NCBI GenBank assembly: GCA_021845905.1
Contig: JAJZVA010000017.1
Span: 1 to 32,879, forward strand
Source of the DNA: Pseudomonadota bacterium
GTDB taxonomy: Bacteria > Pseudomonadota > Alphaproteobacteria > Micavibrionales > UBA2020
Direction of reading: 5' to 3'
DNA length: 32,879 nucleotides
Shown here: piece after piece, positions 1 through 32,879 of the stretch
How the letters are laid out: each line of letters opens with the position of its first letter
Numbering within the stretch: the first letter of the stretch is position 1
The notes under the pieces: generated by a model
Told to the model about the DNA's origin: nothing
What the model saw: only the letters and a program-made list of their open reading frames with translations
Database searches by the model: none
Position numbers and translations under genes: made by a program

Positions 1-92
1 TTTGCAGGCTGAAGCACTGCCGTCGCATCGCCACCAGATATGACCGAAAAGCCCTTTATTTTATGGCCTTTCTCTATCTCGCCGCCGCTCAT
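1..92 (-). CDS. Possible 5' end of a gene running off the left edge
   Basis: An open frame starts at ATG 92-90 on the minus strand and stays open to the window edge, giving 30 residues that begin MSGGEIEKGHKIKG. I do not recognise the product. No clear Shine-Dalgarno sequence precedes the ATG, and 30 codons without a stop is weak evidence. It would run the same way as the YdcH-like gene just upstream of it on that strand. It may be nothing. Confidence 0.2.
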   Translation of the reverse strand, partial: MSGGEIEKGHKIKGFSVISGGDATAVLQPA

Positions 93-122
93 ATCTGGGG
101 ATAATTCAAATGTCGATTCGTC

Positions 123-329
123 CTAGGCAATAATGTCCGGCAGGAGCATGCTCTCTATTTTGGAAATAGAATCCTTCAGGAAGAGCTTGCGCTTCTTGAG
201 GCGGTTGAGGCGCAGGAAGTCGACCGGCACCGTCTCGGAAAGCTGCTGGATCACGATATCGAGATCGCGGTGCTCGGTCTTGAGCTCCTCAAGGGCCTTC
301 TGCAGGTCTTCCTGTTCTTCCGCGATCAT
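123..329 (-). CDS. YdcH/DUF465 family small protein
   Basis: A 68-residue, highly charged, almost entirely helical protein. The central part, with LKTEHRDLDIVI and then LNRLKKRKLFLKDSI, matches the YdcH/DUF465 pattern: a short helical hairpin with a conserved E-H-x-x-L-D turn followed by L-K-K-x-K-L-x-L-K-D. The family is common in Alphaproteobacteria, usually 50-80 residues long, cytoplasmic, and without an assigned biochemical role. The ATG at 329-327 is preceded by AAGGA about 11 bases upstream, a slightly long spacing. It diverges from the phosphofructokinase gene. The family call is by pattern recognition; no function can be given. Confidence 0.8.
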   Translation of the reverse strand: MIAEEQEDLQKALEELKTEHRDLDIVIQQLSETVPVDFLRLNRLKKRKLFLKDSISKIESMLLPDIIA

Positions 330-464
330 TTCGAAAATCCATCCTTTTTCCGTCGAGGCAGGATAGCAGAAAAAGCGTTACGTTTTAAGCTTTATTTGTT
401 GCATTATTTGGCGCATACGCGCACCTTACGGAAGGCGCGGACTTGCATACGAAGGATACGGAGA

Positions 465-1571
465 GTGAGCGATAAACCTGCCTTGAAAACCGGACAAAAA
501 CGCATCGGCATCCTGACCAGCGGCGGTGACTGCGCAGGCCTCAACGCCGTCATCCGGTCGGTCGTTTATGCCGCGGAGCGCCTCGGCTGGGAAGTCATCG
601 GCATCGAGGACGGCACGGCGGGCTTGCTCGACCGCCCCGTGCGCTACAGGGTGCTGACGCGCCGGATGTTCGACGCGACGGTCATGCGCCTCGGCGGCAC
701 GATCCTCGGCACGACCAACAAAGGCAATCCTTTCAAGTTTCCGCTGCCGGACGGTACTTTCAAAGACCGCACGCAGGATATCATCGACGGGTTCAAGGAT
801 CTCGGCATCGAGGCGCTGATCGGCATCGGCGGCGACGGCAGCATGGCGATTTTGAAAACCCTGGCGGAGCGCGGCGGCATCAAGCTCGTCTGCATCCCGA
901 AGACCATCGACAACGACGTGGGCAAGACGGAGAACTCCGTCGGCTTCGTCACCGCGGCCTACGTCGCGACCGAGGCGCTCGACCGTCTGCAGCCGACCGC
1001 CGCAAGCCATGACCGCGTGATGGTGCTGGAAGTGATGGGGCGCGACGCGGGCGCGATCGCCATTTCGGCGGGCATCGCCGGCGGCGCGGACGTCATTCTC
1101 ATTCCCGAGATTCCTTACGACATCAACAAGGTCGTCGCGAAGATCCGCGATGTGCGCGACAACGAGAACCGAAAATTCGCGCTGGTGGTCGTTTCCGAAG
1201 CGGTCAAAACCGCCGATGGAAAAGCCCTGCAGGTCGAGCACGCCGGCGGCCAGAAGCGCTACGGCGGGATCGGCCACTACATCGGCGACCAGATCGCGCA
1301 GAAGACGGGGTTTGAAACGCGCGTGACGGTGCTCGGACACGTCCAGCGCGGATGCGCGCCGATCCCCGAAGACCGCCTCATCGCCGCCGCCTTCGGCGTG
1401 CACGCGGTGGAGCTCGTCGCGGCGGGGAAATTCGACCGCATGGTCGCCTGGTCGAACCGTCAGGTCATCGATGTGCCGATCGCGGACGCCATCGCCAGCC
1501 AGCAGGAAGTCGATCTCGGCGGCGCGCTTGTCAAAACCGCGCGTTCATTGGGAATTTGCCTCGGAGATTGA
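465..1571 (+). CDS. pfkA: 6-phosphofructokinase (PfkA superfamily)
   Basis: A 368-residue phosphofructokinase that phosphorylates fructose 6-phosphate to fructose 1,6-bisphosphate in the cytoplasm. The N-terminal loop GILTSGGDCAGLNA, GGDGS at 122-126, PKTIDND at 145-151 (D149 is the expected catalytic base) and a C-terminal LGHVQRG are all present. The Gly in GGDGS is typical of ATP-using enzymes, because PPi enzymes usually have Asp there. The Lys in PKTIDND instead matches PPi-type and actinobacterial group III enzymes, so the phosphoryl donor is not certain. I chose GTG 465 because AAGGA lies 8 bases upstream. The open frame extends back to 270, but that stretch (residues such as HTRTLRKARTC) does not look like PFK. 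The next gene begins 5 bp after the stop, so the two are probably cotranscribed and translationally coupled. Confidence 0.92.
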   Translation: MSDKPALKTGQKRIGILTSGGDCAGLNAVIRSVVYAAERLGWEVIGIEDGTAGLLDRPVRYRVLTRRMFDATVMRLGGTILGTTNKGNPFKFPLPDGTFKDRTQDIIDGFKDLGIEALIGIGGDGSMAILKTLAERGGIKLVCIPKTIDNDVGKTENSVGFVTAAYVATEALDRLQPTAASHDRVMVLEVMGRDAGAIAISAGIAGGADVILIPEIPYDINKVVAKIRDVRDNENRKFALVVVSEAVKTADGKALQVEHAGGQKRYGGIGHYIGDQIAQKTGFETRVTVLGHVQRGCAPIPEDRLIAAAFGVHAVELVAAGKFDRMVAWSNRQVIDVPIADAIASQQEVDLGGALVKTARSLGICLGD

Positions 1572-1576
1572 ATGCC

Positions 1577-2908
1577 ATGCGTAAAGTTCTGATCTGTGCG
1601 CTGACCGTCCAGTTGACCTGCATGAGCGTGGGCGCCCGCGCGCAGGTTTTCTCCATCAACGCTTTCAAGGCGCCGCCGCCGGTCGTCGTCCTGCCGCGTC
1701 CGCGCCCCGCCGGTCTGGCGCCTGCGACGCCGGCGCTGACGCCTCGCGAAAAAATCGCCGCGCCGGTGAAAGCCGTTGCGGCGAAGACGCGGGCCGTGAA
1801 AAAAGACGCCGTCAAAACGCCCGCCGCACCGGCTGTAAACAAAACCGCCGCCGTGCCCGATAAAACCGCCGCGGCGAAAGGCGCCGTTTCGAAGAACAGC
1901 CCCTTTTACGATCCGGACGCCAATCCGCCCCCGATCGTCGATGTCAACGAGTCCCTGCCTCTGCCGCCCTATCCGCCGCACGCGATCGTCTCCGTCGGCA
2001 AGCTCAGGACCTACACGCTCGGCGAACAGGACACGCTGCCCGACGTGGCGCGTTATTTCAACATCGGCTATGTGGAGATGCGCGCCGCCAACCCCGGCGT
2101 CGATCCGTGGACGCCGGTGCCGGGCTCGAAAGTCGTCATTCCGTCGTTCAAGCTGGTTCCGCGGACGCCGTATCAGAGCGGCATCATCGTCAATCTCGCG
2201 CAGATGCGGCTGTTTTACTTCAGCAAGCCGGGCCAGCCCCCCGTCACTTACCCGATCGGCATCGGCCGCGACGGGCTGACGACGCCGCTCGGCCACACGA
2301 CCATCATCCGCAAGGAGGCCGGGCCTTACTGGTATCCGACGCCGCGCATGCGCGTGGAGGAACCGTTTCTGCCCGCTGCCGTGCCGCCGGGGCCGGACAA
2401 TCCTTTGGGCACGCACGCGCTCTATCTCGGCTGGCCGGAATACCGCATCCACGGCACCAACCTGCCCTGGGCGGTCGGACGCAGCGTCAGCTCCGGCTGC
2501 ATGCGCATGTACGCGCGCGATATCCTCAATCTCTATAACACCGTTCCGGTGGGCGCCAACGTGACGGTCGTCGACCAGCCCATTCTCGTCGCCTGGGTGG
2601 GGTCAAAGCTTTATCTGGAGGCCGATCCGTCCAAGTCGCAGGAAGTGGATATCGAGATCGACGGCACGCACAAGATCAAGCCGCTGACGCCCGGCCTGAA
2701 GAAGGTCATCATCGCGGCGGCGGGGCATGACGCGGACAAGATCGACTGGGCTGTGGCAAAGCAGGTCGTGGACGAGCGGCTGGGCTATCCCGTCGCGATC
2801 GCCAATCTCAAAGGGCCTGTCGTTGAGCCGAAGCCGCCGGTCAAAGAGAAGCCGCGCCGCGACCTCTTCACGCCATCGACCGTTACGCGCTACGATTTCA
2901 ACGAGTAG
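1577..2908 (+). CDS. Secreted L,D-transpeptidase with LysM-like domain
   Basis: A 443-residue periplasmic enzyme of the ErfK/YbiS/YcfS/YnhG (YkuD) family, which forms 3-3 peptidoglycan cross-links or attaches lipoproteins to peptidoglycan. A signal peptide (residues 1-23, ending ARA-QV) is followed by an Ala/Pro/Lys-rich linker to about residue 130. Then comes a LysM-like module around YTLGEQDTLPDVARYFNI, and a YkuD domain with H292-G-T and the catalytic motif SSGCMRM, where Cys308 is the nucleophile. The C-terminal 130 residues are rich in Lys and Pro. The ATG at 1577 lies 5 bp after the PFK stop; an upstream in-frame extension would run through PFK and is an artefact. A bidirectional terminator follows. 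The family assignment is firm; the exact cross-linking role is inferred. Confidence 0.92.
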   Translation: MRKVLICALTVQLTCMSVGARAQVFSINAFKAPPPVVVLPRPRPAGLAPATPALTPREKIAAPVKAVAAKTRAVKKDAVKTPAAPAVNKTAAVPDKTAAAKGAVSKNSPFYDPDANPPPIVDVNESLPLPPYPPHAIVSVGKLRTYTLGEQDTLPDVARYFNIGYVEMRAANPGVDPWTPVPGSKVVIPSFKLVPRTPYQSGIIVNLAQMRLFYFSKPGQPPVTYPIGIGRDGLTTPLGHTTIIRKEAGPYWYPTPRMRVEEPFLPAAVPPGPDNPLGTHALYLGWPEYRIHGTNLPWAVGRSVSSGCMRMYARDILNLYNTVPVGANVTVVDQPILVAWVGSKLYLEADPSKSQEVDIEIDGTHKIKPLTPGLKKVIIAAAGHDADKIDWAVAKQVVDERLGYPVAIANLKGPVVEPKPPVKEKPRRDLFTPSTVTRYDFNE

Positions 2909-2970
2909 AGTCCGGCACAGCGAAGGTCCGTCTCCGCCTGCCGCGAATACGCCTTTAAACGCGCATGAAA

Positions 2971-3003
2971 AAACCGCGCCGGGATGCGTCCGCGGCGCGG
3001 TTT
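2971..3003. terminator. Bidirectional Rho-independent terminator
   Basis: A perfect 11-bp stem (2971-2981 with 2993-3003, GC-rich core ending in AAA/TTT) encloses an 11-nt loop. A-runs lie on the left and T-rich sequence on the right, so both strands have a U-rich tail. It sits between the convergent L,D-transpeptidase and lipoprotein genes and can end both. Confidence 0.85.
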
Positions 3004-3024
3004 CTTGTTTCTGTCAGGGCAGGC

Positions 3025-3237
3025 TTACTTGCGCAGGGCCTTGCTCATGGCGCTCTCGGCGCGGTGATGGCGCCAGTGATGGACCACCTTCTTCTTCGCC
3101 GTAGTCATCGTGGTTTGCGCGGTGCAGGGGCCGGCCATGCGACCGTTGCAAGCGGGCTGGCCGCCGCCGGTGCCGTAAGCGCAAGCCGAAAGACCCAAGA
3201 TCGCGAGCACGGAGAGTGCCAAATTAAAACGTTTCAT
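3025..3237 (-). CDS. Small lipoprotein, function unknown
   Basis: A 70-residue protein with a lipoprotein signal peptide: [15 protein letters not shown] followed by the lipobox LSAC, with Cys19 as the expected lipidated residue. The mature part is about 50 residues, with two further cysteines ([11 protein letters not shown]) that could form a disulfide, and a basic His/Lys-rich tail ([12 protein letters not shown]). A good Shine-Dalgarno (GAGGAAG) lies just upstream of ATG 3237. The gene is single and convergent with the L,D-transpeptidase. Exported and lipid-anchored is a strong inference. I do not recognise the family, and it could be a minor envelope protein. Confidence 0.65.
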
Positions 3238-3390
3238 TTTACTTCCTCTTTGATAAAAAGCCCCCGGACGGAGACCGTTGACGACGTTGTAGCGTTAAAA
3301 CCTTTACTATAGGACGTATCAAAAGTCCATAGTCCAGTCAGTGGCAGAATAGCAGTTCATGCGCCCTTTCACAATACTTCACTTGCGGGC

Positions 3391-4686
3391 TCAGTGAGAT
3401 TGAAAAGCGTTCATTTTTCGGAAGTAGGCGTTCACCCCGCTGGCGATGGCGGCGGCCATGCGATCCTGAAATCCGGACGTATTCAGCAGTTGCGCCTCGC
3501 GGGGGTTGGAAATGAAGCCGGTTTCGATCAGCACGGCGGGGACGTCCGGCGCGCGCAGGACGACGAAGTTGGCCGAACGGTGGGGGTGGGGCATCAGCAG
3601 GCGGATGTCATGGTTTTCGAACGAGCGGATCAGCATGTTGGCGAACATGTTTGATTCGTTCATTTTTTCCCGCATGGCGAGGTCGATGAGAATGTTGGCG
3701 ACATCGTGGCTCTGGTTGCTCATGTCCACGCCCGCGATGTAGCCGGCGTTGTTTTCGCTGTCGGCAAGCATTTGCGTTTCCTTGTCCGAGGCTTTCTCGG
3801 AGAAGCTGAAAATCAGCGCGCCGCGCACCCATTTTTGATCGTATTTATTGGCGTGGATGGAAATGAACAGGTCTGCGTGGAGGTCGCGCGAGATCTCGAC
3901 GCGCTTTTGCAGCGTCACGTAAACGTCCCGGTCGCGGGTGAGATAGACCTTATAGCGTCCGGTGGCCTCAAGCTGGCGTTTCAGTTCCTTGGCGATGGCG
4001 AGGGTGATGTATTTTTCAGTGACGCCGTTGGCTTGCGCGCCCGGATCGTGCCCGCCGTGGCCCGGATCGACGACGACGATGTATTTTCTGTGATGCTGAA
4101 AAACCTGCGGCGCGGGGTTTTGCTCCGTTCCGGGGTTGGCGGCGCGGATGTCGCTGTCCTGACTGGAGGCGAAGGTGTCGGCGTTGTTGTCGGGTCTCGC
4201 GCGCGTGCCGGCGGGCGGCGCGAGGTTGCGGTTGCCGATGACGTTGTTCTTTTCGGCTTCGAACGTATTGGCCGAGCAGCGGTCGATATCGATCACCAGC
4301 CGGTTTTTCTCCATGCCGCTGGCGGGCAGGTTGAAGAGGTCCTTGATGACGGCGGGCCTTTTCAGGTCGAAGATGACGCGTGTCAGCCCGTCGGCGAGCG
4401 TGCCGCTGCGGTAAGACCTGATGGCGCTGTTGTCCTCGACGAATTTCGCCTTGAACGTCCGCCACCCGGCGGGCGGCAGGTCGAGCACCAGCCGGTCGGG
4501 ACGGTCGAGCAAAAAGGCGCGGAAATCGGTTTTGCGGTTGATGTCGAGCACGATGCGCGTGCTGTTGCCGCTAAAGCCGAAGCGGATGTCGTCGATATGC
4601 AGGCGTGAAGACGTGGCGGCGTAAAGCGTGGCGGGCAGCAGAAGGACGGATAAAAATGTTATGAATAATAGAAGACGCTTCTGCAC
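3391..4686 (-). CDS. amiC: N-acetylmuramoyl-L-alanine amidase, AmiC type
   Basis: A 431-residue secreted zinc amidase that cuts the bond between MurNAc and the stem peptide, normally for daughter-cell separation. A signal peptide (1-23) is followed by an AMIN domain (about 27-125), which targets the enzyme to the septum or peptidoglycan, then a low-complexity linker (140-200) and an Amidase_3 domain (203-425). Zinc ligands are visible as H210 in VDPGHGGHDPGA, E224 in VTEK and H278 in ISIHAN; the catalytic Glu is E388 in LIETGF. The AMIN plus Amidase_3 layout without LysM repeats matches AmiC rather than AmiA or AmiB. The start is GTG 4686, with AGGG about 6 bases upstream. In E. coli such enzymes need an EnvC/NlpD-type activator; none is in the window. 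Confidence 0.95.
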   Translation of the reverse strand: MQKRLLLFITFLSVLLLPATLYAATSSRLHIDDIRFGFSGNSTRIVLDINRKTDFRAFLLDRPDRLVLDLPPAGWRTFKAKFVEDNSAIRSYRSGTLADGLTRVIFDLKRPAVIKDLFNLPASGMEKNRLVIDIDRCSANTFEAEKNNVIGNRNLAPPAGTRARPDNNADTFASSQDSDIRAANPGTEQNPAPQVFQHHRKYIVVVDPGHGGHDPGAQANGVTEKYITLAIAKELKRQLEATGRYKVYLTRDRDVYVTLQKRVEISRDLHADLFISIHANKYDQKWVRGALIFSFSEKASDKETQMLADSENNAGYIAGVDMSNQSHDVANILIDLAMREKMNESNMFANMLIRSFENHDIRLLMPHPHRSANFVVLRAPDVPAVLIETGFISNPREAQLLNTSGFQDRMAAAIASGVNAYFRKMNAFQSH

Positions 4687-4761
4687 GCAGACCCTGCCCC
4701 TTGAACTTGAACCCCGAGCTCAAGTATAGGCGCAAGCGGCGCCTTTCTTCAACTCCGCTAT

Positions 4762-5373
4762 TCAGGGGCGGGGCGTTTTGGGTGCGGCCTGTCGCCCTTT
4801 GCCTTTATATATCTTTTGGAATTGCGCTTCGGTCGCGTTCCATTCCGGAATGAAAATATTCCCCTGAAATGCATAGCCGCGCTTTTCGTACATTCTGCGG
4901 GCGAGCGGATTGGCCGTGAACAGCTTGACATTCAGCGCCCGTTTTTGCGGATGCGCGTTGATCCAGTTCTGAATGTGATTTTCCACGTGGTCGAAAATGA
5001 TGTTGCCCAGCCCCTGTCCGCGACAGTGCCTGTCAACCTGGACAAAGCCTATGAACGCGTCCTGCCCGAGGTTGTTGTTTTTGCCGACGCCACGGTCGTC
5101 GTCGCAAATCGTCGCCGTGGCGAGGATCTTGTGAGAATTTTTCGCCGTGACGATAAATGTCTGGAAAAGGCCGTCTTCTACCTGCGTCGGATAGTGCGTG
5201 TGAATCCAGTTCAGCGCGCCGCGCGGCCCCCAGCCTTGTTCGCCGTCGTTATCCCATGTCAGCGCCGTCACCCAGTGTTCAAAGCTTTGCGCCAGGCGCG
5301 GCGCGGTTTTTACGGCCTCGGCATAAGGCGTGATCGTGCAGGGAGGGTTGAAATGAGGCGATAATTTCTTCAC
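4762..5373 (-). CDS. GNAT family N-acetyltransferase
   Basis: A 203-residue cytoplasmic acetyl-CoA-dependent acyltransferase. The acetyl-CoA pyrophosphate loop is clear as CRGQGLG (motif A, around residues 117-123), after a beta strand with FIGFVQVDRH. Motif B is seen in NPLARRMYEKRGY near 155-170, the usual end of the GNAT core. The C-terminal tail is basic. The start is GTG 5373; AAGG lies about 9 bases upstream. The substrate cannot be read from the sequence. The gene runs parallel to the amidase with a 75-bp gap and diverges from rne. Confidence 0.8.
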   Translation of the reverse strand: MKKLSPHFNPPCTITPYAEAVKTAPRLAQSFEHWVTALTWDNDGEQGWGPRGALNWIHTHYPTQVEDGLFQTFIVTAKNSHKILATATICDDDRGVGKNNNLGQDAFIGFVQVDRHCRGQGLGNIIFDHVENHIQNWINAHPQKRALNVKLFTANPLARRMYEKRGYAFQGNIFIPEWNATEAQFQKIYKGKGRQAAPKTPRP

Positions 5374-5898
5374 TGAGTTTAACCTTGTTCTCCGTCTTGC
5401 AATATGAATATTATATATGAAATTTATTACTTTTGCAAATTTTAATATTACGGAAAATATTAAGGGATGTACGTTCCTGAATAAACAGAGATTAACGTGG
5501 GCAAGCCTGTTGAACGGGTATGTTTATAAGATATACATTATGTCTAAAAATTAGACGTTGCAGAGAATCTGTCGGCACGCGTATATTGGGAGCGCGACAA
5601 AGAGCGTCTTTATTAAAAAAGAACGGTTACGTATAATCAAGGCGCTCCCGTCAACGAATTTTGAGGTTGGTCCGTTTTCTATACCTCCTGCCGCGAAGGC
5701 AGCGAAACGGGCCCGGCGATAAAAACTGGCTATAACTTGGCAGCGTTGAATTTCTTTTTTGTAACGCGCCCCGACTGTCAAAACGGACGGAAGCCGGTTC
5801 CACAGCGCCGCAAGCCTTGAGAAGAACAAAGATGCGCCGCCGCTCCCCGATTGTCGCTCAAGGGATGCAGGGCAGGCAGCATCGGCAAGGATTTTAAA
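5374..5898 (+). promoter_or_regulatory. Long leader region of rne with candidate promoter and stem-loops
   Basis: These 525 bp contain no convincing gene. The first half is AT-rich and the second half GC-rich. A possible sigma-70 promoter is TTGAAC (5510-5515), 16 bp, TATACA (5532-5537), each hexamer 4/6. A small perfect hairpin follows at 5542-5556 (GTCTAA, AAA, TTAGAC). Farther on, GGGAGCGC (5588-5595) is repeated inverted as GCGCTCCC (5642-5649). RNase E genes in other bacteria are autoregulated through long structured leaders, and this layout fits that. The promoter and its role are inferred. Confidence 0.35.
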
Positions 5899-8343
5899 AT
5901 GACGAAGCGTATGCTGATTGACGCAACCCATCCGGAAGAGACGCGGGTGGCCGTCGTCTCCGGCAACAAGCTTGAGGAATACGATTTCGAGACGGTCGTC
6001 CGCAAGCAACTCAAGAGCAATATTTATCTGGTCAAGGTGTCGCGGGTCGAGCCCTCGTTGCAGGCCTGTTTCGTGGACTTCGGCGGCAACCGTCACGGCT
6101 TTTTGCCGTTTCCTGAAATCCATCCCGATTATTACCGCATACCGATCGCCGACCGCGAGGCGCTGATCGCCGAGGAGCGGGCGCTGGCCGCCGAGCAGGC
6201 CGCGCGCGAGGACGCCGAGGACGAGGCCGAACTCGCCGCGTCGGGCGAGAGCCTTGACGATGAAGACCATGACGAAACCGCGGACCCGGGCGATGGGGAA
6301 CACGAACCCGTCGCGGCGGAGATGGAAGCCGAAGTCGTGGTCGACGAAGCCGTCATCGATGTCGCTGAAGACGACGTCGCCGAAGAGACGGGCGACGCGG
6401 CGGCGGATGACGGGGACGAAGTTTCCGCCGATGAAAATGAAGTTGCCGGGGAAGACGAGCCGGCATACGACGCGCAGGGCGACGACGCGGCGGATGAAGA
6501 CGGCGGGCATGAAGACGGACAGTATGAAGAGAGTCGCGCGGTTGCCAAGGACGAAGACGTCGATATCGTCGGCGGCGACGTGGTCGATACGCCGGTCTAC
6601 CGCTCCAGCATCAAGCGCAAGTATAAAATTCAGGAAGTCATCAAGCGCAACCAGATCATGCTGATCCAGATCAGCAAGGAAGAGCGCGGCAACAAGGGCG
6701 CGGCGGTGACGACCTATATTTCCCTGCCGGGCCGCTATTGCGTTTTGATGCCGAACAGCCCGCGCGGCGGCGGCGTGTCGCGCAAGGTTTCCAACGCCAA
6801 GGACAGACAGCGCCTCAAGAAGATTTTGCACGAACTCAACGTGCCCGAAGGCATGTCGGTGATCCTGCGCACGGCGGGCGTCGCCCGCTCGACCGCGGAG
6901 ATCAAGCGCGACCTCGATTATCTCCTGCGTCTGTGGGACCAGATCCGCGAATGCACGCTGAAATCCTCCGCGCCGGCGCTGATCTATGAAGAAGGCAACC
7001 TTATCAAGCGCTCGATCCGCGACCTTTACAAGCGCGATATCGATGAAGTTTATGTCGCGGGCGAAGAGGCCTACAAGGGCGCGCGCGAGTTCATGGATCT
7101 GCTGATGCCGAGCCATATCGACCGCGTCCACCTTTATAACGATGAAACCATGCCGCTCTTTTTCCGCTATCAGGTGGAAAGCCAGATCGACGCCATCCAC
7201 AACCCGACGGTGCATCTGAAATCCGGCGGCTACATCGTCATCAACCCGACGGAAGCGCTGGTCTCGATCGACGTCAACTCGGGGCGCGCCACCAAAGGCC
7301 GCCACATCGAGGAAACCGCGCTCAAAACCAACCTCGAAGCGGCGGAAGAGATCGCACGGCAGCTCCGCTTGCGCGACCAGGGCGGCCTTGTGGTCATCGA
7401 CTTCATCGACATGGAGGAAAACCGCAACAACCGCGCGCTCGAACGCAAGATGCGCGAGTGCATGCAGAATGACCGCGCCCGCATCCAGATCGGCCGCATC
7501 TCGGCCTTCGGGCTGATGGAATTGTCGCGCCAGCGGCTGCACCCCAGCCTTGTCGAGACGAATTTCGAGGTTTGCAAGCATTGCTCCGGCACCGGCCTTG
7601 TCCGCACCATCGAGACGACGGGGGTCATCGTGCTCCGCGCGATCGAGGAAGAGGGTCTGCGTGGCCGCGCCTCCGAGATCAAGGTCAGCGTGCCGACAGA
7701 AGTCGCGCTCTATATTTTCAACAACAAGCGCGAGCATCTCGCGACCATCGAGAAGCGTTATAACATGCGCGTCAGACTCGAGGCGGATGATGAACTGCTC
7801 AAGCCCGACTACAAGATAGATATCCTCCGCGCGGCTGGCTACGTTCCGTCCGACCGGCCCAAGCAGCGCTTTGCGCCTGTTTCAACCGTCGATATGTCCG
7901 ATCTTCCTCCCGTTTTGGAAGACGCGGAAAACGAACCGGCGGCGGAAGATTTTTCCGTCGATGAGGAAACCGCCCCCGATGAAGGCGAAGGAAACCGCGG
8001 CAGACGTTCCCGTCCGCCGCGCGCCGACAGGGAAAGGGATGGCGGAGACGGAGAAAACCGCCGCAGGCGCGGACGCCGTGGCGGACGCAATCGCGGGCGC
8101 AATCGCGGGGGCAGGGATGGCCGCGGCCGTCATGGTTCCGACAGCGAACGCGGATCTGAACCAGGCCATGCGGAAGCGGAATCCGGCGACGCGCCGATGG
8201 CGCAGGGATCGGAAACTGTTCACGCCCGCGCGCATGAAGAACACCGTCTTCTGCCCGATCCTGCCAACACGCCGCAACCCGACATTTCCGGCGACCAGCC
8301 GCAACGCAAAGGCTGGTGGAAGCGGCTGACGGACGCGTCTTAA
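5899..8343 (+). CDS. rne: Ribonuclease E (Rne/Rng family)
   Basis: An 814-residue endoribonuclease that cuts AU-rich single-stranded RNA in mRNA decay and rRNA/tRNA maturation. The N terminus MTKRMLIDATHPEETRVAVV is typical. An S1 RNA-binding domain starts near residue 37 and is interrupted by an acidic Asp/Glu/Ala insert (about 86-232) before resuming at the YRSSIKRKYK region. The DNase I-like catalytic part carries SIDVNSG (D458) and VVIDFIDM (about 498-505), and the Zn-link is C559-x-x-C562 in CKHCSGTG. The C-terminal 150 residues are Arg/Gly- and Glu-rich (RRRGRRGGRNRGRNRGG), an RNA-binding and degradosome-type tail. The start is ATG 5899 with AAGG 8 bases upstream; an in-frame extension to 5851 is possible but unlike the family. 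The next gene begins 9 bp after the stop. Confidence 0.95.
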   Translation: MTKRMLIDATHPEETRVAVVSGNKLEEYDFETVVRKQLKSNIYLVKVSRVEPSLQACFVDFGGNRHGFLPFPEIHPDYYRIPIADREALIAEERALAAEQAAREDAEDEAELAASGESLDDEDHDETADPGDGEHEPVAAEMEAEVVVDEAVIDVAEDDVAEETGDAAADDGDEVSADENEVAGEDEPAYDAQGDDAADEDGGHEDGQYEESRAVAKDEDVDIVGGDVVDTPVYRSSIKRKYKIQEVIKRNQIMLIQISKEERGNKGAAVTTYISLPGRYCVLMPNSPRGGGVSRKVSNAKDRQRLKKILHELNVPEGMSVILRTAGVARSTAEIKRDLDYLLRLWDQIRECTLKSSAPALIYEEGNLIKRSIRDLYKRDIDEVYVAGEEAYKGAREFMDLLMPSHIDRVHLYNDETMPLFFRYQVESQIDAIHNPTVHLKSGGYIVINPTEALVSIDVNSGRATKGRHIEETALKTNLEAAEEIARQLRLRDQGGLVVIDFIDMEENRNNRALERKMRECMQNDRARIQIGRISAFGLMELSRQRLHPSLVETNFEVCKHCSGTGLVRTIETTGVIVLRAIEEEGLRGRASEIKVSVPTEVALYIFNNKREHLATIEKRYNMRVRLEADDELLKPDYKIDILRAAGYVPSDRPKQRFAPVSTVDMSDLPPVLEDAENEPAAEDFSVDEETAPDEGEGNRGRRSRPPRADRERDGGDGENRRRRGRRGGRNRGRNRGGRDGRGRHGSDSERGSEPGHAEAESGDAPMAQGSETVHARAHEEHRLLPDPANTPQPDISGDQPQRKGWWKRLTDAS

Positions 8344-8352
8344 GGTCGAAGG

Positions 8353-8859
8353 TTGAACACGCTTTATATCATCCAGGGATTTCTTGGCGCGGGGAAGACG
8401 ACCCACGCCAAGGCGCTTGTGCGCAAGACAGGCGCGGTGCGTTTGACAGCCGACGAATGGTGCGCGGAAAATTTTCCGCCCGAGAAACTATCGACGGCGT
8501 GGAATGCTTGCTTTTCCGAAGCGATAAAAGCCCTTTGGCGGGAAGCCGAACTGTTGTTGGAAAAGGACAAAAGCGTCATTCTTGATTTCGGGTTTTGGAA
8601 CAGGACTTCGCGGGATGAGGCCCGGAAAAAAGCGAAAAAACTTAATGTCCGCTGCGAACACCATTATATTTATGCGCCGGATCATATTCTTCTCGGGCGG
8701 CTGAAGCGAAGATCCGGTGAAATCGCCATGAAGAATATTCAAAATTTCACCGCCTGCAAAAAGCTGTTCGAGGAACCCGCCGAGGATGAGCGGGCGCTGT
8801 GGATCGAAAGCTCCTCGCCACGGCTTGAAGGGGGAATGTATGATGGCAAGTTGTTTTGA
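8353..8859 (+). CDS. P-loop ATP-binding protein, polynucleotide kinase/zeta-like
   Basis: A 168-residue protein of the AAA_33 type (small P-loop kinases related to polynucleotide kinase and zeta-like enzymes). Walker A is GFLGAGKTT near residues 9-17. A TADEW segment follows, then a Walker B-like strand ILDFGFWNRTSRDEARKKA, where this family has D-x-G-x-W/x-R. A lid with basic residues (GRLKRRSGE) comes later. I expect a cytoplasmic small-molecule or nucleic acid kinase with unknown substrate. The start is TTG 8353; TAAGG, which contains the rne stop codon, lies 7 bases upstream, so translation is probably coupled to rne. No antitoxin-like partner is adjacent, so a toxin role is not supported. 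Confidence 0.75.
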   Translation: MNTLYIIQGFLGAGKTTHAKALVRKTGAVRLTADEWCAENFPPEKLSTAWNACFSEAIKALWREAELLLEKDKSVILDFGFWNRTSRDEARKKAKKLNVRCEHHYIYAPDHILLGRLKRRSGEIAMKNIQNFTACKKLFEEPAEDERALWIESSSPRLEGGMYDGKLF

Positions 8860-8886
8860 TTCTGAAAATTAAATATCCTTAAAACC

Positions 8887-8914
8887 TCGACAATGTTCTC
8901 AAATCTGCTATAAA
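8887..8914 (+). promoter_or_regulatory. Candidate promoter of tRNA-Ser
   Basis: TCGACA (8887-8892), 16 bp, then TATAAA (8909-8914). The -35 and -10 elements each match 5 of 6 consensus bases. The expected start near 8921 lies about 15 bases before the mature tRNA 5' end. Confidence 0.55.
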
Positions 8915-8935
8915 AGTCCGACAAACCTGAATGCT

Positions 8936-9028
8936 GGAGACGTGGCCGAGTGGCTGAAGGCGACGGTTTGCTAAACCGTTATACGGGGTAAACCCGTATC
9001 GAGGGTTCGAATCCCTCCGTCTCCGCCA
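8936..9028 (+). tRNA. tRNA-Ser (GCT anticodon)
   Basis: A full class II tRNA. The acceptor stem is GGAGACG (8936-8942) with CGTCTCC (9018-9024), followed by discriminator G and an encoded CCA (9026-9028). The anticodon arm is CGGTTTGCTAAACCG, giving anticodon GCT (serine AGC/AGT codons). A long variable arm (TACGGGGTAAACCCGTA) and a T arm with GGTTCGAATCC are present. The length, 93 nt with CCA, fits tRNA-Ser. An integrase lies directly downstream, and the 3' end appears to serve as its attachment site. Confidence 0.97.
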
Positions 9029-9029
9029 T
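9012..9029 (+). repeat. Candidate attachment site (tRNA side)
   Basis: TCCCTCCGTCTCCGCCAT covers the T-stem 3' strand through CCA of tRNA-Ser. Compare TCCCTCCGTCCCGCCAT at 11380-11396, identical but for one T. Integrases of this type recombine at tRNA 3' ends and rebuild the tRNA. Confidence 0.55.
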
Positions 9030-9062
9030 TATCCTGTACCCTACAGTCCTATAGGGTTTCTC

Positions 9063-9105
9063 AAAGTACAAAAAACCATTTATTTTATGACGTTATTTGT
9101 ACTTT
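9063..9105. repeat. Inverted repeat, possible integrase arm site
   Basis: AAAGTACAAA (9063-9072) is repeated inverted and exactly as TTTGTACTTT (9096-9105), separated by 23 bp of AT-rich sequence. It lies between the attachment core and the integrase gene, where arm-type binding sites are expected. Its function is inferred from position only. Confidence 0.45.
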
Positions 9106-9151
9106 TGTGTTTCTCCGTGTTTTTCAGAGTCACTTTACATCCCGCCGAAAT

Positions 9152-9202
9152 GGGGGTATCATAGGGGGTATAATGTTAATTTTCCCGCGTGGAGATACCC
9201 CC
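9152..9202 (+). promoter_or_regulatory. Integrase promoter with repeated GGGGGTAT boxes
   Basis: A consensus -10 box TATAAT (9169-9174) sits inside the second of two direct GGGGGTAT boxes (9152-9159 and 9164-9171), without a good -35 hexamer. GGGGGTATC (9152-9160) is also repeated exactly inverted as GATACCCCC (9194-9202), which covers the end of the Shine-Dalgarno and reaches the start codon. This could be an operator, or an mRNA stem that limits integrase translation. Confidence 0.45.
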
Positions 9203-9203
9203 A

Positions 9204-10424
9204 ATGCCCTTGACGGATACAGCCTGCAAGAACGCCAAAGCTCTAGAAAAAGCCTATAAAAAGGCAGATTCTCAAGGGCTATATCTTCAAATAATGCCCA
9301 ATGGGGCTAAATACTGGCGCTTAAAATACCGATTCCACGGCAAGGAAAAGGTGCTGGCGCTAGGGGTATATCCCGAAGTTTCGCTGGCCGAGGCGCGGTT
9401 CAAAAAGGACGATGCCCGTCGCCAACTGGCCGAGGGGCTTGATCCGTCCCTTGAAAAACAGAAGCAAAAGCAACTGGCCTCGATAAGCGCGGAAACGACC
9501 TTTGAGGCCGTGACCCGTGAATGGCACGCGCTGAATACGGAGAAATGGTCATCGAACTACGCCGCCGACCTGTTGCACCGGATGGAAAGCGATATTTTCC
9601 CCGCTATCGGCGCTGTACCCATAGCGTCGATTACCGCACCGCACCTGCTATCCGTTATGAAACAGGTTGAAAAGCGCGGGGCGTTGGAAATTGCCCGCCG
9701 CCTTTTGCAGACATGCAGTCAGGTATTCCGCTATGCCATTGTTACGGGCCGGATGGACAGGAACCCCGCCGCCGACCTGAAAGGAGCTTTGAAGCCGCCG
9801 AAAAAAGAACACTATGCGGCGCTGGAAGCCAAAGACCTGCCGGAATTTTTGCAGGCGCTTGAACGGAACGATGCCCGCCTATATCAATACACGCGCCATG
9901 CCATCAAGCTGATGATGCTGACATTTGTCCGCACAAGCGAACTCATTAACGCAAGCTGGAAAGAACTTGATTTTGAGGCGAAGCAATGGAATATCCCTGC
10001 TGAACGCATGAAAATGAGAAAGCCGCACATCGTCCCGCTTTCGCGGCAGGCGCTGGAAGTGCTGGAAGTCCAAAAGGAACTGACCGGAAAATGGCAATGG
10101 GTATTCCCCAATCAGGTGCGCCCCATAAAATCCATGAGCAACAATACAATCCTCAAAGCGCTTGAGCGCATGGGTTATAAAGGCCGCATGACGGGCCACG
10201 GCTTCCGCGCTCTGGCTATGTCCACGATCAAGGAACAACTGCATTACAGGCATGAAGTCGTTGACCGTCAACTGGCCCACGCGCAGCGCAACAGCGTTGA
10301 TGCCGCCTATGACCGCGCCAAATTCCTCGTTGAGCGCAAAAAGATGATGCAGGACTGGGCCGATTATCTCGATGCCGTGGCCTCGCAGGGCAAAGTTATT
10401 GTTGGTAAGTTTTGTGAGGGGTAA
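9204..10424 (+). CDS. Tyrosine recombinase/integrase, DUF4102 type
   Basis: A 406-residue site-specific integrase of the P4/CP4-57 class. The N-terminal DUF4102 arm-binding domain (MPLTDTACKNAKALEKAYK, then GLYLQIMPNGAKYWRLKYR) spans about residues 1-90, a SAM-like core-binding domain about 98-200, and the catalytic domain follows. All catalytic positions are visible: R243 (FVRTSEL), H332 and R335 (GHGFRALA), H359 (QLAHAQ) and nucleophile Y369 (AAYDRA). The family is usually about 400 residues, so it is full length. ATG 9204 is chosen because GGAG lies 9 bases upstream and the family begins MPLTDT; a GTG at 9189 is also in frame. It is adjacent to tRNA-Ser, its likely target. Confidence 0.95.
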   Translation: MPLTDTACKNAKALEKAYKKADSQGLYLQIMPNGAKYWRLKYRFHGKEKVLALGVYPEVSLAEARFKKDDARRQLAEGLDPSLEKQKQKQLASISAETTFEAVTREWHALNTEKWSSNYAADLLHRMESDIFPAIGAVPIASITAPHLLSVMKQVEKRGALEIARRLLQTCSQVFRYAIVTGRMDRNPAADLKGALKPPKKEHYAALEAKDLPEFLQALERNDARLYQYTRHAIKLMMLTFVRTSELINASWKELDFEAKQWNIPAERMKMRKPHIVPLSRQALEVLEVQKELTGKWQWVFPNQVRPIKSMSNNTILKALERMGYKGRMTGHGFRALAMSTIKEQLHYRHEVVDRQLAHAQRNSVDAAYDRAKFLVERKKMMQDWADYLDAVASQGKVIVGKFCEG

Positions 10425-10624
10425 GCTATGCAGAAACACAGGAAAACAGAAGTTTAACCACCGTCCGGTATCTGCTACCATACCAACATGAATGACAACG
10501 CGCTCCACGTGATGTCGGGTAAATTCGCGCTTTTCTCGTAGGGTCATCTTACCGACCCCTTTGAACACGGATAAAGACGGGCAGAATAAGTATTGCAGAG
10601 TCATGAACTCGAAACGAATTAAAT

Positions 10625-11255
10625 ATGACACAAACAATTGAAAAGCCAAACATTATAAGTTTTTTCCAGACAATGTGGGGAATTACGGGCTCAAAAATGA
10701 GCGGAATTTTTTCTGTCCCCTTCGCGGCGCTGGCCGTTTTTTTGCCAGATCATGGTCGCCTTATATGGACTGTTTTGGCCGTAACGTCGATTGTTATTGC
10801 TTTCTATTTAGCATGGGTGGAAGAAAGAAAAAAAAGTTATTGAACTTGCCAATCGCCTTAACCCCAATATTCCTATGACGCTGCTATGGCCGGTGGCCGC
10901 CGAGGATGGCTTTAGAGTGGCCCTATTGCACGTTGTAAATGACAGCGGACAAACGGTAGAAAACTGTCAAGTAAGTATGCAGGGAAGCTATTTATGCCCT
11001 CCTTTTAACTTGAGGCCCGGTGAAGCGAGACACATTCCGATAGTCCATGAAGGGCTGCGAGAAGATAATCACCCCTATATAAGCGTTCATACTTACCGCA
11101 AAGATCACGATGCGTGGAGAGAAAGCGAAGTAGGCTGGGTACCACGTGAAGGCAATTATGATATAAGGCTATTATCAGATCACCTTCCGCCTGTAGAAGG
11201 CAGAATCAGTATTTCATATAATGGAAAGTGGCTCATTGAGCAGTTACAGCTATGA
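10625..11255 (+). pseudogene. Two-TM membrane protein gene split by a poly-A frameshift
   Basis: Two consecutive frames encode one protein. The first (10625-10843, 72 aa) starts MTQTIEKPNIISFF, has two hydrophobic segments (about 28-40 and 46-63), and ends just after EERKKSY. The second frame opens within the same region. Skipping one base in the run of eight A (10828-10835) continues VEERKK into VIELANRLNPNIP and then MTLLWPVAAEDG, giving about 210 residues with a soluble C-terminal domain of beta character. That continuation has normal protein composition. It could be a sequencing error, a real mutation, or programmed slippage on A8. I do not recognise the family. It is the only cargo of the tRNA-Ser islet. 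Confidence 0.65.
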
Positions 11256-11268
11256 CTTCTTAAGAAGT
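11255..11268. repeat. 14-bp perfect palindrome at the end of the split gene
   Basis: ACTTCTTAAGAAGT begins at the last base of the stop codon of the second frame. It has no T-tract of note, so it is a poor terminator, and may be a protein-binding site near the islet's right end. Confidence 0.35.
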
Positions 11269-11379
11269 TCAGGAACGTACAGGGGCAGCCAGACTTTTTC
11301 AGCATAAAACTGTGTATATATTTTCTTGTTATCTATAAAATAAACACAAACATTCAGTATCTTAAGCGAAAAGTTAGGC

Positions 11380-11396
11380 TCCCTCCGTCCCGCCAT
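11380..11396 (+). repeat. Candidate distal attachment site of the tRNA-Ser islet
   Basis: TCCCTCCGTCCCGCCAT matches the tRNA-Ser 3' end (9012-9029) except for one deleted T. It falls in an AT-rich gap just before chromosomal-looking sequence resumes. The deletion means it would not rebuild a perfect tRNA, as expected for the non-functional end of an islet. Confidence 0.5.
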
Positions 11397-11424
11397 CGCT
11401 TTGTCCGGCACATTCGAAAAGCGC

Positions 11425-11994
11425 CTAAGCCATTGCATTCAGGTTCGTTTGCGCGGCATTGCCCGTATCCGTAACGGCACGGTTGCTTGCGAGAGAGGTT
11501 ACGCCGGCGCCTTTGCCGTGCATATGGTCATGCTGGCGGTGCGGCTGACCCTGTATCTGGTTTTGGGCGACTGTCGGTGGCGTTGTCGTTGTAGTGGTCG
11601 TGCCGTTTGCATAGGTTGTGATGGTTATGGTCGAACCGTCGGCGTTTGTTTCCACGGTGACTTGCGGCTGGGCGTTCGCCGCCGCAGAAGCGGATGCATT
11701 TTGTGCTCCGCCTGATCCTGAGGCATTGGAGCTGCTTTGGCCGGTCATCGCTTGCAAGACATTTTGCATGGACAGGCTGGATGTGGAAGATGATGCGCCG
11801 CAACAGATGCCGCCGCCTGCCTTGCCCGCATTGGGCGTTGAGGCCGAAGCGGATACGCCCTGGCTTAAAAAACTTTCGATCATTTGCAGAAGATTTGCAT
11901 CTGACGTCGCGCTGCTCCCTTGCGCGGAGGAGGTGTTTTGCTGCCATGCCTGCGCTTGCGCGAGATAACTGGCAAGACTGTTGATGTGTGTCAT
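11425..11994 (-). CDS. Ser/Thr/Ala-rich low-complexity protein, unknown
   Basis: A 189-residue protein beginning MTHINSLASYLAQAQAW. It has a short helical N terminus (LLQMIESFLSQGV around 35-47), then Ser/Ala/Gly-rich segments, a Cys pair in GGICCGAS, and a Thr-rich beta-like stretch (VETNADGSTITITTYANGT and seven T in a row near 135). There is no signal peptide or membrane segment. The ATG has a good GGAG 7 bases upstream, which supports it as a real gene. The composition resembles surface-exposed or secreted repeat-type proteins, but no family is recognised. Confidence 0.6.
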   Translation of the reverse strand: MTHINSLASYLAQAQAWQQNTSSAQGSSATSDANLLQMIESFLSQGVSASASTPNAGKAGGGICCGASSSTSSLSMQNVLQAMTGQSSSNASGSGGAQNASASAAANAQPQVTVETNADGSTITITTYANGTTTTTTTPPTVAQNQIQGQPHRQHDHMHGKGAGVTSLASNRAVTDTGNAAQTNLNAMA

Positions 11995-12246
11995 GAAAAA
12001 CTCCGTTTATGGCCAGACCTGCCGCTTATCAAAACGTGAAAGCATCAGGCGCATGACAGGAACCCGGTGCGCCAAGGGATGTATATGCAAGTATCATGCC
12101 GCGCGGCGTCTTTTTAAATTATTGATATATATTGATATTTCAGGAAAAGAAAGAACGCCTGCGCGGGCATAAATTGCCGTACCCGGCAAAAGTTTTCTTT
12201 TAAAAGATAAAACCGTCTTTCATCGTATCTTTCTGGACAGAAAAAA

Positions 12247-13569
12247 ATGCCACGGTATATTGAGCATACATGCGCATATATGGTGCAACAAAAGATGACG
12301 ACCCAATCCTGCATTGAAACATCTCTTCCCTCAGACGGGGAAGAAACGCTGGTCCGCAAGACTGAACTGATCATCAGCAACGTGTTGCGGGGCGGCGTGT
12401 TGCTCAGCGTCGCCGTCATTGTCACAGGCATCGCCCTGTTTCACGTCAGAAAATTTTCCGGCGGCGCGGGTTTTTTTACCTATCCCGATACGCTGGGCGG
12501 ACTGTTGCAAGGGCTGGCGCAGGGCAGGCCGCTTGCCATCGTCACGCTCGGGCTGGTTCTCCTGCTGGCGACGCCTGTCATACGCGTCGCCGTTTCCATC
12601 ATCGCCTTCGCGCTTGAGGGCGACCGCGCTTATGTCTTTATTACAGCTCTCGTTCTCGCAATACTGCTTTTCAGCATTTTCAGCGTCGGTTCGTGGCAGG
12701 GACATCCGGGGCCAACCGCCGTGCATGACGACACGCTCGAATTTTTTGTTATCGTCTTGTCGAGTTCGCTCTTTGCGGGCCTGGTCGGCGCGCTGGTCGG
12801 CCTTGGCGGCGGGGTTTTCATCGTGCCGATTCTGACGCTCGGCTTTCACGTTCCCTTCATGCTGGCGGTCGGCGCCTCGATCGTTTCAGTCATCGCCACA
12901 TCGAGCGGCGCGGCGGCGGCTTACGTCAGAGACCGCATGACCAACCTTCGCATCGGCATGTTCCTCGAGATCGCCACCACCACCGGCGCGATTCTAGGCG
13001 CGGTTCTGACGGCCTACCTCAACGCGCAAATGCTGTTCATCGTTTTTGGAATCGTGCTTCTGGTTTCCGTCCTGCCGCTGGTGATGCGTTTGGGAGAGGA
13101 ATTCCCCGTCGGGGTTAAAAACCACAAATGGGCGGAAAAGCTTCGTCTGCCCTCGACCTATCCCGACCGTCGCACGCATACAAACATCCCTTACAATGTC
13201 GCTCATGTCGGGGCGGGATTCTCAATGATGTGTCTCGCGGGAATCATTTCAGGCCTGCTCGGCATCGGCAGCGGCACGTTCAAGGTGCTGGCGATGGACA
13301 CGTTCATGCGCCTGCCGATGAAAGTTTCCACCACGACGAGCAATTTCATGATCGGCGTGACGGCAGCGGCGTCAGCAGGCATCTTTTTTCAGCGCGGCGA
13401 CATCGACCCGGTGATCGCGGCGCCCGTGGCGCTCGGCGTTCTGGCTGGCGCGACGCTTGGAGCGAAGCTTCTGACCCGCATGTCAAACAAGAATATCCGC
13501 ATGGTATTCGTTCCAGTGATCGTGCTGGTCGCGCTCAACATGCTGGCGCGCGGCCTCGGCTGGTTCTGA
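12247..13569 (+). CDS. DUF1634 fused to a TauE/SafE (TSUP) transporter
   Basis: Up to 440 residues. An N-terminal DUF1634-like domain (about 37-160) has three hydrophobic segments with the pattern ISNVLRGGVLLSVAVIVTG, then PLAIVTLGLVLLLATPVIRV and a third before SVGSWQG. A TSUP/sulfite-exporter domain follows (about 170-440), with the glycine-rich repeats LVGALVGLGGGVFIVPIL and IISGLLGIGSGTFKVLAM that mark the two halves. The TSUP family moves sulfite, sulfonates or other organic anions across the inner membrane; the substrate here is unknown. DUF1634 and TSUP are usually separate neighbouring genes, so the fusion is notable. The start is uncertain: ATG 12247, 12280 and 12295 are all in frame and none has a good Shine-Dalgarno. 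Confidence 0.88.
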   Translation: MPRYIEHTCAYMVQQKMTTQSCIETSLPSDGEETLVRKTELIISNVLRGGVLLSVAVIVTGIALFHVRKFSGGAGFFTYPDTLGGLLQGLAQGRPLAIVTLGLVLLLATPVIRVAVSIIAFALEGDRAYVFITALVLAILLFSIFSVGSWQGHPGPTAVHDDTLEFFVIVLSSSLFAGLVGALVGLGGGVFIVPILTLGFHVPFMLAVGASIVSVIATSSGAAAAYVRDRMTNLRIGMFLEIATTTGAILGAVLTAYLNAQMLFIVFGIVLLVSVLPLVMRLGEEFPVGVKNHKWAEKLRLPSTYPDRRTHTNIPYNVAHVGAGFSMMCLAGIISGLLGIGSGTFKVLAMDTFMRLPMKVSTTTSNFMIGVTAAASAGIFFQRGDIDPVIAAPVALGVLAGATLGAKLLTRMSNKNIRMVFVPVIVLVALNMLARGLGWF

Positions 13570-13571
13570 GC

Positions 13572-14732
13572 CTAGAGAGATAAAAAAGAGATATTGCGCG
13601 CCCTGTCGCCCAGCATGGACTTGATTTCGTCCGTATAGTTCGGGTTTGTCAGCACGATGGTCGAAACGCCGTCTGCGAGCGCCGTTTGCCATTCCGCGAC
13701 GCGGTGTCCGGTGATGGGGATATGCCTGTTTTGCTTGAGCGGATTGATGTCTATGAGGCAATGGACGAAGGCCGCTTCCGGATCCGTCTCCTGCACGAAC
13801 GTCGCGCCCTTGGTGGAAGCGCCCCAGACAGCGACTTTCTCGCCGCGCGCGGAGAGGGCGGACAGTGCCGCGCGCCATTTTTCAAGATGCGCCGTCACGG
13901 CCGCAGAGAATGCCCTGACGTTTTCCTCGTTCGGCGCGCTTGTCTGGTTTTCGGCGCGGGGCGCGACGGCGGCTTCGATCCACAAATACTGCCCGCCGAA
14001 GACGGAAGAAACGTTCAAGGGTGAAAATCCGGCGTGGCGGAATGCGTAAGCGAGCGTTTCCGCGGTGAAATAAGAGCAATGTTCGTAGCATAAATCCCAG
14101 AACGCGTTGTTCCTGAAGATCCAGTCGATGCAGGGCGTCTCGAAAAACACCCGCGCTTCGGGCGCCAGCGCCAGCGCGTCTTTCACCGCGTTGAGAAGAT
14201 CGGGAGGATTCTGTATGTGTTCGATGACATGGCGCGAAACGACGGCGTTGGGGCGGAAGGAAAGTCTTTCCAGCGTTTCCTTGCCGAAGAACTCCTTATA
14301 AATATGGCTCTGCGGCGTATCCGCGCCGGTATAGCTCGGGTCGAATCCGGCGACGAGATCTTCGCCGCATGCGGAAGTCTCGCCGAGCAGGCGCAGGAAA
14401 TGTCCCTGTCCGCACCCGATTTCAACCGCGCGGAGCGGCGCGTCGCCGATGGCGGCGCGGACGCGGGAGGCCATGTCCTTCATGTGCGCGAGAAACAGGC
14501 CGGAGTTGCTTTGGTTGTTCTCGTAGTGGTCGCCGTAAGGGACGAGCGAAACATCGAAGGCGGCGTTGAAGACGAAGCCGCAGGCACGGCAAAAGAGGAT
14601 GTGCAAGACGCCTGCGGGCGCGCGCAGGGCTTCATCGCGCGTTTCATAGAGCCGGTTGGCGCTGGTCATCGCTTTCGGGTGGTGAAGCACTTGCAGGAAA
14701 TCCGCATGGCGGCAAAGAGGGCAGGATGGCAT
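13572..14732 (-). CDS. Zinc-binding class I SAM C-methyltransferase
   Basis: A 386-residue protein with the three-part layout of the sugar C-methyltransferase family (TylC3-like). An N-terminal zinc-binding domain has C4-x2-C7 and C48-x2-C51 (CPLC, CRACGFVFN). A Rossmann methyltransferase domain has the SAM motif VEIGCGQGH at about 103-111 and SRHVIEHIQNP after it. The C-terminal putative nucleotide-binding domain contains KVAVWGASTKGATFVQ. Known members methylate carbon on NDP-deoxysugars. The substrate here is unknown and no sugar cluster is adjacent. ATG 14732 has GGAGG 11 bases upstream. The gene ends 2 bp from the convergent TSUP gene. Confidence 0.85.
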   Translation of the reverse strand: MPSCPLCRHADFLQVLHHPKAMTSANRLYETRDEALRAPAGVLHILFCRACGFVFNAAFDVSLVPYGDHYENNQSNSGLFLAHMKDMASRVRAAIGDAPLRAVEIGCGQGHFLRLLGETSACGEDLVAGFDPSYTGADTPQSHIYKEFFGKETLERLSFRPNAVVSRHVIEHIQNPPDLLNAVKDALALAPEARVFFETPCIDWIFRNNAFWDLCYEHCSYFTAETLAYAFRHAGFSPLNVSSVFGGQYLWIEAAVAPRAENQTSAPNEENVRAFSAAVTAHLEKWRAALSALSARGEKVAVWGASTKGATFVQETDPEAAFVHCLIDINPLKQNRHIPITGHRVAEWQTALADGVSTIVLTNPNYTDEIKSMLGDRARNISFLSL

Positions 14733-14997
14733 GTGACTTAAAACCTCCGGAGCGGGGTTGCGCGGAGAAGTTTCACAGACGTTTTTCCCGCATATAAAAT
14801 TTACGCCGCGTCCGCCAAAAATAAAAGGGCTGAATGCGGCGGCGGCGATCTCTTTTCCTGAAATATGGTGAATTGCAATTTAAGGCATGAAAGGCCTTCG
14901 GAAATATTGTATAAAAGCAACCATGCCGACAGAAAGCGCGCCAGCGCATGCAAAGCTGTTCCGGCGCGTATCTTCTAAAAACATGGAGCGGAAAATC

Positions 14998-17733
14998 ATG
15001 ATCACCGAAGGCAAGACGGGCGTTCCTCGCGACAGGTCTGTTCTGAAGGCGGCCGGGAAACGGGCATCTGTCTTGTTCCTTCTCGCGGCGGCGGTTTTGT
15101 ATGGCATTTCCGGCATGGCCGGGGCGGCCGATGCCGGCGCCCGTACAGGCGGGAACGTATTGCGCGCCACGCTGAAGAACGGTCTTCAGGTCGTGATCGT
15201 CCGCAACGCGCTCGCGCCCGTCGTGACGACCGTGATGAATTACAAGGTCGGCTCCGACGAAGCGCCGGAAGGATTCCCCGGCATGGCGCACGCGCAGGAG
15301 CATATGATGTTCCGCGGCAGCCCGGGGCTGAATGCCGGACAGCTGGCGGACGTGGCGGCTGGCATGGGCGGAAAGTTCGACGCCGACACGCAGCAGAGCG
15401 TAACGCAATATTTCTTCACCGTTCCGGTCGCCGACCTTGATGTCGCGCTTCACATCGCAGCCATCCGCATGAGCGGCGTTCTGGATACGCAGAAACTCTG
15501 GTCGGAAGAGCGCAAGGCCATCGAGCAGGAAGTGGCGCGCGACCTTTCCAATCCCGAGTATGTTTTCTATACCAAGCTTCTGGCCGCGATGTTCCGCGGC
15601 ACGCCTTACGCCCATGACGCGCTCGGCACCAAGGCGTCTTTCGACAAGACGACCGGCGCGATGCTTCACAAATTCTACGACAGGTGGTATGCGCCCAACA
15701 ACGCGATCCTCGTGATCGTCGGCGATGTCGACCCGAAAGCCGTTCTCGCGGAAGTCAAAACGCTGTTCGGAAGAATTCCGCCGAAGAAACTCCCGCCGCG
15801 GCCCGCGTTCAGGTTCGGCGCGGTCGCCGCCGAAACGCTTCGGTTGAAAACGGATTCGCCTTACGGCGCGGCGTTGATGTCATACCGCATGCCGGGGACC
15901 GACAGTCCGGACTTCGCCGCCGCCGAGGTGCTCTCCGACGTGCTCAGTAGCCAGCGCGGCAGCCTCTATGCGCTGGTGCCCGAAGGCAAGGCCCTGTTCG
16001 CGGGTTTCAATCTCAATGCCCTGCCGAAGGCGAGCCTCGGTTACGCGATCGCGGGCTTCCCCAAAGGATATGACGGCGGCAAGCTGGTCAACGATATGCG
16101 GCGCATTCTGGCGGAGGATCTTGAAAACGGCGTGCCCGCCGATCTCGTCGCCGCCGCGAAGCGGCACGAGCTCGCCAGCGCGGCGTTCCAGAAAAATTCC
16201 GTTTCCGGGCTTGCGATGGTGTGGTCGAACGCGCTGGCCGAGGAAGGCCACAGTTCGCCGGAAGAAGACGTCGCCGCCATCCAGAAAGTGACGGTGGCGG
16301 ATGTCAATCGCGTCGCCCGCGCCTATCTTGCCGACAGCCGTGCGATCACCGCCGTCCTGACGCCGGAGTCTTCCGGCAGGCCGGTCAGTTCGAAATCCTT
16401 CGGGGGGCAGGAGTCCTTTTCGCCCAAACACACGCGCTCGGTCAGGCTTCCTGTTTGGGCCGCGGCGGCGCTCAAGAGACTTTCCATTCCCGAACAGACC
16501 GTCAGGCCCGTTGTCAGCCTGTTGCCGAACGGCATCCGGCTGATCGTTCAGCCCGAGCATATCAGCGATACCGTGAGCGTCTACGGCCATATCGACAACA
16601 ATCCGAAACTTGAGGAACCGAAAGGGCAGGAAGGCGTCGCCGATGTGCTCGATCAGCTGTTTTCCTACGGTACGACGAAGCTGGGCCGCATCGCCTTTCA
16701 GAAGGCGCTGGACGACATCGGCGCGGACGAATCCGCCGGAACGGACTTTTCCCTCGACGTGCTGTCAGGCGATCTCGACCGCGGCGTTGCGCTTCTCGCG
16801 CAGAACGAGTTGCACCCCGCGCTGCCTGAAGGCGCTTTTAAAATCACCCGCGCGCAACTTGCCGCCAGCGTGGCGGGACGCTTGCAAAGTCCGGATTATC
16901 TCGCGGGCAGGGCTTTGCGCAAGGCCTTGTTTCCCAAGACCGACCCGACTTTGCGCGAAACGACGCCGCAAACCGTTTCGGCGCTCAGCCTCGATGATGT
17001 CAGGGCTTACTACGGCAAAGTATTCCGCCCCGACATGACGACCATCGTGGTCATCGGCAGGGTTGATCCTTCCGCCGTCAAAATGCTAATCGAAAAATAT
17101 TTCGGCGCGTGGAAAGCCTCCGGCCCAAAACCGCCGACCGTGCTCCCGCTTGTTCCGGACAATGCGCCGGCTTTGGTCACGGTGCCTGACAAAAGCCGCG
17201 TGCAGGACAGCGTCACTTTGGCGGAGACGCTGCGGCTGAACAGGTTCGACCCCGCTTATTACGCGCTGACGCTCGGCAATCACGTGCTGGGCGGCGGCTT
17301 CTATGCCACGCGTCTTTATCACGATCTGCGCGAAGATACCGGGCTGGCCTATTACGTCGATTCCTCTTTTGAATTCGGCAAGAAACGCGCCGTTTACATG
17401 GTGAATTACGGGTGCGACCCCGGCAACGTCGCCAAGGCGCGGAACATTATCGTCCGCGACTTGAAGCAAATGCAGGGCGCCCCCGTCAGCGCGCGTGAGT
17501 TGCGGCAGGCCAAGGCGATGTTGCTCCGTGAAATTCCGCTTTCGGAATCAAGCACGTCCGATATCGCCATGAGTCTGATTTACCGCTCCGTCATGGGACT
17601 GCCGATGAACGAGCCGCTGATCGCGGCACGGCGTTACATGAAAATGACCGCGCCCGAGGTGCAAAAGGCGTTCGCCAAGTGGATACGGCCCGGTGGCCTG
17701 GTCGAGGTCACGCAAGGCAAGCCGCCGCGCTAG
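14998..17733 (+). CDS. Secreted M16 family zinc metallopeptidase (two-domain)
   Basis: A 911-residue exported protease. A signal peptide (hydrophobic core about 22-40, ending MAGAADA) precedes an M16 domain with the inverted zinc motif H98-A-Q-E101-H102 and the distal ligand E178 in AIEQEV, so the first half should be active. A second M16-like domain (about 500-900, starting near VVSLLPNGIRLIVQPEH) lacks HxxEH and has the usual R/Y substrate-binding features (GGGFYATRLYHDLREDTGLAYY). Such periplasmic two-domain proteins degrade peptides and short proteins. The start is uncertain: ATG 14998 has GGAG 9 bases upstream and gives a normal signal peptide, while ATG 14887, 14923 and 14983 are also in frame. 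It diverges from the methyltransferase gene. Confidence 0.92.
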   Translation: MITEGKTGVPRDRSVLKAAGKRASVLFLLAAAVLYGISGMAGAADAGARTGGNVLRATLKNGLQVVIVRNALAPVVTTVMNYKVGSDEAPEGFPGMAHAQEHMMFRGSPGLNAGQLADVAAGMGGKFDADTQQSVTQYFFTVPVADLDVALHIAAIRMSGVLDTQKLWSEERKAIEQEVARDLSNPEYVFYTKLLAAMFRGTPYAHDALGTKASFDKTTGAMLHKFYDRWYAPNNAILVIVGDVDPKAVLAEVKTLFGRIPPKKLPPRPAFRFGAVAAETLRLKTDSPYGAALMSYRMPGTDSPDFAAAEVLSDVLSSQRGSLYALVPEGKALFAGFNLNALPKASLGYAIAGFPKGYDGGKLVNDMRRILAEDLENGVPADLVAAAKRHELASAAFQKNSVSGLAMVWSNALAEEGHSSPEEDVAAIQKVTVADVNRVARAYLADSRAITAVLTPESSGRPVSSKSFGGQESFSPKHTRSVRLPVWAAAALKRLSIPEQTVRPVVSLLPNGIRLIVQPEHISDTVSVYGHIDNNPKLEEPKGQEGVADVLDQLFSYGTTKLGRIAFQKALDDIGADESAGTDFSLDVLSGDLDRGVALLAQNELHPALPEGAFKITRAQLAASVAGRLQSPDYLAGRALRKALFPKTDPTLRETTPQTVSALSLDDVRAYYGKVFRPDMTTIVVIGRVDPSAVKMLIEKYFGAWKASGPKPPTVLPLVPDNAPALVTVPDKSRVQDSVTLAETLRLNRFDPAYYALTLGNHVLGGGFYATRLYHDLREDTGLAYYVDSSFEFGKKRAVYMVNYGCDPGNVAKARNIIVRDLKQMQGAPVSARELRQAKAMLLREIPLSESSTSDIAMSLIYRSVMGLPMNEPLIAARRYMKMTAPEVQKAFAKWIRPGGLVEVTQGKPPR

Positions 17734-17865
17734 AAGACAGGGCGTGCGGCTGACTGCCTCATAAGGACCGGACAGTTTCGGCGCAATGAATATAAAGCTT
17801 GGCAGGCGTGCGCCGAGTTTGCTAAGCTCGCCGATCAAATAACATCTTCAAGACGGTATTTTTAC

Positions 17866-19866
17866 GTGAAATACAGGCGTGAAATAGATGGTTTGCGGGC
17901 TTTAGCCGTTATTCCAGTAATTCTTTTTCATGCCGGCGTTCCGGCTTTCAAGGGAGGCTTTGTCGGCGTCGATGTGTTCTTCGTTATCAGCGGCTACCTT
18001 ATCACATCGGTTATCATCGCTGAAAAAGAAGCGGGCACATTTTCCCTCGTAAATTTCTATGAACGCAGAATGCGGCGTATATTGCCCGCATTATTTCTGA
18101 TGATGGCGGTTTGCATTCCCTTTGCCTGGCGGTGGCTGCTGCCGGCCGAGATGCGGGAATTCTCAGAGAGCATTACAACGGTCTCTTTATTCGTATCGAA
18201 CATATTTTTTCTTCACAGGGTCGGATACTTCGATACCTCTGTCGAACTGAAGCCTTTGATTCACACGTGGAGCCTGGCTGTTGAAGAGCAGTTCTATGTT
18301 TTGTTTCCGTTGTTCCTGATGTGGGCGTGGAAATGGGGCAAAAAGCGTATAATTGCAATACTGGCGGTGTTGGCCGTTATCAGCCTGGCCGGCGCGCAGT
18401 GGGGCGCGTACTATAGGCCTGAAGCGACGTTCTACCTTCTTCCGTCGCGCGCGTGGGAGCTTATCATCGGCGCGTTTATCGCATTCTACTTTTCCGGCCA
18501 TCCTGACGGGGTTTCCTGCAACCGGCTCGTTCGGCAATGCGCCGGTTTGACTGGCCTGGCGCTTATTCTTTATGCGGCAGTTTCTTTTGACAAAGGCACT
18601 CCCTTTCCCAGTCTCTATGGGCTTGTGCCGACGTTCGGCGCCGCCTTGATTATCATATTTTCATCTCCAGACACATGGGCGGGAAAGCTTTTGGGGAGCA
18701 GGCCGTTTGTCGCCATAGGACTGATAAGCTATAGCGCTTATTTGTGGCATCAGCCCATATTCGCCTTCGCAAGATACAGATGCCTGACCGAGCCGGGTCT
18801 CCCCATGATGCTGGCTCTTTCTTGCGGCTCGCTCGTTCTTGCTTATTTCAGCTGGAGGTTTGTCGAACAGCCGTTTAGGCGGAAAGGCCTGATCAGCAGG
18901 ACAAGAATATTCAAGTTTGTTATCATCGCGTCCGCGGTCTTTATAACCTTCGGTACGGCGGGGCTTTCATACAACGGTTTCCAATTCCGCTTTGGGAAGA
19001 ATTCGGCGATGGCGCAAGACTTCTCCCCGAACAAGCTGGAGACATACTGCAGGGGCGGCCATCACTATCATAGAAATAAATGGTATATAAAGCCCTGTAT
19101 TATAGGTGATAAAAACACGAAGTCCGCCCCCTCTGTCGCGATATTCGGCGACAGCCACGCGCAGGCGTTGTTGCCGGCATTCGACGCATTGGGAAAAAAA
19201 TACCATGAGGCCGTCGTTTTTATGGGCTTTGGGGGCTGTCCGCCGTTGCTGGGCGCCGATGTCATGAAAGGGAACTTCGATATCGGCGCTTGTGACGAGC
19301 TGTCAAGAAAGCAGTACGCGTATGTAAAGAAAAACAATATCAAAAAAGTTTTTCTGGTCGCCCGTTGGAGCCTTTATACGGATGGAGAATACGATACAAG
19401 GATGACGAAGTTTTTCCTTGTGTCAAAAAACAACAGGACACTTTCGGAAACGGGTTCCCGCAAGGTATTCATACGGACGCTGGAAGCCACGGTCAGGGCA
19501 TATAAGAAACTTGGCGCTCAGGTGTTCGTCGTTCTGCAGATTCCACAACAATCCGCCAACCCGAAATATCTTTATGCGCGCATCCAGGCCAACGGAATTA
19601 CCGGTACGCGGGAGGCCGCTGAGGAAGTCAGAAAGTTTTCTATCCCGCTTGATAAAAATCTCGGTTTGCAATCGTTTGAACGGGCTGAATTCAAAAAATT
19701 GACGGATAAAAAAATGATCAAGGTCGTGGATCTTGACTCTTTTTTTTGCAAGGCGTCCATTTGCCTGATGGGTAATAAGTCTGAATCTTATTATTTGGAT
19801 AGAAATCATTTAAACACGAACGGCGCAATGCGTGTCATGAGCGGCTTGGAGAGATATTTCAAGTAA
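17866..19866 (+). CDS. AT3-SGNH O-acyltransferase (OafA/YrhL family)
   Basis: A 666-residue inner-membrane O-acyltransferase that usually adds acetyl groups to cell-surface glycans such as LPS or peptidoglycan. The N-terminal acyltransferase-3 domain (about 1-365, ten or so TM segments) starts YRREIDGLRALAVIPVILFH with the conserved H22, and has GVDVFFVISGYLI. A C-terminal periplasmic SGNH domain follows, with FGDSHAQ (S430 nucleophile) and D645-x-x-H648 in DRNHLN. The length fits the AT3-SGNH class, and both active-site regions are intact. The start is GTG 17866 with only a weak AGACGG upstream. Lower G+C than the M16 neighbour suggests that surface-modification genes here are transferred often. 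Its stop overlaps by 8 bp the stop of the convergent SLATT-like gene. Confidence 0.93.
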   Translation: MKYRREIDGLRALAVIPVILFHAGVPAFKGGFVGVDVFFVISGYLITSVIIAEKEAGTFSLVNFYERRMRRILPALFLMMAVCIPFAWRWLLPAEMREFSESITTVSLFVSNIFFLHRVGYFDTSVELKPLIHTWSLAVEEQFYVLFPLFLMWAWKWGKKRIIAILAVLAVISLAGAQWGAYYRPEATFYLLPSRAWELIIGAFIAFYFSGHPDGVSCNRLVRQCAGLTGLALILYAAVSFDKGTPFPSLYGLVPTFGAALIIIFSSPDTWAGKLLGSRPFVAIGLISYSAYLWHQPIFAFARYRCLTEPGLPMMLALSCGSLVLAYFSWRFVEQPFRRKGLISRTRIFKFVIIASAVFITFGTAGLSYNGFQFRFGKNSAMAQDFSPNKLETYCRGGHHYHRNKWYIKPCIIGDKNTKSAPSVAIFGDSHAQALLPAFDALGKKYHEAVVFMGFGGCPPLLGADVMKGNFDIGACDELSRKQYAYVKKNNIKKVFLVARWSLYTDGEYDTRMTKFFLVSKNNRTLSETGSRKVFIRTLEATVRAYKKLGAQVFVVLQIPQQSANPKYLYARIQANGITGTREAAEEVRKFSIPLDKNLGLQSFERAEFKKLTDKKMIKVVDLDSFFCKASICLMGNKSESYYLDRNHLNTNGAMRVMSGLERYFK

Positions 19867-20503
19867 TCTTTACGGAGGTTGTCTTAACAGCAATCACGCC
19901 GTTATCAGCGTTATCTTTGATGAAATATATGATTTTCAAAGGAGAAAACCCATCAAAGGAAATAAGATTGCTCAGCCACCGCCTCCAACATGGGATACCT
20001 TCTAAAACATCATTCTTCCCTCGCGCTAGGCGTTCTTCGTTATCGCATATAGCAACCAACAACGTCAGGAAGGTCGGTTCATCCTTCTCAATTAAAATCC
20101 GCTCAGCCGTCCATTTCGCAAGATTATTGGCTGTGGACTGGCCCAACTTCATATCTTTAAGAAGAAAAGAAAACCGTTTCAAAAGAGCGTCATACTGTTG
20201 ACTCTTTCTGGAGAACCCGACAACTAAATCGCATGATGCTGAAACCGCAACAATAGCTGACAGCCAGATTGCAATGTGGTGACTATCTCCCGATAACAGA
20301 GCGGTAACAGCCGCGCTTCCGCTAATAGCAGAAATGGCATCTGACCCGCAATGCAGGTTTTCAAAGAATCGCCGCCGTTTGGAATGATAACGGATTGACT
20401 TACTTACAGCAAAATCAAGATTACTTATGCCTCGATCTATTTCTTCTTGTTTACCGGTGGCACTCCCTCCGGAGGAGGTCTTGTGTCCGCTATTCTGGGG
20501 CAT
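19859..20503 (-). CDS. SLATT-like two-TM protein
   Basis: A 214-residue protein with the layout of SLATT-type 2-TM effector-domain proteins. An N-terminal helix has SIRYHSKRRRFFENLH (37-51), two TM segments follow (about 55-71 and 76-97), and then a cytoplasmic helical region with RKSQQYDALLKRF, EKDEPTFLTLL and CDNEERLARG. Families of this type are linked to nucleotide-signalled defence and to mobile DNA, and are thought to act by damaging the membrane; that role here is inference. ATG 20503 has AGGA 6 bases upstream. It overlaps the small upstream gene by 67 bp. Its last codons contain a repeat also found beyond the window's decayed integrase, so the C terminus may have been created by element insertion. 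Confidence 0.6.
   Translation of the reverse strand: MPQNSGHKTSSGGSATGKQEEIDRGISNLDFAVSKSIRYHSKRRRFFENLHCGSDAISAISGSAAVTALLSGDSHHIAIWLSAIVAVSASCDLVVGFSRKSQQYDALLKRFSFLLKDMKLGQSTANNLAKWTAERILIEKDEPTFLTLLVAICDNEERLARGKNDVLEGIPCWRRWLSNLISFDGFSPLKIIYFIKDNADNGVIAVKTTSVKIT
19896..19915. repeat. 20-bp direct repeat, left copy
   Basis: ACGCCGTTATCAGCGTTATC occurs here and again at 22265-22284. Similarity extends to about 36-39 bp with 4-5 mismatches, from CAGCA on the left to TTGATNAAA on the right. This copy lies in the 3' end of the SLATT-like gene (residues KDNADNG). Confidence 0.7.
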
Positions 20504-20616
20504 GCTGAATCCTGACCTATATGTGACTCGTCTATCTTACGCACTGACGGTTTAGAATTTTCCCGCGGCTTTGCTGGCGGCTGACCTTGGCCACCTTCTC
20601 TATTACCTTTTGTCAT
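20437..20616 (-). CDS. Small Pro/Lys-rich protein preceding the SLATT gene
   Basis: A 59-residue hydrophilic protein (MTKGNREGGQGQPPAKPREN...PPPEGVPPVNKKK), rich in Pro, Lys, Arg and Gly, and without membrane segments. ATG 20616 has AAAGGA about 8 bases upstream, a better start than the in-frame codon at 20688. It overlaps the SLATT-like gene by 67 bp in another frame, so the two are coupled. Short proline-rich reading frames often precede SLATT-type genes, which supports it as real. No function can be assigned; it may be an assembly partner or regulator of the membrane protein. Confidence 0.5.
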   Translation of the reverse strand: MTKGNREGGQGQPPAKPRENSKPSVRKIDESHIGQDSACPRIADTRPPPEGVPPVNKKK

Positions 20617-20730
20617 TGGCAATTCCTTTATATTAATGAACTGACGATAAGTAGCGGGGCGATTTTTGTCAATTAGAAGTAAGCTCATTACCTTCAGAGC
20701 AGCATCTCACCACGCTCAAATTGTAATTTA

Positions 20731-20758
20731 TTGCCAACACTCCTCTTTCTGGTAAAGT
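20731..20758 (+). promoter_or_regulatory. Candidate promoter of the structured leader
   Basis: TTGCCA (20731-20736, 5/6), 16 bp, TAAAGT (20753-20758, 4/6). A start near 20765 would put the whole fold at 20815-20953 in the transcript. This is a weak match, offered because it is correctly placed. Confidence 0.35.
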
Positions 20759-20814
20759 ATTGTCACGACTGTGTGGATTCCATGCCGAATCAGGTATGAG
20801 CGTCTGCACTGTCT

Positions 20815-20953
20815 GGAGCTTGAAAACTCCGCATCTGGCGGTTTTGTGAACCGCAAAATCACTCCTCGACTATGGTCGGGGAGGCATACGTTTATATAAC
20901 AGCTCGCAAGAGTGAAGGCGTATGCGGTCACCCAGATGTGGCTTTTCAACTCC
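20815..20953 (+). ncRNA. Multibranched structured RNA element, class not recognised
   Basis: A long closing helix pairs 20815-20818 with 20950-20953, 20820-20826 with 20943-20949, and 20829-20838 with 20932-20941 (21 pairs, one G-T wobble, small interruptions). Inside are three hairpins: 20839-20843/20849-20853, a 9-bp stem 20862-20870/20875-20883 with a TATG loop, and 20884-20890/20919-20925 capped by a short CTC/GAG stem with a GCAA tetraloop (20906-20909). Such a four-way junction is unlikely by chance. It ends 22 bases before the ATG of the secreted-protein gene, so a cis-acting leader is one reading; an independent RNA or a DNA-level structure are others. The fold also exists on the minus strand, so strand is inferred. 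Confidence 0.6.
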
Positions 20954-20975
20954 CCGATCACCAGAGGGATACCAC

Positions 20976-21569
20976 ATGAAAAGCCGTTCTTATTTTTTTA
21001 TTATTTGCATCTGCGCCATACTCTTTTTGCCAAGAATTTCTCAAGCGCAGACAGACTTCCAGCTTAGAACAATGCCGGATGGAAGCATTGAACAATACGA
21101 TGCCACCCAAGGCCGTTGGAATTTTAGAATTTGGCCAGATGGACACTCGGCTATGTTTTTCCCCTCCGATAACAAGTGGACGATAAACCCAGCATCAAAA
21201 AACTCGTGGAAAGTTATGCCTGACGGTACCCTTGAAGGAGTAGATGGAGATGGAAAAACGATAAGGCAGTTACAAAATGGAAATGTTGAGGTTCTAAAAA
21301 AAGTTTCCATTCTCGGTATTTCACACAACAAATGGGAATTACTCATGACCGCACAACAGCGGAGACAGCGGAGAAACGAGGCTCAAGAAAAATGGCATCA
21401 ACAGGAACAAGCAGAAGAAAATCGCGAATACCACCAAAAAATGCTTGCAATTCAGGAAGAACAACTGCGCCAAATGCGGATGAGAAATTTTATGCAGGCC
21501 GTGCCACCTCCAACGATGACTAATTGCAACCCTGCTATTGGTGGTGGTGTTAGTTGTACATCATGGTAA
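20976..21569 (+). CDS. Secreted protein with PDG repeats, unknown
   Basis: A 197-residue exported protein. A Sec signal peptide (1-23: KSRSYFF, a hydrophobic core, then SQA-QT) is followed by short repeats with a turn motif: TMPDGSIEQYD, IWPDGHSAMF, VMPDGTLEGVD, LQNGNVEVL, each a likely beta-hairpin of about 20-25 residues. A charged Gln/Glu/Arg coiled coil spans about 120-165. The C terminus has two cysteines, in NCNPAIGGG and SCTSW. ATG 20976 is chosen over the in-frame ATG at 20922 because GAGGGA lies 7 bases upstream and the signal peptide starts there; the earlier start would lie in the structured element. No family is recognised. Confidence 0.65.
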   Translation: MKSRSYFFIICICAILFLPRISQAQTDFQLRTMPDGSIEQYDATQGRWNFRIWPDGHSAMFFPSDNKWTINPASKNSWKVMPDGTLEGVDGDGKTIRQLQNGNVEVLKKVSILGISHNKWELLMTAQQRRQRRNEAQEKWHQQEQAEENREYHQKMLAIQEEQLRQMRMRNFMQAVPPPTMTNCNPAIGGGVSCTSW

Positions 21570-22125
21570 GGAATGTTGTTGAAGTTACCTGCCCTTCTTG
21601 CGAAGTCTGATAAGCATTTTCAATTTTGACTGTGGCCTGAACGGTATCACTCTCAACCACACCGACATAGTATTTTTCTAGCATTTTAAGGCTACTCCAA
21701 CCCATCAGTGCCGCAAGGGTTTTAGGCGGTACCCCTGCGCTTGCTGCGTATGTGGCACAGGTGGCGCGTAGATCGTGTATCCGTATGTCTTTAATGCCCG
21801 TTTTGTCTCGTAACCCATCCCAAGCTCTTGACAAGGTAATCACAGGATAAAGCCTGAAAAGGTCTTCCAGTTGCTCCCAAGTGAAAGATACCAGCTTTCC
21901 GGCCTTTATTTCGAGGTATGAGCCAGCTTTATAGCTTTTGCATTGGTATACAGCCCCGTGTGGTAGACGTATTTTAAGCCATGCTGTAATGCCCCGTTCA
22001 CCTGCGCGTATACCAATGCCTCGGATATAGCGTGGACGGTTTAAAGTCTGCCCTTTGATAGAGTTAAGCAGTTCATCGTATTCGGCATACTTACGCTTTC
22101 TGCCTTTCGGTGTTTGTAGTTCCAT
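21550..22125 (-). pseudogene. Tyrosine integrase with internal deletion
   Basis: 191 residues made of two pieces of a normally 400-residue integrase. The N-terminal part (about 1-88; RKRKYAEYDELLN, RGIGIRAGERGITAWLKIRL) is the arm-binding domain. It jumps near LFRLYPVITLSRAW to the C-terminal part with H-x-x-R (IHDLRATCATYAAS), LMGWSSLKMLEKYY and the nucleophile Tyr. The core-binding domain and the box I catalytic Arg are missing, so it cannot recombine alone. The reading frame is kept across the junction and the start is intact, with a perfect AGGAGG 6 bases before ATG 22125. It might still bind att DNA. It diverges from the intact integrase, across the tRNA-Gly core. Confidence 0.8.
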
Positions 22126-22200
22126 ATTTATCCTCCTTGCGGAGGATCACGAATGTCTAATTCAAGTTCATTCTAGCACATCAACGATTCCAAAACCGTC

Positions 22201-22222
22201 AAATGCACACGAAATGCACACG
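22201..22222. repeat. 11-bp tandem repeat with TGCACA, possible arm sites
   Basis: AAATGCACACG occurs twice in tandem (22201-22211, 22212-22222). TGCACA recurs on the other side of the att core at 22431 and 22442, also with an 11-bp period. The sites lie about 100 bp from the core, a fitting place for integrase or accessory-protein binding. Confidence 0.5.
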
Positions 22223-22264
22223 AATAACGAGGAAAAAACCCTGTATCAGCCTATAGCAGCAGTA

Positions 22265-22284
22265 ACGCCGTTATCAGCGTTATC
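22265..22284. repeat. 20-bp direct repeat, right copy
   Basis: Identical to 19896-19915 over ACGCCGTTATCAGCGTTATC. It lies 32 bp left of the tRNA-Gly fragment. Read on the minus strand it would encode KDNADNG as in the SLATT-like gene, but here no gene surrounds it. Confidence 0.7.
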
Positions 22285-22316
22285 CTTGATAAAACATAGG
22301 AAATAAAAGGAAAAAA

Positions 22317-22336
22317 TGGAGCGGGTGAAGGGATTC
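22317..22336 (-). repeat. tRNA-Gly 3'-end fragment, attachment core
   Basis: On the minus strand this reads GAATCCCTTCACCCGCTCCA: end of the T loop, T-stem 3' strand, acceptor 3' strand CACCCGC, a T discriminator and CCA, matching bacterial tRNA-Gly of the GCGGGTG acceptor type. Similarity stops there and no tRNA body follows, so it is an integration scar. The intact tRNA-Gly should lie at the other end of an element, outside this window. Confidence 0.7.
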
Positions 22337-22428
22337 ACATAAATAACTATAAATAAACAATATTTTCTGCTATACTTACCTATACAGAACCTACACAGGT
22401 ACGGCAAAACAAGCACTTACGCCGCCAA

Positions 22429-22449
22429 TCTGCACAGTTTCTGCACAGT
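22429..22449. repeat. Tandem TCTGCACAGT repeat before the integrase
   Basis: TCTGCACAGT occurs at 22429-22438 and 22440-22449 (period 11). It shares TGCACA with the tandem repeat at 22201-22222. It lies at the integrase ribosome-binding site, so a protein bound here would also block expression. Confidence 0.5.
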
Positions 22450-22462
22450 GGGAGGTGAAGAG

Positions 22463-23758
22463 ATGCAGTTCATTATTGATAAGGAGCAGTTGAAACCAGG
22501 CCTTATCATCTTCCGACGCGGCGATGTCGGGCACGACAATTATTATTGCCGCGTGAGAATCCAGAACGAGGACCGCTACAAGACCGTCTCACTGCGCACG
22601 GCGGACCGGCAGACGGCGCGCGACTACGCCCTGGATCAATATGCAGACATTCGCTTTCGGGTGAAGCACGACGTTCCCGTATTCAACCGCCCCTTCTCGC
22701 AGGTAGCGGAGGAATATGCCGAGGCGCAGCAGCGTCGTGCCAACGCCGGCGAGGTGAGCCAGGCGCGCGCGATGAACGTCAAAAACAAGATCGATGGCCC
22801 GCTCAATGCCTATGTCGGGACCACACAGGTGCATCTCATCACACAGGAGCGCTGGGCGGATTATCCCCTCTGGCGCAGGGAGAACGGCAAGGGCCGCCGC
22901 AATGGCATCATCAGCGATGCCACCATTCGTATTGAAATGGCGATCTTCGCCGCCATCATGAATTATGCAATTGGCAAACGCTATGTGCCCGCGAGCCATC
23001 GCTTCGAGGGGATGCCCAAGCTCAAAACCAACCGGCGCGACGAGTTCACGCTGGAGGAATACCGGGCATTACACACCAAAGGCCGCAAGTGGATCAGGGA
23101 AGCGACCACGCCGCAGGGCGAATGGTATCGTCAGATGTGCTACAACTTCATTCTTATCATGTGCAACACCGGGATGCGCCCGCCGGAAGCCAAGAACCTG
23201 CGCTGGCGTGACATCACCGGCGCCAAGGACAAGGACGGACAGGAAATCCTCGTCATCTATGTCCAGGGCAAGGGCAAGACGCGCAAGCTGATCGCGCCCA
23301 AGAGCGTCGGGAAATATCTGGATCGCGTCCGCAATCTTTCCAAGGCAACCAAGCCGGACGACCCCGTGTTCACGATCATCAACGGCAAGCCTGCGAAGTG
23401 GCTTTACCGAGATACGGTCGAGGAACTGCTCAAATACACCGAACTGCGCGAGGGACCGAGCGGCATTCCACGTACTACTTATTGCTTCCGCCACACCTAT
23501 GCCACGCTAAGGCTTTCCTCCGGGGTGGATGTTTATATCCTCGCCCAGCAAATGGGCACTTCGGTCAAGATGATCGAGCAGCATTATGGGCATGTGAATA
23601 CCATCAAGCATGCCGACCGCGTGCTCATGGGCATCGGCGGATGGGAAGAGATGCACGCCGAAATGGATGCCGAGGTCGAGGCAGAGGAGAAAACGGCAAA
23701 AGCCGCGGCCTCCATCAAGGCGAAACAGCCGGTGAAACCGCGCCGCCCCAAACGCTAG
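22463..23758 (+). CDS. Tyrosine recombinase/integrase of the mobilizable element
   Basis: A 431-residue site-specific recombinase. An N-terminal arm/DNA-binding part (about 1-75) and a SAM-like core-binding domain (about 76-185) are followed by the catalytic domain with R239 (NTGMRPPEAKNLRW), R343-H344 (YCFRHTYATLR) and nucleophile Y375 (EQHYGH). Box II has Tyr340 where most relatives have His (H-x-x-R); this is seen in some members and need not abolish activity. A Lys/Ala-rich tail closes the protein. The start is ATG 22463, with GGAGGTGA 4-5 bases upstream; the GTG at 22448 is in frame but lies before the Shine-Dalgarno. The gene runs away from the tRNA-Gly att core, as integrases of such elements do. 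Confidence 0.93.
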   Translation: MQFIIDKEQLKPGLIIFRRGDVGHDNYYCRVRIQNEDRYKTVSLRTADRQTARDYALDQYADIRFRVKHDVPVFNRPFSQVAEEYAEAQQRRANAGEVSQARAMNVKNKIDGPLNAYVGTTQVHLITQERWADYPLWRRENGKGRRNGIISDATIRIEMAIFAAIMNYAIGKRYVPASHRFEGMPKLKTNRRDEFTLEEYRALHTKGRKWIREATTPQGEWYRQMCYNFILIMCNTGMRPPEAKNLRWRDITGAKDKDGQEILVIYVQGKGKTRKLIAPKSVGKYLDRVRNLSKATKPDDPVFTIINGKPAKWLYRDTVEELLKYTELREGPSGIPRTTYCFRHTYATLRLSSGVDVYILAQQMGTSVKMIEQHYGHVNTIKHADRVLMGIGGWEEMHAEMDAEVEAEEKTAKAAASIKAKQPVKPRRPKR

Positions 23759-23825
23759 CTGCGCATCGTCATAGCCGTCGAGTTCGATGGCCGATGCATT
23801 AGCGCTGGCGTTGCCGGAGTCGCAA

Positions 23826-24083
23826 AGCGCCGCTGGCGCTCCTTGTTTGTGACCCCGGCCCAAAGCGTGGCATGGAAACAGGTGTGCAGAGCTTCAAACA
23901 CCCCATGCCTCGCATCATCGGTCGCCCGACGTGCCGCTGGCACATCTCAGTCAGACGACTGGCACGTGCGCCGGTCGATCAAAGATGCGCCGGGCTCCGG
24001 CCATCCCAACTGGCGCGCCCCTTATCCCGCGCCCGGCTCGGGCAACTGAGCGGGATGCCCTTCCGCCACAGCGCCGCTGGCGC
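23826..24083. repeat. Three dispersed GCT-loop hairpins downstream of the integrase
   Basis: Three hairpins share one plan: AGCGCC-GCT-GGCGCT (23826-23840), GTGCC-GCT-GGCAC (23931-23943) and GCGCC-GCT-GGCGC (24071-24083). The middle one has a C-to-T and G-to-A pair change that keeps pairing. The first, 68 bp after the integrase stop and followed by CCTTGTTTGT, may act as its terminator. The region 23759-24254 has no convincing gene; open frames there look like artefacts of high G+C. Confidence 0.5.
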
Positions 24084-24205
24084 GGTCGCCTGTCATGATG
24101 TCCGAAAGCGTCCTGAACAGGGCGCGGATAACGCATACTCTGGCACATAGCGGTGCAACCGTGCCATTTCACGGCAGTCAGGGAGCCTTTGTGACGAGCA
24201 TCCGT

Positions 24206-24236
24206 GAAAGAAAACCGCGCCGCAGGGGCGGCGCGG
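24206..24236 (-). terminator. Rho-independent terminator of the 65-aa gene
   Basis: A 9-bp GC-rich stem (CCGCGCCGC 24215-24223 with GCGGCGCGG 24228-24236), AGGG loop, and, in minus-strand reading, a TTTTCTTTC tail (24206-24214). It lies 18 bp past the stop of the minus-strand gene. A second small stem (24249-24254 with 24262-24267) has the stop codon in its loop. Confidence 0.8.
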
Positions 24237-24254
24237 CTGTGAGGGAGCGCCGCG

Positions 24255-24452
24255 TTAGAAGCGCGGCGTATAAGGCCGAAACACCCGTTTCCTGCGGAGA
24301 ACCGTCTGGATGTTCGTAAGCGTGATCGTCGTCAGCGGGCATTGCACCGCCGAGAGGTTGCGGCGGGTTAGATCGGCAATAATGCTGTGATACAGCGCAT
24401 GCAGCTGCGCTTCGGTCATGTGTTCGAGCTCTTCTTTCGTGATGATAAACAT
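24255..24452 (-). CDS. Small conserved-looking protein of the mobilizable element
   Basis: 65 residues (MFIITKEELEHMTEAQLHALY...). The N-terminal half is a helical, acidic segment and the C-terminal half is basic (VLRRKRVFRPYTPRF). An AGGAG Shine-Dalgarno lies 7 bases before ATG 24452 and a clear terminator follows, so it is very probably expressed. It is short, cytoplasmic and unassigned. Its place between integrase and antirestriction genes suggests a role in element maintenance, for instance as a small DNA-binding regulator, but no motif proves this. Confidence 0.65.
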   Translation of the reverse strand: MFIITKEELEHMTEAQLHALYHSIIADLTRRNLSAVQCPLTTITLTNIQTVLRRKRVFRPYTPRF

Positions 24453-24663
24453 TTTCTGCTCCTGTCTTTTCCGGCCACGACCATCGCGGCCTCATGCGGC
24501 AGACAGGGCAGCGCGTTCGGTTGCGCGCACTCAGGCGGAACGAAGTGGAGAAGCCCTTCAGGGCTTGCGTCGAAAACACCGAACCGATGCAGGATGCAAA
24601 TGGACAGGCCGTGACGTGGACGGAGTATCAGGGGCAGTAGTGATCATCGCGTGAAAGAAGCGC

Positions 24664-24975
24664 TCACATTCTCTGCATGACGAAGCTCTGCGGCAGTCTC
24701 ACGAAGCAATTTATGCCGAATAACCAGAACGCGTCGCCTTCTTGCGCTAATGACCGCTCGACGCTGTAGCGTCGCCCGTGCAACATCCGTGTCGGTAAAG
24801 CTTTCGTGACCTGTTTGCAGGGCCGTGCTCTGTAATCGCGGGTCAGGCCATTTCTCTCCTTATAAACATTTGCAATCATCCATGCGTGCAGGGTTCGAGC
24901 CTCTTGCCATACGCGGGCGCGAAGCGTGTCAACAGGAAAATCGGTTCCCCCTGAAGGTCTCCGCCCAATTTTCAT
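24664..24975 (-). CDS. Hypothetical protein with DTLRARVW motif
   Basis: 103 residues from ATG 24975, with earlier in-frame starts back to a TTG at 25023. The stretch FPVDTLRARVWQEARTL resembles the start of a family of uncharacterised proteins from proteobacterial mobile DNA, and the remaining composition (Arg/Leu-rich, aromatic C terminus FWLFGINCFVRLPQSF) is protein-like. No good Shine-Dalgarno is visible for any start, and it could be a false frame in high-G+C DNA. It would diverge from the 61-aa gene before ardC. Confidence 0.35.
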   Translation of the reverse strand: MKIGRRPSGGTDFPVDTLRARVWQEARTLHAWMIANVYKERNGLTRDYRARPCKQVTKALPTRMLHGRRYSVERSLAQEGDAFWLFGINCFVRLPQSFVMQRM

Positions 24976-25052
24976 GTATGACGCCGCGCCCGCTACATGG
25001 CGGACGGGAGGCATCGCCCGCAAGGGTCATCGCAAACATAAGGAGACTGAAC

Positions 25053-25238
25053 ATGACCACCACGACAGAAACAATGACTTCAAAAGCAAAACAGCCACCC
25101 GCCTTCTACATCTTCACGCAATCCAAGGACGGCAAGAACCAGCGCGTCGGCGCGGCCTTCCGCCACAGTAAGGGCAACGGTTTCAACGTCCTGATCGGCA
25201 ACACCCGCTACGTGGCCTTTCCCCCGAAAGCGAAGTGA
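25053..25238 (+). CDS. Small protein cotranscribed with the ArdC-like gene
   Basis: 61 residues (MTTTTETMTSKAKQPPAFY...). The second half (FYIFTQSKDGKNQRVGAAFRH, then GNGFNVLIGNTRYVAF) suggests a small beta-rich fold. AAGGAG lies 8 bases before ATG 25053, and the stop is 11 bp before the ArdC-like start, so the two form an operon. Similar short frames accompany ArdC genes on proteobacterial elements as far as I recall. Function unknown. Confidence 0.7.
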   Translation: MTTTTETMTSKAKQPPAFYIFTQSKDGKNQRVGAAFRHSKGNGFNVLIGNTRYVAFPPKAK

Positions 25239-25249
25239 GGAGAACCGCC

Positions 25250-26137
25250 ATGACACATCACGTCAAATCCGACATTTACACCCGCGTCACGGAGAAAATC
25301 ATCGCCGCCCTCGAACAGGGCGAGCGCACCTGGGTTCCGCGCTGGAACGCGGCGCACCAGGCGGGGCCGGTCTCGCGCCCCTTGCGGCAGAACGGCATCC
25401 CCTACAGAGGCATGAACGTGCTTCTGCTCTGGGCGGAGGCGATGGAGAAAGGCTATGCCGCGCCCATCTGGATGACCTTCAAACAGGCGCAGGAGCTCGG
25501 CGCACACGTCAAAAAGGGCGAGAAAGGCGCTCTGGTCGTTTACGCCAACACCGTCGACAAGACGGAAACAAACGAAAACGGCGAAGACATCGAGCGGAGA
25601 ATAGCCTTCATGCGCGGCTACACCGTGTTCAACGTCGAGCAAGTCGAAGGACTGCCGCAGCATTACTACGCAAAGCCTGCCGATCCCCTGCCGGTCACGG
25701 AACGCATGGCAGCCGTGGAGGATTACATCACGGCCACCGGCGCGGACATCCGCCATGGCGGAGACAGCGCCTACTACGCGCCCGGGCCGGACTTCGTGCA
25801 AATGCCGCAGTTCGAAACCTTCAAAGACAAGGAAGGCTATTACGCGACGCTCCTGCACGAGCTGGTGCACTGGTCCGGCGCGAAACGCCGCCTCGACCGC
25901 AGCTTCGGAGAAGGCAAGTTCGGCAACGAAGCCTACGCCCGCGAGGAGCTGGTGGCGGAACTCGGCGCGGCTTTCCTCTGCGCAGGTCTTAACATCACCC
26001 CCGAAGTCAGGGACGACCACGCCCCCTACATCGCAAGCTGGCTCGAAGTGCTAAAGCGCGACAAGCGGGCGATATTCAGCGCGGCTGCTCATGCGCAGCG
26101 GGCGGCGGATTATTTGGGTGGGTTGCAAAAGCAGTAG
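25250..26137 (+). CDS. ArdC-like antirestriction protein with zincin domain
   Basis: A 295-residue protein of the ArdC/DUF1738 family. The N-terminal ssDNA-binding domain (about 1-130) begins DIYTRVTEKIIAALEQGERTW and includes GIPYRGMNVLLLW. The C-terminal metallopeptidase-like domain has H203-E204-L-V-H207 (HELVHWSGAKRRLDR) and a downstream EELVAELGAAF helix that may give the third ligand. Known ArdC proteins bind single-stranded DNA entering a recipient and protect it from restriction. Here it would protect the element after mobilization. The start is ATG 25250 with GAGGAG about 8 bases upstream. The length is normal for the family. It is the last gene of a two-gene unit, ending at a possible terminator. 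Confidence 0.9.
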   Translation: MTHHVKSDIYTRVTEKIIAALEQGERTWVPRWNAAHQAGPVSRPLRQNGIPYRGMNVLLLWAEAMEKGYAAPIWMTFKQAQELGAHVKKGEKGALVVYANTVDKTETNENGEDIERRIAFMRGYTVFNVEQVEGLPQHYYAKPADPLPVTERMAAVEDYITATGADIRHGGDSAYYAPGPDFVQMPQFETFKDKEGYYATLLHELVHWSGAKRRLDRSFGEGKFGNEAYAREELVAELGAAFLCAGLNITPEVRDDHAPYIASWLEVLKRDKRAIFSAAAHAQRAADYLGGLQKQ

Positions 26138-26151
26138 GTAAGGATGTAAAA

Positions 26152-26179
26152 CTAGCCTCATTTACCGGTGAAAGGCTGG
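26152..26179. terminator. Possible terminator between convergent genes
   Basis: CTAGCCT (26152-26158) pairs with AGGCTGG (26173-26179), one wobble, over a 14-nt loop containing ACCGGT. A short TTTA follows on the plus strand. It lies between ardC-like and the convergent cargo gene. Confidence 0.4.
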
Positions 26180-26200
26180 TTTATAGTGTGAGTAGAAGAT

Positions 26201-27184
26201 TTACTTTTTGCTTTCTGGGAAGTTAGAAGTGTAAGTATAAATATTACCAGGATCTGTCTTGCATATAAGGTTAAATTTACCGTTCTCGTATTTTAAAAGA
26301 GTGTGGTGGTACCCTATGCCGCCTGAAGCTTCGATATAAATATCTCCGTTTATTTTTTTAAGATCGGCATCGGCGTCATAGCACTCTGCTAATTGATCCT
26401 CAATAGAGTCATTAATTGACTTATATATACCGTTCTCTCTGCCGCCTTTATTCCAGGCACGTATGCCGGAATATATGCATGCCGCCGCTGTAGGTGTCCA
26501 TGTGAAGTGACCAAAACGAACTATTTTATCGCCTAGCTTTACCGTGGTAACCTCATCGTAAGATGCATAACCGCCTGCCGCTCCTGCCTCGTTATTAGCT
26601 GAGCCATTTTTGATGTTTGCAATGGGTGTCCAGTTTATGTTGGAAGGGTATGAGTGAGCCATCATCCCTTTGCAAATATCTGGATTTTTATCCACTATAA
26701 GATACGGTTTACTTTTGTTGCTCTGAAAGGAGCATACTTTTCCTTTATTTGGGTCGGTTAACTCCACGGGAACATCGTTCTCAGTTGACAGCGTATAGTA
26801 TTTCCCGCGAAAGGGGATAAGATCTATAACGGTCGAACATTCTGACCATCCGCTGGCAATGTGAAAACCGTAGCTACTAGCGTCTCTCCATGGCGGCATT
26901 CCCACAAGCGCAATATCGGTACCACCACAAGATCCATCCCAGCCTTGCCGAACGTTTACTTTTTTTCCATCTGCGGAAATAAAAAACCCTTTTCTAGATG
27001 AGATAGCATCGCCATTGCTGTACCTGTAGGCTTGAGCAACATAATCGCACACATTTTTTGCCGATTTTTCGAGTTCTTTTTTATTAAATAGCGTGTTTGC
27101 AGAAGATGAAATCGGTGAGCACAAGAAGAGGCATGTAAATATTAAAAGTAAGATTGCTTTATTAATGGTAATTTTCCGGCTCAT
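26201..27184 (-). CDS. AT-rich secreted cargo protein, unknown
   Basis: A 327-residue exported protein. A signal peptide (MSRKITINKAILLLIF..., cleaved near SSSANT) is followed by a mature part with many aromatic residues and about eight cysteines (for example CGGTDI, ECSTV, VCSF, DICKGM, ACIYS, ECYDAD, LICK), consistent with disulfides in the periplasm or outside. I see no catalytic motif. The start is ATG 27184 because AGGAG lies 9 bases upstream; ATG 27190 would leave only 3. Its G+C is far below the mob genes, so it was probably acquired separately as cargo. Not recognised; a periplasmic effector or envelope protein is possible but unproven. Confidence 0.65.
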   Translation of the reverse strand: MSRKITINKAILLLIFTCLFLCSPISSSANTLFNKKELEKSAKNVCDYVAQAYRYSNGDAISSRKGFFISADGKKVNVRQGWDGSCGGTDIALVGMPPWRDASSYGFHIASGWSECSTVIDLIPFRGKYYTLSTENDVPVELTDPNKGKVCSFQSNKSKPYLIVDKNPDICKGMMAHSYPSNINWTPIANIKNGSANNEAGAAGGYASYDEVTTVKLGDKIVRFGHFTWTPTAAACIYSGIRAWNKGGRENGIYKSINDSIEDQLAECYDADADLKKINGDIYIEASGGIGYHHTLLKYENGKFNLICKTDPGNIYTYTSNFPESKK

Positions 27185-27258
27185 TTCCATTATCTCCTAT
27201 GCATTTACTTTTAGATTACGGACGCGCGATATTTGGATGCCTGATAATACTATAATTT

Positions 27259-27588
27259 CTACTTTAATAAAGCCATCCTCACATCTTCCTCGCTCCAATG
27301 TAGCCGTTGCGGTTCGCCGCGCAGGAGGGTGGTGCATTTTTTGGTGATGACGGTGCCGACCTTGTGCGGCAGGAGTTCTCTGGCGACGGTGTTTTCGAGG
27401 AGCTCGGATTTCAGGACGGTGAGTTTGATGAAGTCACCGTCTATCTCGGTGATTTGCGCGGTGACCTTTTGCTTGCCGACGGGGCGGGGCTTGCTCTTGC
27501 GCCGCCTTGCTGTGCGGCGTGGCCAGATTGCTTCCGTCCATTCCACAACGTCGGATTCCACGAATTCTCCTGATTGTGTCCATGCCAT
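27259..27588 (-). CDS. Hypothetical protein of the mob operon
   Basis: 109 residues. The N terminus (MAWTQSGEFVESDVVEWTEAIW) precedes a strongly basic stretch (RRTARRRKSKPRPVGKQK) and a small beta-rich domain (VTAQITEIDGDFIKLTVLKS, then LLPHKVGTVITKK). AGGAG lies 7 bases before ATG 27588 and the relaxase stop is 3 bp upstream, so it is translated as part of the mobC-relaxase operon. A nucleic-acid-binding accessory of the relaxosome is a reasonable guess from its position and basic patch, no more. Confidence 0.65.
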   Translation of the reverse strand: MAWTQSGEFVESDVVEWTEAIWPRRTARRRKSKPRPVGKQKVTAQITEIDGDFIKLTVLKSELLENTVARELLPHKVGTVITKKCTTLLRGEPQRLHWSEEDVRMALLK

Positions 27589-27591
27589 GCG

Positions 27592-29520
27592 CTATCTCCT
27601 CGCGTTGAACCATGCAGACGCCTTGGGTGGTGGCGTCGTTACCTTGACCTTCTGTTTCGGGTCGAAAGCGGATTTCCCTCCATCGGGCTGCAATCCTGCA
27701 CGGCGAAGGATTTCTTTGGTTTCAAGGACACTGGAGCGCAGGTTGACCGTTGCCATCGACGGATCGACCGGAGGACGCGGACGGGGCGTGAACACGGTTT
27801 TCAGAAGCTCGCTGTTGCTCTGCTGACGCAAACTTGCGCTATAGGCACGCTCGTCCAGCCGTTGTTCCGGGGGCGGAGGCATGACACTGACCTCCCATCG
27901 CGGGATGCCGTTCAGGGCATAGCTCATGTTCATGACGACGTCGTAAAACTGCCTGTTGGCTGCGCGTTTTCGCGCTTCTTCCTCCTGTCTGACCTGCAAC
28001 TCCGCATATTGCCGGATATATTCATTAAATTGCGCCTGTCGTTCCACGTATTCGCGCTCTCTATCCTGTGCGCGTGTTTCCCGTGTTTTTTCTTCTGTCT
28101 TTTTGAGATGAAGCGTTTCAAGCGTAACCTCAATCATGCGCCGGATCGCCGCGCCCATATCGTCGGAGATGAGATTACTCTCCAGTGCAGATTGCAACAT
28201 GGCAAGATTGCCGGAGAGCAGCGCGATTTTGCTTTGCACCTCGGCCATTTGTTCCTTGAGGGAGATAACATCGGCGGATTTAACGGTTTGTGGCTCCGTG
28301 GCCGTCGCCACATAGCCCGCAATCTCCCGCCGGATACGCAGAGCCTCGGCCTTTTGTTCTTCCTTGTAAACCTTGACGGTCTTTTGCAGTTCCTGCCGCT
28401 CCAGCAGGTGCGACCGCACGAGGTTATGAAGCTCCTGCCTGTCACGCTCCAGCGCTGATCGGGTCTCGGCCTCGTTTTGGGCGCGGACTTTTTTATACGC
28501 GCCTGAAGCCTTGTGCCAGATGCCGCGAAACCCGCGCGGCAGACGCGCCACGCGGGCATGCGTTTCCCGTGTCCAGCGTTCCTGTTGCCGGTCGATCAGT
28601 TCCTGACGCTCTTTGCGCTGCACCGCCACCATGGCGCGGATTTCGCGCACCAGCGGCTTGCGGATGTCTTTGGCGCGGGCGCGGGATTCCGCGAGATAGG
28701 TTTTTAAATTCTCGCTCATGCGGGCGGCGAGAAAATCCTTCGCCTGCCCGATGGCGGGCAGGTTTTCCGGTTTGCCAAGACGGGCTTTAAGGTCGCGCGT
28801 GCCGATGTCGAGCCATCTTGTGAGGGAATAGACGCCGCCTATAATGTCGAGCGCGACGAAGCCGCGCCGGTCGCCACGGGCGAGTAAAAAACCGCGCTCT
28901 TGCAGAGCGTGGGCAAAGGTTTCCTTGCTGTCGGACTGCTCCCACGCGCTTTTGAGCAGGGTTTTGAGCGCCTGCGGGTCTTGCGAGAAGCGCACAGCCT
29001 GCCTGTACTCATGGCGCGTCAACTGCCACGGGCTGCGATCAGACGCGCGTTGCATGCCCTTGGGCAGTTTCCAGCCATATTTAAGAAACAAAAAGCGCGA
29101 GATTTCCATGAGCTTCAGTTTGAAGTGACTCATGCGGATGGCGATCATCCGCTGCGCATGGTCCGACCATTTGAGTCGCGACCAGACGCAGTGGCAATGC
29201 CGCCGCCCGTTTTTCTCGTGAAACACGATGATGCGCGGCTGATCGACCAGACCCAGCTTTTTCTCTACGTCATCTATGGCAGATTCGAAGTCTTCGACAG
29301 GCACGTCGGCATATTCCGGCGGACTTAAAGAGAGCGAGAACATAAACTGGCGGCATTGCGTGCCGCGACTGATGGCCTCGATTTCCTGCAAGGCCCCCGC
29401 AAGATCGTCGGAGACGAAGCCGCGTATCTCGTGGACGGTGATATGGTCGTTTTCGTCACCATTCAGCAGGTGTTTGGCCAGTTCCCCGGTTCCTCTGCGC
29501 TGACTGGCCTTGAGGATCAT
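27592..29520 (-). CDS. Relaxase/mobilization nuclease (MOBP-like)
   Basis: A 642-residue relaxase that would nick oriT and lead the strand into a recipient. The N-terminal nuclease domain (about 1-200) shows the metal-binding motif H101...H108-x-H110 (VFHEKNGRRHCHCVW) and the conserved FVSDDLAGALQEIEA and QFMFSLSLSPPE. No Tyr occurs in the first 69 residues; H17 in AKHLLN sits where motif I Tyr is expected. A middle region and a long Glu/Arg/Gln-rich coiled coil (about 280-500) follow, and the C terminus has a Pro-rich tail. The start ATG 29520 overlaps the mobC stop by 4 bp. The family is by pattern; similar proteins occur widely on rhizobial and sphingomonad elements. Confidence 0.88.
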   Translation of the reverse strand: MILKASQRRGTGELAKHLLNGDENDHITVHEIRGFVSDDLAGALQEIEAISRGTQCRQFMFSLSLSPPEYADVPVEDFESAIDDVEKKLGLVDQPRIIVFHEKNGRRHCHCVWSRLKWSDHAQRMIAIRMSHFKLKLMEISRFLFLKYGWKLPKGMQRASDRSPWQLTRHEYRQAVRFSQDPQALKTLLKSAWEQSDSKETFAHALQERGFLLARGDRRGFVALDIIGGVYSLTRWLDIGTRDLKARLGKPENLPAIGQAKDFLAARMSENLKTYLAESRARAKDIRKPLVREIRAMVAVQRKERQELIDRQQERWTRETHARVARLPRGFRGIWHKASGAYKKVRAQNEAETRSALERDRQELHNLVRSHLLERQELQKTVKVYKEEQKAEALRIRREIAGYVATATEPQTVKSADVISLKEQMAEVQSKIALLSGNLAMLQSALESNLISDDMGAAIRRMIEVTLETLHLKKTEEKTRETRAQDREREYVERQAQFNEYIRQYAELQVRQEEEARKRAANRQFYDVVMNMSYALNGIPRWEVSVMPPPPEQRLDERAYSASLRQQSNSELLKTVFTPRPRPPVDPSMATVNLRSSVLETKEILRRAGLQPDGGKSAFDPKQKVKVTTPPPKASAWFNARR

Positions 29521-29900
29521 GGCCGCGCCTCCGGCGGAGGAAAACCGAGCGCCTGAGTAATATTATTGCGCATGGTCCTGATGTCCGTACAGGCGGCCAG
29601 AATAGCGGTCTCCGCCTCCGTCGAGACGGGATAGGAGCCGGAGTGAATGGCTCTGGCGATCTGGTTCAAGTTCGAGGACAGGCGCGACTGGCCGAGCCCA
29701 GCCAGAACAGCGCTAAGAAGCTGCTCGTCCTGCACCGGACGGCGGCGGCGCACGGTGCGCGGAGATGGTGCGTCAAATAACTGCCCCCGGATATAATCGC
29801 CGATGGTTTGCGTGCCCGCAGCCGCATCGAGCTTCGCCCGCTCTTCGGGCGTCAGGCGAATGGAGAACGTCGGCGCATATTTGCGTCTTTCGTCCGTCAT
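29517..29900 (-). CDS. mobC: MobC-like relaxosome accessory protein
   Basis: A 127-residue DNA-binding helper of the relaxase. The N-terminal half has a ribbon-helix-helix-like stretch (FSIRLTPEERAKLDAAAG, IGDYIRGQLF). The second half has the MobC signature NLNQIARAIHSGS, followed by a helix with IRTMRNNITQALG. MobC proteins bind oriT and help melt it around the nick. GGAGG (29905-29909 on the minus strand) precedes ATG 29900 by about 4 bases. It is the first gene of the operon mobC-relaxase-109 aa. A probable oriT lies upstream. Confidence 0.88.
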   Translation of the reverse strand: MTDERRKYAPTFSIRLTPEERAKLDAAAGTQTIGDYIRGQLFDAPSPRTVRRRRPVQDEQLLSAVLAGLGQSRLSSNLNQIARAIHSGSYPVSTEAETAILAACTDIRTMRNNITQALGFPPPEARP

Positions 29901-30071
29901 GCGCCCTCCTTTCGCTTCAAGGAAGGAGACCGGGCGTTAAATGTTAACGGATCAAAAATTGCCGGACAAAAGACCGTTCTTCACAGCCTTAAAATGCGCC
30001 TCTTTTTTCTCGCTTCCTATACTTTTAGCGTAGGCTCTGATTATTAACTAAAGTTTAAAGAAACCCTTGCG

Positions 30072-30094
30072 GCATCGCAACATTGTTGCGATGC
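30072..30094. other. Perfect 10-bp palindrome, oriT candidate
   Basis: GCATCGCAAC (30072-30081), ATT, GTTGCGATGC (30085-30094): a perfect stem with a 3-nt loop, 172 bp upstream of mobC. Relaxosome sites usually carry an inverted repeat a few bases from the nick. No T-tract follows, so termination is unlikely. Confidence 0.5.
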
Positions 30095-30183
30095 GACATT
30101 GACGAATACATGTGGAACTGATACTCATTCACCTGTTGTTAAGCGCGTGAATCCAAAACCGGATTCCCGCTGAAACCCTAAGT

Positions 30184-30660
30184 AAACTGCGGCTTCAGCC
30201 GCCCCGCCAAAGGCGGTAATAAAGTTTCAAAGAATATTTTTCGCAAACGCCGCGCTCCCGCGCGAAATGGCAAGCTGTGCCCCGCAATACAAAACCTGCC
30301 TCTTCGAGTCGTTTTTGCTTTCGGGGCCGAGCTTGGCAAGGGAAGCCGCTGCGCGTTCCCGTTGCATCCCTCCAGCAAGGGTGTTCTGCCCGACACCCCA
30401 TGCAATGCTCCTGAAGGTCGTATTGCATTCCCCCAAGGGCAAACGACTTGCCGTTTGATCACAAGGCGGAAGAGCCTTCAAGCTCCTCCCGCGCCACCAT
30501 GACCAAAAGAGCGTTCCTGCCCTCAGGACACCTGACCAACCGTCCGCCGATTGGATGCGCGTGAAGGGTGTTACATCATTGCCGTGAAACCTGTAACAAG
30601 ATGGCGTTTTTGCACATGTTGAACTCTGAATGATTCGCCGTAGGAGATGCGCGCGCATAC
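30184..30660. other. Non-coding hairpin-rich region upstream of mobC
   Basis: No convincing gene lies between 29901 and 30868. Notable structures: a three-way fold at 30184-30227 (outer AAACT/AGTTT, then GCGGC-TTCA...GCCGC and CCGCC-AAA-GGCGG), CAAACG/CGTTTG (30440-30445/30452-30457) and AAGGC/GCCTT (30463-30467/30474-30478). A frame of 145 codons on the minus strand (30227-30664) is open, but its composition looks random and no ribosome-binding site is apparent. The region probably holds oriT or an RNA of the element. Confidence 0.45.
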
Positions 30661-30802
30661 ACAACTACATACTATTGTATGATGATCTACCAGATTCAGC
30701 CGGCGGATTTATTGATCAAGTCCAAGCTTTCTGCCGATTCTTCCATTTTAAATAAAGTTTTAACCATCAGGGCATAGAATGAGGGGAATAACCACTTCGC
30801 TT

Positions 30803-30814
30803 TGCACCGGTGCA
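30803..30814. promoter_or_regulatory. Palindrome upstream of the RHS gene, possible operator
   Basis: TGCACCGGTGCA is a perfect 12-bp palindrome 54 bp before the RHS start codon. The following sequence TTTAAAATTTATACT may contain a -10 region. Binding protein unknown. Confidence 0.35.
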
Positions 30815-30868
30815 TGTCTGCGCCTTCTTTGCGCTTTGTTTAAAATTTATACTGCGGGGAGAATTTTG

Positions 30869-32879
30869 ATGGGCAAAATCTTTCATAAATTTTTCTGTTT
30901 CATTCGTTGTTTTCAGGGCATGGCATTTTCTATCGCCGTTTTTATATTCTTGTTCGCCACAGGTTCAGCTCACGCCATTATTCCCGCTTCATCCGGCAAT
31001 GTTGCTTTTTTGGGCATAGGTGCGCTCTCGGGATCAGTCCCTCAACAAAACAATGCGGGTACCGGCATAAAAAGCTTTAGTGCGGTGCGTCCCGCCGCAA
31101 CTAGCGGCGGATTAACGGCGATTCCGGGTGTACCTCTTTTTATAGCGAAGTATGAAGTGGTCAATGTATTCACTTGCGCGTCACTAGCCCCCGCATCCGC
31201 TAATGTTACAGTTCAGCCAACACATGGCGTCATTACGTTCAAAACCGTTGGCGGAACAGTGGATAAAGGCTTATGCCTTGGTCATACAGGAACATTCACC
31301 GCTGCTTATTACACATGGACTGATGTTTCTGCCCGTGCTGGAACAGCAGATTCATTTACTATCAAATGGTCGGATCCAGAGAACAGAATCCCTCCGTTTT
31401 ATGCTGACTATTCAGTTGTTCTCGGCAGTAATGGTCTTGATATAGCTAAGGCCCTTGGCATCTGCATCCCCTGTCTTGCAACAAAACAATCTGCCTCAGG
31501 CACATATAACCCATTGAGCAATGGAACTGTTGGCGGCGGGGATCCTTTTAATATCGGCATCGGCAACCAATTCGAAGAAGCCACCGACTACACGACCTCT
31601 GGCCGCAATCCTTTGCGGTTCGTGCGGTATTACAACAGCATGGCGGCGGATACGACGGACGCGACGGAGCTGGGGTCGAAATGGCGCGACAATTACGACC
31701 GGTATCTCGATGTTTCTGGCGGCACCGTCACGGCGGAGCGCGCGGACGGTCAGGTGCTGACCTTCACCAAGGATGCAAGCGGCAACTGGACGAGCGACAC
31801 GGACGTGGATTTGACGCTGACCAACGTCGCCGCCTCGTGGTACCTGACGGATCACAACGACACGGTGGAGACTTATTACCAGCCGTCGTCTTCGAGCACG
31901 GCTTATTTGCAGCGCATCGTCATGCGCGACGGCTACACGCGCGACCTCGCTTATAACGCGAACAATCAGCTCACATCGGTCACGGACAGCTTCGGGCGCA
32001 AGCTCGGCTTCGCTTACAACGGCACAGGGTTGCTGAGCCAAGTCACCACGCCGGACCAGCTCGTTTTGAGCTACGGCTATGATTCCAGCGGCGCGAACGG
32101 CAGCACGCTCGACCGTCTGACGTCGGTCTCCTACAACACCACGCCCGCGACGGACCGCATTTATTCGTATGTCAACAACTTCGATCTCGCCTCGATTACC
32201 GACGAAGACGGCAATGTTTACGCGCAATGGACGTATGACGACAAAGACCGCGCGACGTCGAGCCAGCACGCGGGCGGCGCGGGCAAAGTCACCATCTCCT
32301 ATGACTCCGACACGCAACGCACGGTCACGGGGCCGCTGGGGCAGCAGACGGTTTATACCTTCCAGACATTGCAGGGCGTGCCGAAGGTGGTGAAGATCGC
32401 GCGCACGGCGTCGGGCACCGTTCCGGCGGGCATGGAGAGCTTCACTTACGATTCCAACGGCTACATGGCGAGCAAGACGGACTGGAACGGCAACGTCACG
32501 GATTATATTAACGACGCACACGGCGACCCGACCAGCATCACCGTGGCGGCGGGAACGGCGCTGGCGCGCACGACGACAATCATTTACGGCGGCTCGGACG
32601 GACGCCAGCCGGGGCAGATCGCCGAGCCGAATCTCACCGCCCACTACACTTACGACAGGCACGGCAACATGGTGATCTCGCAGGAGACGGACATGTCTTC
32701 CGCCAACCAGGGGTTCCGCACGTGGACTTACACCTATGACCTTCTGGGCCATATGCTGACCATGACCGACCCGCGCGGCAACGTCACGACCTATACCTAC
32801 GACGGCGACAACCTCGCGACAATCACCAACGCGCTCGGGCAAACGTCGAAGATCACGTCTTACAACGCGAGCGGCCTGC
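30869..32879 (+). CDS. Secreted RHS/YD-repeat protein, 5' part
   Basis: A frame open from ATG 30869 to the window edge (670 codons). A signal peptide (residues 1-36; GKIFHKFFC..., ending SAHA-II) is followed by a region resembling an Ig-like domain (ANVTVQPTHGVITF, DSFTIKWSDPE; about 110-180), then from about residue 235 the RHS entry domain (DYTTSGRNPLRFVRYYNSM) and many YD repeats (YDDKDRAT, YDRHGNMV, YTYDGDNLATITN). Such proteins form a hollow shell around a C-terminal toxin or effector, which would lie beyond the window. AGGAG-like GGGGAGA lies 6 bases before the ATG. The N-terminal 220 codons are AT-rich, and the rest GC-rich. Secreted by Sec, so not a type VI cargo as such. Confidence 0.85.
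   Translation, partial: MGKIFHKFFCFIRCFQGMAFSIAVFIFLFATGSAHAIIPASSGNVAFLGIGALSGSVPQQNNAGTGIKSFSAVRPAATSGGLTAIPGVPLFIAKYEVVNVFTCASLAPASANVTVQPTHGVITFKTVGGTVDKGLCLGHTGTFTAAYYTWTDVSARAGTADSFTIKWSDPENRIPPFYADYSVVLGSNGLDIAKALGICIPCLATKQSASGTYNPLSNGTVGGGDPFNIGIGNQFEEATDYTTSGRNPLRFVRYYNSMAADTTDATELGSKWRDNYDRYLDVSGGTVTAERADGQVLTFTKDASGNWTSDTDVDLTLTNVAASWYLTDHNDTVETYYQPSSSSTAYLQRIVMRDGYTRDLAYNANNQLTSVTDSFGRKLGFAYNGTGLLSQVTTPDQLVLSYGYDSSGANGSTLDRLTSVSYNTTPATDRIYSYVNNFDLASITDEDGNVYAQWTYDDKDRATSSQHAGGAGKVTISYDSDTQRTVTGPLGQQTVYTFQTLQGVPKVVKIARTASGTVPAGMESFTYDSNGYMASKTDWNGNVTDYINDAHGDPTSITVAAGTALARTTTIIYGGSDGRQPGQIAEPNLTAHYTYDRHGNMVISQETDMSSANQGFRTWTYTYDLLGHMLTMTDPRGNVTTYTYDGDNLATITNALGQTSKITSYNASGL

Follow-up and report, generated by a model that had tools for sequence, protein, structure and literature searches.

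A divergent relative of sRNA-Xcc1 complementary to the translation start of an accessory gene on an alphaproteobacterial mobile segment

Antisense RNAs serve immunity in phages P1 and P4. The C4 RNA of phage P1 blocks the ribosome site of ant (PMC12197685), and P4 CI pairs with seqA and seqC, which lie on either side of it (PMC4825925). sRNA-Xcc1 (RF02221) was detected by Northern as an RNA of ~100 nt, its accumulation as a small RNA of about 88 nt being known for Xcc only, and predictions led to the proposal that it targets many mRNAs (PMC2996969); in Xanthomonas integrons it occurs in cassettes and has been reported upstream of symE (PMC12444791). Our literature search found no published link between sRNA-Xcc1 and antirepressors.

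The RNA described here lies in a window of 32,879 nt (the whole stretch of DNA analysed), in which positions 8936-29900 form a mobile segment with a tRNA-Ser(GCT). The segment holds an integrase-like ORF (9189-10424), a second integrase (22448-23758), an integrase fragment on the minus strand (21550-22125), an ArdC-like gene (25235-26137), a relaxase gene (27592-29520) and a gene for a MobC-like protein. The structured RNA originally predicted, which immediately precedes a secreted-protein gene within a mobile segment, proved genuine. The gene (20976-21569, + strand) encodes 197 aa with a signal-peptide-like N terminus; it has no Pfam match, and no homologues of its protein were found in GTDB contigs. 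We lean towards reading the RNA as a C4/CI-like leader that controls this accessory gene and from which an antisense RNA is probably processed.

Fold and parts of the leader RNA

Folding of 20811-20970 reproduced the proposed interrupted closing helix of 21 pairs (4+7+10) around three hairpins. The + strand had a folding energy of -67.2 kcal/mol, whereas shuffled sequences averaged -45.0 (z -5.36) and none of 200 was as good, which answers the control set beforehand. It had also been suggested that both strands can fold; this holds for the + strand but is only weakly true of the minus strand, whose fold is less specific and whose z of -2.34 is unremarkable. The difference between the two values identifies the + strand as the RNA, and all features below are on that strand.

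A promoter-like site, TTGCCA-16-TAAAGT (20731-20758), and a predicted 5' hairpin preceding the core (20767-20813) are both retained in a second copy in the host genome (C25:59214-59450), which is 88-89% identical. The 5' arm of the closing helix, P1, has a constant part, seqA (GGAGCTTGAAAAC, 20815-20827), recognised by fold and covariation, and continues as the hypervariable upper P1 5' arm (CCGCATCTGG, 20829-20838). Hairpin H1 (20840-20860) rests on the fold. Hairpin H2 (20862-20883, CTCCTCGAC-TATG-GTCGGGGAG) is the 9-bp stem with a TATG loop that had been foreseen, and its 3' half doubles as the 5' strand of an alternative helix. Hairpin H3 (20884-20925), supported by fold and covariation, contains the GCAA-capped inner stem, likewise foreseen, and a conserved internal-loop AAGG. 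The upper P1 3' arm (CCAGATGTGG, 20932-20941) is hypervariable like its partner, both arms being defined by variability and compensated changes. It runs into seqB, the switch strand (GGCTTTTCAACTCCCCGATC, 20940-20959), for which covariation, complementarity and folds indicate three competing partners. The Shine-Dalgarno GAGGGA (20964-20969) and the ATG at 20976 lie where they had been placed; in the OFF fold the former pairs with the TCCC of the switch strand. Overlapping the start codon is seqC (TGAAAAGCC, 20977-20985).

Relation to sRNA-Xcc1 and distribution of the family

No riboswitch, ribozyme or other Rfam class matched the leader RNA at gathering score, in line with the earlier failure to match it to a known riboswitch or ribozyme. 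In a permissive Rfam search, the only meaningful match was sRNA-Xcc1, at 20875-20966, with 38.1 bits (E 2.8e-5), which fails the RF02221 gathering cut-off of 53 bits. The match spans the full-length model (1-87), the closing stem of RF02221 around H3 and its second small hairpin are present, and the segment, folded in isolation, closes the alternative helix, which covaries. Conversely, a covariance model of the leader RNA (R1), built from 11 homologues (alignment A1), reached 8 of 31 canonical Xcc1 loci, most of them full-length, with a best E of 0.0014. The window RNA is thus a divergent relative of sRNA-Xcc1, remotely homologous to it and by score no member of that Rfam family.

RF02221 itself had matches in 37 of 150 genomes from the phylum, with five in that of the host. 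Upstream of most RF02221 loci there is a similar 5' half, with a GGGG..AAAACCCC arm followed by GCGG and, in 21 of 29 loci, by a terminator hairpin whose loop resembles CCCGTCAG. This conserved terminator loop upstream of sRNA-Xcc1 (L015-L044) possibly belongs to a separate short IsrK/seqA-like RNA. Recognisable genes after Xcc1 loci mostly encode phage antirepressors: among 27 canonical-type downstream proteins (from 25 Xcc1 loci and 2 viral contigs), nine matched antirepressor-type domains (4 pRha, 3 Bro-N, 1 P22_AR_N, 1 KilA-N).

R1 matches were found in 98 of 142 genomes of the order, in 53 of 385 genomes of the class and at about ten places in the host genome. BLAST detected a copy on pSINAC03, a conjugative plasmid of Singulisphaera, and, starting from that copy, further ones on Shinella, Rhizobium and Agrobacterium plasmids. 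A DNA-pattern search returned 55 named contigs, nearly all alphaproteobacterial. The strict first DNA pattern had no match in viral contigs and BLAST against phages gave only 30-nt chance matches; a looser pattern matched 16 viral contigs. The leader RNA belongs to a family of mobile-element RNAs that is very common yet has largely gone unrecognised; its members appear to turn the downstream gene on or off through the choice of one pairing partner among several matching strands. Among individual cases, one genome of the order has a tandem pair of copies 122 bases apart (L142, 735-891 and 1014-1169), one host copy, on the opposite strand, directly abuts a truncated integrase gene at its end (L045, 6248-6888), and an Ancylobacter contig with two RNA-pattern copies also carries a fluoride riboswitch (L205, 7745-7809).

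So many copies in mobile islands, plasmids and viral contigs, together with the presence of Xcc1 in integron cassettes (PMC12444791), might suggest an element that acts as DNA, either a folded attC-like recombination site or a gene-carrying miniature transposon. We regard this as highly improbable, because G-U pairs are abundant and folding is confined to one strand, a promoter-like site and a conserved terminator/Shine-Dalgarno spacing are present, and no terminal repeats were seen by eye in aligned paralogue units.

Competing helices and the translation start

Covariation in homologues had been named beforehand as a check, and it was strong. Two-sided changes already affected 23 of 42 pairs in A1; among 96 distinct sequences, pairing holds in 94.8% of cells, and the pairs with two-sided changes number 35 of 42. 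The covariation score of these sequences was 0.639, compared with 0.211 for shuffled alignments and ≤0.112 with slid partners, in an alignment that was fitted to the model and so favours P1, H2 and H3.

The alternative helix (20874-20883/20950-20959) is absent from the model and the alignment was not fitted to it. Even so, pairing holds in 94.5% of its cells, and 47 cells are two-sided where shuffles gave 11.3; no shuffle did as well. In the C25 copy, a change within this helix has its counterpart in each of the three strands (GAC/GTC/GATC to AAC/GTT/AATC). Since the alternative helix covaries although it lies outside the model, the 3' strand appears, from sequence comparison, to be under selection for two or more pairings that exclude one another. 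The mutually exclusive partners of the switch strand are three: the 5' arm, the 3' half of H2, and the Shine-Dalgarno/start region. The original prediction had envisaged a two-state switch near the Shine-Dalgarno through pairing of 20812-20816 with 20961-20965; that pairing exists, but the main alternatives are 20874-20883/20950-20959 and a stronger pairing that had been missed, 20940-20948/20977-20985.

The last of these pairs GGCTTTTCA (20940-20948) with TGAAAAGCC (20977-20985) over 9 bp across the start codon. In the minimum-energy fold of 20761-21000 (-93.6 kcal/mol), the Shine-Dalgarno and start codon are paired with seqB; the same stretch with the alternative helix forced gave -86.3 kcal/mol, and energy alone does not settle which state is ON. 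In the C25 copy, TGAAAAGCC is an island of conservation with insertions around it and a different reading context, and its retention despite changed surroundings argues for selection on pairing.

Complementarity at other loci was scored by local alignment; a duplexfold score failed to discriminate (long loops). At canonical Xcc1 loci, seqB is complementary to the upstream arm (z 8.7, 0 of 50000 permutations) and fits its own Shine-Dalgarno region better than those of other loci (z 8.0, 0 of 50000 permutations), as is clear by eye in L036, L020 and L032. Among the relatives of the window RNA, the seqB of a locus suits the downstream sequence of that locus better than it suits the others' (z 3.9, 2 of 20000 permutations), most clearly in L087, L076, L062 and L070; the average effect is small, and a constant CTCC/GGAG pairing is all that many loci have. 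Several window-clade relatives have no seqC pairing beyond CTCC/GGAG, and individual pairings are short.

These complementarities bear on the idea that the RNA is an independent trans-acting sRNA gene for other targets, such as host mRNAs, whose position before a gene is incidental. Most copies are followed by terminators, and sRNA-Xcc1 has been credited with many predicted mRNA targets (PMC2996969), as this idea would have it. A Shine-Dalgarno and start codon lie ~10-60 nt downstream in most copies, however, in a region specifically complementary to the RNA, which makes an incidental position improbable.

The C4/CI-like reading would assign one state to each partner of seqB and the adjoining CTCCCC. 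Pairing with the 5' arm seqA would leave the Shine-Dalgarno and start free; pairing with the Shine-Dalgarno/start region seqC would block translation; and pairing with the 3' half of H2 would close an Xcc1-like small RNA whose open region holds seqB. Such an RNA, if processed from the leader, might act in trans, with repression of the gene as the presumed outcome.

Expression platforms, cargo and the hypervariable helix

A terminator-like hairpin directly follows the core in 65 of 98 copies, a count that includes four loci whose class is void (L010, L012, L013, L014). The 5' arm of the terminator is usually the conserved GGTCACCAGAG, after which come a GGGAG-type Shine-Dalgarno and the start codon. 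In the subgroup of the window, a conserved CACCAGAG runs directly into the Shine-Dalgarno with no terminator between them, so that control should be translational here; in most relatives, which have a Rho-independent terminator, it would operate by termination. Genes behind alpha-clade RNAs encode lipoproteins, signal-peptide and membrane proteins, HTH regulators, RovC/DUF2285-like regulators, pilin-like proteins, nucleases and candidate defence proteins; most are not antirepressors, and they have no common pathway. The RNA precedes a RovC/DUF2285-like regulator carrying LDPDVDD..TxYDEQHFVTYLRLLDA in five Rhizobiales/Paracoccus contigs (L186, L196, L212, L226, L227), and the same small ORF family lies behind four host copies.

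Variability within the RNA peaks in upper P1 (20829-20838/20932-20941), whose changes are nearly always compensated. The mean pairwise difference was 0.66 there, compared with 0.43 in the H3 stem and 0.41 in the rest. In the C11 paralogous units of the host genome, 14 of 27 sites differ in the arms versus 14 of 212 elsewhere (p 2e-8), and the window and its C25 copy follow the same trend (7/20 versus 29/190, p 0.035). Because the arms diverge faster than their surroundings, stability alone is unlikely to account for them, and a copy-specific address, a role suggested by sequence variation, fits this hypervariable, self-complementary helix. Near alpha-clade RNAs the search turned up no third copy of this arm, with one of four tests marginal. 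Avoidance of similar arms within genomes was a trend only, and a comparison of flanks revealed no clear orthologues of the arms (L010, L012, L013 and L014 being void in it).

The four paralogous RNA plus small-ORF units of the host genome (L111-L114: G000 C11:65675, C11:89979, C13:148257 and C13:186003) are ~90% identical outside the variable helix. They carry VRKDDSIHARNMKSLAEELRRMSRL and are dispersed rather than in obvious islands. Two plasmid copies, L013 (2521-2683, Rhizobium pTi-type) and L014 (2522-2684, Agrobacterium vitis plasmid), are flanked by genes for an MFS transporter and an AraC-type regulator and differ mainly in the variable helix.

That one helix outpaces the rest in near-identical paralogues is awkward for a purely cis-acting riboswitch or attenuator, in which the H3 region would bind a ligand or protein, P1 versus the Shine-Dalgarno or terminator would be the platform, and nothing would act in trans. 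The conserved H3 internal loop (GTATGTYCA / AAAGG) is compatible with an aptamer, one core serves both terminator and Shine-Dalgarno platforms, and two competing helices covary. Aptamer control sits poorly, however, with the lack of a common pathway among downstream genes and with the related Xcc1 being a free small RNA that is often found before antirepressors; on these grounds we consider it rather unlikely.

Under the C4/CI-like reading, a helix specific to each copy would prevent cross-action among the many copies that share a genome. More tentatively, the family could represent a very large, unrecognised superfamily of immunity RNAs of mobile elements in which each copy has its own hypervariable, self-complementary address helix and the many accessory-gene cassettes of a genome are individually silenced by antisense RNA from their own leaders without cross-talk; sRNA-Xcc1 would then be one branch and not primarily a virulence sRNA. 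If so, what looked like an orphan fold would be a common regulatory module of accessory genes in islands, plasmids and phages of Alphaproteobacteria, sRNA-Xcc1, hitherto read as a virulence-linked sRNA of Xanthomonas, would gain a mechanism, and the family would supply naturally occurring orthogonal RNA switches that owe their specificity to one exchangeable helix.

Among described RNAs, sRNA-Xcc1 shares with the window RNA the closing stem, H3 with its capped inner stem, the 3' seqB region, a mobile context and the whole-locus architecture, including an upstream seqA arm. Unlike sRNA-Xcc1, the window RNA has an H2 whose 5' half duplicates the 3' strand and an H3 with another loop; it lacks a terminator between seqA and the sRNA part and has a secreted protein as cargo. 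The C4 families (clan CL00128) gave no covariance-model match to the window RNA up to E 10, and it is outside the Rfam C4 family. As in P1/P7 C4, the RNA nevertheless lies upstream of, and is complementary to, the ribosome site of the gene that it would control, and Xcc1 relatives often precede antirepressor genes. Antirepressor control, the other mark of C4, applies to a third of the Xcc1 relatives but is absent in the window, where the downstream gene, lacking any Pfam match, is not an antirepressor. For P4 CI and the Gifsy-1 IsrK arrangement no Rfam similarity to the window RNA was found; P4 acts by transcription termination, whereas the window RNA appears to act on translation. Like them, it has the order seqA - seqB - seqC with the antisense part central, and, as in P4 CI, its seqB has one complementary site upstream and another downstream (20940-20948/20977-20985 in the window; z 8.7 and 8.0 at canonical loci).

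What the first reader, a model, noticed from the sequence alone, without database searches (positions are those of the whole stretch)
22201..22449. Two integrative elements abutting at one tRNA-Gly attachment core
A 20-bp tRNA-Gly 3' end (22317-22336) has no tRNA body. A deleted integrase points left and an intact one points right. TGCACA appears twice in 11-bp tandem on each side (22204, 22215; 22431, 22442), about 100 bp from the core. Arm-type sites on both sides are unusual for a single attL or attR and fit tandem integration at the same tRNA gene.
Basis: partly seen in the sequence, partly recalled or inferred. Interest (0 to 1): 0.6.

Follow-up and report, generated by a model that had tools for sequence, protein, structure and literature searches.

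The report
Two mobile elements sharing one tRNA-Gly
A mobile DNA element that inserts at glycine tRNA genes has landed in front of the decayed remains of an older, unrelated element at the same tRNA, leaving a hybrid joint; this is a known way in which bacterial genomes pile up foreign DNA, seen here in a new pair of elements.

Summary
The right half (22317 onward) is the left end of a mobilizable element, B. B's integrase has 28 named relatives; all 28 carry GCGGGTGA 141-142 bp before the start codon, followed by 11-bp-spaced arm pairs. Nineteen of 26 genomes searched hold the matching right end. Of 21 such right ends, 17 abut an intact tRNA-Gly (11 CCC, 6 GCC), one a truncated tRNA-Gly, three no tRNA. 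In the window's own genome the only right end found abuts the host tRNA-Gly(GCC), on contig C22. So the missing tRNA body lies at B's far end, off this contig. The left half is the tRNA-side end of an unrelated element, A, whose integrase lacks about 200 residues in frame. A's one relative among 55 genomes starts about 200 bp downstream of tRNA-Gly(GCC), with an 11-bp repeat pair at the same 95-bp distance from the tRNA end. The two TGCACA pairs belong to two different arm systems. Not shown: A's far end, the C5-C22 join, any excision. B's lineage also inserts into protein genes through the same 8-bp core. New member of a known kind: tandem accretion at a tRNA gene.

The parts
22317..22336 (-). 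Shared attachment core, displaced tRNA-Gly(GCC) 3' end; the conserved part is TGGAGCGGGTGA (22317-22328), minimal GCGGGTGA (22321-22328)
22463..23758 (+). IntB, full-length tyrosine integrase of element B (upstream in-frame start GTG at 22448 also possible)
   Evidence: Pfam Phage_integrase 2.9e-10; 28 named relatives
22381..22399 (+). Outer pair of presumed IntB arm sites (TATACAG AAC CTACACAGG, 11-bp spacing)
   Evidence: outer pair found in 27 of 28 relatives by a fixed regular expression
22431..22447 (+). Inner pair of presumed IntB arm sites (TGCACA-N5-TGCACA)
   Evidence: exact in 22 of 28, relaxed form in 28 of 28 relatives
22204..22220 (+). Presumed arm pair of element A (read with intA: GTGTGCATTTCGTGTGCA)
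   Evidence: same place and 11-bp spacing as GTGGGG pairs of three A-type relatives
21550..22125 (-). IntA remnant: tyrosine integrase of element A with an in-frame loss of about 200 residues; the first Arg region and the middle of the protein are missing
22254..22316 (-). 63-bp diverged copy of the 3' end of the gene at 19859-20503, directly beside the core; origin unexplained
   Evidence: 81% over 64 bp, E 9e-13
25235..26137 (+). ArdC-like antirestriction protein, B cargo/backbone
   Evidence: ArdcN and MPTase-PolyVal
27592..29520 (-). MobA/VirD2-type relaxase of B
   Evidence: PF03432 2.2e-9
29517..29900 (-). Probable MobC/NikA-type accessory protein
   Evidence: PF05713 and PF21983, both just below Pfam cut-off
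30779..32879 (+). RHS/YD-repeat gene of B, cut by the contig end; RHS core and C-terminal tip sequence lies on C22

Best explanation
A chimeric attachment site made by tandem accretion. Step 1 (inferred): element A inserted at the 3' end of the host tRNA-Gly(GCC) gene, with its integrase gene next to the tRNA. Step 2 (shown): intA lost about 200 residues in frame, so A cannot move by its own integrase. Step 3 (supported): mobilizable element B inserted at the same tRNA 3' end, between the tRNA and A, by IntB-catalysed exchange inside GCGGGTGA. The tRNA was rebuilt at B's right end (contig C22) and its old 3' end was left behind at B's left end (22317), now touching A. The junction therefore carries A's arm pair on one side and B's two arm pairs on the other. 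Mechanism (inferred from known tyrosine integrases): IntB binds the YTRCACAG arm pairs at both of B's ends and the core, and excises B by recombining 22317 with the tRNA-Gly copy, which would put the tRNA back against A.
For: B left end: GCGGGTGA at -141/-142 in 28 of 28 relatives, TGGAGCGGGTGA in 24 of 28; different host DNA to its left in the relatives. B right end: pattern in 19 of 26 genomes, 21 places, reversed-pattern control 0; 17 of 21 abut intact tRNA-Gly. In G000 one left end and one right end, at tRNA-Gly(GCC) on C22. RHS N-terminal part runs off C5, RHS core and tip sequence lies at C22's end, facing it. Sister genomes: G002 has the empty tRNA-Gly(GCC) site, G004 has the same tRNA with B's right end, and the flank of its left end matches the G002 site. 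A: G027 has an A-type integrase start 203 bp downstream of tRNA-Gly(GCC), repeat pair 95 bp from the tRNA end as here.
Against: A's far end and second core were not found; with up to 2 mismatches the core occurs only at C5 and three tRNA-Gly genes. C5 and C22 are not joined by sequence; the C5 end also resembles the end of C26 (88%) and the C22 end is a dispersed repeat. Genes next to the empty site in G002 lie on C15, C20 and C25 of G000, so the region is rearranged. The DNA next to the core on A's side is a diverged copy of a nearby gene's 3' end, which would also fit B sitting in a coding gene. A-type integrases in G385 and G087 sit beside fragments resembling tRNA-Val and tRNA-Pro (my reading of the printed sequence), so A-type is not tied to tRNA-Gly.
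Confidence: 0.84

Rival explanations
1. B inserted into a protein-coding gene, not at the tRNA. The 63 bp left of the core would be the cut-off 3' end of a gene related to 19859-20503, and B's right end would lie elsewhere.
For: The 63-bp copy ends at the core. IntB-family elements do insert in coding genes: joining the flanks restores a 299-codon ROK-like frame (L055), a 316-codon frame with an AraC-like end (G002) and a 197-codon frame (G004).
Against: The only B right end found in this genome abuts tRNA-Gly(GCC). The left junction carries TGGAGCGGGTGA, while the left ends at the G002 and G004 coding-gene sites keep the local bases (CTCTCGCGGGTGA, TTGGCGCGGGTGA). An A-type arm region at the same distance follows.
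Confidence: 0.08
2. One element only: the left half is B's own other end, so the site is an attP-like joint of a circular or tandemly repeated B.
For: TGCACA-N5-TGCACA on both sides of one core, same orientation; real B right ends also carry such a pair in that orientation.
Against: The B right end has a distinct sequence, in the C22 copy 59 bp between core and pair, here 96 bp; BLAST of it to the window finds only the 26-bp core region. An integrase remnant of another family lies directly beyond.
Confidence: 0.03
3. The A remnant is an old integrase relic that reached this place by rearrangement; it never used this core.
For: Flank genes of the tRNA are scattered in this genome; no A cargo found in 55 relatives by DNA.
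Against: Repeat position, spacing and integrase start relative to the tRNA 3' end agree with G027 (95 bp and 95 bp to the repeat; 191 and 203 bp to the start codon).
Confidence: 0.05

Closest known systems
IME_Sag2603_tRNAlys in tandem with a decayed ICE, Streptococcus agalactiae (PMC5704250, section 2.3 read)
   Same: IME next to the tRNA 3' end, decayed element beyond, a chimeric attI between them, unrelated tyrosine integrases with different att sites.
   Different: tRNA-Gly not tRNA-Lys, alphaproteobacterium, different integrases; excision was tested there, not here.
CIME/ICE tandem accretion, ICESt1-related elements of Streptococcus thermophilus (Pavlovic 2004; seen only in reference lists and in PMC5704250)
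   Same: Integration, decay, then accretion of a newcomer at the shared att site.
   Different: Target and integrases differ; A's second att site is not found here.
ssrA genomic islands of Dehalococcoides (PMC3146451, passages read)
   Same: Tandem islands marked by 20-bp copies of an RNA gene's 3' end.
   Different: Serine recombinases and tmRNA there.
ICEclc family (search listing only; tRNA-Gly target recalled)
   Same: Tyrosine integrase element at tRNA-Gly 3' ends.
   Different: IntB was not compared with IntB13; conjugative there, only mobilizable here.
SGI1 (PMC2297512, abstract read)
   Same: IME with a preferred site, a secondary site and tandem arrays.
   Different: thdF target; arrays are of identical copies.

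Membership tests
Integrative and mobilizable element (B) | Own site-specific integrase at one end | tested here: met
Integrative and mobilizable element (B) | Defined ends and empty site | tested here: met
   For the family: L055 flanks restore a 299-codon frame with a 6,220-bp element between the cores; G002 empty site versus G004. For this copy the two ends lie on two contigs.
Integrative and mobilizable element (B) | Relaxase and oriT | tested here: inconclusive
   Relaxase domain met; oriT not looked for
Integrative and mobilizable element (B) | No conjugation machinery of its own | tested here: inconclusive
   None among the ORFs scanned, but part of B is missing between contigs
Integrative and mobilizable element (B) | Excision and transfer | not testable with these tools
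   needs cells or reads
Tandem accretion at a shared att site | Two unrelated integrases on either side of one core | tested here: met
Tandem accretion at a shared att site | Intact target gene at the outer end of the newer element | tested here: met
   tRNA-Gly(GCC) on C22 with B's right end; linkage to C5 inferred
Cis-mobilizable element (A) | Integrase lost | tested here: met
   about 200 residues missing
Cis-mobilizable element (A) | Both att sites kept | tested here: not met
   no second core within 2 mismatches outside tRNA genes and C5; a shorter or more diverged core would be missed

The most novel reading that the evidence does not exclude
The junction works as a composite site for IntB: A's arm repeat, GTGGGG in three A-type relatives, reads TGCACAC here, close to IntB's own YTRCACAG. 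IntB could then bind on both sides of the core, so that the dead element A has become a passenger that IntB can move together with B.
Probability: 0.07. Interest if true: 0.55.

Novelty: new member of a known kind. Interest (0 to 1): 0.3.

Why it matters
It gives a clear case of accretion at tRNA-Gly in a lineage related to the window's host, with both partners defined at the junction. It also outlines an integrase lineage, shared by Sphingomonadales and other proteobacteria, that uses an 8-bp core to enter tRNA-Gly genes of three anticodons as well as protein genes; this makes its att sites and insertion sites predictable by pattern search. Specialists would find it orderly rather than surprising.

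Tried and rejected
Single-element reading (attP-like joint of B): rejected. Chance core or chance repeats: rejected. tRNA-Ser island spanning to this point: no second copy of the tRNA-Ser 3' end at up to 3 mismatches. Placing A's far end through the genes beside the empty site in G002: failed, these lie on three other contigs of G000. Synteny through the M16 peptidase: only the peptidase itself matched in the four contigs fetched. (tRNA pattern) was badly designed, a gap set too long, and missed even the host tRNA; its zero counts mean nothing. IntB in plasmids (E 1e-40) and phages (E 1e-20): no match. A by DNA in 55 relatives: own genome only. G004 right end at C32 (L105) and left end at C1 (L061): no restored partner shown; one search prints only the longest frame per pair and there missed the L038/L106 pair, which one search then showed. 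IntB relatives in the viral contigs were not searched.

Full report
Observation. Every coordinate of the finding is right. The 20-bp stretch 22317-22336 is unique in the window and not expected by chance. No tRNA is found there. TGCACA-N5-TGCACA occurs exactly twice in the window, once on each side of the core, against 0 expected, while the single hexamer is not enriched. The window is the whole of contig C5 of a 2.42-Mb genome in 26 contigs, G000.

The host tRNA. G000 has tRNA-Gly genes with anticodons TCC (C8), CCC (C7) and GCC (C22). The GCC gene ends GAATCTCTTCACCCGCTCCA, one mismatch from the window core. No other near copy of the 18-base query exists in the assembly at up to 2 mismatches besides these tRNA ends and the window.

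Right half: element B, left end. The rightward integrase (P0001) has 28 named relatives in one scan: MAGs, Sphingomonadales, Elioraea, Albimonas, Caulobacter and others. Twenty-two of the 28 listed cover all 431 residues or nearly so at 86-99% identity; the rest include pieces cut by contig ends. In 28 of 28, GCGGGTGA stands 142 bp (141 in one) before the start codon; in 24 of 28 it is TGGAGCGGGTGA. The inner pair TGCACA-N5-TGCACA is exact in 22 of 28 and present in a relaxed form in 28 of 28; the outer pair is found in 27 of 28. The DNA left of the core differs between relatives, except that L038 and L062 share a site (143 of 180 flank positions identical).

Right half: element B, right end. 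In Caulobacter RI_161 (L055) a second core lies 6,220 bp from the first. Joining the outer flanks restores a 299-codon frame that I read as a ROK-family protein (recalled), so TGGAGCGGGTGA was the target. That right end carries its own TGCACA-N5-TGCACA pair. The same arrangement appears on C22 of G000, directly behind tRNA-Gly(GCC). A pattern built on it hits 19 of 26 genomes that hold B relatives, 21 places in all, reversed-pattern control 0. Seventeen of the 21 abut an intact tRNA-Gly, 11 CCC and 6 GCC; L157 abuts a tRNA-Gly cut after the anticodon; L142, L143 and L161 abut no tRNA. By BLAST, G005 adds one at tRNA-Gly(TCC) and G004 one at a non-tRNA place with core GAGCGGGA. Some of these genomes are the same MAGs seen under two handles (G055/G002, G056/G004, G069/G014, judged by equal contig lengths), so the counts are places, not independent events.

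Coding-gene targets. Three pairs of flanks restore open frames when joined at GCGGGTGA: L055 (299 codons), G002 contigs C63 and C101 (316 codons, with an AraC-like end) and G004 contigs C31 and C21 (197 codons). In the last two the left junction keeps local bases before GCGGGTGA, which places the exchange inside those 8 bp.

Which B is in the window. G000 has one full IntB; its other eight hits are other integrases at 29-36% identity. It has one B right end, on C22. C5 ends inside an RHS/YD-repeat gene running right; C22's end carries an RHS core and tip (Tlde1 domain) running toward the tRNA. So B most likely runs from 22317 through C5's end, an unassembled RHS stretch, and C22:12128 to 9035. 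The join is inferred: the C5 end is 88% like the end of C26, and the last 126-135 bp of C22 are a dispersed repeat. Sister genomes show the site in other states. G002 has tRNA-Gly(GCC) followed by a small ORF and genes I read as guaA and guaB (recalled names). G004 has B's right end at the same tRNA, and its left-end flank on C24 carries the same small ORF.

Left half: element A. The leftward ORF keeps residues matching both ends of a tyrosine recombinase and lacks about 200 residues between. Among 55 relatives its only match is G027, where the gene starts 203 bp after an intact tRNA-Gly(GCC). Among 385 genomes of the class it matches 3, itself included. Upstream of all four genes there is an 11-bp direct repeat: GTGTGCATTTCGTGTGCA in the window, GTGGGGATATTGTGGGG in G027, GTGGGGATTTGGTGGGG in G385, GTGGGGATACGGTGGGG in G087. 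In the window and in G027 it begins 95 bp from the tRNA 3' end. So the left TGCACA pair is A's own arm repeat in position, with different letters. In G385 and G087 the gene lies beside sequence I read as 3' halves of tRNA-Val and tRNA-Pro, so A-type elements use tRNAs but not always tRNA-Gly.

Mechanism. A inserted first, decayed, and B then entered between tRNA and A. The shown steps are B's ends, B's target at tRNA-Gly, the empty and filled sites in sister genomes, and the deletion in intA. The order of events, arm-site binding and B's excision are inferred. A similar joint is found in 1 of 28 relatives' left flanks: Sphingopyxis sp. LK2115 (L054) has a P4-type integrase 220 bp beyond B's core, pointing away; L038 and L062 have a recombinase-like stretch pointing toward the core (four integrase queries, 3 kb of flank or what the contig held).

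Comparison. The review of IMEs (PMC5704250, section 2.3 read) describes such structures: IMEs frequently in tandem with generally decayed elements, and a tRNA-Lys case with a chimeric attI between a decayed ICE and an IME with unrelated tyrosine integrases. PMC3146451 (passages) describes tandem islands at ssrA. PMC2297512 (abstract) describes secondary sites and arrays of SGI1. PMC11963761 (passages) gives five arm-type sites in a 283-bp attP of a Mesorhizobium ICE, comparable with the several arm repeats here. Five paper searches listed no paper that I recognised as describing the IntB family; this is a weak negative.

Verdict. Supported as tandem accretion at tRNA-Gly(GCC), with a corrected reading of the two repeat pairs. 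Ordinary in kind.

Noticed in passing
22254-22316 and 19885-19947: The 63 bp between the core and A's arm pair are a diverged copy (81%, E 9e-13) of the 3' end of the weakly SLATT-like gene 19859-20503; how it came to end at the core is unexplained.
   Followed up: partly
8936-10424: tRNA-Ser(GCT) followed by a P4-type integrase with full Arm-DNA-bind_3 domain; no second copy of the tRNA 3' end in the window, so this island has no visible far end.
   Followed up: partly
L065 (C22) 9118-9786: A short tyrosine recombinase (190-222 aa, no N-terminal domain) lies inside B's right end, pointing inward, so B may carry two recombinases.
   Followed up: no
L065 (C22) 9870-11632: RHS core and tip with a Tlde1 domain, followed by a small ORF: probably an antibacterial effector and immunity pair carried by B.
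   Followed up: no
L065 (C22) 12003-12128: Terminal 126-135 bp are a dispersed repeat in G000 (C19), G002, G004 and G005 (79-98%), at or near several contig ends; nature unknown.
   Followed up: partly
20731-20967: About 237 bp repeated at 88% in G000:C25:59212-59450.
   Followed up: no
L054 1073-2191: In Sphingopyxis sp. LK2115 a P4-type integrase sits 220 bp beyond B's displaced core and points away from it: the same kind of chimeric joint with another partner.
   Followed up: yes
G004 contigs C1, C24, C31 (left ends); C7, C13, C21, C32 (right ends): One sister genome holds several B copies, at tRNA-Gly(GCC), tRNA-Gly(CCC) and coding sites; contigs break inside intB because of the copies.
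   Followed up: partly
L157 (Sphingopyxis indica DS15) near 1587-1660: tRNA-Gly(GCC) behind B's right end is cut after the anticodon, so this host tRNA copy looks destroyed.
   Followed up: no
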